DNA from: Meghimatium bilineatum
Lineage: Eukaryota; Mollusca; Gastropoda; Stylommatophora; Philomycidae
NCBI GenBank assembly: GCA_034231615.1
Contig: CM067319.1
Span: 5,411,501-5,475,500, forward strand
Reading direction: 5' to 3'
DNA: 64,000 bases
Below the pieces are notes generated by a model. It saw nothing but the letters and a program-made list of their open reading frames with translations, had not been told where the DNA came from and ran no database searches. A program made the translations under genes and the position numbers. The stretch's first letter is position 1. Each line of letters starts with the position of its first letter. Positions 1 to 64,000 of this stretch are shown piece by piece.

Positions 1-135
1 TATATATTAGTATAATTTCTATATATTAGTATAATTCTATATATTAGTATAATTTCTATATATTAGTATAATTATATATATTAGTATAATTTCTATATAT
101 TAGTATAATTATATATATTAGTATATATTAATTAT
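1..135. repeat. AT-rich minisatellite ending 25 bp before exon e1
   Basis: Tandem copies of a 17-19 bp unit around tatatattagtataatt run from the window edge to about 135, so the array is probably longer upstream. Its end lies only about 25 bp before the e1 acceptor (AG at 159-160). Confidence 0.9.
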
Positions 136-160
136 TATAACTTTGTGTTATCTCCAACAG

Positions 161-343
161 CTGCTAACGATGTTAGTGACATAACTTTGTATTCTACAAG
201 AGATGATGTCAACAAAACAATATCACTGACCATCAGATGGAAACCTGGTGCCTATACTGGACCTACTTGGTACAACATTACAGTGGAGAAGAAAAGGAAC
301 CGCACTTCGGATATTTTTGATGCAATTTCACCAAACAGTTCAG
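161..343 (+). CDS. RPTP exon e1: first half of an FN3 domain
   Basis: The acceptor is ctccaacag and the donor is cag|gtcagg. The exon is 183 bp and phase 1 at both ends, as is usual for FN3 exons. The residues run from AANDVSDITLY through TISLTIRWKPG and WYNITVEKKR to PNSS. The pattern of a hydrophobic strand, the B-strand Trp (IRWKP) and YNITVEK fits FN3 strands A-C'. Sequons NKT, NIT, NRT and NSS suggest a glycosylated ectodomain. The last base joins e2 to make Asp. This is the 5'-most exon in the window, so the protein N-terminus is missing. An AT-rich array sits directly upstream. Confidence 0.82.
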
Positions 344-1825
344 GTCAGGATACAATGTTGTTGACATTACATCCTGTGAAATAATGTGTTCATGTCATGT
401 GCAAGCACATACTTTCAGAATTATAGTGGGACAATTTCCGTCGTTCAACACACATCTTACGTAGTAGGAACATTTCCATCTTTTCCTCATGCAGCAAATA
501 TCTTACGTAGTATGAACATTTCCGTCTATCCACAAGATAGTGCTATTGTTGTGCTATAAGAAATATAATCTACGAGCCATGGCGATAATGATGTACAACA
601 CACAGCTTACTTATTAGACAACTTTCCGTCTCTCCAGACCATAGGTTCCCAAAGTGTGTGTGTGTGTGTTGGGGGGACACTTCCCACTACCTCAGTGGAC
701 GCTGAAACCTCCTGGGGGCGATGGCGAGTTCAGAAGCAATTGGGGAGGGGGTGGGGGTATGTTCAGGAAGTCTAGGAGTCTCGGTGGCTCCTTATAAAAG
801 AAATTTATTTTCATGATTTTGCCATTGGATAATCATTTAAAATTAAAATTTCTTCCTTGTTAATTCATCTTAGGCCCGTCTTATACTATCAATTTGTTTG
901 ATTAATATTCTATTTCAATTATTTAATCATTTGAAAATTGATTATATCTGACAGAAAAAGATGTGAATTGTGACTTTCGTATTTCAATGTGAAAATAGAG
1001 CATGTATATACGTGTATATAATATGTTATGTTAACAATAGACCATGTATATATGTGTCTATAACATGTTATGCTTACAATAGCAAATACATTCATTATAT
1101 CTCATAATATTTCGCCATATTTTCGTTATTTTTGTTGTTATTTTTAAACAAAAAATCGAACCCAATATTAACATACTTTATAATTGCATCAAGCTTATCT
1201 TTCACAGCGGGAGTGTGAGAATGAACGCTGAAAAAGAATGAAACCAATGTATGAAACTGTGGATAATGGTATTCGAGAATACACTTTACAATATTTACAT
1301 GTGGTATATGTTTCATAATCTGTGTAGCAAAAATTATGTTTCAGAAGAAGCACACATTGGCCACCACTGTTTCAATAATTGAACCACATAATCAGTAATG
1401 TATCATTAGTTGATATTTACGTCGAAAATATTGAATGGTTTCAACGTGGAAAACTGTTATACTTGTTGTGTGGTGGGTGTTAAAAAATGTATGTCTTGCA
1501 AAGTGGGCGGTGGCCCGAAAACGTTTGGGAATCTATAGTCCAGAAAATGGTATTATTCTTGTACTATACGAGATATAATCTACGATCCATGGCGATGATA
1601 GATGTGACTCACAAGACTAATCTGAGCCACAAAGAATACTCCACAGTATGTTCAGGAAATGACATCCTCACTTGTAACAACTGGTGATGTTGTATGTCTT
1701 CTAAGACGTGCAGCATTTCAACTATCTGTTATGTCACATAATCCTTTTGTCTTTATACTTCTCTGTACCACACCGCCCTGGTTGAAATATAGTTACCATG
1801 TGCTCCTCATGCGTCATCGTCGGTC
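344..1825. other. Intron 1, 5' part: no gene seen
   Basis: I find no coding signal. There are imperfect copies of cttacgtagta.gaacattt near 450-530, a GT run at 655-670, and a near-duplicate pair at 980-1082. A motif around ataatctacga.ccatggcgat occurs at about 567-590 and again at about 1571-1594, so this is a dispersed repeat of unknown type. Confidence 0.6.
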
Positions 1826-1828
1826 TCT

Positions 1829-1868
<40 letters not shown>

Positions 1869-1880
1869 ATCTCTATCTTT
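1826..1880. repeat. (CT)n microsatellite
   Basis: About 50 bp of CT/TC dinucleotides grade into ctatctctat. Its minus-strand reading as Arg-Glu repeats is not a protein. Confidence 0.95.
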
Positions 1881-2051
1881 TTCTGACGGCCATGTTAACT
1901 CCAAAGGAACGTTAAATAAATACCAATACATTTGGAATAAAGCAAGTTGTAGAAGTTGAATGACTAGCGAAGTTGTACTCTATCTGCTTGTCTATCCATA
2001 CAGAATAATTGATTCCATACTTCTTCCTTTTCATCGTTTATTCTCAAACTG

Positions 2052-2683
2052 ATCCATACATGAATTATTGATACATACATGAATTATTGATATATACATA
2101 TTGATACATACATGAATTATCAATACATACATATTGATACATACATGAATTATTGATGCATACATGTATTATTGATACATACATGAATTATTGATATATA
2201 CATGAATTATTTATATATACATGAATTATTGATACATACATGAATTATTGATATATACATGAATTATTGATGTATACATGAATTATTGATACATACATGA
2301 ATTATTGATATATACATGAATTATTGATATATACATGAATTATTGATATATACATGAATTATTGATACATACATGAATTATTGATACATACATGAATTAT
2401 TGATATATACATGAATTATTGATATATACATGAATTATTGATACATACATGAATTATTGATATATACATGAATTATTGATATATACATGAATTATTGATA
2501 TATACATGAATTATTGATACATACATGAATTATTGATATATACATGAATTATTGATATATACATATTGATACATACATGAATTATCAATACATACATATT
2601 GATACATACATGAATTATTGATGCATACATGTATTATTGATACATACATATTGATATATACATGAATTATTGATACATACATT
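2052..2683. repeat. 19-bp minisatellite, left block
   Basis: About 33 copies of the unit gaattattgatacatacat, with a gatatatac variant and occasional shorter copies. The array is interrupted by a LINE fragment at 2684-3732 and resumes beyond it. Confidence 0.93.
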
Positions 2684-3732
2684 CTTCTTCTTCTTCTTCT
2701 TCTTTCGTTCACTTGAAACATGTCTATATCTGTAATTCTGTCTCCTTAATAAAACACACTGTCTTTTGTAGTTCATACAGTGTCCCATAGAGCTTTGATT
2801 CCAGTGTTGTTTCCTCTGGCCAATATGTCTGCCTCAGCGTTCATGCTCAGAACACTCTTGAAGTATATGTTTGGCACTCTGTGCTGCCTGTCCACATGTA
2901 CACATGGCCGTGTTGCCAATCTTGAACTTTGTATACATGTGACTGCGGAGTCGGTTGTGTCCTGTTCTGAGACGTAGAATTATAACTTGTTCTGATCTGT
3001 TCATATTGTGATAGTCATCTTGTGTTGGTGTTTGTGGCTTTCTTATTGACTTGATCATCTGTTTTTTCTGATGGTAGGTGATTGGTATATCTGGTTGGTC
3101 TTCGGCAGCACCTTCCTTAGCCAGTTGGTCTGCTTTTTCATTTCCTGGTATTCCACAGTGAGAGGGTATCCACTGCATGGTTACCCTATACTGGTAAGAC
3201 AATTCGCTAAGTAGTTTTTTTCAAGTCTGTTAGTTTTCCAGACTGGAGAGCTTGAAGCACTGACCTTGCATCTGTCAGGAATACCACAGGCTGTAGGTCA
3301 GAGTTGGAGTTCAGCAGTTTTTTAGCTGCCACACTAATTGCCTGGATTTCTGCATCATAATTATTGCAGAATTTTCCTGTCGGTGTTCTGATTGTATCTC
3401 TAGGCTTGTGTGGATATTCTATATATACACCTGCACCTCCATTCCTCACAGCATTCTGTGCTGAACCATCTGTGTACACTCTGACCCATATATCTTGTGG
3501 ATATTCCTCATCCAGGAAACTGAGGGTGACTGTCATTCGCTGCACACTGTTCTGTTCGTCCTCGCTTAGTATTCCTTTCACATGGGTCTGAATGTATATT
3601 GGCATTCCATGGCTTTCACTCCACGGGGTTTGCTCTGGTACAGACCTTAAGGGGCTGTCAACTTCAGGCAGGTCTGTAAGTTGTCTACGGAGTCGTTTAG
3701 CTTGATGGATAAAGCTGCTCCTTTTCAGTCGT
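2684..3732 (-). mobile_element. Non-LTR retrotransposon fragment: RNase H domain and C-terminal tail, one frameshift
   Basis: On the minus strand, codons 3743-3207 give GRLKRSSF-like sequence (here SRLKRSSFIHQ), then VYTDGSA, NYDAEIQA and FLTDARSVLQAL. After a frameshift near 3205, codons 3202-2834 give QWIPSHCGIPGNEKADQLAK and a tail CTCGQAAQSAKHILQEC. These supply all four acidic RNase H residues (D in TDGSA, E in AEIQA, D in LTDA, D in NEKAD), so it is recognisable RNase H from a non-LTR element. The 3' side ends in a (GAA)n run (minus strand, 2684-2704). There is no RT here, so it is a 5'-truncated, frameshifted insertion. A related copy is at 36920-38345. Confidence 0.88.
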
Positions 3733-3872
3733 GATACATACATGAATTATTGATATATACATGAATTATTGATACATACATGAATTATTGATATATACAT
3801 GGATTATTGATACATACATGAATTATTGATATATACATGAATTATTGATATATACATGAATTATTGATACTA
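3733..3872. repeat. 19-bp minisatellite, right block
   Basis: Same unit as at 2052-2683, about 7 copies. It ends about 57 bp before the e2 acceptor. Confidence 0.93.
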
Positions 3873-3928
3873 TTAAATATGCTGGTGTATTAAACTGGTA
3901 AAACGTTATTAATTATTTCGTTTCTAAG

Positions 3929-4063
3929 ATGAATGTAATACTACTACTTTTGTCGTGAAGAACGTTTATGCTTACTGGGAATATAGAGCCAGAATACAGG
4001 CACATACAAAGACAGGAAGTAGCGGTGTCGTCTACTCAGACATAAATGAAACAGAACCCAACA
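3929..4063 (+). CDS. RPTP exon e2: second half of the first FN3 domain
   Basis: The acceptor is tttctaag and the donor is aaca|gtaagtc. The exon is 135 bp, phase 1-1. Joined to e1 it reads ...PNSS-DECNTTTFVVKNV-YAYWEYRARIQAHTKTGSSG-VVYSDINETEPN. The YRARIQAHTKTGSSG stretch is the classic FN3 F-G hairpin (Y.v.v.A.t..G.g). It carries sequons NTT and NET. Sixty-one plus 45 codons make one FN3 domain split over two exons. Confidence 0.87.
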
Positions 4064-4733
4064 GTAAGTCCTGGATATGTCGTTTCTTGATCGTATGTTG
4101 TGTTTATTATTATTTGATCGGTTATTTGATGATATTAAGTCTGGTGATATATTCTCTGTCATAACGTTGTCTCGTTTATGGGTATTCTGAAATCACGAGT
4201 GACAATCAAGGGCAAATTTAAACAATCTGAGTACTCATGTGGCAACAAGGGGTATGTTTGTCGTGTTGACGAATAGACACACAGAATAGAAAAGCTGCAA
4301 TTTTTCCAAAAAATATCGTTGGAAGCAATTAAGGAAAGTTGGGGATATGCTTAAAAATATGTCACTTGTGAATAACATCACTATGTTGCCATCTTGTCTC
4401 AATTTCTAACGAGTGTCTTCTATCAGAAAATCCTCATGAAAAACAAAGAGATGTAGGCTAGTGGACATTGAGCCCATGTTCTTTTGTGGCAGACTCCTAT
4501 GTAACTTGGAATGCTAGATGTACCATCACCGCTGATGGACCAACAAATCTGACAGAATGATGAGACAGTTGGCCCAGAAGTATGCGCTGTGCTCCTGGCA
4601 GGGCGTGGTAATCCTTTGATACTGGCGAACTGAAATGTCTTCCTTCTGGGACTAAAGATTTATTCATAATCCTTCTCCCTTGCATAACTATGTCTTAAGA
4701 CAATTTTACATGAATCCTGGTGTCACCTTCAGT
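4064..4733. other. Intron 2, 5' part: no gene seen
   Basis: No coding, RNA or repeat feature is recognised. The open frame on the minus strand at 4497-4685 has no familiar motif. Confidence 0.5.
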
Positions 4734-5195
4734 TACATAACAGTACCTGTACTTTTTTCTAATAACTGAGAAGACCAGTACTTTTATATGATAACTTAAC
4801 AGAAAATTTACTTTTATCTGAAAACTGTGAAGTACCTGTACTTTTTTCTGATAACTGAAAAGAACCTGTACTTTTATGTGATAACTTAACACAACCTGTA
4901 CTTTTTCTGATAACTGAGAAGTACCTGTACTTTTTTTCTAAGAACTAAGAAGACCTGTACTTTTATCTGATAACTTAACAGAACATGTACTTTTATCTGA
5001 AAACTGAGAAGTACCTGTACTTTTATCTGAAAATTGAGAAGTACCTGTACGTTTTTTTGTTTTTTTTGATAACTGAAAAGAACCTGTACTTTTATCTGAA
5101 AACTGAGAAGTACCTGTACTTATATCTGAAAACTGAGAAGTACCTGTACTTATATCTGAAAACTGAGAAGTACCTGTACTTTTATCTGAAACTCT
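4734..5195. repeat. 28-29 bp minisatellite
   Basis: About 16 imperfect copies of a unit built around aacctgtacttttatctga and aaactgagaagt, drifting in length because of T-run changes. Confidence 0.92.
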
Positions 5196-5329
5196 CTGCT
5201 ATTAAGTGCAGATTTATCACGGCTAAAGGATTATGTCATTATCATGATCAAACAATTCCAAATGCCTCTTATACATCGTCGTATTGGTCTTCCTTTATTC
5301 CTGTTACCAGCAAACACACCTTCCATTAC

Positions 5330-5780
5330 TAATTTTTAAATGCCGTTATGTCTCATTATGTGGCCAAAAAAAATGTCAAATTTCTGATTATAATGTTGTT
5401 TACCAGTCATTTCTCTTCAATCTTCAATGTTCTTATAACTTCTTGATTTATTTTTTCGCTGTCCATGGCATTCTCAAAATTCTTCTTCAGCATCTCATTT
5501 CAAAATCAGTTATTCTCTGTGTCACTGATTAAGTGTCCATGATTCACAATCATAAATTGTTACTGGAAATATGCTAGTTTTAATCTGATGCTATTTACCT
5601 TTACTATAAGTGCTTTCTCAAAGATGTTTCATTTCTTCAAGCTTTACAGTCACTATTTCAATTCCTCTCTTGATTTTTGCAGCACATCCCCCTTCAACTG
5701 TTTATGACTGCTACCAAATATTCAACATTAACGACATTTTCATGTTTATGTTTCTGAGATTTGTGATCGGGTTTTGACTG
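5330..5780 (-). mobile_element. LINE reverse-transcriptase C-terminal fragment (degenerate)
   Basis: The minus strand, read across frameshifts and stops, gives CESWTL, then FEMRC-RRILRMPWTAKK, INQEVIRTLK and LTFF-HI. These match the usual order C-terminal to the RT core of many non-LTR elements (YGCE.W, R.iL.i.W.dk..N.ei, GHi.R). No intact frame remains. It occupies part of intron 2. Confidence 0.65.
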
Positions 5781-6039
5781 TATCTGTTAGGAAATGTGTT
5801 TTGAGCTTGACTGTGTTCAGGAAGTGAGAGTGTTACATGGGGCAAACCACATTCCATTGCATATTCCTGGCTTAAATAACACAGAAACGAGTAAGTAAAA
5901 CGGGTTTTATTGCCTTCAGAAATGGAAAAAAAGGTGCTTGAAATATCTTCGACCTACTGTAATACAATATCAAGTATAAAAACAGTAAATGTAAGTGGTG
6001 ACTGCAGTATTCACTTGGTGACTGAAATATCAACTCCGA

Positions 6040-6256
6040 CAGTATACTCACTGACTCCCAGAGCATGCTGCGGACACACAGTGATACTCACTGACTCCCA
6101 GAGCATGCTGCGGACACACAGTGATACTCACTGACTCCCAGAGCATGCTGCGGACACACAGTGATACTCACTGACTCCCAGAGCATGCTGCGGACACACA
6201 GTGATACTCACTGATTCCCAGAGCATGCTGCGGATACACAGTGATACTCATTGATT
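6040..6256. repeat. 40-bp tandem repeat made from an RNase H motif
   Basis: Five to six copies of a 40-bp unit (tcactgactcccagagcatg plus ctgcggacacacagtgatac). The unit encodes the RNase H third catalytic segment, ILTDSQSMLR, in one frame. Forty is not a multiple of three, so the copies are in rotating frames. The array leads directly into the parent retroelement sequence at 6241. Confidence 0.92.
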
Positions 6257-6450
6257 CCCAGAGCATGCTGAGGAAGATAAAAAGCTGCATGCTAAGAGAG
6301 GATTGGGTCTCGTTACTCAATAACTCGATTGTCCAAAATATTACGTGGATATACCACCCTGGTCATGCAGGGATCAGAGGCAACGACAGAGCAGGCAGAC
6401 TCATTGACGGACAACCAAGTGATTGGCACTGTATTCTATAGAGATAGGGC
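6241..6450 (+). mobile_element. Non-LTR retrotransposon fragment: end of RNase H domain
   Basis: The frame gives ILIDSQSMLRKIKS, WVSLLNNSIV, ITWIYHPGHAGIRGNDRAGRL. The third catalytic Asp (L.DSQS) and the GHAG-RGND-A segment identify RNase H, but the last acidic residue position is altered (NDRAGRL where N.RAD.L is usual). Related to the copy at 8905-9475. Confidence 0.78.
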
Positions 6451-6551
6451 TGATATAGAAGGGGCATTCATTGATTTGATTCAGTGAAGAAAGACATGCT
6501 GGAGATGATAACGAACGTAGTCACAGAGTGACAGAATTCGGAATGACCGGA

Positions 6552-6775
6552 TGAGTGGGGAGAGACTGACCAGGTGTGAGGGGAGAGACTGACCAGGTGT
6601 GAGGGGAGAGACTGACCAGGTGTGAGGGGAGAGACTGATCAGGTGTGAGGGGAGAGACTGACCAGGTGTGAGGGGAGAGACTGATCAGGTGTGAGGGGAG
6701 AGACTGACCAGGTGTGAGGGGAGAGACTGATCAGGTGTGAGGGGAGAGACTGATCAGGTGTGAGGGGAGAGACTG
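6552..6775. repeat. 23-bp minisatellite (gactgaccaggtgtgagggg)
   Basis: About nine to ten head-to-tail copies of a 23-bp unit beginning gactgaccaggtgtgagggg, alternating acc/atc variants. It has the same unit length as the later satellite but unrelated sequence. Confidence 0.94.
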
Positions 6776-6859
6776 TGTCTATCTGAAAAACTACTAGAAA
6801 TCATATAATCAACATCAACATCTGCATACTCTTGGACGACCACTGGAACGGAGAGTAGA

Positions 6860-7165
6860 GAACTTAATGTCATCGTTGATTGCCCAATTATGTTTTTTTT
6901 TATCTTTGTTGACTTTCTTCTACTTAATGTCATCGTTGATTGCCCAATTATGTTTATTTATCTTTGTTGACCTTCTTCTACTTAATGTCATCGTTGATTG
7001 CCCAATTATGTTTTTTTATCTTTGTTGACCTTCTTCTACTTAATGTCATCGTTGATTGCCCAATTATGTTTTTTTATCTTTGTTGACCTTCTTCTACTTA
7101 ATGTCATCGTTGATTGCCCAATTATGTTTTTTTTATTTTTGTTGAGCTTCTTGTACCTAATGTGG
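6860..7165. repeat. 58-bp tandem repeat upstream of e3
   Basis: Five copies of a 58-60 bp unit containing cttaatgtcatcgttgattg and cccaattatg followed by a T-run. It lies about 108 bp before the e3 acceptor. Confidence 0.94.
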
Positions 7166-7272
7166 TCACTGTTGCTAAATATTTGAATTGGTGAGCCTGT
7201 GTAATAGAAGTAATCATAAATTGTAAATTTAAAAAAAAATTAAATAAAAATTCTGACTTCTTGTATCACCAG

Positions 7273-7427
7273 CTCCTGGGTACATTGGGAATATAACTGT
7301 GACTCAGGATGAGAGAAACGCCTCAGAATTTCATGTGGCGTATCGTTGTCTCGACGAAAGTGAAGAAAATGGACGGGCTGTTGAATACGTCATCAAGTGG
7401 ACATCACTAACTTCTAATGCTAAAGAG
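7273..7427 (+). CDS. RPTP exon e3: first half of the second FN3 domain
   Basis: The acceptor is tatcaccag and the donor is aaagag|gtaaga. The exon is 155 bp, phase 1 in and phase 0 out. It reads TPGYIGNITV-TQDERNASEF-HVAYRCLDESEENGRAVEY-VIKWTS. The APG/TPGyi.nitv opening and the E-NG-a.eYvikW stretch are typical FN3 strands A-C. Sequons are NIT and NAS. An 18-bp array of donor-like sequence begins about 12 nt inside the following intron. Confidence 0.88.
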
Positions 7428-7438
7428 GTAAGAATGCA

Positions 7439-7612
7439 TTGTAAGTATTACTAACATTGTAAGTAGTACTAACATTGTAAGTATTACTAACATTGTAAGT
7501 ATTACTAACATTGTAAGTATTACTAACATTGTAAGTACCGCTATTACTAACAATGTAAGTATTACTAACATTGTAAGTATTACTAACATTGTAAGTATTA
7601 CTAATATTGTGA
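7439..7612. repeat. 18-bp array of donor-like and branchpoint-like sequence
   Basis: Nine to ten copies of attgtaagtattactaac. Each full unit carries gtaagta (a near-perfect 5' splice consensus) and tactaac (a branchpoint-type heptamer). The array starts about 12 nt after the true e3 donor gtaaga. One unit is interrupted (gtaccgctattactaac). Confidence 0.94.
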
Positions 7613-7838
7613 AGAGAAGAACATACTACAGGCCGAAGATAAAGCTGGTGGATGTAGTGTTGAACCTCACCAAGCCCGTAGATAAGGAAAAGGAAGAGTT
7701 TCTTGTGTCCAACGTCCCCCCCCCCCATAACTCCCTCATAAGATAGTTTTTACAAAACGTTTGTTAAATAGAGGAATTTTAATACGAAAAATACTGAATG
7801 AATTTATTGTCAGCGATTTTCAGGCTGACCACCAATAT

Positions 7839-8095
7839 GAGATTATAGACCACTGTTAATTGGTACTATTACTTGAAGTTGATGTCGTCTATCTATGAAA
7901 CGTTATATTACCATTATTGCTGCCATTGTCTATGAGAATATAGACCACTGTTGATGGGTAATATTACTTGAAGTTGGATTCTGTCTTCTGTGAAACGTAT
8001 ATTATTATTACTGCTGCTATTGTTTATGAGAACATAGACCACATTTTATTGGTACTATTTGTGCCTGAAGTTGATGTCGCTTATTTGAAATTAAA
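7839..8095. repeat. About 94-bp imperfect tandem repeat
   Basis: Nearly three diverged copies of a unit starting atgaga.tatagaccact, with ttacttgaagttg in each. No coding signal. Confidence 0.8.
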
Positions 8096-8904
8096 TATTT
8101 GAACGTTTTTACTCCAATAGTCAGTCTGTTATATTAAAGAACTGTGTGGACTATTTGTACAGATCGTCTGTCACTGTGTAACGCTGCAACTTAAAGAGTA
8201 ACAACCCAGACATCTCTCACTAATAGAACACGGAAATACATCACACGCCTTCTTGACCATTCACCTTGTGACAATATCAATCACCAACAATCAGACCAAC
8301 CAACCATCACATACGATGAATAGACTTTTTCATTATACTGTCACACTGTTGCCGTGACATCAGTCTTCTGTCACAGAGGAAGAACACTGGGAATTATTCA
8401 AGGTATTAAGGCGAGATAGCTGGCGTACACGGAACCAAGCAAAAGAAAGAATGCTGTCGGGGAAGGAACGTCTACGGAAGAACTCGATCATCTCAGAGGA
8501 TTTGTCGAGAAAGTCGTCGTCATCGCTACATAAGCGACGAAGTCGAAGAAGCTGTGAGTAAGGTAGAGAGTTGCGACAAGCGGGAGAATGAGAAGAAGTG
8601 TAGATCAGAAAGCTATTTGCATCAGTAGGTTTATAGTGGACGGATGTGCTGCGGTAAGGGGGATGAATAGTAACAATGTCGCATCCTGCTTAAAGATTAT
8701 TCTCTTCTCCAGTCTGGGACATAAAATAGCTCAGGTTAAAGAATACTTCACGGTCACCAATAATGATCGTCACCTGTTACACTAATCTCTAAATAACACA
8801 AGCGTATCAAGAGAGGAAGGTCCTGGATGCCAGAAGCAGAAGATACCCTACTCAGAATTTGTGAGCTGGAGGAAGAGGGAATAGGTTGTGAATGGGTGAC
8901 ATTT
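8096..8904. other. Intron 3, middle: no gene confidently seen
   Basis: Unassigned sequence. The stretch 8390-8890 is less AT-rich and may be the 5' side of the retroelement at 8905, but I could not recognise a domain. Confidence 0.4.
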
Positions 8905-9475
8905 GGCAAAGAGAGAAAATAGTTGACAACAATGGTGATACAGATGGAAAGAGAGTGCCACGACTGGGCTGCCAACAGAACAGAGGAAATGATCCAAGAA
9001 CTCATACTGCAGCACTCGAAGCTATACGATACAATAATTTATACAGACGGTTCAGTAACACAAGAAACAAAAAGGTGTGGTTGGGGTTTCGTGACCTACA
9101 AAAATGGCAGGGAATCAGCTGAAACGTCAGCAGTGTACCCCACTACAACATCCAGTATGAGAATGGAAATAGAAGCAGTGACAGCAGTTCTCACTTGGCT
9201 GGTAATGCAACCACCACCAGACTCAGTAATTCTATCGGACTCTCAAAGTATGCTGCGCAAGATATAACGGTGAATGATCAGAACTGAATGGGTTACTCTT
9301 CTCAACAACGCGCAGAGCATTACATGGATCTACTGTCCAGGTCGTGCTGGGGTCAGGGAAAACGAAACAGCCGATGTGTTTGCTGATAAAGCCCTGGTGA
9401 ACGGCACCGAGATAAGAAGAAACAAGATTGAATTTATTATAGAAGTCACAATGCACATATTCAGAGAATGGTAGA
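8905..9475 (+). mobile_element. Non-LTR retrotransposon fragment: RNase H domain with one break
   Basis: One frame (8923-9267) reads ECHDWAANRT, then IIYTDGSVTQETKRCGWGF, SMRMEIEAVTAVLTWL and VILSDSQSMLRKI, then a stop. The domain resumes at 9274 with WVTLLNNAQS, ITWIYCPGRAGVRENETADV. The four RNase H acids are present (TDGS, E in EIEA, SDSQS, NETAD). The canonical GHAG His is Arg (GRAG). An in-frame stop near 9265 splits it, so it is a dead copy. Confidence 0.87.
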
Positions 9476-9689
9476 AATGGGAGTAACTAGAGGCAATGGG
9501 AGAAAGTGCTCTCTCTCCGAAAAGATCACAAGAACGGTTAATTAACAACCGACTGGGACACTGAGTGTATACACTTTAAGATGGCTGACGAAATGGCAAG
9601 CAGAGCATATATGGGAATGCCCTAAGTGCTGTGACGCTTGTTCCTAATCAAGAATCAAGAAACCAGTGGTACATGGGCTCATGGCCTTT

Positions 9690-10215
9690 GACCTTATATT
9701 ATTGTGTGATATATGCATGTGTTTGTGAGCTGTTGTTTTGTTCAATATAATGTGTTCCATTTATCTGGCCATGGAGGTAGAGCATGTTCCTCAAACAAGA
9801 GTCATCCAGCGCTGGATATTCAAAAAGGTGGTGGTCAACAGTTTCATAGGGATGAGTGCACAGCCGGCACCCTGGAGTGTGTTGTGGCTGTATTTTGTTC
9901 AGGTGATTGTTGTGTGGTGAGTGTGTCAGGAACATGTGTGTGCGAAGTCGGAAGATGATACTCTGGTCTTTCCTTCCCATGAGCTTTAAGATTTGGGCTG
10001 GTCATATATTTATAGATTTCCTTCCAAGTGTTTCCCATGGCCTATTTGTTCATCCAATTTTCTTTGTTCACAGATTTCAACATCATGTTAACTGTGTGTA
10101 TGGTTGTTTAAGTATATGGCTGTTGTTATTGTGCTTCCTTCGCTGCTAGTCTGTCTGCCTTGTCATTGCCATGTGTGTTTGAGTGGCCAGAAATCCACTG
10201 CATAACAATGTTGAC
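9690..10215 (-). mobile_element. Non-LTR retrotransposon fragment: last RNase H motif plus Cys/His tail
   Basis: On the minus strand, 10210-10135 gives QWISGHSNTHGNDKADRLAA, the terminal RNase H motif. Codons 9980-9699 give GRKDQSIIFRLRTHMF, CRLCTHPYETVDHHLFEYPA, the C..C...ETV.H.LF.CP tail common after RNase H in non-LTR elements (final Cys replaced by Tyr). It is opposite in orientation to the RNase H copy 200 bp upstream, so at least two insertions occurred here. Confidence 0.82.
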
Positions 10216-10860
10216 TTCATAAGATGTAAGCAGATGGTTGACATGGTGATATATTTCAACTAGCTAATGCTTAAAATTTCCATCGCATTCGAATGATTGG
10301 AAGAGCCAACATAGAGTTTGTAAAACAATCCCAATGTTGTGGACTTTTGATGGAAAGGCATAAAATATGATCTTCAGGTGGTACATGGAAACTTCTAGTG
10401 CTGCTGAGAATACAGAGCAGTCAAGCGACTTATGACCAGCTGTGCAAACAGTAACGTAGATACTTATAAACCGCAGTATTATGTACTCACTGCAGTAAAA
10501 CTGAAATCCAACAGGCAAAACTTGGAACAGGGTAATGAAATGGTGTTATTCACTGGGAAAACATAATAACAGGTCATATCGACGTTTTGATTAGTTGTCC
10601 TTTCTCAAGATTACATTCACAACAAACAATTATGAGTAAGAACGGCATTACTGACGCTCACGGGGTAGAGCTAAATACAGATGTCATTATTTAGCTCTTT
10701 AGTATTTTCATTACATCTACTGAACTGTGGACATCAGTGACCATATCGCTAGTTGGCCAGCCATGTGACGGAACTGGTTCGTGTACCACACGCTAACCAC
10801 CAACGGCACAGATAACCCAGGTCAAACATTTTTGATAATACATGCACTAGGAACAACTCC
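10216..10860. other. Intron 3: no gene seen; possible retroelement tail at 10540-10680
   Basis: Around 10570-10610 the sequence tcatatcgacgttttgatta followed by tcctttctcaag resembles the end motif (rate-of-aging type: aggacaactaatcaaaacgtcgat on the other strand) frequently seen at ends of metazoan retroelements. I cannot name the family. The rest is unassigned. Confidence 0.35.
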
Positions 10861-10861
10861 G

Positions 10862-10955
10862 GCTCGTTGACGGTGTGGTACAGCCCGCATCTGTGACGGT
10901 CAAAGTACCGGATTCAAATCCCATAGCAGGCAATTGTGTATATGGACCATGAAGA
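10862..10955 (+). mobile_element. Possible tRNA-derived SINE head
   Basis: tgtggtacagcccgcatctg is a weak A-box-like run and ggattcaaatccc is a close match to a pol III B box, about 45 bp apart. The A box is poor, so this is tentative. Confidence 0.4.
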
Positions 10956-11139
10956 AAGAAATGGCACAATACTGAACCTATTTATATTTCCTATAAAATG
11001 CTACAGCCACAAAAATTGATGGATTGATAGTTACATCCTGAATGGAATAACTTTTTTTTGTTTAATGTCATTGCTGCTGCTGCATGTTTTCCTGTGAAGA
11101 AGTGCAGGTAGGCTGTCTATTTAGTGGGAAAATAAAGGC

Positions 11140-11245
11140 CGCTTTGGCATAGTAGACTCCGCAACATGTACAGGAAGGATTTTGATTGTGCATCCGAAAG
11201 AAAAAATCCTGTCCTAACCGTGGATTGAACCCGGGACCTTAAGGG
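11140..11245 (-). mobile_element. Possible tRNA-derived SINE head, minus strand
   Basis: The complement of 11219-11240 reads ggtcccgggttcaatccacg, a strong B-box match. The upstream A-box counterpart is unclear. Confidence 0.4.
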
Positions 11246-11334
11246 TAACCTGAATAGAATATGAATAGACCAATTATGAACATTGGTTTACCACCATTTC
11301 TTGATAGTGTAGCTCTATAATACCACCTCTATTT

Positions 11335-12005
11335 ATCATGCTGATGTTATACCAACCTTACTATACGCCTGCGAAACGTGGACAGTGTATGCTAGACATG
11401 CAAGAAAGTTAAATCATTTCCATCTTACCTGCCTACGTAAATTACTAAACATCCATTGGTGGGACAAAGTACCAGACTACGAGGTCTTGGAAAAATCAAC
11501 CTCAATAAGCATCCACACAATACTTATGAAGGCGCAGGCACGCTGGGCAGGCCATCTTGTGCGTATGGAGAACTCGCGTTTGCCAAAACAAATATATTAT
11601 GGAGAACTAAAGGCAGGATTTCGAAAAGCTGGTGGACAGAAAAAGCGTTTCAAAGACACGCTCAAGTCATCCTTGAAACATCTTAACATTGACGTAGGCG
11701 CTTGGGAGAGCCTCGCTCAGGATAGAACAGCATGGCATTACAGCATTAGAACGGGAGCACTAGCGGCAGAGGAATTCAGACAAGAAACTGCAAGACAAAA
11801 GCGGACACGTAGAAAAGAAAAAACATCTCAACGTCACACAGATACCTTCTATTGTTGTCAATTCTGTAAAAGAACATTGTGTGCGCGCATTGGACTTGCT
11901 AGTCATTTAAAAACGCACTATTAACTTTATTATTTTATTATTTATTGTTATTATTATTATGGTTGAGTTTTTGGTCATCGTCGATCACGACGGACGAACA
12001 TCATA
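11335..12005 (+). mobile_element. LINE 3' end: RT C-terminal domain with C2H2 zinc finger and 3' UTR
   Basis: An open frame from about 11340 to the stop at 11922-11924 reads PTLLYACETWTVYARHARKL, FHLTCLRKLLNIHWWDKVPD, QARWAGHLVRMENSRLPKQI, YYGELKAGFRKAGGQKKRFK, SLKHLNIDVGAWESLAQDRT and ends with CQFCKRTLCARIGLASHLKT-H (a C-x2-C-x12-H-x3-H finger). This is the standard C-terminus of a widespread metazoan LINE family. It is the least decayed mobile fragment in the window, but lacks the RT core. The AT-rich run and the hairpin-like ggtcatcgtcgatcacgacg near 11970-11995 look like the element's 3' end. Confidence 0.9.
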
Positions 12006-12059
12006 ATACCACCCTCCCTTTATAGTGTAAAGACTGGTATCATATCTTTCCACCCTTGA

Positions 12060-12300
12060 TAGTGTCAGTCATTCAGTTCCTCTTTTGCCAAGTTTGGCAC
12101 ATATGGCGGATGTCATTGTTCTCCATGCCTGTCGATCAGTTGTCAAGGATTGCAGTGCATTTATGTCTGTTAATTTTAGTTCATTCATAAATGTTCTTCG
12201 AGCGTTGTTTTTGGTCTTCCCTGTATTCTTTTCCCGTCTGGTGTCCACATGAAGGCTTGTCGTGGAATTTTATCTTCCTTCACTCTAAGTACGTGTTGAA
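12060..12300 (-). mobile_element. LINE C-terminal fragment, minus strand
   Basis: The minus strand gives VLRVKEDKIPRQAFMWTPDG, KRIQGRPKTTLEEHL and, after a frameshift, NELKLTDINALQSLTTDRQA, WRTMTSAICAKLG then a stop. The G.R.qGRPk.T and DR.aWR.m..A.CA pattern is the C-terminus of a second LINE type, in opposite orientation to its neighbour at 11335-12005. Confidence 0.8.
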
Positions 12301-12858
12301 ATATTTATTAATGGTTTCATATTTGCTTAGAACTATAACATCCGCTACACAAACACTGGGAGTTTTACAATGACGATTTGTTAGATCGTCGATTAACGTA
12401 TCCAAAGGAATCAAGAACAGAACACACGTCCGCCATCTTGAAACTGGTAACCGGAACTCTCCTTGATAGTGTTGCGTTTGTTATCATGTCTTTTTCTCCA
12501 TTTATTTCTCTATTTCATATGCTGTCAGTTATTTCTTCTGATGTTCCCTGCCGTGTAACTTAGATTATTATTCCTTTCGATAGCCTTCTATTTCATGTAC
12601 TGTCAGTCATTTCCTATACCCATGTTCTCCCATGCCACAATACTAGATTATCAAACATATCCTATCTTGGTCTTCCACTATCCATTTTGCTCTTGAACTT
12701 GTCTGTTGTTACATTACAATGTGTTCCATCTTTCCTCTTCTCATGGTTTTACCCTAAATTATCGATATATATACATCAACGATATTTTAGAGGATCAATT
12801 GAAATTGTACGCCACTATTTTTAAACTGAATGTTTATTGTAGAAACACATTTCCACAG
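12301..12858. other. Intron 3, 3' part: degenerate retroelement sequence, no gene
   Basis: 12560-12720 contains phrases (cccatgccacaatactagat, cttggtcttccactatcc) resembling antisense LINE C-terminal sequence as at 17525-17765, but no readable frame. The remainder leads to the e4 acceptor. Confidence 0.4.
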
Positions 12859-12942
12859 CCACTACACTGGTATACTACATCATCATGTTGCGGTAATTGT
12901 AGCATACCTGGCCCCACAGAAGAGGGAAACTACACCATTTCT
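12859..12942 (+). CDS. RPTP exon e4: middle of the second FN3 domain
   Basis: The acceptor is catttccacag and the donor is atttct|gtaagt. The exon is 84 bp, phase 0-0. It reads PLHWYTTSSCCGNCSIPGPT-EEGNYTIS. Of the two nearby AGs (12842 and 12858), only the second keeps phase 0 with e3; the first gives a stop in that phase. The ending GNYTIS continues into VVTKNENFTGS of e5, an FN3 F-G hairpin. Sequons are NCS and NYT. The Cys-Cys pair is unusual for FN3. Confidence 0.75.
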
Positions 12943-12944
12943 GT

Positions 12945-13050
12945 AAGTATGTGCCATTGTGTTTAAAATTATGTATCATTGTGTTGTGTTTAGAATTATT
13001 TTGTATGTATCATTGTGTTGTGTTTAGAAGTATGTATCATTGTGTCCATA
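12945..13050. repeat. 27-33 bp array starting 3 nt inside the e4 donor
   Basis: Three to four imperfect copies of gtatgt.tcattgtgttgtg followed by tttagaa. The first copy (agtatgtgccattgtgttta) begins within the donor gtaagtatg itself. Confidence 0.8.
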
Positions 13051-13074
13051 GTCGTGTTGGAAGTGAAAGAGAAA

Positions 13075-13139
13075 TATTGCAGTATTCATGCTTACATTTA
13101 GATTAGTATATTTCTCCGTTATCATACTCAATCTATTGC
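13075..13139. repeat. 65-bp direct repeat, left copy
   Basis: tattgcagtattcatgctta ... tcatactcaatctattgc matches 14153-14217 with about seven mismatches. The pair brackets about 1.0 kb. Confidence 0.85.
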
Positions 13140-13800
13140 AGTTAGACTGCTCGTTGTTGCGGTAAAAATACACTACTGGCTTCGTGTACTGTTCTCCCTT
13201 TTGATCTGACAGTATGTGACAGAGGGTATTTTAACGCTCTGTACGTAGTGTCGCAATAAGTGTGACAGTAGACTAACATCTGCTTTCTGCGTCTCGTAGG
13301 GAAGTTGTTGGAATACTGGTGCCGTGCCCAGCTTAGTACCTGTGGTTGACTTGAACTACTACAGCCAATTAATTCTCTCAGGTTATACGTATAAACTCGT
13401 TAACAACAAGCACCCATGTCTTAGAGTATATTTTGTGGCCTCTCTCCTCGAGAGATCGCCAACACAGTTTATTTACAGTGACAAGAAACAATCACCAGCA
13501 ATTATATGCATTGAAATCATGGAATCTCAGGTTTCAAAACGTCTCTCTAACTCTAAGATAACTTGTGAACTGGCTGAGTTCTAACTTATCTTTGGATCCT
13601 CACAACCTGATCTAGTAATTATATACCTTACACGTGAAATCACAGAAACATCAACTATCTCTCTAAGTCTACGCTAACTAGCGAACACTGTATTCTAGCT
13701 AGCTTAACTTGCATCTGACTTGCGACTAGATATACGAACTCTGTGGTTTGCTTCCTCGATTTCTTGGCTGCTACTAAGTCCTAAGAACTGACTGAATTAT
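13140..13800. other. Bracketed segment of intron 4 with an unrecognised open frame
   Basis: An open frame at 13324-13584 (+) with SLVPVVDLNYYSQLILSGY, CLRVYFVASLLERSPTQFIY is preceded by a good AG (cgtctcgtag, 13299). I recognise no family, and its phase is not needed by the RPTP. It may be chance or part of an inserted element. Confidence 0.3.
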
Positions 13801-13802
13801 CT

Positions 13803-14152
13803 ATTTCTCCTAATACACAATACCTAATACCCAATATCTAATACCTAAAACCTAATACCTAAAACATAATACATAATACCTAAAACCTATTACCTAAAAC
13901 CTAAATCCTAATACCTAAAACCTAATATCTAAAACCTAATACCTAACGCCTAAAACCTAATACCTAATACCTAATACCTAAAACCTAATACCTAATACAT
14001 AAAACCTAAAACCTAATACCTAAAACCTAATACCAAAAAACTTAAAACCTAATACCTAAAACCTAATACATAATACCTAATACCTAAAACCTAATACATA
14101 AAACCTAAAATCTAATACCTAAAACCGAATACCTAAAACCTAATACCTAATC
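13803..14152. repeat. 7-bp-period array of cctaata and cctaaaa
   Basis: About 350 bp of alternating cctaata/cctaaaa heptamers, often in 14-bp pairs. It is interstitial and lacks a telomere consensus. Confidence 0.93.
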
Positions 14153-14217
14153 TATTGCAGTATGCTTGCTTACATTCAGATTAGTATATTTCTCTGGTAT
14201 CCTACTCAATCTATTGC
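14153..14217. repeat. 65-bp direct repeat, right copy
   Basis: Partner of 13075-13139 (tattgcagtatgcttgctta ... tactcaatctattgc). Confidence 0.85.
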
Positions 14218-14261
14218 TTTTGCTACTTTGTGTTATCTTGTTGTACTTGTCTTCCATCTTC

Positions 14262-14271
14262 TTTTTTCCTC

Positions 14272-14306
<35 letters not shown>

Positions 14307-14308
14307 AG
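14262..14308. repeat. (CT)n microsatellite
   Basis: About 36 bp of CT dinucleotides with one interruption. Confidence 0.95.
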
Positions 14309-14445
14309 TATCAAATTGTGTGGAGGAGACAACTCCTACTGTATTTCTCTTTACGTAATATTAAGTATTGTTTTTTTATCATGATGAGGACTTTTTAGTC
14401 GAAATGGCATTTGTTTTTGTGGCTGTTGTTAGTGTTTTGCGTAGT

Positions 14446-14512
14446 TATCACCACCATCATCATCATCATCATCACCACTACCATCAACACAAACATCATC
14501 ATCATCACTATA
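14446..14512. repeat. (CAT/CAC)n microsatellite
   Basis: Trinucleotide run caccatcatcatcatcatca and relatives. Confidence 0.95.
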
Positions 14513-14611
14513 TTCACATCAACAGATCAGTAGCATTGATTTCACATTTTTTAATGTTAGCAACAGGATGTTCAATGTCCGTACCACTATTATCGTATAT
14601 TCATAGATTTA

Positions 14612-14668
14612 CTGTACGCACGCACGCACGCACACCGCACGCACGCACACACGCAGGCACGCACACAC
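14612..14668. repeat. (ACGC)n/(ACAC)n microsatellite
   Basis: Tetranucleotide run acgcacgcacgcacaccgca and relatives. Confidence 0.95.
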
Positions 14669-14669
14669 A

Positions 14670-15544
14670 AAAATACGATAAATTCAAATCTATTTCTGAG
14701 ATAAAATAACATAAATTTATGAGAATAGACAAAACAATGACTGCACTACAGTAACATCAATATTAATCACATAAATATATTTGTTTTATAAAGAAGGTTT
14801 CAAACAAGATTTTAGCCAGGTCTAATTCAGATGACACCGAGTTGCTTTGGAGTTTGAGCACATTTATGCGGAAATCGGTGAATCCGGGTTCCTAAATAAA
14901 GTTTGATTGTAGACATCCATCGTGTAAATTATCAATTTACTATGAATATGGACAGATCGAGTGTGACTCAGGTGAGAACTAACGAATTGCACTGGTATGT
15001 AAATTCCTCGAGGAACAGAAATATACGTACGTACAATAGGCATTCGTACTTTAATGACTATTGTATTTTCTTGCTTTCATATTTTTTAAATTTTATCTTG
15101 CGTTCGTTCTCAAACTCAAATCGAGAAGGGATTATTACTGCTAAATTTTTAGCAAATTTGCAAATTGCTTTTTGTTGATGCTTTATTTGCGCCAATGACC
15201 CGACAGATCTGACTTCTGCTTGTAAGTGACAAATACAAATAACACATAACAGAAATAAGATTACTTGAGATGTAACTTGGATAAAAGATCATGTTGTATG
15301 TCCCTAGGGTTGTATATGAGTTGAATTTGTGAAACGTTATTTCACGTCATTACGAGGCTAATTGATGTCAGCTGAACAGACGGTTAGCATTTCGTCTGCT
15401 GTCTTGTTATTTTGTCTGTAGTAATAACCTGTGCGCCACCGGCTCACATGGCACATGGCGGAAAATTATATTTACACCACCTTTATGTTACTGACTCGAC
15501 ATTGCATCAAATTATAGTGATTTAATCTTTTGTTACTCGACATT
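14670..15544. other. Intron 4: no gene; one dispersed-repeat fragment at about 15098-15212
   Basis: 15098-15212 starts cgttcgttctcaaactcaaa and contains tttgcgccaatgacccgaca, both shared with the dispersed family at 23733-23860, 31755-31935 and 34205-34495. No other feature is seen. Confidence 0.55.
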
Positions 15545-15668
15545 ATATCAAGCGATAGTTGCATTGCATCAAATGATAGTTATATTACATCAAATGATAG
15601 TTACATTACATCAAATGATAGTTACATTACATCAAATGATAGTTACATTACATCAAATGATAGTTACA
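15545..15668. repeat. 21-bp minisatellite
   Basis: About six copies of tacattacatcaaatgatag(t), with gcatc variants at the edges. Confidence 0.94.
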
Positions 15669-16519
15669 TTGCAGCTGTCATGTATGTTGCATGAGGTGAC
15701 TTGTAAAATTGGACTTGGTGGCTAACTACCCCACTCTACGATATGACCAATCTTGAACTGCAGAGATGGAACCATTACTTGAATGTACATTCTGTCTCGA
15801 TATTTCAAGAAAGTATCGGCAAATGTCTCTCCTGATTAGAAGGCTACAAATCACATGGCATTGCATCATACAGTCACATATAGTAACACAGTAATTGTGC
15901 ACTTGAAGGAGCTAAGAAATAAGCTCCATCAAAGAGTTAATGACACTGGAGCTGTAAGTCAAATTCCAACTTTCTGTAATAGGAAACAAGAGTCGTCGGC
16001 ACCAACTACTCCCTTGTAGTTCTATCGTCATCATCATCTACATTATCTTCATCTACATTATCATCATCTACATTATCATCATTATTATGATCATTAGCTA
16101 GATTCTTGATTAGGAACCGGCATCACTGCCCAAGAGGGACATTCCCATAAATGATCCACCTACGGACAGACATTCCCATAAATGATCTACTTACCGAGAG
16201 ACATTCCCATAAATGATCTACTTACCGGCAGACATCTCAAAGTATATAAACTCTGTGTCCCAGACAGTTTTTGGTTATGGGTTATTCCGATCATTCCAAC
16301 GAGAACGTACTTTTTCCCTCCCCCTGGTGACTCCAATTGCTATAATTCTCTGAACAAGTACATTGTCTTTTTTCATCCTCCTCATCAACTTGTAAGGTGA
16401 AATTATCAGCACTATTGTCATCGTCATCAGTACCATTATTATCATCATCAAAACCATCTACCTTATCATGAACAACCAAACATTATTAATCTTTTATTGA
16501 GAATATCTCAAATACGTCA
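15669..16519. other. Intron 4: no gene; short ATC runs and a 31-bp triplicate
   Basis: 16020-16090 is a tcatcatctacattatc run. 16138-16230 holds three 31-bp copies of gacattcccataaatgatc. 16415-16460 is another ATC-rich run. No coding feature. Confidence 0.7.
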
Positions 16520-16690
16520 TTCGTTTCCCTTTTGCGCTGAAGTTAGCGCATAGGGCAGAGGTCAGATCTCTCCAATTCTGTCTGTTCAAAGCTATTCTGT
16601 GCAGTTCTTGAATAGTATGGATATTGATTGTTTTACTTTCTCCAAGTATTATTCTTCTGAGTGCTTCTTTTGGTCTAACCCTGACTCTTT
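16520..16690 (-). mobile_element. LINE C-terminal fragment, minus strand
   Basis: The minus strand reads VRPKEALRRIILGESKTINI, HTIQELHRIALNRQNWRDLT, SALCAN. The (R)qnWRdlt.a.cA ending is the same C-terminal motif as at 12060-12300. It lies 65 bp before exon e5. Confidence 0.75.
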
Positions 16691-16754
16691 TGTCTGTAGG
16701 TATCCAAATACTTCACTTGTACATTACTATGACTATACCGTTTCTTATCCTCAG

Positions 16755-16824
16755 GTGGTGACAAAAAACGAAAACTTCACTGGGAGCTTTTCGCAGGATG
16801 CATTCTGGACAGTCACGAAAAAAT
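16755..16824 (+). CDS. RPTP exon e5: end of the second FN3 domain
   Basis: The acceptor is cttatcctcag and the donor is aaaaaat|gtaatc (a weak donor). The exon is 70 bp, phase 0 in and phase 1 out. It reads VVTKNENFTGSFSQDAFWTV-TKK. ISVVTKNENFTGS is a typical FN3 G-strand region with sequon NFT. An upstream AG at 16699 would put phase 0 into a stop after ten codons, so 16754 was chosen. The exon is small but fits both neighbours in phase. Confidence 0.75.
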
Positions 16825-16977
16825 GTAATCATAATTCCTTTATTTCTACATATGTGTCTGCTGTTGAGAAACAGTTCACCTGTAGCAGAATGTCACTCAT
16901 GCGCGTATGTAATCGAACATTGCAAGCAGAATAGAAATTTATTCTTGGTTTTTATAAATGTATAAAATAATATAACT

Positions 16978-17518
16978 AACTACTACAACTACTTTTACTA
17001 ACACTACTACTATTACTACTACTACTATTACTACTACTACTTTTACTACTACTACTACTACCACTACTACTACTATTTTTACTAACACTACTACTACTAC
17101 TATTATTAATACTATTACTTCTTTTACTACTACTACTACTGCTACTACTAATACTACTACTACTACTACTAATTTTACTAACACTACTACTGCTACTACT
17201 ACTAATTTTACTAACACTACTACTGCTACTACTACTAATTGTACTAACACTACTACTGCTACTACTACTAATTGTACTAACACTACTACTGCTACTACTA
17301 CTAATTGTACTAACACTACTACTGCTACTACTACTAATTTTACTAACACTACTACTGCTACTACTACTAATTGTACTAACACTACTACTGCTACTACTAC
17401 TAATTGTACTAACACTACTACTGCTACTACTACTAATTTTACTAACACTACTACTGCTACTACTACTAATTGTACTAACACTACTACTGCTACTACTACT
17501 AATTTTACTAACACTACT
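16978..17518. repeat. (TAC)n array with 33-bp higher-order unit
   Basis: A TAC-rich array. From about 17160 a 33-bp unit (aattgtactaacactactac plus tgctactactact) repeats about ten times, alternating aattgt and aatttt, each with a tactaac heptamer. The long minus-strand Val-rich frame through it is an artefact of the repeat. Confidence 0.95.
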
Positions 17519-17524
17519 TCTCAG

Positions 17525-17765
17525 TCAATCAAGTGTCATACCAAATGGCGTAGGCGATCATGTTTCTCCACGACTCTTTGTCTCTTGTGTTGTCAATAAG
17601 CTCGGTCTGTGAACTTCTAACGTGCCACAATACTAGTCCATCTAGCAACTTTTCTCTTTGTCGTCCACTGTCTCCTCTTCCTTTGATCTTTCCAGTGGTT
17701 ATTAAGTTTTAAATCTGTATTTTTCTCAGCACATGCCCTAGAAACTTTGACTGTCTGCCCCTAAT
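17525..17765 (-). mobile_element. LINE C-terminal fragment, minus strand
   Basis: The minus strand reads FLGHVLRKIQI, then GKIKGRGDSGRQREKLLDGL, ELIDNTRDKESWRNMIAYAI and a stop. The GkikGRg..GrqR..lLd and DresWR.mi..A motifs are a LINE C-terminus of a third type. Confidence 0.78.
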
Positions 17766-17767
17766 GT

Positions 17768-18092
17768 TATACTTCTACTACTGCTATTACTACTACTAAT
17801 AGTACTATTACTACTACTACTACTACCATCACTACTACTACTACTAGTACTATTACTACTACTGCTACTACTACTACTTTTACTACTACCATCACTACTA
17901 CTAGTACTATTACTACTACTGCTACTACTTTTACTACTACTTTACTACTTCTACTATTTCTACTATTACTTCTACTACTACGGCTACTATTTCTGCTACT
18001 ACTACTACTACTACTATTACTACTTTTACTATTACTACTACTATTATTATTATTACTACTACTACTGCTACTACTACTATTACTACTATTGC
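17768..18092. repeat. (TAC)n array
   Basis: Imperfect TAC/TAT/TGC trinucleotide array, about 325 bp. Confidence 0.95.
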
Positions 18093-18849
18093 TGCTTCAG
18101 TGCCAGAGTTGGGTAGGCACATCTCAGCAAGAAGAGAGAACCCTTCGCAAGCTAAGGGGATCAGAGTAGGTAGTGAGAACCCTCCACCGACAGCAGAAAA
18201 TTGATGGTATGAAATACCACGTTACGTTGCGTGAACAGCCCATAATGGCTCGTGTAATAATATTGTCACACAACCACCTCAGGAGTGGAAATGCAACTGT
18301 GATGTATGGGACGTGCAAATGTGGGAAGACGAACTGGCCAGACTAAAAGGAATTGCTTATTCTCCGCCATTTATGCAGGATCTTCGGAAGAACAATATTG
18401 TGTTTTCGGACACCAGACACTTCTTTAAGCGGGCACAAAAGAACTATAGACTGGGTCTAGGGAAATACACGATTGCCATAGAAAGTATGAATGCGGAAAT
18501 GTGTGTTTATATAATGACTTGCCGTACATTTGTGTATAATGAAAAAAAGGCAGCGGGTGAAAACAGATGGGAGCATGCGAGATGTAAGAAGCATTTTGAT
18601 TAGTCGGAAGTTTCTGCTGAGTTGTGGAGAACTTAGCAAATTGGGGATTCGAGATTCGATTGAGCGATTGAAAAAGTGGACAGCGACGAGGTAGGTCGTA
18701 ATGTGGACTGCAAAGCCATAGCATGGGTCGAAAATGATTCCCGAGTAGTTACAAGTTTAGTGAGAAATATTTAGCTAGAATTTGTTAGTCATGGCATGAA
18801 TATCTCTAAGTTGAGAGACTGTGCAATGCTCCGAGTAAGCCGGATTTCT
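18093..18849. other. Intron 5: unrecognised open frame 18313-18603
   Basis: The + frame 18313-18603 reads MQMWEDELARLKGIAYSPPF, DTRHFFKRAQKNYRLGLGKY and so on, and ends HFD*. Upstream, 18190-18310 in another frame gives REQPIMARVIILSHNHLRSG. It looks like decayed coding sequence, perhaps a transposon, but I do not recognise it. Confidence 0.3.
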
Positions 18850-19137
18850 CGCTGGATAGCAGATAAGAAGTAAAAGTAAAGTAACCCATAGCATTTATTA
18901 ATGCCGTAGGGGTGTGAGATGTTAGCGATCTCACATTTCACAGGCTCTGCAAATGAGGACGGTAGCCATCTCCTCTCCCTCGCAGTCTTTACTTCCCGGA
19001 TTAATCCGGTACCCATTTAAGGCTTGGTCGACCTGGGAGCCGTTGCGATCTGAAAACATTTCCGCCTCAGCTGGTGAATGAACCCATGACCACTCATATG
19101 CGAAGCCAGTGCGCTAACCACTGCGCTAACGCGGCTC
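18850..19137 (-). mobile_element. tRNA-derived SINE, minus strand
   Basis: On the minus strand from 19137 the head reads aaggagccgcgttagcgcag then tggttagcgc. It contains a pol III A box (tagcgcagtgg, 19129-19119) and a B-box-like gggttcattcacc (19085-19073) at the expected distance. The body continues to about 18850 with ggtaccggattaatccggga in its middle. Confidence 0.72.
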
Positions 19138-19307
19138 CTTAGATAAACAGTACAGACAGTTCAACAAGTTGAAACAATATTCGTAGCCTAAAATTCTAGG
19201 AAGTCAAAGCAGCATTGCACAAGTCCTGGGACGTGAACTTAGAAATTTTGCATCCTTTACAGGCAGATAGAATCCAACGATTGCCATTACCATCTTCTTC
19301 ACTGTAA

Positions 19308-19502
19308 CACTTCTACTACTACTACTATTGTTACTACTACTAATGCTATTACTTTTACTATTACTACAACTATCTTACTACTACTACTACCTTTACTACT
19401 ATAACTTTTAGTACTACTACTACTGCAACATTTACTACAACTACTTTTACTACTACTGCTGCTACTACTACTACTGCTATTATTACTTTTACTATTACTA
19501 CT
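19308..19502. repeat. (TAC)n array ending 20 bp before exon e6
   Basis: Trinucleotide array of TAC/TAT/TGC with ttttactatt spacers. It runs into the branchpoint region of the e6 acceptor. Confidence 0.95.
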
Positions 19503-19521
19503 GCAACTGTCTTTCCTCCAG

Positions 19522-19645
19522 CTACAGACCAAACAGAAGATCCACACAACCTGATAATCATTGTGAGCATCTTATTAGTTGCGATTGCTGTCATATGTGT
19601 GGCTGTCTATTTCATCTGCAGATTATTCTCCCATCATATGATTTG
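19522..19645 (+). CDS. RPTP exon e6: transmembrane segment
   Basis: The acceptor is ctttcctccag and the donor is atttg|gtaagc. The exon is 124 bp, phase 1 in and phase 2 out. It reads STDQTEDPHN, then LIIIVSILLVAIAVICVAVY and FICRLFSHHMIW. About 23 uninterrupted hydrophobic residues followed by Cys-Arg and basic residues are a single-pass helix with a cytoplasmic stop-transfer end. Its position between FN3 and phosphatase exons fixes the receptor topology. Confidence 0.9.
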
Positions 19646-20199
19646 GTAAGCATACAATTGTCCCTATATTTACTTTTCATTTCTTGTAACATGTTTTTAC
19701 ATAAAACGTTTTCTGGAACTCTCACATTTTAACTCTCCACTCGGATGCAGTTTTGTACCTCATATTTTGTACTACATATTTTGTAACTAATATTTTATAA
19801 AACATATTTTATAACTCATAGTTATAGCTCATATTTTACTCTCCTGAATATCATAATTATCATTATAATGACCAGTTTTATCATCGAATGTTGATTGCAT
19901 CAAATTCCCAAAATACTTTGTCTTTTACCTTAGTGATGCATTCTGCAGGAATTTTTTGTTTGTCTATTGCCTGTTCTCTGCATTTGCTGTAAGAAATCGC
20001 AAAAGCTTTAATTGTTCCTTCTATTATTTATCGTGCATTTCTAATGTCTAAACGGGGAAGAAGCAATAGTAACTTATTTCCTGATGATACCGTTACTACT
20101 TGACGTGACCATTTAGAGGGGTGTTAACACGGATACAACCAATTACTATTTTTATCACTTCTCTGGCAGTGTGTCTGATGGTACTACACATAGGCCTAA
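19646..20199. other. Intron 6, 5' part: no gene seen
   Basis: AT-rich. 19755-19835 has short repeats of catattttgtaactaatatt type. Nothing else is recognised. Confidence 0.5.
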
Positions 20200-20465
20200 T
20201 TTTAAGAAATTTTCCGCTCAAATTATATTTCTACGTTTGGTGTTAAACTCCTGCAGATTAACATAATGTAGTCGGAAGGACGTAATGCTTTGTTTCATTG
20301 GTTAATATCTTTCATTTCTGGCTGACACTTCGACATCAACATGGAGGTGGGTTACTTTAACCATATATGTGCTGGGACAGTCAACTCCACCTCCTTAATC
20401 GCCTCTTACATCATGCATGGAAAGAAAACAGTGCTGTTATTCTGTTCTCCCATTTCGAGCTTCTG
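20200..20465 (+). mobile_element. Dispersed repeat family, degenerate copy
   Basis: Shares ttaaactcctgcagattaac, gtagtcggaaggacgtaatg and gggacagtcaactccacctc with the better copy at 34205-34495, in the same order and spacing. It lacks recognisable pol III boxes or protein coding. Confidence 0.7.
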
Positions 20466-20926
20466 AAAAACAGAGGCGATCTTCCGTTCAATTTCTTAAA
20501 GAATATGGGATTTTTGATATATGTACGAACGTATGTAGTAATCACACTCAGTAGAAGTTGAAAAGAGCAGTGATCTATCGCTGTAGAGTCGGATGTGCTG
20601 AAATTGATCAGCAAGAACTCCAGGTAAGGGGGGCATGGTTATATTTAAGCAACCATTAAAAACGCATCGAAAACGTGATTTCTTTTTACGCGTGAAATGT
20701 TTATGTACGTGGGCAATTGTTCAACCCAAAAAACGTACAATTAATGAAGTTCGTACAGTCACATTATTTTGTTTCCTTTATATTTTTGCATGTCCAAAAA
20801 AAAAAAATATTGTGACTTTATTAAAATTTGAAACAGATTTAAATTTGGCACAAACAATAATAATGCTTAGGGGAGTAAAAGGTATTATATTGTTTTTACC
20901 GAAAGAAATTATGTTGCTATTTTTGT

Positions 20927-21250
20927 ATGCCTCGACTGACATTACAAGAGCGATTGCAAGCTGCTGGTATGCTTGTCGTTGGATTGGCGACCATAGACAT
21001 TGCCCGACATTTCATTTGTGAGCAGTTCATTCTAATAAGGCTGCACCAATAATTGATGCTGACAAGTGCCACCGATGACCGCGACAGACCTGGTCAACCT
21101 CGTAGAACCACACTTTCTCAAGATCGTCATTATGTACTGATGTATCTCCGCAATCGCTTCCATAGAGCTACTGAGACAGCAGCTGATACACCTGACAAAA
21201 GGTGGAGTGTTAGCGCAGACACTGTACGAATGAAACTTCTCTGGTTTGGA
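20927..21250 (+). mobile_element. Tc1/mariner transposase N-terminal fragment, frameshifted
   Basis: ATG at 20927 opens MPRLTLQERLQAAGMLVVGL-ATIDIARHF, the first helix-turn-helix of a Tc1-type transposase. After a stop and frameshift near 21050 the next frame gives DRDRPGQPRRTTLSQDRHYV, YLRNRFHRATETAADTP and WSVSADTVRMKL, matching the GRPR-type linker and second helix-turn-helix. The DDE/DDD catalytic part and terminal inverted repeats are not visible. Confidence 0.85.
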
Positions 21251-21332
21251 CATTATTTTTCTACATTCCTCCGAATGGCCGAGGAGAGAGATGTTTGGAG
21301 GACTTGTTTTGCTGATGTCTCTAGTGTAACAC

Positions 21333-21427
21333 TCCTACGTCCCTGACGGGTTATGGGTCTACGTCCCTGACGGGTTATGGGTCTACGTCCCTGACGGGTT
21401 TGGGGTCTACGACCGTGACGGATTATG
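21333..21427. repeat. 24-bp tandem repeat
   Basis: Four copies of tctacgtccctgacgggtta-tggg, ending 74 bp before the e7 acceptor. Confidence 0.93.
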
Positions 21428-21501
21428 GGGTTTATTATTATATACACGTTTCCTTTTGCTACCGTCATGTACTAATCATTCTAGTTCATGTATGTTTTTA
21501 G

Positions 21502-21552
21502 GAGGTTGAAACCGAGAAAAGAAATACAGGAACCAGAGATCCCTCAAACAAG
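21502..21552 (+). CDS. RPTP exon e7: juxtamembrane micro-exon
   Basis: The acceptor is tgtttttag and the donor is acaag|gtattt. The exon is 51 bp, phase 2-2. With its neighbours it reads W-RLKPRKEIQEPEIPQT-R. It is basic and short, and leads into RPVKMREL of e8. It is small, but phase and composition fit a receptor phosphatase juxtamembrane linker. Confidence 0.78.
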
Positions 21553-21611
21553 GTATTTAATATTTCATTGTATATCTGTGAGTGTTACACTATCAGAACG
21601 TTGATGAAGTG

Positions 21612-21728
21612 TGCAATGCTGATGTGTAGTGATGATGTGTAGTGATGTGTAGTGATGATGTGTAGTGATGATTTTTAGTGATGATGTGTAGTGATGTGTA
21701 GTGATGATGTTTAGTGATGATGTGTGTA
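21612..21728. repeat. tgatgatgtgtag tandem repeat
   Basis: 8-16 bp periodic units gtgatgatgtgtagtgatg after the e7 donor. Confidence 0.9.
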
Positions 21729-21779
21729 TAGATTAATTCTGCTAATCCTTCATAAATTAACTTTTCTGCACAGTTTCTT

Positions 21780-22085
21780 TATTGTAGATTAACTTTGTGC
21801 ACAAGGAATTGTGGTTCACAGTTCATATCGTGGGTTAACGTTGTACACAAGGAACTGTCGTTTACAGTTCATATCGTCGGTTAACGTTGTACAATAGGAA
21901 CTGTCGTTCACAGTTCATATCGTGGGTTAACTTTGCACACAAGGAACTGTGGTTCATAGTTCATATCATGGGTTAACTTTGTACACAAGGAAATGTGGTT
22001 CACAGTTCATATCGTGGGTTAACTTTGTACCCAAGGAATTGTGGTTCCCAGTTCATATGGTGGGCTAACATTGTTTGACAAGGTT
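21780..22085. repeat. About 48-bp tandem repeat
   Basis: Six diverged copies of a unit containing gttcatatcgtgggttaact and cacaaggaactgtggttcac. Confidence 0.9.
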
Positions 22086-22884
22086 TTGACAAGGTATTGA
22101 GGTTTACAGATCAATCCGGTTGATAGCTGCTGCCCAAATTGACGGTACAGATCGATTTGTGTAGTAGCTAATAGATTAAATGACCAATAGAATTGTCTTA
22201 TTATTTTGGATTGGTTCACAGAGAGAAGCCTTGTTCGAATATATACTTTACAAAACCACGTTCATCTTGATTGAAAACTATTACCAACAGAACCGTACAC
22301 GGAAATTTGAGCTCGGTGTCCCAAGGCACACATGACGATAAACACTATACGCACAGAACTGACTCAAAGCACACAATTCCTCTGGTGACAAGAACCCCTA
22401 TGAATAGGAAATTCCAATTTAAGGCATTGCATGCACGCCTGAACCTTGTAGTTACAGACTTTATCACTTAGCGGCATTGTTGAACGTGACATATTTATTG
22501 CATTATATGAGTAGTGGTATCGTCTCAGTTGCTAAACTGACAAGAACCTGTACTTTTGCCAGAAAGAATGTGAGCTATCAAGCGTTACCTGCTCACAACT
22601 AAAGGGATAATTCATCATCATCATGTGATAAGCAACTTTGTTACACTGATAGTTCTCTGATTCCGATTTTTCTGTAACTGTTATTAATGTAGTGGCGATG
22701 TTTTATCCTCGCTTCTTCAGAAAAGAAATATCTTTTCAGCCATCATACTTCTTAATCATTAATCACTGTTTCTCCAGTACCACATACAGTTATAAACACT
22801 GTATCTCTTTCCAACAATGTTTTACCGTGTCTTGATGAATAATCATTCTATTAATTTAACATTTGTTTCTCTGAAATATCTAAG
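22086..22884. other. Intron 7, 3' part: no gene seen
   Basis: No recognisable coding or repeat feature, apart from a short echo of agaacctgtacttttgcc near 22541 that resembles the 4734-5195 array unit. Confidence 0.5.
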
Positions 22885-22966
22885 GCCAGTCAAAATGCGA
22901 GAGCTTCAGAATCACGTAGCCAGGTTTCACAAGGATTCCAACTTGCTGTTTCAGGATGAATTTGAG
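22885..22966 (+). CDS. RPTP exon e8: start of the phosphatase domain
   Basis: The acceptor is tatctaag and the donor is tttgag|gtaagg. The exon is 82 bp, phase 2 in and phase 0 out. It reads RPVKMRELQNHVARFHKDSN-LLFQDEFE. The family pattern RP(I/V).v..l..hv...h.dsn..F..Efe marks the N-terminal edge of receptor PTP catalytic domains. It continues into TIRQVCMTF in e9. A 20-bp array starts 26 nt after the donor. Confidence 0.92.
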
Positions 22967-22991
22967 GTAAGGATCAATATTAGTCAAATAA

Positions 22992-23632
22992 CGATTGATA
23001 TACGTTAATAGAGATCGATATGTCTTAAGAAAGATCGATATGTCTTAGCAAAGATCGATATTTCTTAGCAAAGATCAATATGTCTTAGCAAAAATCTATA
23101 TTTCTTAGCAAAGATCGATATGTCTTAGCAAAAATCGATATGTCTTAGCAAAAATCGATATTTCTTAGCAAAGATCGATATGTCTTAGAAAAAATCGATA
23201 TTTCTTAGCAAAGATCGATATGTCTTAGCAAAGATCGATATTTCTTAGCAAAGATCGATATGTCTTAGCAAATATTGATATGTCTTAGCAGAGAACGATA
23301 TGTCTTAGCAAAGATCGATATGTCTTATCAAAGATCGATATGTCTTAAGAAAGATCGATATGTCTTAGCAAAAATCGATATTTCTTAGCAAAGATCGATA
23401 TGTCTTAGCAAAAATTGATATGTCTTAGCAAAGATCGATATGTCTTAGCAAAGATCGATATTTCTTAGCAAAGATCGATATGTCTTAGCAGAGATTGATA
23501 TGTCTTAGCAGAGAACGATATGTCTTAGCAAAGATCGATATGTCTTAGCAAAGATCGATATGTCTTAAGAAAGATCGATATGTCTTAGCAAAGATCGATA
23601 TTTCTTAGCAAAGATCGATACGCCTTAGCAAA
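22992..23632. repeat. 20-bp minisatellite following exon e8
   Basis: About 32 copies of aagatcgatatgtcttagca, with tttctta, aaaatc and gagaac variants arranged in partly repeated blocks. Confidence 0.96.
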
Positions 23633-23732
23633 TCTAAAATTTGATTATGATTTCCTTATGCATCCTTGCAGGCGATCAGGAAGCAGGCCAGCTACGGTTG
23701 GAAATTTTAGTCCGAATGTTACTTCTTCTCCA

Positions 23733-23860
23733 TCGTTCATTCTCAAATTCCAGTTGGATCTTTTTTATAGCAGGACACTATTCCTAGATTTCTAGAAAGT
23801 TGTAGTCCACATAATAAAATACGTTTCGTCCCCATTTTATTTGCGCCAATGGCCAGACAC
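23733..23860 (+). mobile_element. Dispersed repeat family, partial copy
   Basis: Shares cgttcattctcaaattccag, tagatttctagaaagttgta-gtcc and tttgcgccaatggccagaca with the minus-strand copy at 31755-31935. Confidence 0.65.
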
Positions 23861-24009
23861 ATTTGTCTTTGTCTGTGTTTTGTCTTATTATTGCATTGTA
23901 TGTCTTTCTCGTGAAAGTCTTATTTTCACTAGACCTAAAAATCAATTTCTTTCTCCGTGATTCATTATTGATAGTGTCCATTGTTATGTTATGTTCCTCC
24001 AGGACCATA

Positions 24010-24425
24010 GGCGACGCATAGGGCAGAAACCATAGCTTTCCATTTCTGTCTTTGTGTTGCCAGGTCTTTCAATTGTTGCGTGTTGTTTAGGTTCATTGAC
24101 ATGCCTTCTCTATTAATGGTATTCGTAGAGTTTCTCTAGGTCTCCCTCTTCTTCTTACTCCGGGTGGCACCCAATATAGTGACTGCTGGGGAATTCTTAG
24201 GCTGTTCATTCTGAGAACATGGCCGATGTAAGTCCAACGCCTTTGTCTAAAGAAGGAAGATAAATAGGTTTGTTTGCTTTCCTCTCTTATAGTAGTGTTA
24301 AATTTAAAGTCACTCCACTTAACATTCAGAATGGTACGTAGGCATTTGTTTTCAAAGGAGTCTAGTCTCTTATCTGTGGCTTTTAGTACGTGTCCATTAG
24401 TACGTGTATTATCGATGTTTGCTAT
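24010..24425 (-). mobile_element. LINE RT C-terminal fragment, minus strand
   Basis: The minus strand gives VLKATDKRLDSFENKCLRTI, LNVKWSDFKFNTTIREESKQ, RRWTYIGHVLRMNSLRIPQQ, PGVRRRGRPRETLRIPL. The FE.KCLR.iL.v.WsD...N, rW.yiGHvLRm and RRRGRPR.T motifs are a LINE C-terminus. It is a decayed, RT-less copy between e8 and e9. Confidence 0.82.
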
Positions 24426-24571
24426 TTAAACATATTAATCATTATTCATATCACATTATTTGTGTATGTGTGTTACTGTAGCCCACACATCTGATCCTGG
24501 AATCTTCTATTGGAATGCGGTAATTATATATTTGTTAATATTTGTATTGATCGCCGTCTTTTTCTATGCAG

Positions 24572-24668
24572 ACCATCAGACAAGTGTGTATGACATTCAA
24601 AACTACGTCCAATGAAGCTCAGCGTGAGGCAAACAGAATCAAGAATAGATATGTCGATATTATACCTT
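24572..24668 (+). CDS. RPTP exon e9 (copy A): phosphatase domain, pTyr loop
   Basis: The acceptor is tttctatgcag and the donor is tacctt|gtaagt. The exon is 97 bp, phase 0 in and phase 1 out. It reads TIRQVCMTFKTTSNEAQREA-NRIKNRYVDIIP. KNRY is the conserved phosphotyrosine-recognition loop, normally followed by ..I.PYDHSRV. The split codon gives Phe (PFDHSRV with e10). The donor and last exon bases are tandemly repeated downstream. Confidence 0.94.
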
Positions 24669-24729
24669 GTAAGTACTTACGATTATACCTTGTAAGTACT
24701 CAAGATTATACCTTGTAAATACTTACGAT
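24661..24729. repeat. 23-bp triplicate of the e9 exon-intron junction
   Basis: Three copies starting tataccttgtaagtacttac, at 24661, 24684 and 24707. The first contains the last 8 exon bases plus the true donor. The second repeats the donor exactly (ttgtaagtact). The third is mutated to gtaaat. Confidence 0.95.
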
Positions 24730-24744
24730 ATATATTTTTGGGTG

Positions 24745-24800
24745 GGAAGCTTTGGTGGCTCAGTGGTTAGCGGTCGCCTAGCGTCAATAGAGGACAAAAT
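24745..24800 (+). mobile_element. tRNA-derived SINE head fragment
   Basis: tggctcagtggttagcggtc (24756-24775) is a strong pol III A box. No clear B box follows, so only a head is preserved. The same fragment occurs in copy B near 47776. Confidence 0.55.
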
Positions 24801-24828
24801 GCTCAGCCTCCCCTTCCATAGTTAAAAA

Positions 24829-24900
24829 ACTTAAATAGCACACAGAAATGTATATTTGTTTACTATAATCATTTGTAAATATGTAAATAGAAAACAGATT
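24829..24900. repeat. 72-bp direct repeat left of the 53-bp array
   Basis: acttaaatagcacacagaaa ... gtaaatagaaaacagatt. An almost identical copy is at 25881-25952, so the 53-bp array is bracketed. Confidence 0.94.
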
Positions 24901-25875
24901 CTGGGAGAGAATACATTGCTACTATTTGTGTCTTCCTTCTCAGGGCTTAAACTCTGTGAGAGAATACATTGCTACTATTTGTGTCTTCCTTCTCAGGGCT
25001 TAAACTCTGTGAGAGAATACATTGCTACTATTTGTGTCTTCCTTCTCAGGGCTTAAACTCTGTGAGAGAATACATTGCTACTATTTGTGTCTTCCTTCTC
25101 AGGGCTTAAACTCTGTGAGAGAATACATTGCTACTATTTGTGTCTTCCTTCTCAGGGCTTAAACTCTGTGAGAGAATACATTGCTACTATTTGTGTCATC
25201 CTTCTCAGGCCTTAAACTCTGTGAGAGAATACATTGCTACTATTTGTGTCTTCCTTCTCAGGGCTTAAACTCTGTGAGAGAATACATTGCTACTATTTGT
25301 GTCTTCCTTCTCAGGGCTTAAACTCTGTGAGAGAATACATTGCTACTATTTGTGTCATCCTTCTCAGGCCTTAAACTCTGTGAGAGAATACATTGCTACT
25401 ATTTGTGTCTTCCTTCTCAGGGCTTAAACTCTGTGAGAGAATACATTGCTACTATTTGTGTCTTCCTTCTCAGGGCTTAAACTCTGTGAGAGAATACATT
25501 GCTACTATTTGTGTCATCCTTCTCAGGCCTTAAACTCTGTTAGAGAATACATTGCTACTATTTGTGTCTTCCTTCTCAGGGCTTAAACTCTGTTAGAGAA
25601 TACATTGCTACTATTTGTGTCTTCTTCTCAGGCCTTAAACCCTGTGAGAGAATACATTGCTACTATTTGTGTCTTCCTTCTCAGGCCTTAAACCCTGTGA
25701 GAGAATACATTGCTACTATTTGTGTCTTCCTTCTCAGGCCTTAAACTCTGTGAGAGAATACATTGCTACTATTTGTGTCTTCCTTCTCAGGCCTTAAACT
25801 CTGGGAGAGAATACATTGCTACTATTTGTGTCTTCCTTCTCAGGCCTTAAACTCTGGGAGAGAATACATTGCTAA
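24901..25875. repeat. 53-bp array of the e11 splice-acceptor/exon junction (array 1, copy A)
   Basis: About 18 copies of a 53-bp unit: tactatttgtgtcttccttc, then tcag, then ggcttaaactctgtgagaga, then atacattgc. It contains a pyrimidine tract, AG and the first 11 codons of e11 (GLNSVREYIAT). Two variants, tcttcc/agggc and tcatcc/aggcc, alternate in a three-unit (159-bp) order in the middle. It lies in intron 9, upstream of e10, so it is out of gene order. Confidence 0.97.
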
Positions 25876-25880
25876 ATACA

Positions 25881-25952
25881 ACTTAAATAGCACACAGAAA
25901 TGTATATTTGTTTACTATAATCATTTGTAAATATGTAAATAGAAAACAGATT
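25881..25952. repeat. 72-bp direct repeat right of the 53-bp array
   Basis: Partner of 24829-24900. Confidence 0.94.
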
Positions 25953-26049
25953 TCGCCGATTAAAAACAAAAATGTAATAAGAAATAACCCAGTAATATAT
26001 ACTGGGGTTTAAAGCAAAAAGAAAGAAAGACTATAATCATGACAAAAAG

Positions 26050-26565
26050 ATAATCACGGGACTATGCTTTTTGTTATAGTTAGGGGAAGACGGGACTCAG
26101 AACAAGATAACTCAGAGCAACTAAACAGTGAACTAAATGAACTGATATTAGCAGACGACCAGAGTCTCGTATACGAAAACCAAGAACAACTACAAAATCA
26201 TGTTCACTCACTATCTGCAACATGTAGAAAATACAACATGAAGATCAATACACAAAAAGTGGAAACTATGAAAATATGCAGAAAACAGAGCCCACCAAAC
26301 TTACAGATAGGCAACATAGGAGTAAAACAAGTATCGGAGTTCAAATATCTGTTTTTATTTTCAAAGAAAATGGAAGCCCTGATAGAGAAATATAGACGAG
26401 ACGTCAAAAGAAAAAAAAAAGCCGTAACATACCAACTATCACCACTACTTCTTCATCCTAAGATCGAGATGAAAGTTAAAAGAGAAATAATTTACAATAT
26501 ATTCCTACCAACACTGTGTTACAAGCGCCAAACCTTCACATTACACAAAGATAGGGACATGTGAG
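26050..26565 (+). mobile_element. Non-LTR reverse transcriptase fragment
   Basis: The frame 26064-26564 reads LILADDQSLVYENQEQLQNH, CRKYNMKINTQKVETMKICR, FKYLFLFSKK, LHPKIEMKVKREIIYN, FLPTLCYKRQTFTL. LADD corresponds to the RT catalytic [YF]ADD box (Tyr replaced by Leu), followed by the thumb-like L.iN..K.e.m. and f.YLG-type segments (Gly lost). It is one reading frame but truncated at both ends. Confidence 0.86.
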
Positions 26566-26800
26566 ATGAAATGTCTATTTAATACCATCACATCATTACC
26601 TATTTCCAAATAAAATTCATCTATTTAATACCAACAAATCATTACCTATTTCCAAATAAAATGCATCTATTTAATACCAACACATCATTACCTATTTCCA
26701 AATAAAATGCATCTATTTAATACCAACACATCATTACCTATTTCCAAATAAAATGCATCTATTTAATACCAACAAATCATTACCCTGTTTCCAAATAAAA
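26566..26800. repeat. 46-bp tandem repeat before exon e10
   Basis: Five copies of a unit with catctatttaataccaacac and attacctatttccaaataaa. It ends about 60 bp before the e10 acceptor. Copy B has four. Confidence 0.94.
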
Positions 26801-26859
26801 TAATTCACTTTCTATGCACAATTGTGAATTCCTGATTTAACATTGAAAAATGTTTTCAG

Positions 26860-26939
26860 TTGATCACAGCAGAGTGAAGTTGGATGTACAACCAGAGGGG
26901 GACGAAACGAACGACTTCATCAATGCCAACTATATCCCT
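26860..26939 (+). CDS. RPTP exon e10 (copy A): DHSRV segment
   Basis: The acceptor is tgttttcag and the donor is atccct|gtgagt. The exon is 80 bp, phase 1 in and phase 0 out. It reads FDHSRVKLDVQPEGDETNDF-INANYIP, the highly conserved [YF]DHSRV.L and dFINAnYI core of classical PTPs. Identical in copy B. Confidence 0.95.
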
Positions 26940-27952
26940 GTGAGTCATTCATTGTTAGTTAGTTTGTTTGTTAGTCAGTCAGTTGAAGCATACATACGTT
27001 TCTCGGAGTAAAACGTGTCCTCTGCTTGACAGAATTAGGAGTGTGGGTAACAAGCGTGTCACGAGAACCATTAGCAGGTATACCTTTCAGTATCTGCTGG
27101 TGGAGGCAGAGCGCGCATCGATCGATCTTCCGAAATACAATTAGATCAGCTCACGACCAGTTATCTGTTGGTGATGATTAGATAGAACAAATGAGATCTG
27201 TATGTTCAATCTCATTCAGAATATGTTCAACTTCATTCAGGAAATGATTGCGATATTCTCAGCCTCAATCGGGGTATGGTGGCTATATGTTCAGCCTCAT
27301 TCAGAATATACTAGCTATATTCTCAAATTCATGAAGATATACTGGCAATAATCTCAGTCTCATTCAGAATATATTAGCAATATTCTCAGCCTCATTCAGG
27401 ATACGATGAATGCTGTTCTTCTTTGTCTCCCCCTTCCCCCACATTTCGAACTCGTTAAGACACTGACCTTCGTAACTCTGTTATATTTATGCCAGCGATA
27501 TGACGCAAGTGGAATTGTTAATTGCCCAGCAAAATGTCCTTGCATAGCGAATCATATTGAATATGTATGAACCATTTTACTGGTGTTTTACAAGGAACAG
27601 AATGTGAGCAACGAATAATGAAGTGAAAACAAAACTGTACCACTTATAGTGAGGAGGAACGTACTTTTCAACTGCAGACAGTCCAATCTCGTGGAATATC
27701 ATTCAACAGGAACATTGTCATTTCAGAGTTGAAGAAATGTTCGGCAGAATGTCCCCCATTAAAACGAATAGTAAAGAATCATTAATATGTGACTGAATCT
27801 GATGGAGTCAAAATCTCGATTTTCTTAAGGATCTATGATCAGATCACTTTCACGAATAATAATCACTACCATCATCAACACCATCATCATCATCATCTGA
27901 GTCAATAAATATAAAATATTAAAAGATGTGTTTACAGCAAGCAAAATATCCT
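26940..27952. other. Intron 10: no gene; weak 35-bp repeats at 27210-27405
   Basis: Imperfect repeats of attctcagcctcattcagaa, a CAT/ATC run at 27866-27898, and otherwise unassigned AT-rich DNA. Confidence 0.6.
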
Positions 27953-28340
27953 ACTATTTGTGTCTTCCTTCTCAGGGCTTAAACTCTGTGAGAGAATACA
28001 TTGCTACTATTTGTGTCTTCCTTCTCAGGGCTTAAACTCTGTGAGAGAATACATTGCTACTATTTGTGTCTTCCTTCTCAGGGCTTAAACTCTGTAAGAG
28101 AATACATTGCTACTATTTGTGTCTTCCTTCTCAGGGCTTAAACTCTGTGAGAGAATACATTGCTACTATTTGTGTCTTCCTTCTCAGGGCTTAAACTCTG
28201 TGAGAGAATACATTGCTACTATTTGTGTCTTCCTTCTCAGGGCTTAAACTCTGTGAGAGAATACATTGCTACTATTTGTGTCTTCCTTCTCAGGGCTTAA
28301 ACTCTGTGAGAGAATATATTGCTACTCAGGGTCCAATGCA
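27953..28340. repeat. 53-bp array of the e11 junction (array 2, copy A), running into exon e11
   Basis: Seven copies of the same 53-bp unit. The last becomes the real exon e11: its cttctcag at 28286-28293 is the functional acceptor. From each earlier acceptor the reading GLNSVREYIATICVFLLRA reaches TAA in the next unit. Confidence 0.97.
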
Positions 28341-28428
28341 TTCTACAGTCCCAGACTTCTGGCGTATGGCGTGGGAGCAGAAGTGCCAGGTTATCGTCAT
28401 GTTGTCTGACCTACAGGAGGATGGAAAG
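28294..28428 (+). CDS. RPTP exon e11 (copy A): TQGP / DFWRM segment
   Basis: The acceptor is cttccttctcag and the donor is ggaaag|gtaagg. The exon is 135 bp, phase 0-0. It reads GLNSVREYIATQGPMHSTVP-DFWRMAWEQKCQVIVMLSDL-QEDGK. YIATQGP, DFWRM.WE and IVML are PTP family landmarks. The first 34 bases are also the 3' part of the 53-bp repeat unit. Only the unit followed by tcagggtccaat gives the true coding sequence. Confidence 0.95.
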
Positions 28429-28439
28429 GTAAGGTTATA

Positions 28440-28562
28440 CTCAATTCTAGTAAGTTTCAATTTTAGCAGCTATAAGTTTTCAATGTTAACAGCTATAATG
28501 TTTCTATGTTAACAGTTATGAGGTTTCAATGCTAACAACTGTAAAGTTTCAATGTAAAAAAG
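28440..28562. repeat. About 22-24 bp repeat after the e11 donor
   Basis: Four to five copies of gtttcaatgttaacagctat with drift. Longer in copy B (51310-51535). Confidence 0.88.
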
Positions 28563-28589
28563 TGGAAAGCGTTAATATCAGTAAGCAGA

Positions 28590-28930
28590 AATGAAACTGT
28601 TAATGCTTCGAACTTTTATTTTTCCGGTTGCAAAATACGGCTGTGAAACATGGACCCTAAGTAAAACAGCGGCAAAGATCAACGCCTTTGAGCTGAAATG
28701 CTACAGAAAGATACTTAGAATATCATGGAAGGAAAAAATCAGAAACTCGGATATTATAAACACATTGAAGATTCCAATGTGTTGGTTACTAAACATAATA
28801 GCAAAAATAAAACTACACCAATTTGGTCACATAAAGAGAAACAACTCTTTATAAACACAAATAATGTGGGGCAGTGTACCTGGGAAGAGGAGAAAGGACA
28901 GACCAAGAAGACAATGGACTGACGAAATTA
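28590..28930 (+). mobile_element. LINE RT C-terminal fragment
   Basis: It reads RTFIFPVAKYGCETWTLSKT, FELKCYRKILRISWKEKIRN, SDIINTLKIP, IAKIKLHQFGHIKRNN and, in a second frame, PGKRRKDRPRRQWTDEIKDN. YGCETWTL, R.ILRI.W.ekirNsdI, FGHI.R and GkRrk.RPRRqW.deI are the classic LINE C-terminus. Frameshifted near 28855. Confidence 0.9.
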
Positions 28931-28959
28931 AAGATAACGAATACATCGTTGGAAAATGC

Positions 28960-29845
28960 AAGCCGCATCGCCCAAGAAAGAGAAGGGTTCAGAGAGTTAT
29001 TGGAAAGACAACGCTTCCCAATCTCATTCTCCCGCTTTCGCAACTCTCCCGGGGATCTTCCTCATCCTCTGATACAGTTAAACGTGTTCTTACCTGTCAT
29101 CCCGATTACTATCTGGTGCATCCTGCTTAACCATTATTCCCTTCTCCAATCTGATCCTAATACCCGCACCGCTTTTAAAGACTTACCTTTGGTGGCTTAT
29201 AGGCAAGACAAAAATCTGAAGGACATCTTGGTCCATAGCCATCTTAGGTCTTCTGTTCCCAACCATTTTATTACTGTTCGTTGATCACACGGTTATTACT
29301 ACACATGTCCTTATGTGGTTCAGATGCGCTCCATTTCATTTCCCAAGGCCCTTTTTCCATCGATAAGACCTTTACATGTGAATCCCGTAATGTAATTTAC
29401 GTGTTCATATGTAAACAATGCGGCAAGCAGTATATTGGGGAAACCGACTTAAGATTCAGCGACCGCTTCTGTAACCATCTTCATGCCATCAAACACAAAA
29501 ATCTACTCCTGATGCCACACACTTCAACGGCGATGGTCACCATGGGATCCTTGATACGCAATTCACTGCCATCAGATCCTGCACCACCGATGATAGATCT
29601 AGGTACGCTCTAGAAAATGTTCCTATTGCTATCATTCGGGCACCTGACATTCATATTCCACTCGGACACGTTTATGTGGTGTGATCATTTCTAATCGTCA
29701 TATTTTTAATTATATGTGCGTATCTTGATATGTCCTTGTGGTTGAAACCTTGATTATGTCCTGTGTTCTGTTGTGTGTATTATTTCACATGAGCATCCGA
29801 TAGTGATTGTGTGTTAGTCGTCGTTCAGAAAGACTTCATTAACTG
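28960..29845 (+). mobile_element. Penelope-like element fragment with GIY-YIG endonuclease
   Basis: The first frame gives DLPLVAYRQDKNLKDILVHS (the pre-endonuclease linker of Penelope-like elements). The next gives TCESRNVIYVFICKQCGKQY, IGETDLRFSDRFCNHLHAIK. NVIY and KQYIGET correspond to the GIY-YIG core, and FSDRFcnH.h.I to the catalytic Arg-His helix region. Several frameshifts. It may have landed inside the preceding LINE tail. The 3' end carries gatagtgattgtgtgttagt and the gtgagtactat motif near 29855, seen again in the extra copy at 55243-55432. Confidence 0.85.
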
Positions 29846-30521
29846 TTTCCTTCGTGAGTACTATATTAATGGTGTTAGTAAGTCGGTGATGTTTCATAGG
29901 CACAAATAACAAATCATAAAGCATACAAAACATTTGTAAAAATATAGTTCTATAGAAGAAGTACTAGAAGCTTCCACAAGAAGAATCGAAGCTCTGACTA
30001 TAGTTATGTCATCTAGTTTCTGTTACGTGGTGATTGGACTAGTAGATCATTGGTGAGCACAGCAGATATTCCACGTCTTATTTAAACATTGTTCTTGCTA
30101 AGCTGCGCTACCGTGCGTTAGGGCACATATTTTTATTCATTAGCGCACAGAGTTTAGACTTGCTCACAAGATATACATATAAAAATGTGTGTATAGATTC
30201 TTAGAATAAAAATATAACTTTCCTTAAATAGAATATGCTGAAGAAGACTATCTTGTGTTTAGGTACAAGGTTTGCCTATATAAAGTGGTATGCAAAATGT
30301 ATCAGCCCATTGAGATATATTTCTGCTCACAAGCATTTTGTCTTAGAGGGAACATTGCCTTCAAACTCTCTTCTCTAGTACAAGCAACCTTCTTCTTCGG
30401 CGATGGTTCTCAAACTCCTGCACATCAGCAGGATGCATATCCTTTCTAATTAAAAACCTTTTTAATCAGGTATCAACCATATCTTCTTACCAAAGATGTA
30501 TCTCCAATCCTATCAACATCT
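29846..30521. other. Intron 11: no gene; dispersed-family fragment near 30393-30445
   Basis: ggttctcaaactcctgcaca-tcagcagga matches the head of the dispersed family at 34205. The rest is unassigned. Confidence 0.5.
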
Positions 30522-30600
30522 ACATCCTTAGTGCAATCCTTAGTGCAACCCTTAGTGCAATCCTTAGTGCAATCCTTAGTACAATCCTTAATGTAATCCG
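30522..30600. repeat. 12-bp array (cttagtgcaatc) before exon e12
   Basis: About six copies, ending 36 bp before the e12 acceptor. Copy B has about four. Confidence 0.93.
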
Positions 30601-30635
30601 CATATTATAATAAACTGCTCTTTGAATCTACACAG

Positions 30636-30761
30636 CTGAAGGTTGACCAGTACTGGCCAGATAATCTTAATGAACCAGTCAATTTTGAAAACGTGCTTGT
30701 AGAAATGACCAATTTCTCACAGCTAAATAAGTACAGCATACGCAACTTTCGAATCAGAAAG
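30636..30761 (+). CDS. RPTP exon e12 (copy A): QYWP segment
   Basis: The acceptor is atctacacag and the donor is agaaag|gtaaac. The exon is 126 bp, phase 0-0. It reads LKVDQYWPDNLNEPVNFENV-LVEMTNFSQLNKYSIRNFRI-RK. QYWP and the alternating strand pattern ending in the R.f.i. segment are PTP-specific. The usual KC before .QYWP reads LKV here. Identical in copy B. Confidence 0.94.
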
Positions 30762-31104
30762 GTAAACAAATGATTTACTATTTCATTTATTAGATATAAT
30801 GTTGACATTTTATCACAGATATTGAGTATTTGTGGCACCCTTCGTTCATACGCATTCCCAGCATCGAAGGTTGACTACACCAAATCACTAATATGCTCTT
30901 ATCTCTTGTCTTGGTGGTGCACTTTGATAGAATATACGAATATATTGTACATCGCATGATATTTCCATCACAAAATATTATCTCTGCCTACCTTTTTCAC
31001 GCTGCCCATCAGGTAAGATCTTCAACAAGATGGTTTTTTGTTACGTATCCAAAATATTTTATGACTTATATTTCCTGAGAATTTATTTTCATATGCAGTT
31101 TTTT

Positions 31105-31412
31105 TCTTCTCCGCTGTTCCTAGAATTCTTGCACATCTGTATCTAGAATTCTTGCAGATTTGTTACTAGAATTCTTGCAAATTTGTTAATAGTATTCTTG
31201 CAAATTAGCATTTGTAGTTCAGAGAAAGAAATGCATTAAATTATGGTTTACAACTGTATCTAGAATTCTTGCAGATTTGTTACTAGAATTCTTGCAGATT
31301 TGTTACTAGAATTCTTGCAAATTTGTTACTAGAATTCTTGCAGATTTGTTCCTAGAATTCTTGCAAATTTGTTCCTAGAATTCTTGCAAATTTGTTACTA
31401 GAATTCTTGCAA
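31105..31412. repeat. 23-bp minisatellite derived from the dispersed repeat family
   Basis: Two blocks (about 31118-31200 and 31257-31405) of ctagaattcttgcaaatttg-tta. Each block ends in ttgcaaattagcatttgtag-ttcagag, which is the dispersed-family head (ctcctgcagattagcagtat-gtagtccgaag at 34243). Confidence 0.9.
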
Positions 31413-31754
31413 ATTAGCATTTGTAGTTCAGAGAAAGAAATGCATTAAATTATGGTTTACAACTGTATCTTGATATTTGCGCCTTTTGGTCTAATACATC
31501 CGACTTTAGCATAGATTATGAGTCACTTTGCATTATATAAAATGGGACAGCCAACTCCACCCGAAAACCTCATTAGTTACCTCTTACGACATACATAAGG
31601 TAAACAGTGCTGCTGTTCTTTGCTTCCCTCTGGGGCTCCGGCAACACATGGGTTTCATATGCTGTGTAGCTATAACCTCTTTATTTGTTCTCTCTGCCTA
31701 CCAAGGTATACCAATTCTTCCACTTATCCATATTTGAAAGGCCTTAGTTCTCTC
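31413..31754 (+). mobile_element. Dispersed repeat family, plus-strand copy
   Basis: Runs from tagttcagagaaagaaatgc through tgcgccttttggtctaatac, gggacagccaactccacccg to ccggcaacacatggg, in the same order as 34240-34490. Confidence 0.8.
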
Positions 31755-31935
31755 TTCTATATGTTTATACTCCGCCGAATACGGATGTGTCGGGCCATTG
31801 GCGCAAAAGAAAACGGCGACACAACACATTTCCATTCTCTGGACTACATCCTGCTGGAAATCTAGTAGGACCATGGTCCTGCTGCAAGGGAGATCCAGCA
31901 GGAGTTTGCGAATGAACGCCGAAAAAAAAAATATG
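31755..31935 (-). mobile_element. Dispersed repeat family, minus-strand copy
   Basis: The complement reads ttcggcgttcattcgcaaac, tcctgctggatctc, gatgtagtccagagaatgga and tttgcgccaatggcccgaca. Abutting the plus-strand copy it forms an imperfect head-to-head pair. A run of A follows at 31921-31930. Confidence 0.78.
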
Positions 31936-32280
31936 TTTGTTCCTATGCTTTGTTTACTAAATTGCTAACTATTTATTTATATTTTTATCTATTGTTTATT
32001 GTCGTGCCCCTACGTGGTTGGCGGCACTACTGATTCATACCGTTAAGTAGACGTGGGAGCTTTAGTTTACGTTTCAATACCAGATGTGTCACCTACGTTG
32101 TGCAATATCCATGATCGTTTAATGTCTCGTGGATATTATCTATCCGTTTCTGTAATGTTACAGACGAATTCTTCTAACTCCTATAGAGAGCATAAATAAA
32201 ACGTGTAGTCAAAAAATGAAATAGAGATGCATAGATATCCACAAGAATGATTACGTTCAATAGTGAAACAACAAAAACTT
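31936..32280. other. Intron 12: no gene seen
   Basis: Unassigned AT-rich sequence, highly similar in copy B (54817-55160). Confidence 0.5.
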
Positions 32281-32505
32281 ACTTGGTTTGGACATATATG
32301 CCGACATGATTCCTTGTAAGAAAGAAAAAATACTGCAGAAAAGGTGGAAGAAACAGAGGAGGGCAAATAGCAATATGGATAGACATTAAGGACTGGACAA
32401 GACAATATTTTTCCTCACTTGTCTGCATTGTTGTAGATAGAAATCGCTGGAGGAATCTGTATGTTGGTGCATCAAATGTGGTACTCCTGCGACAATGATG
32501 TATTA
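32281..32505 (+). mobile_element. LINE C-terminal fragment
   Basis: It reads LTWFGHICRHDSL then, frameshifted, GGRNRGGQIAIWIDIKDWTR and VDRNRWRNLYVGASNVVLLR with a stop. The WFGHi.R, RGgq...WiddIkdWt and DR.RWR.l.v.as motifs are a LINE C-terminus. In copy B it is cut at about 55243 and replaced by other sequence. Confidence 0.8.
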
Positions 32506-32679
32506 CGAGTTCATATTTAGATAGATCCATTTTTTTGGGTCTTCCTTGTTCTCTGTAGTCAGATTGTGTTTTATTATATTCTATTGTAGGATTTATTACA
32601 TTCTCTCACAAGATATCCAAAACAATTAGTAGTTGCTGTCTCTCGACATATTCAATACATAACATATCATACCTGTTCT

Positions 32680-32952
32680 ATTTGTGAAGTATTAGTATAT
32701 ATACTTTGTGAAGTATTAGTTTATAATATAATTTGTGAAGTATTAGTTTATAATATAATTTGTGAAGTATTAGTTTATAATATAATTTGTGAAGTATTAG
32801 TTTATAATATAATTTGTGAATTATTAGTTTATAATATAATTTGTGAATTATTAGTTTATAATATAATTTGTGAAATATTAGTATATAATATAATTTGTGA
32901 AATATTAGTATATAATATAATTTGTGAAGTATTAGTTTATAATATAATTTGG
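32680..32952. repeat. 27-bp minisatellite (copy A only)
   Basis: About nine to ten copies of tttgtgaagtattagtttat-aatataa. Copy B keeps a single unit at 55434-55465. Confidence 0.94.
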
Positions 32953-33517
32953 AATTAAAGGTAATAGCTGTCGACTAAATGAAATATAGTTGCAAATTAT
33001 TGTAAATACTGGCCGTGAAAAGTTGAAAATTTTTGTAATTACTAGCCGTGAATATTTGCAAATTATTGAAAATACTGGCTGTGAATATTGCTTGTGCGTT
33101 GGTTTACAAATTCATGCTGACTCACTTTGTAGCATGAAATGACATGTATGATAACAATAAGCATAAACCAATGTTTCTACCAAAAGACTTTTATCAAGAT
33201 GACGAAATATATCACACGATAAGTAAGAAACAACACTGTTCATGTGCAGATAATAATGGCTAGGAATAGGCATAATTAAAATTGCTATCCATTATTATGT
33301 GAATGTTGACAGTGCTATTTCTGGTTTGTCATGCGTTGTGTTTTTGATAAACTTTACTCTGAAACGTCGATTTTTTGTGTGCTATTGTGTATTATCAGGG
33401 ATTAGTAAAACTTCATTATCCTGTTTCAGCGTTTATACGTTTTGTGGTATGAAATATTTCAGTACACAGCGGGTCAAATACTTAACTAATGCAGCATACA
33501 TTTAAATCAATTTGCAG
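32953..33517. other. Intron 12, 3' part: no gene; short tandem atttgcaaattattgaaaat
   Basis: Two to three copies of an about 32-bp unit with tgcaaattattgaaaatact at 32988-33085. The open frame 33299-33505 is conserved in copy B simply because the whole segment is duplicated; no motif is seen. Confidence 0.55.
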
Positions 33518-33669
33518 GGTGAAGAGTCACGCAAAGTGACTCAGTTTTTCCTTCCCGGGTGGTGGGACTTCAGTGCTAATTTGAGTTTCGATGACGTTCT
33601 TGAATTCGTTAAGGTGGTCAGACAAGAGATTACCCCTGAAGTCTCAGGTCCAGTCATAGTACACTGCAG
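33518..33669 (+). CDS. RPTP exon e13 (copy A): WPD-type loop and start of the active-site motif
   Basis: The acceptor is caatttgcag and the donor is actgcag|gtaaaa. The exon is 152 bp, phase 0 in and phase 2 out. It reads GEESRKVTQFFLPGWWDFSA-NLSFDDVLEFVKVVRQEITP-EVSGPVIVHC. The general-acid loop, normally WPD, is WWD: the Asp is kept and Pro is replaced by Trp (TGG at 33563-33565). PVIVHC begins the catalytic HC..GxGR motif finished by e14. Copy B has Thr instead of Lys in FVKVV. Confidence 0.95.
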
Positions 33670-33689
33670 GTAAAATATTCTTCACTGTC

Positions 33690-33740
33690 TAATTTGATTG
33701 ATTGTAATGTTAACTAATTTGATTGATTGTAATGTTAACT
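33690..33740. repeat. 25-bp repeat after the e13 donor, two copies (copy A)
   Basis: Two copies of taatttgattgattgtaatg-ttaac. Copy B has about 16. Confidence 0.95.
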
Positions 33741-34204
33741 AAAGTTGTTGGTATATTACTAAAGCTTGGCCATAATAAAATGTCAACAAGTAAACACATT
33801 TATCAACGTTTCTACCGAGAGTACTCAATCATAAATACAAACAAGGAACACATAAGAATAGAGGTGAAATAAATCGAAATTGTCGGGTAAACAAGAGGAA
33901 GACTGAGATTATGATGGATACTTCTCCATATTGAAGACCTTCTGAAGATGACACTAAAAAATACTATATAGATTGAACAGAACTCAGAGTCTTACAGAGT
34001 GGAAGTTACGACAGCGTTGTGCAAAGGGTACATGCGTCACACAGAGAAATAATATTGGGAAACGCTACGATAGGAAACAGCGTACCACAAATGAATCGTA
34101 GTTCATAATCAAGGACTCATATGTCAGAATGCTGGTTTTCAGAAAGCTGAATAAATCATTAATGCACGTAGGCCTATACATAAAAATGTTTTATTATATA
34201 GAAT
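33741..34204. other. Intron 13, 5' part: no gene seen
   Basis: 33880-33960 (ggtaaacaagaggaagactg) vaguely resembles a LINE C-terminal tail but has no readable motif. Confidence 0.4.
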
Positions 34205-34497
34205 TTTAACTTCTTCTTCTTCTGCGTTCATTCTAAAACTCCTGCAGATTAGCAGTATGTAGTCCGAAGAACGGAATGCGTTGTGTCATGGTTTTACAGC
34301 ATTGCTGGGATATCTGCGCCTTTCGGTCTGACACATCCGACTTCAGCATGGCTTTGGGTCACTGACCCTATATGGGATGGGACAGCCAACTCCATCCCAT
34401 AACCTCCTTAGTCGCCTTTTACGACATGCTTGGTAGGTAAACAGTGTTGCTATTCTTTGCTCCCCTTTCGGGCCCCGACAATACACGGGCGTAGAAT
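34205..34497 (+). mobile_element. Dispersed repeat family, best copy
   Basis: Starts at a ttcttcttcttc tract, then tgcgttcattctaaaactcc-tgcagattagcagtatgtag, gcgcctttcggtctgacaca, gggacagccaactccatccc, cgccttttacgacatgcttg and cgggccccgaca. About 290 bp, no coding and no clear pol III boxes. At least six relatives lie in this window. Confidence 0.8.
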
Positions 34498-34559
34498 TTT
34501 AACAATTAGATATGATGATGATGATGTTCCTACTTCGCAAGCGAAGATGAGCATGACAT

Positions 34560-35855
34560 GAAACAACAATAAAATGTGATGAAGAAATATTTTAAACAAA
34601 TAATAAATCCTTAGTTCTTGTTCTAATTTGGTTAGTAAGTTCGTAGATGCCCGATGAGTCCGATTCGTGCCAGAAAGGATCTATTTCAGGGCGTGCAGGA
34701 TCGCAGAGTATTCCAAGTAGGAGAGTTTTCGGATTTTTCCTTCTACTTCCGTCCCCTGTAAATTTCCCGCAGTGTTCTTCCTTTTTCAAATTTAGTGATG
34801 CCAGCAGTGATCTGGGTGTGCCAAGCTGAGCGATCAAAGGCTTTAGTCTCCTAGGAGCTAGGATCGATGCTGCAGGCCTGAGAGAGTTTTTCAAGTGTTT
34901 TTTAAGTGCTGTTTTCTTCCCTCTCCTTGAACGCATACCATCGCACAGCTCCCCATAGAAAAATCTCTTTGGAAGATGCTTGTCTGGATTACAAACGATG
35001 TCGCCAGTTCTAGTAGAGTTGAGACCTAATCAAAAACGTCATGGGTACTTTGCATACGGAACTTTTGAAGGATTTCCGTGTCTGGTATTCGATCCTGCAA
35101 ACGTACTCCCATGAGGTTTCTAAGGCACCGATGGTGGAAAGAGTTAAGCTGTCGAGCGTTTCTCACATGGACAGTCCAGGATAACGCAGCAGAAAGCAAT
35201 GTTGGTAGAACCACTGGGTAGCACACATCCAACTTAATTGTCAAACTGAGACGACGTCTGATCCAGACGTCGGCATTAAGGCTCCCGAATGCCACACTGG
35301 CACGAATAATACGTAGGGCAACATCCTTGCGTCAATTGTCGCAGTTTACGATAGGGTGCTGGCGAGATATACGAACGTATAGGCAGTATTGAATTTCTGT
35401 CTCTTTACTGTGATTACTGGTTCTGTGTATGGGACACCTGGCACTTGTTGATACATTACTAATGTTTTATCCACCAGCTCGATAGCAAAAGCAAATTCCT
35501 GCACTTTTATTCTGGAAGGCATCATTTAACATGGAAGAGAACACCATGCCGAGGAGCGTCGAAGCCAGGAGAAACCCTGTTTGACACCGTTAGTTACTGG
35601 AAACGGGTTAGAGTGTGCGCCGTCATCTTGCACACAGGCTGTCATGCCATCATGGAACTGGCGAACCATGTTGGTGATTTCTGGGGGGGGGGGGGCATCC
35701 AAATTTGGTCATGATCTTTCATAGTTCTTCGCGATTTACAGTGTCGAATGCCTTAGTCAGGTCGACAAATGTGATATAGAGTCAAATGCTCTGTTCGCGA
35801 CACTTTTCCTGTAATTGTCTGGCAGTGAATATCATGCATACAAATGTTTTATTAT
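34560..35855 (-). mobile_element. LINE reverse transcriptase fragment, minus strand
   Basis: On the minus strand, 35790-35540 gives ITFVDLTKAFDTVNREEL, KFGCP, EITNMVRQFHDGMTACVQDD, PFPVTNGVKQGF (RT boxes with the first catalytic Asp region FVDLTKAFD and the VKQG box). 35295-35026 gives LPTLLSAALSWTVHVRNARQ, FHHRCLRNLMGVRLQDRIPD. 34936-34592 gives MRSRRGKKTALKKHLKNSL and a divergent tail. The YADD region and reading frame are broken. Related to the family at 11335. It is the longest RT span in copy A. Confidence 0.87.
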
Positions 35856-35869
35856 ATAGACATTGTGGC

Positions 35870-36117
35870 GGGGAATGACCACAGTTAACCCTATCTTGGC
35901 AGCAGAGGAATGACCACAGTTAACCCTAACTTGGCTGCAGAGGAATGACCACAGTTAACCCTATCTTGGCTGCAGAGGAATGACCACAGTTAACCCTATC
36001 TTGGCTGCAGAGGAATGACCACAGTTAACCCTAACTTGGCTGCAGAGGAATGACCACAGTTAACCCTAACTTGGCTGCAGAGGAATGACCACAGTTAACC
36101 CTATCTTGGCTGCAGAG
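35870..36117. repeat. 35-bp tandem repeat
   Basis: Seven copies of ggaatgaccacagttaaccc-tatcttggctgcaga with tatc/taac alternation. Also seven in copy B, unlike the other arrays, which vary. Confidence 0.95.
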
Positions 36118-36555
36118 GCTCGGAGCAGTGCATAGGTTGAAACATTACTTCCTGGAGGTGTGATAGTTATTCACTGGCTCTGGCCCTGGGAGGGATAAAA
36201 ATCCACAGACTTCCCAGCAATATAATGCCATTTTAATGGCATTGGATCAAAAGACATGAGCCCATGGACCGCTGGATCAGAAATCATCCAACCATTATAT
36301 AGAAGTTTCACAATTAAATATATTATAACTTAGAAGCAGTAGAGCATTGTATTCAAGCGTTTACCGACTAGGTCTGCTGAATTCATTATCTGGGTAACTA
36401 TTTCAACGATCTAGCGTGAACTTTAACCTAAAAGCAAAAGAAGATATGTTTTATAATTATTTGTTTACTGCTTTTATTGCCATGGTCACCAATTATTGCT
36501 AGGGAAGTTGAGTTTATGCCTTATTGCACTTCAATGGTTGATTGAATATTTTCAG
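36118..36555. other. Intron 13, 3' part: no gene seen
   Basis: Unassigned sequence leading to the e14 acceptor. Nearly identical in copy B. Confidence 0.5.
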
Positions 36556-36700
36556 TGCTGGTGTTGGTCGCACAGGTACAATGATTGCCTTAGACTACTT
36601 CATGCAATATGTGGAACAACACAATTTGGATGATGAAATAGACATTTTTAACTATGTTCTGAAGATGCGGAAAAACCGGCCCCGTATGGTGCAAGCAGAA
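36556..36700 (+). CDS. RPTP exon e14 (copy A): catalytic P-loop and Q-loop start
   Basis: The acceptor is atattttcag and the donor is gcagaa|gtaagc. The exon is 145 bp, phase 2 in and phase 0 out. With e13 it makes VHC-SAGVGRTGTMIALDYFMQ-YVEQHNLDDEIDIFNYVLKM-RKNRPRMVQAE. HCSAGVGRTG is the complete PTP signature (nucleophile Cys, phosphate-binding Arg). RPRMVQ is the start of the Q-loop. The domain should continue with an exon beginning near .QY.F...al.e, which I could not find before the satellite. Identical in copy B. Confidence 0.96.
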
Positions 36701-36919
36701 GTAAGCCAAACTGTATTTTCTTGTTTTGATTCTAAGGGGATGTTCAAACATTACATCATAGATTCCCAAACTTCTGGGGACCACCGCCCACTTTATAAGA
36801 CATAAATGTTTTATAGCGCTCCCCCCCCCCCCATTATAACTGTTTTCCGCGTTCACGTCGTTTGATATTTTCGATGTAAATAATACCTAATGATATATTA
36901 CTGCTTATGCCGCTAAAGC

Positions 36920-38345
36920 TTGCATGTATGCTGATGACTTGGTGGTGTGCAGAACATCTAAAGCTGGCATGTACGCTGATGACTTGGTGGTGCGAGGTAT
37001 AAAAGAACATCATCATGTACGCTGATGACTTGGTGGTGTGTAGAAGAACATCTACAGATCGTCAACAGTAAAATACAAAAGGCAGCAGATAACATGGCAG
37101 CTTGACAGAGAAATGGATGATTAAGATCAATGCTGAAAAGTCCTTAACGATGCTTTTCACGCTATCAAGTAAGGGCAAAGCAGGAGAAACAAAACTTGAA
37201 AATGTATGTACCCAAATACAAGAGAAACCGGTGTACTTGTCATCACACAAACTGAGGGGAGAGTGCAATACTGCAACCTTAAATAGGTATATACAGGTGC
37301 AATTAGACCAGTACTAGAATACCGATCAACAGCATAAACTTCAGCAGTCAATTCCCAGCTCTGGACAAGGTACAAAATCAAGCAATTTGCCATATCACAG
37401 GTGACTTGAAGAACTCTCCCATAAATGAAATCGAAAAAATACAGCAATCACACTCCGCCCCCTTTTAAATACAAGCCGGACACTAAGACCATGATCCATG
37501 CAGAAAGGTACAAGAGCATGGCAGCACATCTAATGGATACAAGATTCGGTGACGTAGCAAGTGGAAGGCTGAAGAGAAGCAGCTTTATTCACAATAACAA
37601 AAACTAAACAGAAAATATACGGAAGAACTAGCATAAATGACAAAGGAAATAACACCAACAATTTCCCCAGTTCCGTGGAAGCAATATTCAAATCTCACTA
37701 TCAGAACCACCATAAACAATAACTACACTGATGAGAGAACTGCATAATCTCCAGAAGAAAATAATAGTATGCAACATGATTGAAGATATGTACCCCAGAG
37801 AAGCATGGATACAAGTATATACCGACGGATCAGCAACCAGAGCAGTGAAGAATAGAGAGAGATACTGGAGTGTACATAAAATACCTAGAAAAAGAAAATG
37901 AATCCAAACGTTCACCAACTGGAATATTCTGCTCCACATACTCTGCAGAAGTACAGGCTCTAGACATTCCTGCAGAAATAATTAAATACACAATTAATCA
38001 ATGTCAACAGGTCCTGTTTCTTACTGATGCTATGCCTGTCCTACAAGCCATTGACAGCGATAAACTGCCAGACCTGAAGGAAGCCATACGAGAAGTGAGC
38101 ATCCAAAGAAGGGTAGCACGGCAGTGGATACCATCGCACTGTGGCATACCAGCAAATGAAGAGGCAGACAGACTGGCAAAGGATGGAACAACACAAGAAC
38201 AAAATGATCAAGAAGTCACCACGAAAAGAGGACTCCATCAAAGCTATCAGGAAAGTCGACCACCCAAAAGACAGCTATGACTATCTCGACAGAGCTGAAC
38301 AGGTTATTATCTTCTGCATTAGGACATGACACAACTGACTAAACA
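36920..38345 (+). mobile_element. Non-LTR retrotransposon fragment: RT YADD region and RNase H, decayed
   Basis: Three tandem copies of MYADDLVV (36924, 36969, 37015), then LTEKWMIKINAEKSLTMLFT, RYKSMAAHLM, SGRLKRSSFIHNN, YTDGSATRAVKNR, and in frame 37870-38280 YSAEVQALDIP, VLFLTDAMPVLQAI, QWIPSHCGIPANEEADRLAK. RNase H acids are present but spread over frameshifts and stops. Same family as the minus-strand fragment 2684-3732. Confidence 0.87.
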
Positions 38346-38394
38346 GCCACTTAAATAAACGAACATTGGTTCCATCACCAATGTGTGGGCAGGC

Positions 38395-38545
38395 ATGTGT
38401 TGACATTAGACGGGACATGTTGTCTGTCAGATGTTGACATGAGATGGGACATGTTGTCTGTCAGATGTTGACATGAGATGGGACATGTCTGTCAGATGTT
38501 GACATGAGATGGACATGTCTGTCAGATGTTGACGAATGCATCTCA
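38395..38545. repeat. About 34-bp tandem repeat before the satellite
   Basis: About four copies of gttgacatgagatgggacat-gttgtctgtcagat. Two in copy B (61262-61336). Confidence 0.9.
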
Positions 38546-38582
38546 AAACAGCTGATATATGGTGAGCTACTTAAGAGAAGAA

Positions 38583-41500
38583 AATCACTTGTCAGTAGAA
38601 GTAAGAATCACTTGTCAGTAGAAGTAAGAATCACTTGTAAGTAGAAGTAAGAATAACTTGTCAGTAGAAGGAAGAATCACTTGTCAGTAGAAGTAAGAAT
38701 CACTTGTCAGAAGAAGTAAGAATCACTTGTCAGTAGAAGTAAGAATCACTTGTCAGTAGAAGTAAGAATCACTTGTCAGTAGAAGTAAGAATCACTTGTC
38801 AGTAGAAGTAAGAATCACTTGTCAGTAGAAGGAAGAATCACTTGTCAGTAGAAGTAAGAATCACTTGTCAGTAGAAGTAAGAATCACTTGTCAGTAGAAG
38901 TAAGAATCACTTGTCAGTAGAAGGAAGAATCACTTGTCAGTAGAAGTAAGAATCACTTGTCAGTAGAAGGAAGAATCACTTGTCAGTAGAAGTAAGAATC
39001 ACTTGTCAGTAGAAGTAAGAATCACTTGTCAGTAGAAGTAAGAATCACTTGTCAGTAGAAGTAAGAATCACTTGTCAGTAGAAGTAAGAATCACTTGTCA
39101 GTAGAAGTAAGAATCACTTGTCAGTAGAAGGAAGAATCACTTGTCAGTAGAAGTAAGAATCACTTGTCAGTAGAAGTAAGAATCACTTGTCAGTAGAAGT
39201 AAGAATCACTTGTCAGTAGAAGTAAGAATCACTTGTCAGTAGAAGTAAGAATCACTTGTCAGTAGAAGTAAGAATCACTTGTCAGTAGAAGTAAGAATCA
39301 CTTGTCAGTAGAAGTAAGAATCACTTGTCAGTAGAAGTAAGAATCACTTGTCAGTAGAAGTAAGAATCACTTGTCAGTAGAAGTAAGAATCACTTGTCAG
39401 TAGAAGTAAGAATCACTTGTCAGTAGAAGTAAGAATCACTTGTCAGTAGAAGGAAGAATCACTTGTCAGTAGAAGGAAGAATCACTTGTCAGTAGAAGTA
39501 AGAATCACTTGTCAGTAGAAGTAAGAATCACTTGTCAGTAGAAGTAAGAATCACTTGTCAGTAGAAGTAAGAATCACTTGTCAGTAGAAGTAAGAATCAC
39601 TTGTCAGTAGAAGTAAGAATCACTTGTCAGTAGAAGTAAGAATAACTTGTCAGTAGAAGTAAGAATCACTTGTCAGTAGAAGTAAGAATCACTTGTCAGT
39701 AGAAGTAAGAATAACTTGTCAGTAGAAGTAAGAATAACTTGTCAGTAGAAGTAAGAATCACTTGTCAGTAGAAGTAATAATCACTTGTCAGTAGAAGTAA
39801 GAATCACTTGTCAGTAGAAGTAAGAATCACTTGTCAGTAGAAGTAAGAATCACTTGTCAGTAGAAGTAAGAATCACTTGTCAGTAGAAGTAAGAATCACT
39901 TGTCAGTAGAAGTAAGAATCACTTGTCAGTAGAAGTAAGAATCACTTGTCAGTAGAAGTAAGAATCACTTGTCAGTAGAAGTAAGAATCACTTGTCAGTA
40001 GAAGTAAGAATCACTTGTCAGTAGAAGTAAGAATCACTTGTCAGTAGAAGTAAGAATCACTTGTCAGTAGAAGTAAGAATCACTTGTCAGTAGAAGTAAG
40101 AATCACTTGTCAGTAGAAGTAAGAATCACTTGTCAGTAGAAGTAAGAATCACTTGTCAGTAGAAGTAAGAATCACTTGTCAGCAGAAGTAAGAATCACTT
40201 GTCAGTAGAAGTAAGAATCACTTGTCAGTAGAAGTAAGAATCACTTGTCAGTAGAAGTAAGAATCACTTGTCAGTAGAAGTAAGAATCACTTGTCAGTAG
40301 AAGTAAGAATCACTTGTCAGTAGAAGTAAGAATCACTTGTCAGTAGAAGTAAGAATCACTTGTCAGTAGAAGTAATAATCACTTGTCAGTAGTAGTAAGA
40401 ATCACTTGTCAGTAGAAGTAAGAATCACTTGTCAGTAGAAGTAATAATCACTTGTCAGTAGAAGTAAGAATCACTTGTCAGTAGAAGGAAGAATCACTTG
40501 TCAGTAGAAGTAAGAATCACTTGTCAGTAGAAGTAAGAATCACTTGTCAGTAGAAGTAAGAATCACTTGTCAGTAGAAGTAAGAATCACTTGTCAGTAGA
40601 AGTAAGAATCACTTGTCAGTAGAAGTAAGAATCACTTGTCAGTAGAAGTAAGAATCACTTGTCAGTAGAAGTAAGAATCACTTGTCAGTAGAAGTAAGAA
40701 TCACTTGTCAGTAGAAGGAAGAATCACTTGTCAGTAGAAGTAAGAATCACTTGTCAGTAGAAGTAAGAATCACTTGTCAGTAGAAGTAAGAATCACTTGT
40801 CAGTAGAAGTAAGAATCACTTGTCAGTAGAAGGAAGAATCACTTGTCAGTAGAAGTAAGAATCACTTGTCAGTAGAAGTAAGAATCACTTGTCAGTAGAA
40901 GGAAGAATCACTTGTCAGTAGAAGTAAGAATCACTTGTCAGTAGAAGTAAGAATCACTTGTCAGTAGAAGTAAGAATCACTTGTCAGTAGAAGTAAGAAT
41001 CACTTGTCGGTAGAAATAAGAATCACTTGTCAGTAGAAGTTATAATCACTTGTCAGTAAGAATCACTTGTCAGTAGAAGTAAGAATCACTTGTCAGTAGA
41101 AGGAAGAATCACTTGTCAGTAGAAGTAAGAATCACTTGTCAGTAGAAGTAAGAATCACTTGTCAGTAGAAGTAAGAATCACTTGTCAGTAGAAGTGAGAA
41201 TCACTTGTCAGTAGAAGGAAGAATCACTTGTCAGTAGAAGTAAGAATCACTTGTCAGTAGAAGTAAGAATCACTTGTCAGTAGAAGGAAGAATCACTTGT
41301 CAGTAGAAGTAAGAATCACTTGTCAGTAGAAGTAAGAATCACTTGTCAGTAGAAGTAAGAATCACTTGTCAGTAGAAGTAAGAATCACTTGTCAGTAGAA
41401 GTAAGAATCACTTGTCAGTAGAAGTAAGAATCACTTGTCAGTAGAAGTAAGAATCACTTGTCAGTAGAAGTAAGAATCACTTGTCAGTAGAAGTAAGAAT

Positions 41501-44500
41501 CACTTGTCAGTAGAAGTAAGAATCACTTGTCAGTAGAAGTAAGAATAACTTGTCAGTAGAAGTAAGAATCACTTGTCAGTAGAAGTACGAATCACTTGTC
41601 AGTAGAAGTAAGAATCACTTGTCAGTAGAAGTAAGAATCACTTGTCAGTAGAAGTAAGAATCACTTGTCAGTAGAAGTAAGAATCACTTGTCAGTAGAAG
41701 TAAGAATCACTTGTCAGTAGAAGTAAGAATCACTTGTCAGTAGAAGTGAGAATAACTTGTCAGTAGAAGTAAGAATCACTTGTCAGTAGAAGTAAGAATC
41801 ACTTGTCAGTAGAAGGAAGAATCACTTGTCAGTAGAAGGAAGAATCACTTGTCAGTAGAAGTAAGAATCACTTGTCAGTAGAAGGAAGAATCACTTGTCA
41901 GTAGAAGTAAGAATCACTTGTCAGTAGAAGTAAGAATCACTTGTCAGTAGAAGTAAGAATCACTTGTCAGTAGAAGGAAGAATCACTTGTCAGTAGAAGT
42001 AAGAATCACTTGTCAGTAGAAGGAAGAATCACTTGTCAGTAGAAGTAAGAATCACTTGTCAGTAGAAGGAAGAATCACTTGTCAGTAGAAGTAAGAATCA
42101 CTTGTCAGTAGAAGTAAGAATCACTTGTCAGTAGAAGTAAGAATCACTTGTCAGTAGAAGGAAGAATCACTTGTCAGTAGAAGTAAGAATCACTTGTCAG
42201 TAGAAGTAAGAATCACTTGTCAGTAGAAGTAAGAATCACTTGTCAGTAGAAGTAAGAATCACTTGTCAGTAGTAGTAAGAATCACTTGTCAGTAGAAGTA
42301 AGAATCACTTGTCAGTAGAAGTAAGAATCACTTGTCAGTAGAAGTAAGAATCACTGTCAGTAGAAGTACGAATCACTTGTCAGTAGAAGTAAGAATCACT
42401 TGTCAGTAGAAGTAAGAATCACTTGTCAGTAGAAGTAAGAATCACTTGTCAGTAGAAGTAAGAATCACTTGTCAGTAGAAGTAAGAATCACTTGTCAGTA
42501 GAAGTAAGAATCACTTGTCAGTAGAAGTAAGAATCACTTGTCAGTAGAAGTAAGAATCACTTGTCAGTAGAAGTAAGAATCACTTGTCAGTAGAAGGAAG
42601 AATCACTTGTCAGTAGAAGTAAGAATCACTTGTCAGTAGAAGTAAGAATCACTTGTCAGTAGAAGTAAGAATAACTTGTCAGTAGAAGTAAGAATCACTT
42701 GTCAGTAGAAGGAAGAATCACTTGTCAGTAGAAGTAAGAATCACTTGTCAGTAGAAGTAAGAATCACTTGTCAGTAGAAGGAAGAATCACTTGTCAGTAG
42801 AAGTAAGAATCACTTGTCAGTAGAAGTAAGAATCACTTGTCAGTAGAAGTAAGAATCACTTGTCAGTAGAAGTAAGAATCACTTGTCAGTAGAAATAAGA
42901 ATCACTTGTCAGTAGAAGTTATAATCACTTGTCAGTAGAAGTAAGAATCACTTGTCAGTAGAAGTAAGAATCACTTGTCAGTAGAAGTAAGAATCACTTG
43001 TCAGTAGAAGGAAGAATCACTTGTCAGTAGAAGTAAGAATCACTGTCAGTAGAAGTAAGAATCACTTGTCAGTAGAAGTAAGAATCACTTGTCAGTAGAA
43101 GTAAGAATCACTTGTCAGTAGAAGGAAGAATCACTTGTCAGTAGAAGTAAGAATCACTTGTCAGTAGAAGTAAGAATCACTTGTCAGTAGAAGTAAGAAT
43201 CACTTGTCAGTAGAAGTAAGAATCACTTGTCAGTAGAAGTAAGAATCACTTGTCAGTAGAAGTAAGAATCACTTGTCAGTAGAAGTAAGAATCACTTGTC
43301 AGTAGAAGTAAGAATCACTTGTCAGTAGAAGTAAGAATCACTTGTCAGTAGAAGTAAGAATCACTTGTCAGTAGAAGTAAGAATCACTTGTCAGTAGAAG
43401 TAAGAATCACTTGTCAGTAGAAGTAAGAATCACTTGTCAGTAGAAGTAAGAATAACTTGTCAGTAGAAGTAAGAATCACTTGTCAGTAGAAGTACGAATC
43501 ACTTGTCAGTAGAAGTAAGAATCACTTGTCAGTAGAAGTAAGAATCACTTGTCAGTAGAAGTAAGAATCACTTGTCAGTAGAAGTAAGAATCACTTGTCA
43601 AGTAGAAGTAAGAATCACTTGTCAGTAGAAGTAAGAATCACTTGTCAGTAGAAGTAAGAATAACTTGTCAGTAGAAGTAAGAATCACTTGTCAGTAGAAG
43701 TAAGAATCACTTGTCAGTAGAAGTAAGAATCACTTGTCAGTAGAAGGAAGAATCACTTGTCAGTAGAAGGAAGAATCACTTGTCAGTAGAAGTAAGAATC
43801 ACTTGTCAGTAGAAGGAAGAATCACTTGTCAGTAGAAGTAAGAATCACTTGTCAGTAGAAGGAAGAATCACTTGTCAGTAGAAGTAAGAATCACTTATCA
43901 GTAGAAGTAAGAATCACTTGTCAGTAGAAGGAAGAATCACTTGTCAGAAGAAGTAAGAATCACTTGTCAGTAGAAGTAAGAATCACTTGTCAGTAGAAGT
44001 AAGAATCACTTGTCAGTAGAAGGAAGAATCACTTGTCAGTAGAAGGAAGAATCACTTGTCAGTAGAAGTAAGAATCACTTGTCAGTAGAAGGAAGAATAA
44101 CTTGTCAGTAGAAGTAAGAATCACTTGTCAGTAGAAGTAAGAATCACTTGTCAGTAGAAGTAAGAATCACTTGTCAGTAGAAGGAAGAATCACTTGTCAG
44201 TAGAAGTAAGAATCACTTGTCAGTAGAAGGAAGAATCACTTGTCAGTAGAAGGAAGAATCACTTGTCAGTAGAAGTAAGAATCACTTGTCAGTAGAAGTA
44301 AGAATCACTTGTCAGTAGAAGTAAGAATCACTTGTCAGTAGAAGGAAGAATCACTTGTCAGTAGAAGTAAGAATCACTTGTCAGTAGAAGTAAGAATCAC
44401 TTGTCAGTAGAAGTAAGAATCACTTATCAGTAGAAGTAAGAATCACTTGTCAGTAGAAGGAAGAATCACTTGTCAGAAGAAGTAAGAATTACTTGTCAGT

Positions 44501-47450
44501 AGAAGTAAGAATCACTTGTCAGTAGAAGTAAGAATCACTTGTCAGTAGAAGTACGAATCACTTGTCAGTAGAAGTAAGAATCACTTGTCAGTAGAAGTAA
44601 GAATCACTTGTCAGTAGAAGGAAGAATCACTTGTCAGTAGAAGTAAGAATCACTTGTCAGTAGAAGTAAGAATCACTTGTCAGTAGAAGTAAGAATCACT
44701 TGTCAGTAGAAGTAAGAATCACTTGTCAGTAGAAGTAAGAATCACTTGTCAGTAGAAGTAAGAATCACTTGTCAGTAGAAGTAAGAATCACTTGTCAGTA
44801 GAACTAAGAATCACTTGTCAGTAGAAGTAAGAATCAGTTGTCAGTAGAAGTAAGAATCACTTGTCAGTAGAAGTAAGAATCACTTGTCAGTAGAAGTAAG
44901 AATCACTTGTCAGTAGAAGTAAGAATCACTTGTCAGTAGAAGTAAGAATCACTTGTAGGTAGAAGTAAGAATCACTTGTCAGTAGAAGTAAGAATCACTT
45001 GTCAGTAGAAGTAAGAATCACTTGTCAGTAGAAGTAAGACTCACTTGTCAGTAGAAGTAAGAATCACTTGTCAGTAGAAGTAAGAATCACTTGTCAGTAG
45101 AAGTAAGAATCACTTGTCAGTAGAAGTAAGAATAACTTGTCAGTAGAAGTAAGAATCACTTGTCAGTAGAAGTAAGAATAACTTGTCAGTAGAAGTAAGA
45201 ATCACTTGTCAGTAGAAGTAAGAATCACTTGTCAGTAGAAGTAAGAATCACTTGTCAGTAGAAGTAAGAATCACTTGTCAGTAGAAGTAAGAATCACTTG
45301 TCAGTAGAAGTAAGAATAACTTGTCAGTAGAAGTAAGAATAACTTGTCAGTAGAAGTAAGAATCACTTGTCAGTAGAAGTAAGAATCACTTGTCAGTAGA
45401 AGTAAGAATAACTTGTCAGTAGAAGTAAGAATCACTTGTCAGTAGAAGTAAGAATAACTTGTCAGTAGAAGTAAGAATCACTTGTCAGTAGAAGTAAGAA
45501 TCACTTGTCAGTAGAAGTAAGAATCACTTGTCAGTAGAAGTAATGAATCACTTGTCAGTAGAAGTAAGAATAACTTGTCAGTAAGTAAGAATCACTTGTC
45601 AGTAGAAGTAAGAATCACTTGTCAGTAGAAGGAAGAATCACTTGTCAGTAGAAGTAAGAATCACTTGTCAGTAGAAGTAAGAATCACTTGTCAGTAGAAG
45701 TAAGAATCACTTGTCAGTAGAAGTAAGAATCACTTGTCAGTAGAAGTAAGAATCACTTGTCAGTAGAAGTAAGAATCACTTGTCAGTAGAAGTAAGAATC
45801 ACTTGTCAGTAGAAGGAAGAATCACTTGTCAGTAGAAGGAAGAATCACTTGTCAGTAGAAGTAAGAATCACTTGTCAGTAGAAGGAAGAATCACTTGTCA
45901 GTAGAAGTAAGAATCACTTGTCAGTAGAAGTAAGAATCACTTGTCAGTAGAAGTAAGAATCACTTGTCAGTAGAAGGAAGAATCACTTGTCAGTAGAAGT
46001 AAGAATCACTTGTCAGTAGAAGTAAGAATCACTTGTCAGTAGAAGTAAGAATCACTTGTCAGTAGAAGTAAGAATCACTTGTCAGAAGAAGTAAGAATAC
46101 TTGTCAGTAGAAGTAAGAATCACTTGTCAGTAGAAGTAAGAATCACTTGTCAGTAGAAGTAAGAATCACTTGTCAGTAGAAGTAAGAATCACTTGTCAGT
46201 AGAAGTAAGAATCACTTGTCAGTAGAAGTAAGAATCACTTGTCAGTAGAAGTAAGAATCACTTGTCAGTAGAAGTAAGAATCACTTGTCAGTAGAAGTAA
46301 GAATCACTTGTCAGTAGAAGTAAGAATCACTTGTCAGTAGAAGTAAGAATCACTTGTCAGTAGAAGTAAGAATCACTTGTCAGTAGAAGTAAGAATCACT
46401 TGTCAGTAGAAGTAAGAATCACTTGTCAGTAGAAGTAAGAATCACTTGTCAGTAGAAGTAAGAATCACTTGTCAGTAGAAGTAAGAATCACTTGTCAGTA
46501 GAAGTAAGAATCACTTGTCAGTAGAAGTAAGAATCACTTGTCAGTAGAAGTAAGAATCACTTGTCAGTAGAAGTAAGAATCACTTGTCAGTAGAAGTAAG
46601 AATCACTTGTCAGTAGAAGTAAGAATCACTTGTCAGTAGAAGTAAGAATCACTTGTCAGTAGAAGTAAGAATCACTTGTCAGTAGAAGTAAGAATCACTT
46701 GTCAGTAGAAGTAAGAATCACTTGTCAGTAGAAGTAAGAATCACTTGTCAGTAGAAGTAAGAATCACTTGTCAGTAGAAGTAAGAATCACTTGTCAGTAG
46801 AAGTAAGAATCACTTGTCAGTAGAAGTAAGAATCACTTGTCAGTAGAAGTAAGAATCACTTGTCAGTAGAAGTAAGAATCACTTGTCAGTAGAAGTAAGA
46901 ATCACTTGTCAGTAGAAGTAAGAATCACTTGTCAGTAGAAGTAAGAATCACTTGTCAGTAGAAGTAAGAATAACTTGTCAGTAGAAGTAAGAATCACTTG
47001 TCAGTAGAAGTAAGAATCACTTGTCAGTAGAAGTAAGAATCACTTGTCAGTAGAAGTAGAATCACTTGTCAGTAGAAGTAAGAATCACTTGTCAGTAGAA
47101 GTAAGAATCACTTGTCAGTAGAAGTAAGAATCACTTGTCAGTAGAAGTAAGAATCACTTGTCAGTAGAAGTAAGAATCACTTGTCAGTAGAAGTAAGAAT
47201 CACTTGTCAGTAGAAGTAAGAATCACTTGTCAGTAGAAGTAAGAATCACTTGTCAGTAGAAGTAAGAATCACTTGTCAGTAGAAGTAAGAATCACTTGTC
47301 AGTAGAAGTAAGAATCACTTGTCAGTAGAAGTAAGAATCACTTGTCAGTAGAAGTAAGAATCACTTGTCAGTAGAAGTAAAGAATCACTCTTGTCAGTAG
47401 AAGTAAGAATCACTCGTCAGTAGAAGTAAGAATCACTTGTCAGTAGAAGT
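38583..47450. repeat. 23-bp satellite, copy A (about 385 units)
   Basis: About 8.9 kb of a 23-bp unit (gtaagaatcacttgtcagta + gaa). Main variants are gtaag to ggaag (recurrent, often clustered), tcac to taac, and rare truncated or one-base-indel units (near 41055, 42350, 43043, 43600, 45541-45590). The array ends at the N gap, so its true length is unknown. Confidence 0.99.
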
Positions 47451-47550
47451 NNNNNNNNNNNNNNNNNNNNNNNNNNNNNNNNNNNNNNNNNNNNNNNNNN
47501 NNNNNNNNNNNNNNNNNNNNNNNNNNNNNNNNNNNNNNNNNNNNNNNNNN
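47451..47550. other. Assembly gap, 100 N
   Basis: Exactly 100 N, the usual placeholder for a gap of unknown size. Satellite lies to its left. Copy B starts to its right inside intron 8, with no satellite. Confidence 0.99.
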
Positions 47551-47589
47551 TGTTAATATTTGTATTGATCGCCGTCTTTTTCTATGCAG

Positions 47590-47686
47590 ACCATCAGACA
47601 AGTGTGTATGACATTCAAAACTACGTCCAATGAAGCTCAGCGTGAGGCAAACAGAATCAAGAATAGATATGTCGATATTATACCTT
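47590..47686 (+). CDS. RPTP exon e9' (copy B)
   Basis: Identical in coding sequence to e9 (TIRQVCMTF ... KNRYVDIIP), with the same acceptor tctatgcag and donor cctt|gtaagt. It begins 39 bp after the gap. No copy of e8 is visible in copy B. Confidence 0.94.
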
Positions 47687-47747
47687 GTAAGTACTTACGA
47701 TTATACCTTGTAAGTACTCACGATTATACCTTGTAAATACTTACGAT
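47679..47747. repeat. 23-bp triplicate of the e9' junction
   Basis: Same three copies as 24661-24729, with one substitution (actcacg). Confidence 0.95.
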
Positions 47748-47762
47748 ATATATTTTTGGGTG

Positions 47763-47820
47763 GGAAGCTTTGGTGGCTCAGTGGTTAGCGGTCGGCTAGC
47801 GTCAATAGAGGACAAAATGC
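47763..47820 (+). mobile_element. tRNA-derived SINE head fragment (copy B)
   Basis: tggctcagtggttagcggtc as at 24756. Confidence 0.55.
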
Positions 47821-47916
47821 TCAGCCTCCCCTTCCATAGTTAAACAACTTAAATAGCACACAGAAATGTATATTTGTTTACTATAATCATTTGTAAATAT
47901 GTAAATAGAAAACAGA

Positions 47917-48732
47917 TTCTGGGAGAGAATACATTGCTACTATTTGTGTCATCCTTCTCAGGGCTTAAACTCTGTGAGAGAATACATTGCTACTATTTGT
48001 GTCTTCCTTCTCAGGGCTTAAACTCTGTGAGAGAATACATTGCTACTATTTGTGTCTTCCTTCTCAGGGCTTAAACTCTGTGAGAGAATACATTGCTACT
48101 ATTTGTGTCATCCTTCTCAGGCCTTAAACTCTGTGAGAGAATACATTGCTACTATTTGTGTCTTCCTTCTCAGGGCTTAAACTCTGTGAGAGAATACATT
48201 GCTACTATTTGTGTCTTCCTTCTCAGGGCTTAAACTCTGTGAGAGAATACATTGCTACTATTTGTGTCTTCCTTCTCAGGGCTTAAACTCTGTGAGAGAA
48301 TACATTGCTACTATTTGTGTCATCCTTCTCAGGCCTTAAACTCTGTGAGAGAATACATTGCTACTATTTGTGTCTTCCTTCTCAGGGCTTAAACTCTGTG
48401 AGAGAATACATTGCTACTATTTGTGTCTTCCTTCTCAGGGCTTAAACTCTGTGAGAGAATACATTGCTACTATTTGTGTCTTCCTTCTCAGGGCTTAAAC
48501 TCTGTGAGAGAATACATTGCTACTATTTGTGTCATCCTTCTCAGGCCTTAAACTCTGTGAGAGAATACATTGCTACATTTGTGTCTTCCTTCTCAGGGCT
48601 TAAACTCTGTTAGAGAATACATTGCTACTATTTGTGTCTTCTTCTCAGGCCTTAAACTCTGTGAGAGAATACATTGCTACTATTTGTGTCTTCCTTCTCA
48701 GGCCTTAAACTCTGGGAGAGAATACATTGCTA
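47917..48732. repeat. 53-bp array 1 (copy B)
   Basis: About 15 units. The tcatcc/aggcc variant recurs every fourth unit (about 212 bp) here, against every third in copy A. Flanked by the same 72-bp direct repeat (about 47846-47918 and 48738-48810). Confidence 0.96.
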
Positions 48733-48904
48733 AATACAACTTAAATAGCACACAGAAATGTATATTTGTTTACTATAATCATTTGTAAATATGTAAATAG
48801 AAAACAGATTTGCCGATTAAAAACAAAAATGTAATAAGAAATAACCCAGTAATATATACTGGGATTTAAAGCAAAAAGAAAGACTATAATCATGACAAAA
48901 AGAT

Positions 48905-49420
48905 AATCACGGGACTATGCTTTGTGTTATAGTTAGGGGAAGACGGGACTCAGAACAAGATAACTCAGAGCAACTAAACAGTGAACTAAATGAACTGATA
49001 TTAGCAGACGACCAGAGTCTCGTATACGAAAACGAAGAACAACTACAAAATCATGTTCACTCACTATCTGCAACATGTAGAAAATACAACATGAAGATCA
49101 ATACACAAAATATGGAAACTATGAAAATATGCAGAAAACAGAGCCCACCAAACTTACAGATAGGCAACATAGGAGTAAAACAAGTATCGGAGTTCAAATA
49201 TCTGTTTTTATTTTCAAAGAAAATTGAAGCCTTGATAGAGAAATAGAGACGAGACGTCAAAAGAAAAAAAAATTCAGTAACATACCAACTATCACCACTA
49301 CTTCTTCATCCCAAGATCGAGATGAAAGTTAAAAGAGAAATAATTTACAATATATTCCTACCAACACTGTGTTACAAGCGCCAAACCTTCACATTACACA
49401 AAGATAGGGACATGTGAGAT
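48905..49420 (+). mobile_element. Non-LTR reverse transcriptase fragment (copy B)
   Basis: As 26050-26565 (LILADDQSLVYENEEQ, MKINTQNMETMKI), but with a TAG at 49244-49246 after ALIEK and a further change nearby, so the frame is shorter. Confidence 0.86.
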
Positions 49421-49424
49421 GAAA

Positions 49425-49612
49425 TGTCTATTTAATACCATCACATCATTACCTATTTCCAAATAAAATTCATCTATTTAATACCAACAAATCATTACCT
49501 ATTTCCAAATAAAATGTATCTATTTAATACCATCACATCATTACCTATTTCCAAATAAAATTCATCTATTTAATACCAACAAATCATTACCCTGTTTCCA
49601 AATAAAATAATT
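49425..49612. repeat. 46-bp tandem repeat before e10' (copy B)
   Basis: Four copies of the unit described at 26566. Confidence 0.93.
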
Positions 49613-49666
49613 CACTTTCTATGCACAATTTTGAATTCCTGATTTAACATTGAAAAATGTTTTCAG

Positions 49667-49746
49667 TTGATCACAGCAGAGTGAAGTTGGATGTACAACC
49701 AGAGGGGGACGAAACGAACGACTTCATCAATGCCAACTATATCCCT
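49667..49746 (+). CDS. RPTP exon e10' (copy B)
   Basis: Coding sequence identical to e10 (DHSRVKLDV, DFINANYIP). Acceptor ttttcag, donor ccct|gtgagt. Confidence 0.95.
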
Positions 49747-50718
49747 GTGAGTCGATCATTGTTAGTTAGTTTGTTTGTTAGTCAGTCAGTTGAAGCATAC
49801 ATACGTTTCTCGGAGTAAAACGTGTCCTCTGCTTGACAGAATTAGGAGTGTGGGTAACAAGCGTGTCACGAGAACCATTAGCAGGTATACCTTTCAGTAT
49901 CTGCTGGTGGAGGCAGAGCGCGCATCGATCGATCTTCCGAAATACAATTAGATCAGCTCACGACCAGTTATCTGTTGGTGATGATTAGATAGAACAAATG
50001 AGATCTGTATGTTCAATCTCATTCAAAATATGTTCAACTTCATTCAGAAAATGATTGCGATATTCTCAGCCTCAATCGGGGTATGGTGGCTATATGTTCA
50101 GCCTCATTCAGAATATATTAGCTATATTCTCAAATTCATGAAGATATACTGGCAATATTCTCAGCCTCATTCAGGATACGATGAATGATGTGCTTCTTTG
50201 TCTCCCCCTTCCCACATTTCGAACTCGTTAAGACACTGACCTTCGTAACTCTGTTATATTTATGCCAACGATATGCCGCAAGTGGAATTGTTAATTGCCC
50301 AGCAAAATGTCCTTGCATAGCGAATCATATTGAAAATGTATGAACCATGTTACTGGAGTTTTACAAGGAACAGAATGTGAACAACGAATAATGAAGTGAA
50401 AGCAAAACTGTATCACTTATAGTGAGGAGGAACGTACTTTTCAACCGCAGACAATCCAATCTCGTGGAATATCATTCAACAGGAAAATTGTCATTACAGA
50501 ATTGAAGAAATGTTCGGCAGAATGTCCCCCATTAAAAAGAATAGTAAAGAATCATTAATATGTGACTGAATCTGATGGAGGGTACACCAAGGATAACATC
50601 TCGATTTTCTTAAGGATCTATGATCAGATCACTTCCACTATAATAATCACTACCATCATCATCATCTGAGTCAATAAATATAAAATATTAAAAGATGTGT
50701 TTACAGCAAGCAAAATAT

Positions 50719-51215
50719 CCTACTATTTGTGTCTTCCTTCTCATGGCTTAAACTCGGTGAGAGAATATATTGCTACTATTTGTGTCTTCCTTCTCATGGC
50801 TTAAACTCGGTGAGAGAATATATTGCTACTATTTGTGTCTTCCTTCTCATGGCTTAAACTCTGTGAGAGAATACATTGCTACTATTTGTGTCTTCCTTCT
50901 CAGGGCTTAAACTCTGTGAGAGAATACATTGCTACTATTTGTGTCTTCCTTCTCAGGGCTTAAACTCTGTGAGAGAATACATTGCTACTATTTGTGTCAT
51001 CCTTCTCAGGCCTTAAACTCTGTGAGAGAATACATTGCTACTATTTGTGTCTTCCTTCTCAGGGCTTAAACTCTGTGAGAGAATACATTGCTACTATTTG
51101 TGTCTTCCTTCTCAGGGCTTAAACTCGGTGAGAGAATATATTGCTACTATTTGTGTCTTCCTTCTCAGGGCTTAAACTCGGTGAGAGAATATATTGCTAC
51201 TCAGGGTCCAATGCA
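50719..51215. repeat. 53-bp array 2 (copy B), running into e11'
   Basis: About nine units. Units at both ends carry aactcggtgagagaatatat and some have ctcatggc (AG lost), while central units match copy A. The final acceptor is at 51161-51168. Confidence 0.96.
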
Positions 51216-51303
51216 TTCTACAGTCCCAGACTTCTGGCGTATGGCGTGGGAGCAGAAGTGCCAGGTTATCGTCATGTTGTCTGACCTACAGGAGGATGGA
51301 AAG
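51169..51303 (+). CDS. RPTP exon e11' (copy B)
   Basis: Same protein as e11 (GLNSVREYIATQGP ... QEDGK), with one silent change, TCT to TCG in the fourth codon. That change is shared with neighbouring repeat units, suggesting exchange between array and exon. Confidence 0.95.
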
Positions 51304-51309
51304 GTAAGG

Positions 51310-51535
51310 TTATACTCAACTCTAGTAAGTATCAATTTGAGCAGCTATGAGGTTTCAATGTTAACAGCTATAATGTTTCAATCTTAACAGTTATGAAGTT
51401 TCAATGCTAACAGCTGTAAGGTTTCAATGTATGTTAACAGCTAAAAGGTTTCAATGTTAACAGCTAAGAGGTTTCAATGTTAACAGTTATGAGGTTTCAA
51501 TGCTAACAACTGTAAGGTTTCAATGTAAAAAAGTG
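51310..51535. repeat. About 24-bp repeat after e11' donor (copy B)
   Basis: About nine copies of aggtttcaatgttaacagct, expanded relative to copy A. Confidence 0.9.
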
Positions 51536-51559
51536 GAAAGCGTTAATATCAGTAAGCAG

Positions 51560-51890
51560 AAACGAAACTGCTAATGCTACGAACTTTTATTTTTCCGGTT
51601 GCAACATACGGCTGTGAAACATGGACTTTAAGTAAAACAGCGGCAAAGAAGATCATCTACAGAAAGATACTTAGAATATCATGGAAGGAAAAAATCATAA
51701 ACTCAGATATTATAAACACATTGAAGATTCCAGAGTGTTGGTTACTAAACATAATAGCAAAAATAAAACTACACCTGTTTGGTCATATAAAGAGAAACAA
51801 CTGTTAAGAAACACAAATAATGTGGGGCAGTGTACCTGGGTAGAGGAGAAAGGAAAGACCAAGAAGAAAATGGACTGACGAAATTAAAGA
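51560..51890 (+). mobile_element. LINE RT C-terminal fragment (copy B)
   Basis: As 28590-28930 (TYGCETWTLSK, RKILRISWKEK, LFGHIKRN), with a 24-bp deletion where copy A encodes NAFELKC. Confidence 0.88.
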
Positions 51891-51954
51891 TAACGAATAC
51901 ATCGTTGGAAAATGCAAGCCGCATCGCTCAAGAAAGAGTTGGGTTCAGAGAGGT

Positions 51955-52765
51955 AATTACAACGCTTTCCAATCTCATTCTCCCGCTTGTCGCAACTTTC
52001 CCAGGGATCTTCCTCATCCTCTGATACAGTTAAACGTGTTCTTACCTTTCATCCTCATAACTATCCGGTGCATTCTGCTCAAACATTATTCCCTTCTCCA
52101 ATCTGATCCTAAGACTTACCTCTGGTGGCTTGTGGGCGAGACAAAAATCTAAAGAACGGCTTGGCCATCTTAGGTCTTCTGTTCCCGACCATTTTGTTAT
52201 TGTTCGTTGATCACACGGTCGTTACTAAACATGTCCTTATGTGGTTCAGATGCGCTCCATTTCTTTTCCGAAGGCCACTTTTTCCACCGATAAGACATTT
52301 ACATGTGAATCTCGTAATAAAATTTACGTGTTCATATGTAAAAAATGCGGCAAGCAGTATATCAGTGGAAACCGGCTTAAGATTCAGCGACCGCTTCTGT
52401 AACCATCATCATGTCATCAAACACAGAACACCTACTCCTGATACCACACACTTCAACAGCGATGGCCACCATGGGATCCTTGATACTCAATTCACTGCCA
52501 TCAGATCCTGCACCACCGATGATAGATCTATGTACGCTCTAGAAAATGTTCCTATTGCTATCATTCGGGCATCTGACATTCATATTCCACTCGGACACGT
52601 TTGTATGTTGTGGTCATTTCTACTCGTCATATTTTTAATTCTATGTGCGTATCTTGATGATGTCCTTGTGGTTGAAACCTCGATTATGTCCTGTGTTCTG
52701 TTGTGTGTAATATTTTACGTGAGCATCCGATAGTGATTGTGTGTTAGTCGTCGTTCAGAAAGACT
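51955..52765 (+). mobile_element. Penelope-like element fragment with GIY-YIG (copy B)
   Basis: Counterpart of 28960-29845. The GIY-YIG region carries extra changes (Y-I-S-G-E-T where copy A has YIGET), so it is more decayed. Confidence 0.83.
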
Positions 52766-53529
52766 TCATTAACTGTTTCCTACGTGAGTACTATATTAAT
52801 GGTGTTAGTAAGTCGGTGATGTTTCATATGCACAAATAACAAATCATAACGCATACAAAAACATTTGTAAAAATATAGTTCTATAGAAGAAGTACTAGAA
52901 GCTTCCACAAGAAGAAGCGAAGCTCTGACTATAGTTATGCCATCTAGTATCTATTACGTGGTGATTGGACTATTAGGTCATTGGTGAGCACAGCAGACAT
53001 TTCACATGTCCCATTAAACATTATTCTTGCTAAGCTGCGCTACCGTGCGTTAGGGCACACATTTGTATTCATTGGCGCACAGAGTTTAGAGTTGCTCACA
53101 AGATATACATATAAAAATGTGTGTATAGATTCTTAGAATAAAAATATAACTTTCCTTAGATAGATATTGCTGAAGAAGACTATCTTGTGTTTAGGTACAA
53201 GGTTCGCCTATATAAAGTGGTATTAAAAATGTATCAACCCATTGAGATATATTTCTGCTCACAAGCACTCTTGTCTTAGAGGGAGCATTGCCTTCAACTC
53301 TCTTCTCTAGTACAAGCAACTTTCTTCTTCTGCGATGGTTCTCAAACTCCCGCACATCAGCAGGATGCATAAAAACTTTTTTATCAGATAACTACTATAT
53401 CGTCTTACCAAAGATGTATCTCCAATCCTATCAACATCTACATCATTAGTGCAATCCTTAGTGCAATCCTTAGTGCAATCCTTAGTGTAATCCGCATATT
53501 ATAATAAACTGCTCTTTGAATCTACACAG
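52766..53529. other. Intron 11': no gene; 12-bp array near 53440-53495
   Basis: Counterpart of 29846-30635. The cttagtgcaatc array has about four units. Confidence 0.6.
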
Positions 53530-53655
53530 CTGAAGGTTGACCAGTACTGGCCAGATAATCTTAATGAACCAGTCAATTTTGAAAACGTGCTTGTAGAAAT
53601 GACCAATTTCTCACAGCTAAATAAGTACAGCATACGCAACTTTCGAATCAGAAAG
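53530..53655 (+). CDS. RPTP exon e12' (copy B)
   Basis: Coding sequence identical to e12 (LKVDQYWPDN ... FRIRK). Acceptor ctacacag, donor gaaag|gtaaac. Confidence 0.94.
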
Positions 53656-53997
53656 GTAAACAAATAATTTACTATTTTATTTATTAGATATAATGTTGAC
53701 ATTTTATCACAGATATTGGGTATTTGTGGCACCCTTCGTTCATACGCATTCCCAGCATCGAAGGTTGACTACACCAAATCACTAATATGCTCTTATCTCT
53801 TGTCTTGGTGGTGCACTTTGATAGAATATACGAATATATTGTACATCGCATGATATTTCCATCACAAAATATTATCTCTGCCTACCTTTTTCACGCTGCC
53901 CATCAGGTAAGATCTTCAACAAGATGGTTTTTTGTTACGTATCCAAAATATTTTATGACTTATATTTCCTGAGATTTTATTTTCATATGCAGTTTTT

Positions 53998-54305
53998 TTC
54001 TTCTCCGCTGTTCCTAGAATTCTTGCACATCTGTATCTAGAATTCTTGCAGATTTGTTACTAGAATTCTTGCAAATTTGTTAATAGTATTCTTGCAAATT
54101 AGCATTTGTAGTTCAGAGAAAGAAATGCATTAAATTATGGTTTACAACTGTATCTAGAATTCTTGCAGATTTGTTACTAGAATTCTTGCAGATTTGTTAC
54201 TAGAATTCTTGCAAATTTGTTACTAGAATTCTTGCAGATTTGTTCCTAGAATTCTTGCAAATTTGTTCCTAGAATTCTTGCAAATTTGTTACTAGAATTC
54301 TTGCA
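53998..54305. repeat. 23-bp minisatellite from the dispersed family (copy B)
   Basis: Same organisation and apparently the same unit count as 31105-31412. Confidence 0.9.
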
Positions 54306-54826
54306 AATTAGCATTTGTAGTTCAGAGAAAGAATGCATTAAATTATGGTTTACAACTGTATCTTGATATTTGCGCCTTTTGGTCTAACACAACCGACTTT
54401 AGCATAGATTATGAGTCACTTTGCATTATATAAAATGGGACAGCCAACTCCACCCGAAAACCTCATTAGTTACCTCTTACGACATACATAAGGTAAACAG
54501 TGCTGCTGTTCTTTGCTTCCCTCTGGGGCTCCGGCAACACATGGGTTTCATATGCTGTGTAGCTATAACCTCTTTATTTGTTCTCTCTGCCTACCAAGGT
54601 ATACCAATTCTTCCACTTATCCATATTTGAAAGGCCTTAGTTCTCTCTTCTATATGTTTATACTCCGCCGAATACGGATGTGTCGGGCCATTGGCGCAAA
54701 AGAAAACGGCGACACAACACATTTCCATTCTCTGGACTACATCCTGCTGGAAATCTAGTAGGACCATGGTCCTGCTGCAAGGGAGATCCAGCAGGAGTTT
54801 GAGAATGAACGCCGAAAAAAAAATAT
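54306..54826. mobile_element. Head-to-head dispersed repeat pair (copy B)
   Basis: Counterpart of 31413-31935: a plus-strand then a minus-strand family copy. Confidence 0.78.
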
Positions 54827-55169
54827 GTTTGTTCCTATGCTTTGTTTACTAAATTGCTAACTATTTATTTATATTTTTATCTATTGTTTATTGTCGTGCC
54901 CCTACGTGGTTGGCGGCACTACTGATTCATACCGTTAAGTAGACGTGGGAGCGTTAGTTTACGTTTCAATACCAGATGTGTCACCTACGTTGTGCAATAT
55001 CCATGATCGTTTAATGTCTCGTGGATATTATCTATCCATTTCTTTAATGTTACAGACGAATTCTTCAAATCTCCTATAGAGAGCATAAATAAAACGTGTA
55101 GACAAAAAATGAAATAGAGATGCATAGATATCCACAAGAATGATTACGTTCAATAGTGAAACAAAAAAA

Positions 55170-55243
55170 ACTTACTTGGTTTGGACATATATGCCGACAT
55201 GATTCCTTGTAAGAAAGAAAAAATACTGCAGAAAAGGTGGAAC
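55170..55243 (+). mobile_element. LINE C-terminal fragment, truncated (copy B)
   Basis: Keeps LTWFGHICRHDS, then is cut off after gaaaaggtggaa, where copy A continues into RNRGGQ. Confidence 0.75.
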
Positions 55244-55432
55244 ACAGGACTTTGTCCTGTGTACTGTCATCTGTAGATTATATTCTGTGTTTTGTTTTAT
55301 GTATCATATTTACATCCGTTAGTGATAGTGTGTAGTGTTTTAGTCATCATTCAGTAGGACTTCATTACCTGTGTTACACGTGAGTACTATTTTCCATTAT
55401 GTTCTACTAGCAGTACCACCTTCTATTGATTA
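55243..55432 (+). mobile_element. Penelope-like 3' tail in copy B only
   Basis: ctgtgttttgttttatgtat, ccgttagtgatagtgtgtag and cattcagtaggacttcatta align with the tail at about 29757-29860 of the Penelope-like fragment. It starts with a perfect hairpin (acacaggac ttt gtcctgtgt). It occupies the place of about 570 bp of copy A. Confidence 0.75.
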
Positions 55433-56032
55433 TTATTTGTGAAGTATTAGTTTATAATATAATTTGGAATTAAAAGTAATAGCTGTCGATTAAATGAAAT
55501 ATAGTTGCAAATTATTGTAAATACTGGCCGTGAATATTTGCAAATTATTGAAAATACTGGCTGTGAATATTTGCAAATTATTGAAAATACTGGCTGTGAA
55601 TATTGCTTGTGCGTTGGTTTACACATTCATGCTGACTCACTTTGTAGCATGAAATGACATGTATGATAATAATAAGCATAAACCAATGTTTCTACCAAAA
55701 GACTTTTATCAAGATGACGTAATATATCACACGATAAGTAAGAAACAACACTGTTCATGTGCAGATAATAATGACTAGGAATAGGCATAATTAAAATTGC
55801 TATCCATTATTATGTGAATGTTGACAGTGCTATTTCTGGTTTGTCATGCGTTGTGTTCTTGATAAACTTTACTCTGAAACGTCGATTTTTTGTGTGCTAT
55901 TGTGTATTATCAGGGATTAGTAAAACTTCATTATCCTGTTTCAGCGTTTATACGTTTTGTGGTATGAAATATTTCCGTACACAGCGGGTCAAATACTTAA
56001 CTAATGCAGCATACATTTAAATCAATTTGCAG

Positions 56033-56184
56033 GGTGAAGAGTCACGCAAAGTGACTCAGTTTTTCCTTCCCGGGTGGTGGGACTTCAGTGCTAATTTGAG
56101 TTTCGATGACGTTCTTGAATTCGTTACGGTGGTCAGACAAGAGATTACCCCTGAAGTCTCAGGTCCAGTCATAGTACACTGCAG
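56033..56184 (+). CDS. RPTP exon e13' (copy B)
   Basis: As e13, including the WWD loop, with one missense change: AAG to ACG, Lys to Thr in FV(K/T)VVRQE. Same acceptor and donor. Confidence 0.95.
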
Positions 56185-56194
56185 GTAAAATATT

Positions 56195-56607
56195 CTTCAC
56201 TGTCTAATTTGATTGATTGTAATGTTAACTAATTTGATTGATTGTAATGTTAACTAATTTGATTGATTGTAATGTTAACTAATTTGATTGATTGTAATGT
56301 TAACTAATTTGATTGATTGTAATGTTAACTAATTTGATTGATTGTAATGCTAACTAATTTGATTGATTGTAATGCTAACTAATTTGATTGATTGTAATGT
56401 TAACTAATTTGATTGATTGTAATGTTAACTAATTTGATTTATTGTAATGTTAACTAATTTGATTGATTGTAATGTTAACTAATTTGATTGATTGTAATGT
56501 TAACTAATTTGATTGATTGTAATGTTAACTAATTTGATTGATTGTAATGTTAACTAATTTGATTGATTGTAATGTTAACTAATTTGATTGATTGTAATGT
56601 TAACTAA
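56195..56607. repeat. 25-bp array after e13' donor, expanded (copy B)
   Basis: About 16 copies of taatttgattgattgtaatg-ttaac, against two in copy A. Two adjacent units share gctaac. Confidence 0.97.
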
Positions 56608-57067
56608 AGTTGTTGGTATATTACTAAAGCTTGGCCATAATAAAATGTCAACAAGTAAACACATTTATCAACGTTTCTACCGAGAGTACTCAATCATAAA
56701 TACAAACAAGGAACACATAAGAATAGAGGTGAAATAAATCGAAATTGTCGGGTAAACAAGAGGAAGACTGAGATTATGATGGATACTTCTCCATATTGAA
56801 GACCTTCTGAAGATGACACTCAAAAATACTATATAGATTGAACAGAACTCAGAGTCTTACAGAGTGGAAGTTACGACAGCGTTGTGCAAAGGGTACATGC
56901 GTCACACAGAGAAATAATAATGGGAAACGCTACGATAGGAAACAGCGTACCACAAATGAATCGTAGTTCATAATCAAGGACTCATATGTCAGAATGCTGG
57001 TTTTCAGAAAGCTGAATAAATCATTAATGCACGTAGGCCTATACATAAAAATGTTTTATTATATAGA

Positions 57068-57362
57068 ATTTTAACTTCTTCTTCTTCTGCGTTCATTCTA
57101 AAACTCCTGCAGATTAGCAGTATGTAGTCCGAAGAACGGAATGCGTTGTGTCATGGTTTACAGCATTGCTGCGATATCTGCGCCTTTCGGTCTGACACAT
57201 CCGACTTCAGCATGGCTTTGGGTCACTGACCCTATATGGAATGGGACAGCCAACTCCATCCCATAACCTCCTTAGTCGCCTTTTACGACATGCTTGGAAG
57301 GTAAACAGTGTTGCTATTCTTTGCTCCCATGTCGGGCCCCGACAACACACGGGCGTGGAATT
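57068..57362 (+). mobile_element. Dispersed repeat family (copy B)
   Basis: Counterpart of 34205-34497. Confidence 0.8.
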
Positions 57363-57423
57363 TTAACAATTAGATATGATGATGATGATGTTCCTACTTC
57401 GCAAGCGAAGATGAGCATGACAT

Positions 57424-58719
57424 GAAACAACAATAAAATGTGGTGAAGAAATATTTTAAACAAATAATAAATCCTTAGTTCTTGTTCTAATTTGGTTAGT
57501 AAGTTCGTAGATGCCCGATGAGTCCGATTCGTGCCAGAAAGGATCTATTTCAGGGCGTGCAGGATCGCAGAGTATTCCCAGTAGGAAAGTTTTCGGATTT
57601 TTCCTTCCACTTCCGTCTCCTGTAAATTTCCCGCAGTGTTCTTCCTTTTTCATATTTAGTGATGCCAGCAGTGATCTGGGTGTGCCAAGCTGAGCGATCA
57701 AAGGCTTTAGTCTCCTAGGAGCTAGGATCGATGCTGCAGGCCTGAGAGAGTTTTTCAAGTGTTTTTTAAGTGCTGTTTTCTTCCCTCTCCTTGAACGCAT
57801 ACCATCGCACAGCTCCCCATAGAAAAATCTCTTTGGAAGATGCTTGTCTGGATTACAAACGATGTCGCCAGTTCTAGTAGAGTTGAGACCTAATCAAAAA
57901 CGTCATGGGTACTTTGCATACGGAACTTTTGAAGGATTTCCGTGTCTGGTATTCGATCCTGCAAACGTACTCCCATGAGGTTTCTAAGGCACCGATGGTG
58001 GAAAGAGTTAAGCTGTCGAGCGTTTCTCACATGGACAGTCCAGGATAACGCAGCAGAAAGCAATGTTGGTAGAACCACTGGGTAGCACACATCCAACTTA
58101 ATTGTCAAACTGAGACGACGTCTGATCCAGACGTCGGCATTAAGGCTCCCGAATGCCACACTGGCACGAATAATACGTAGGGCAACATCCTTGCGTCAAT
58201 TGTCGCAGTTTACGATAGGGTGCTGGCGAGATATACGAACGTATAGGCAGTATTGAATTTCTGTCTCTTTACTGTGATTACTGGTTCTGTGTATGGGACA
58301 CCTGGCACTTGTTGATACATTACTAATGTTTTATCCACCAGCTCGATAGCAAAAGCAAATTCCTGCACTTTTATTCTGGAAGGCATCATTTAACATGGAA
58401 GAGAACACCATGCCGAGGAGCGTCGAAGCCAGGAGAAACCCTGTTTGACACCGTTAGTTACTGGAAACGGGTTAGAGTGTGCGCCGTCATCTTGCACACA
58501 GGCTGTCATGCCATCATGGAACTGGCGAACCATGTTGGTGATTTCTGGGGGGGGGGCATCCAAATTTGGTCATGATCTTTCATAGTTCTTCGCGATTTAC
58601 AGTGTCGAATGCCTTAGTCAGGTCGACAAATGTGATATAGAGTCAAATGCTCTGTTCGCGACACTTTTCCTGTAATTGTCTGGCAGTGAATATCATGCAT
58701 ACAAATGTTTTATTATATA
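57424..58719 (-). mobile_element. LINE reverse transcriptase fragment, minus strand (copy B)
   Basis: Counterpart of 34560-35855, with the same boxes (FVDLTKAFD, VKQG) and breaks. A G-run near 58549 is shorter than in copy A. Confidence 0.87.
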
Positions 58720-58732
58720 GACATTGTGGCGG

Positions 58733-58979
58733 GGAATGACCACAGTTAACCCTATCTTGGCAGCAGAGGAATGACCACAGTTAACCCTAACTTGGCTGCA
58801 GAGGAATGACCACAGTTAACCCTATCTTGGCTGCAGAGGAATGACCACAGTTAACCCTATCTTGGCTGCAGAGGAATGACCACAGTTAACCCTAACTTGG
58901 CTGCAGAGGAATGACCACAGTTAACCCTAACTTGGCTGCAGAGGAATGACCACAGTTAACCCTATCTTGGCTGCAGAGG
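58733..58979. repeat. 35-bp tandem repeat (copy B)
   Basis: Seven copies, same variant order as copy A. Confidence 0.95.
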
Positions 58980-59416
58980 CTCGGAGCAGTGCATAGGTTG
59001 AAACATTACTTCCTGGAGGTGTGATAGTTATTCACTGGCTCTGGCCCTGGGAGGGATGAAAATCCACAGACTTCCCAGCAATATAATGCCATTTTAATGG
59101 CATTGGATCAAAAGACATGAGCCCATGGACCGCTGGATCAGAAATCATCCAACCATTATATAGAAGTTTCACAATTAAATATATTATAACTTAGAAGCAG
59201 TAGAGCATTGTATTCAAGCGTTTACCGACTAGGTCTGCTGAATTCATTATCTGGGTAACTATTTCAACGATCTAGCGTGAACTTTAACCTAAAAGCAAAA
59301 GAAGATATGTTTTATAATTATTTGTTTACTGCTTTTATTGCCATGGTCACCAATTATTGCTAGGGAAGTTGAGTTTATGCCTTATTGCACTTCAATGGTT
59401 GATTGAATATTTTCAG

Positions 59417-59561
59417 TGCTGGTGTTGGTCGCACAGGTACAATGATTGCCTTAGACTACTTCATGCAATATGTGGAACAACACAATTTGGATGATGAAAT
59501 AGACATTTTTAACTATGTTCTGAAGATGCGGAAAAACCGGCCCCGTATGGTGCAAGCAGAA
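59417..59561 (+). CDS. RPTP exon e14' (copy B)
   Basis: Coding sequence identical to e14 (SAGVGRTGTM ... RPRMVQAE). Acceptor attttcag, donor cagaa|gtaagc. As in copy A, no following phosphatase exon is seen before the satellite. Confidence 0.96.
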
Positions 59562-59779
59562 GTAAGCCAAACTGTATTTTCTTGTTTTGATTCTAAGGGG
59601 ATGTTCAAACATTACATCATAGATTCCCAAACTTCTGGGGACCACCGCCCACTTTATAAGACATAAATGTTTTATAGCGCTCCCCCCCCCCATTATAACT
59701 GTTTTCCGCGTTCACGTCGTTTGATATTTTCGATGTAAATAATACCTAATGATATATTACTGCTTCTGCCGCTAAAGCT

Positions 59780-61205
59780 TGCATGTATGCTGATGACTTG
59801 GTGGTGTGCAGAACATCTAAAGCTGGCATGTACGCTGATGACTTGGTGGTGCGAGGTATAAAAGAACATCATCATGTACGCTGATGACTTGGTGGTGTGT
59901 AGAAGAACATCTACAGATCGTCAACAGTAAAATACAAAAGGCAGCAGATAACATGGCAGCTTGACAGAGAAATGGATGATTAAGATCAATGCTGAAAAGT
60001 CCTTAACGATGCTTTTCACGCTATCAAGTAAGGGCAAAGCAGGAGAAACAAAACTTGAAAATGTATGTACCCAAATACAAGAGAAACCGGTGTACTTGTC
60101 ACCACACAAACTGAGGGGAGAGTGCAATACTGCAACCTTAAATAGGTATATACAGGTGCAATTAGACCAGTACTAGAATACCGATCAACAGCATAAACTT
60201 CAGCAGTCAATTCCCAGCTCTGGACAAGGTACAAAATCAAGCAATTTGCCATATCACAGGTGACTTGAAGAACTCTCCCATAAATGAAATCGAAAAAATA
60301 CAGCAATCACACTCCGCCCCCTTTTAAATACAAGCCGGACACTAAGACCATGATCCATGCAGAAAGGTACAAGAGCATGGCAGCACATCTAATGGATACA
60401 AGATTCGGTGACGTAGCAAGTGGAAGGCTGAAGAGAAGCAGCTTTATTCACAATAACAAAAACTAAACAGAAAATATACGGAAGAACTAGCATAAATGAC
60501 AAAGGAAATAACACCAACAATTTCCCCAGTTCCGTGGAAGCAATATTCAAATCTCACTATCAGAACCACCATAAACAATAACTACACTGATGAGAGAACT
60601 GCATAATCTCCAGAAGAAAATAATAGTATGCAACATGATTGAAGATATGTACCCCAGAGAAGCATGGATACAAGTATATACCGACGGATCAGCAACCAGA
60701 GCAGTGAAGAATAGAGAGAGATACTGGAGTGTACATAAAATACCTAGAAAAAGAAAATGAATCCAAACGTTCACCAACTGGAATATTCTGCTCCACATAC
60801 TCTGCAGAAGTACAGGCTCTAGACATTCCTGCAGAAATAATTAAATACACAATTAATCAATGTCAACAGGTCCTGTTTCTTACTGATGCTATGACTGTCC
60901 TACAAGCCATTGACAGCGATAAACTGCCAGACCTGAAGGAAGCCATACGAGAAGTGAGCATCCAAAGAAGGGTAGCACGGCAGTGGATACCATCGCACTG
61001 TGGCATACCAGCAAATGAAGAGGCAGACAGACTGGCAAAGGATGGAACAACACAAGAACAAAATGATCAAGAAGTCACCACGAAAAGAGGACTCCATCAA
61101 AGCTATCAGGAAAGTCGACCACCCAAAAGACAGCTATGACTATCTCGACAGAGCTGAACAGGTTATTATCTTCTGCATTAGGACATGCCACAACTGACTA
61201 AACAG
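59780..61205 (+). mobile_element. Non-LTR RT/RNase H fragment (copy B)
   Basis: Counterpart of 36920-38345, including the triple MYADDLVV and the same frameshifts. It differs at single residues, such as the residue after LTDAM (Thr here, Pro in copy A). Confidence 0.87.
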
Positions 61206-61385
61206 CCACTTAAATAAACGAACATTGGTTCCATCACCAATGTGTCTATGTGGGCAGGCATGTGTTGACATGAGATGGGACATGTTGTCTGTCAGATGTT
61301 GACATGAGATGGGACATGTTGTCTGTCAGATGTTGACGAATGCATCTCAAAACAGCTGATATATGGTGAGCTACATAAGAGAAGA

Positions 61386-64000
61386 AAATCACTTGTCAGT
61401 AGAAGTAAGAATCACTTGTCAGTAGAAGTAAGAATCACTTGTCAGTAGAAGTAAGAATCACTTGTCAGTAGAAGTAAGAATCACTTGTCAGTAGAAGTAA
61501 GAATCACTTGTCAGTAGAAGTAAGAATCACTTGTCAGTAGAAGTAAGAATCACTTGTCAGTAGAAGTAAGAATCACTTGTCAGTAGAAGTAAGAATCACT
61601 TGTCAGTAGAAGTAAGAATCACTTGTCAGTAGAAGTAAGAATCACTTGTCAGTAGAAGTAAGAATCACTTGTCAGTAGAAGGAAGAATCACTTGTCAGTA
61701 GAAGTAAGAATCACTTGTCAGTAGAAGTAAGAATCACTTGTCAGTAGAAGTAAGAATCACTTGTCAGTAGAAGTAAGAATCACTTGTCAGTAGAAGTAAG
61801 AATCACTTGTCAGTAGAAGTAAGAATCACTTGTCAGTAGAAGTAAGAATCACTTGTCAGTAGAAGTAAGAATCACTTGTCAGTAGAAGTAAGAATCACTT
61901 GTCAGTAGAAGTAAGAATCACTTGTCAGTAGAAGTAAGAATCACTTGTCAGTAGAAGTAAGAATCACTTGTCAGTAGAAGTAAGAATCACTTGTCAGTAG
62001 AAGTAAGAATCACTTGTCAGTAGAAGTAAGAATCACTTGTCAGTAGAAGTAAGAATCACTTGTCAGTAGAAGTAAGAATCACTTGTCAGTAGAAGTAAGA
62101 ATCACTTGTCAGTAGAAGTAAGAATCACTTGTCAGTAGAAGTAAGAATCACTTGTCAGTAGAAGTAAGAATCACTTGTCAGTAGAAGTAAGAATCACTTG
62201 TCAGTAGAAGTAAGAATCACTTGTCAGTAGAAGTAAGAATCACTTGTCAGTAGAAGTAAGAATCACTTGTCAGTAGAAGTAAGAATCACTTGTCAGTAGA
62301 AGTAAGAATCACTTGTCAGTAGAAGTAAGAATCACTTGTCAGTAGAAGTAAGAATCACTTGTCAGTAGAAGTAAGAATCACTTGTCAGTAGAAGTAAGAA
62401 TCACTTGTCAGTAGAAGTAAGAATCACTTGTCAGTAGAAGTAAGAATCACTTGTCAGTAGAAGTAAGAATCACTTGTCAGTAGAAGTAAGAATCACTTGT
62501 CAGTAGAAGTAAGAATCACTTGTCAGTAGAAGTAAGAATCACTTGTCAGTAGAAGTAAGAATCACTTGTCAGTAGAAGTAAGAATCACTTGTCAGTAGAA
62601 GTAAGAATCACTTGTCAGTAGAAGTAAGAATCACTTGTCAGTAGAAGTAAGAATCACTTGTCAGTAGAAGTAAGAAACACTTGTCAGTAGAAGTAAGAAT
62701 CACTTGTCAGTAGAAGTAAGAATCACTTGTCAGTAGAAGTAAGAATCACTTGTCAGTAGAAGTAAGAATAACTTGTCAGTAGAAGTAAGAATCACTTGTC
62801 AGTAGAAGGAAGAATCACTTGTCAGTAGAAGGAAGAATCACTTGTCAGTATAATCACTTGTCAGTAGAAGGAAGAATCACTTGTCAGTAGAAGTAAGAAT
62901 CACTTGTCAGTAGAAGTAAGAATCACTTGTCAGTAGAATTAAGAATAACTTGTCAGTAGAAGTAAGAATCACTTGTCAGTAGAAGTAAGAATCACTTGTC
63001 AGTAGAAGTAAGAATCACTTGTCAGTAGAAGTAAGAATCACTTGTCAGTAGAAGTAAGAATCACTTGTCAGTAGAAGTAAGAATCACTTGTCAGTAGAAG
63101 TAAGAATCACTTGTCAGTAGAAGTAAGAATCACTTGTCAGTAGAAGTAAGAATCACTTGTCAGTAGAAGTAAGAATCACTTGTCAGTAGAAGTAAGAATC
63201 ACTTGTCAGTAGAAATAAGAATCACTTGTCAGTAGAAGTAAGAATCACTTGTCAGTAGAAGTAAGAATAACTTGTCAGTAGAAGTAAGAATCACTTGTCA
63301 GTAGAGGGAAGAATCACTTGTCAGTAGAAGGAAGAATCACTTGTCAGTAGAAGGAAGAATCACTTGTCAGTATAATCACTTGTCAGTAGAAGGAAGAATC
63401 ACTTGTCAGTAGAAGTAAGAATCACTTGTCAGTAGAAGTAAGAATCACTTGTCAGTAGAAGTAAGAATAACTTGTCAGTAGAAGTAAGAATCACTTGTCA
63501 GTAGAAGTGAGAATCACTTGTCAGTAGAAGTAAGAATCACTTGTCAGTAGAAGTAAGAATCACTTGTCAGTAGAAGTAAGAATCACTTGTCAGTAGAAGT
63601 AAGAATCACTTGTCAGTATAAGTAAGAATCACTTGTCAGTAGAAGTAAGAATCACTTGTCAGTAGAAGTAAGAATCACTTGTCAGTAGAAGTAAGAATCA
63701 CTTGTCAGTAGAAGTAAGAATCACTTGTCAGTAGAAGTAAGAATAACTTGTCAGTAGAAGTAAGAATCACTTGTCAGTAGAAGTAAGAATAACTTGTCAG
63801 TAGAAGTAAGAATCACTTGTCAGTAGAAGTAAGAATCACTTGTCAGTAGAAGTAAGAATCACTTGTCAGTAGAAGTAAGAATCACTTGTCAGTAGAAGTA
63901 AGAATCACTTGTCAGTAGAAGTAAGAATCACTTGTCAGTAGAAGTAAGAATCACTTGTCAGTAGAAGTAAGAATCACTTGTCAGTAGAAGTAAGAATCAC
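61386..64000. repeat. 23-bp satellite, copy B (about 114 units to the window end)
   Basis: Same unit as 38583-47450. The first dozens of units are almost invariant; variants concentrate after about 62670. A truncated unit (cagtataatcac) recurs about 522 bp apart (62851 and 63373) with the same neighbours. Confidence 0.99.

Follow-up and report, generated by a model that had tools for sequence, protein, structure and literature searches.

The window, by which we mean the whole 64,000-nucleotide stretch of DNA analysed, contains part of a gene that, judged by its sequence, encodes a receptor-type tyrosine phosphatase. Nine exons on the plus strand, e6 to e14, join into a single open frame of 330 codons, and a Pfam scan matched this frame to the Y_phosphatase domain (PF00102, E 2.4e-70). 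The motif VHCSAGVGRTG is intact in the joined frame and conforms to HC(X)5R, while the position that we take to be the WPD loop (33518-33669) reads WWD, with the aspartate kept. A hydrophobic stretch in e6, upstream of the PTP domain, was taken by eye as the membrane segment. The five best protein matches came from Elysia (62% identity), Plakobranchus (65%), Candidula (63%) and Biomphalaria (56%), presumably all heterobranch gastropods, and from Mercenaria, which we take to be a bivalve; no near-identical protein was found among the best 120 of 746 matches, the set that was considered. Among the matches listed, many of the relatives are named PTPRB, PTPRO or PTP10D, a group that we assume to be the 'R3' receptor-type tyrosine phosphatases. 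Pfam matched no FN3 domain in the two candidate ectodomain pieces scanned, and the view of the gene in the window ends at e14. The FN3 label given by eye to a candidate exon at about 7273-7427 was dropped, since Pfam returned one unrelated match there (E 0.21) and none to FN3. Nine bases past the GT (7428) that closes this candidate exon begins an 18-bp array (7437-7610) with nine GTAAGT donor-like sites. Remains of retroelements were also seen, namely an RNase H remnant at 8923-9267 (PF00075, E 1.2e-11) and a reverse-transcriptase remnant inside intron 9 at 26043-26564 (PF00078, E 6.1e-7, just above the cut-off).

Three exons of the gene concern us here, all on the plus strand and in open frame with the rest of e6-e14: e9 (24572-24668, within the Y_phosphatase match), e10 (26860-26939) and e11 (28294-28428). 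The last, of phase 0 and 135 bp long, encodes GLNSVREYIATQGP...EDGK. When the query was aligned with nine relatives, REYIA and QG of e11 were invariant, and eight of the nine residues of REYIATQGP were invariant or nearly so.

Directly before e11, and running into it, lies an array of 53-bp units (27951-28330, plus strand). In each unit the last 20 nt of the intron (ATTTGTGTCTTCCTTCTCAG) are followed by the first 33 nt, or 11 codons, of e11, the intron-exon boundary being placed at the e11 start from frame and conservation. The first-pass annotation had described the unit as a splice acceptor with the first 11 codons of e11, and the array as one that ends in the real exon and offers seven acceptors; both descriptions were confirmed. 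Tandem Repeats Finder reported 7.1 copies with 99% matches. All seven units have the AG, giving six decoy acceptors and the real one at 28293/28294. The units vary at only 2 of 53 positions, one inner unit and the unit in the exon being the only ones to depart from a uniform array, and around the acceptors 39 nt are identical in all seven and 48 nt in six of the seven. A 42-base core of the unit, with three mismatches or fewer allowed, matched 47 times in the window and not once in 100 shuffles. The four arrays of this unit in the window hold 49 units, 25 of them identical letter for letter, and no reverse-strand copies were found in the window. A mobile-element origin of the unit was set aside after its 33-base core gave no exact match in viral contigs, which is a weak test.

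The four arrays fall into two copies of the region. Copy A, described above, and copy B are collinear from 24533 of copy A onward, with 93.9-99.5% identity by segment. Exon e11 of copy B (51169-51303, plus strand) has one synonymous difference from that of copy A, and over e9-e14 there is one other, a change of K to T in e13, making 2 differences in 735 bp. Segments chosen to leave out the 53-bp arrays, but with exons and other repeats in them, gave 326 mismatches in 12,006 aligned bp, a count from automatic alignment through other repeats that may be inflated. At that rate about 20 differences per 735 bp would be predicted, so the coding sequence appears to be under constraint in spite of the arrays.

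Immediately upstream of copy B is an assembly gap of exactly 100 Ns (47451-47550), with a satellite on its other side. Because copy B follows the gap directly, a second genomic copy is not required; copy B is quite probably the other haplotype placed in tandem, in which case the array lengths may in part be assembly products, and the collinearity and the two exonic differences agree with this. The sequence would also be compatible with a genuine tandem duplication whose breakpoint falls inside the gap, as e14 joined to e9 of copy B keeps the frame, both being phase 0. The question touches only the number of loci, for both copies have the arrays, with differing numbers of units (7 in A and 9 in B before e11; 18 and 15 in intron 9). 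The satellite has a 23-bp unit in about 386 copies at 38576-47450, downstream of e14, runs into the gap and resumes downstream of copy B from 61380. Elsewhere, a 25-bp array has 16.2 copies in B (56204-56607) and 2.2 in A (33689-33742).

The array before e11 in copy B (50720-51205, plus strand; 9.1 copies, 97% matches) was expected to offer about nine acceptors. Nine units are indeed present, but only six have the AG, since units 1-3 read CTCAT, with CAT in place of CAG; this leaves five live decoys and the real acceptor. Units 1-2 and 8-9 have TCG and TAT, as the exon itself does, and one middle unit has a CATCC...GCC variant that is recurrent in the intron-9 blocks.

Use of a decoy before e11 would bring the frame to an early stop. 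From each of the six decoys of copy A the frame reads GLNSVREYIATICVFLLRA and then meets a stop; the five live decoys of copy B likewise stop after 19 codons, three of them with exactly this peptide, so the proposal that decoys lead to a set peptide and a stop holds as to the stop throughout, and as to the exact peptide for copy A and three of the five decoys of B. The conserved REYIATQGP is obtained from the last acceptor only. Splice sites were scored with position matrices of human type, not trained on molluscs. By these the real e11 acceptor and the six decoys of copy A all score 7.98, as do four of the five live decoys of copy B, the fifth scoring 5.28; with the real site counted, five of the six live acceptors of B share the top score, which bears out the earlier statement that the acceptors are nearly equal. 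Outside the 53-bp arrays only 1 of 4733 AGs scores at least 7.9. A strict yUnAy branch-site motif, looked for 15-62 nt upstream of the acceptors, has its single occurrence at -42 of the first decoy and is absent from inside the 53-bp unit. The local sequence thus gives the real e11 site no edge and, if anything, favours the first decoy.

These features could be read as a regulatory rheostat, the amount of phosphatase mRNA that escapes decay depending on how many poison acceptors there are. Such a reading would draw on the stop after 19 codons behind all eleven live decoys, on the score that ten of them share with the real site, on the rarity of such scores elsewhere and on the branch-site motif before the first decoy. 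We nevertheless hold it unlikely, because the AG is lost in three of the nine units of copy B (although the three losses may stem from a single change), because junctions are not enriched in arrays in this gene, and because comparable arrays of amphioxus are reported without disturbed splicing in the accessible parts of PMC3087553 and PMC3902484. For a row of poison acceptors a function is possible, but it would not be needed to explain the array.

Could RNA structure single out the real acceptor? Pairing was predicted for all seven CAG/G sites of copy A (unpaired probability 0.001-0.005), and the real one was not predicted to be more open than the decoys, so structure was rejected as a discriminator. 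For the 53-nt unit RNA a hairpin across the junction is predicted (z -2.31; equalled by 4 of 200 shuffles), and the unit dimer also folds well (z -2.77, 1 of 200), although against a control that preserves the repetition the dimer result is weak (13 of 200 as good). The stretch around the real junction folds poorly (z +0.83, 158 of 200 shuffles as good), and for a 541-nt stretch the figure was 6 of 100 shuffles. A DNA hairpin as the cause of expansion found no support, 58 of 200 and 33 of 200 shuffles being as good.

We also considered that the decoys might be spliced as 12-nt in-frame microexons, GGCTTAAACTCT between an AG and GTGAGA, with each unit used adding GLNS to the protein. A GT does sit 12 nt past the AG in all seven units before e11 in copy A, and in four of the nine units of copy B the site TCG/GTGAGA scores 3.06, similar to the donors of e9 (3.13) and e10 (2.80). 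The corresponding TCT/GTGAGA of copy A scores only -0.47, and no insert is seen at the GLNS site in any of the nine relatives aligned, although these are gene predictions from other species, which may lack the array. Exons of 12 nt with introns of 41 nt are unlikely without special help, and we regard this possibility as very unlikely.

The same 53-bp unit also occurs away from its exon. In copy A an ectopic array of 18 units with partial ends (24901-25880, plus strand; AG in 18 of 18) sits within intron 9, upstream of e10 and thus not next to e11, and copy B has 15 units at the equivalent place (47919-48740, plus strand; AG in 15 of 15). The array of copy A is flanked by 71-bp direct repeats (24830-24900 and 25882-25952, plus strand) with 0 mismatches between them, and the block of copy B likewise lies between perfect 71-bp direct repeats (47848-47918 and 48740-48810). 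Since perfect repeats flank the block in both copies, it probably arrived by a separate event, perhaps by templated insertion during repair. When e9 was joined to any of the 33 intron-9 units of the two copies, a stop was reached within the array or shortly beyond it. The true acceptor of e10 scores -4.66, and the 18 decoys of intron 9 in copy A score 5.3 to 8.2. One could imagine a movable poison-acceptor cassette that spread from e11 to intron 9, such that array lengths in two successive introns would tune phosphatase output and exchange of units would alter this output quickly between individuals; on the present sequence we consider this very improbable.

A second array lies on another junction of the same gene. 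Tandem Repeats Finder identified 3.3 copies of a 23-bp unit (24659-24734, plus strand) over the end of e9 and its GTAAGT, and with the exon ends predicted here this is a second junction array, of the donor type. Its second GTAAGT is equal to the first and the third is weaker, and both decoys lead to a frameshift and a stop. The unit includes the palindrome GTAAGTACTTAC, and its dimer folded better than every one of 200 dimers made from shuffled units.

Arrays cover 23% of the region 19400-38400. Of the 18 junctions of the nine exons of copy A in this region, 2 lie in arrays, where circular shifts led one to expect 4.2, in a test of one gene that has little power. Given this coverage and these counts, junction seeding needs no special cause, and special seeding by junctions was put aside as unneeded. 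In a repeat-rich genome some array must fall on some junction, and that chance overlap is all there is to explain seems to us somewhat better than an even bet, the observed and expected counts agreeing with it, albeit from a test based on one gene. By itself it would leave unexplained the intron-9 block of the 53-bp unit between 71-bp repeats, for which a transfer event is needed.

The first-pass annotation knew of no named class of repeats seeded by a functional intron-exon junction, but such a class has been described in amphioxus under the name 'mirage' (accessible parts of PMC3087553 and PMC3902484). The unit of the e11 array spans the intron-exon boundary as placed above, the units form a tandem minisatellite-like array before the exon (7.1 and 9.1 copies), and most but not all of them keep the AG (7 of 7 in A, 6 of 9 in B). 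With its boundary set by frame and conservation, we read the e11 array as a new mirage-type minisatellite, in a mollusc. Searches of the open-access literature, outside which most subscription journals lie, found no mirage in molluscs, the described cases being from amphioxus only.

A close likeness is to the amphioxus globin genes BflGb6 and BflGb9, both of which carry mirages according to the text available of PMC3087553. That of BflGb6 is, like the e11 array, a minisatellite-like duplication of the 3' end of an intron and the 5' part of an exon, and that of BflGb9 duplicates the 3' boundary of its exon. In these globin mirages the splice signals are kept in many but not all units, the edge units escape homogenisation, unit number differs between haplotypes (6 and 3) and RT-PCR indicated regular splicing (same source). 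Their units are larger, about 150-160 bp compared with 53 bp at e11, and the accessible text of PMC3087553 makes no mention of an ectopic copy in another intron, such as is present here. The same text cites Canestro et al. 2002 for mirages of amphioxus Adh3 with length instability, in another gene and another phylum than the e11 array. As far as the accessible part of PMC3902484 goes, 5' and 3' splice sites of amphioxus PGBD5 are covered by tandem repeats of 60 and 108 bp with imperfect units, in contrast to the nearly uniform units before e11 in copy A, and the mirages of Adh and TnC are said there to generate no aberrant mRNAs. In human duplicated genes, repeats of minisatellite type lie at exon-intron boundaries, differ from one paralogue to another and can form new introns (accessible part of PMC2812944), whereas the e11 array gave no sign of a new intron. 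What was available of two papers on the origin of introns (PMC2586383, PMC2891723) held nothing decisive for the e11 array.

Taken together, we favour, with a probability of about 0.7, the explanation that the e11 array is a mirage-type minisatellite born between two CTACT motifs, grown by slippage or unequal exchange and tolerated with no need of a regulatory role. The left edge of the array reads CCTACTATTTG and e11 at the end of the last unit reads GCTACTCAGG. The two CTACT motifs are now 371 bp apart, which is 7 x 53, and would be 53 bp apart once the array is collapsed, so that a single duplication between motifs at this spacing, the first lying in the intron just upstream of the pyrimidine tract and the second in e11, would have founded the array. 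Later growth may have come from slippage or unequal exchange. The CATCC...GCC variant in a middle unit of copy B and TCG and TAT in its edge units suggest that units were exchanged, the putative partners being the exon start and the intron-9 block. Tolerance of the array would follow if exon definition favours the last acceptor, because a complete exon and a donor of good score (7.4) follow this one only; a transcript spliced to a decoy, with its stop after 19 codons, would be expected to undergo decay.

Several observations sit uneasily with this explanation. The sole yUnAy motif, at -42 of the first decoy, would by itself favour that decoy, predicted RNA pairing gives the real acceptor no advantage, and the weak acceptor of e10 must beat 18 decoys with higher scores. 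Mirages, moreover, are described only from amphioxus in the open-access literature searched. In favour of the same explanation, the amphioxus arrays belong to the same class and their splicing is reported as undisturbed in the accessible parts of PMC3087553 and PMC3902484, and in the gene region tested arrays are common and show no enrichment at junctions.

If the gene is transcribed and correctly spliced, the e11 intron would be a natural test of acceptor choice, with seven competing acceptors in one intron. As these are identical over 39 nt, discrimination between them would come mainly from exon context farther away, from their order or from the use of branch sites; in early studies by Reed and Maniatis, where splice sites were duplicated, the deciding factors reportedly seemed to be exon sequence and proximity. 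On the same condition, mirages would be extended from amphioxus to molluscs, with mirages of both the donor and the acceptor type in a single gene and an ectopic copy in the neighbouring intron. This would fit the idea that genomes rich in arrays give rise to junction repeats as a side effect of the birth of minisatellites.
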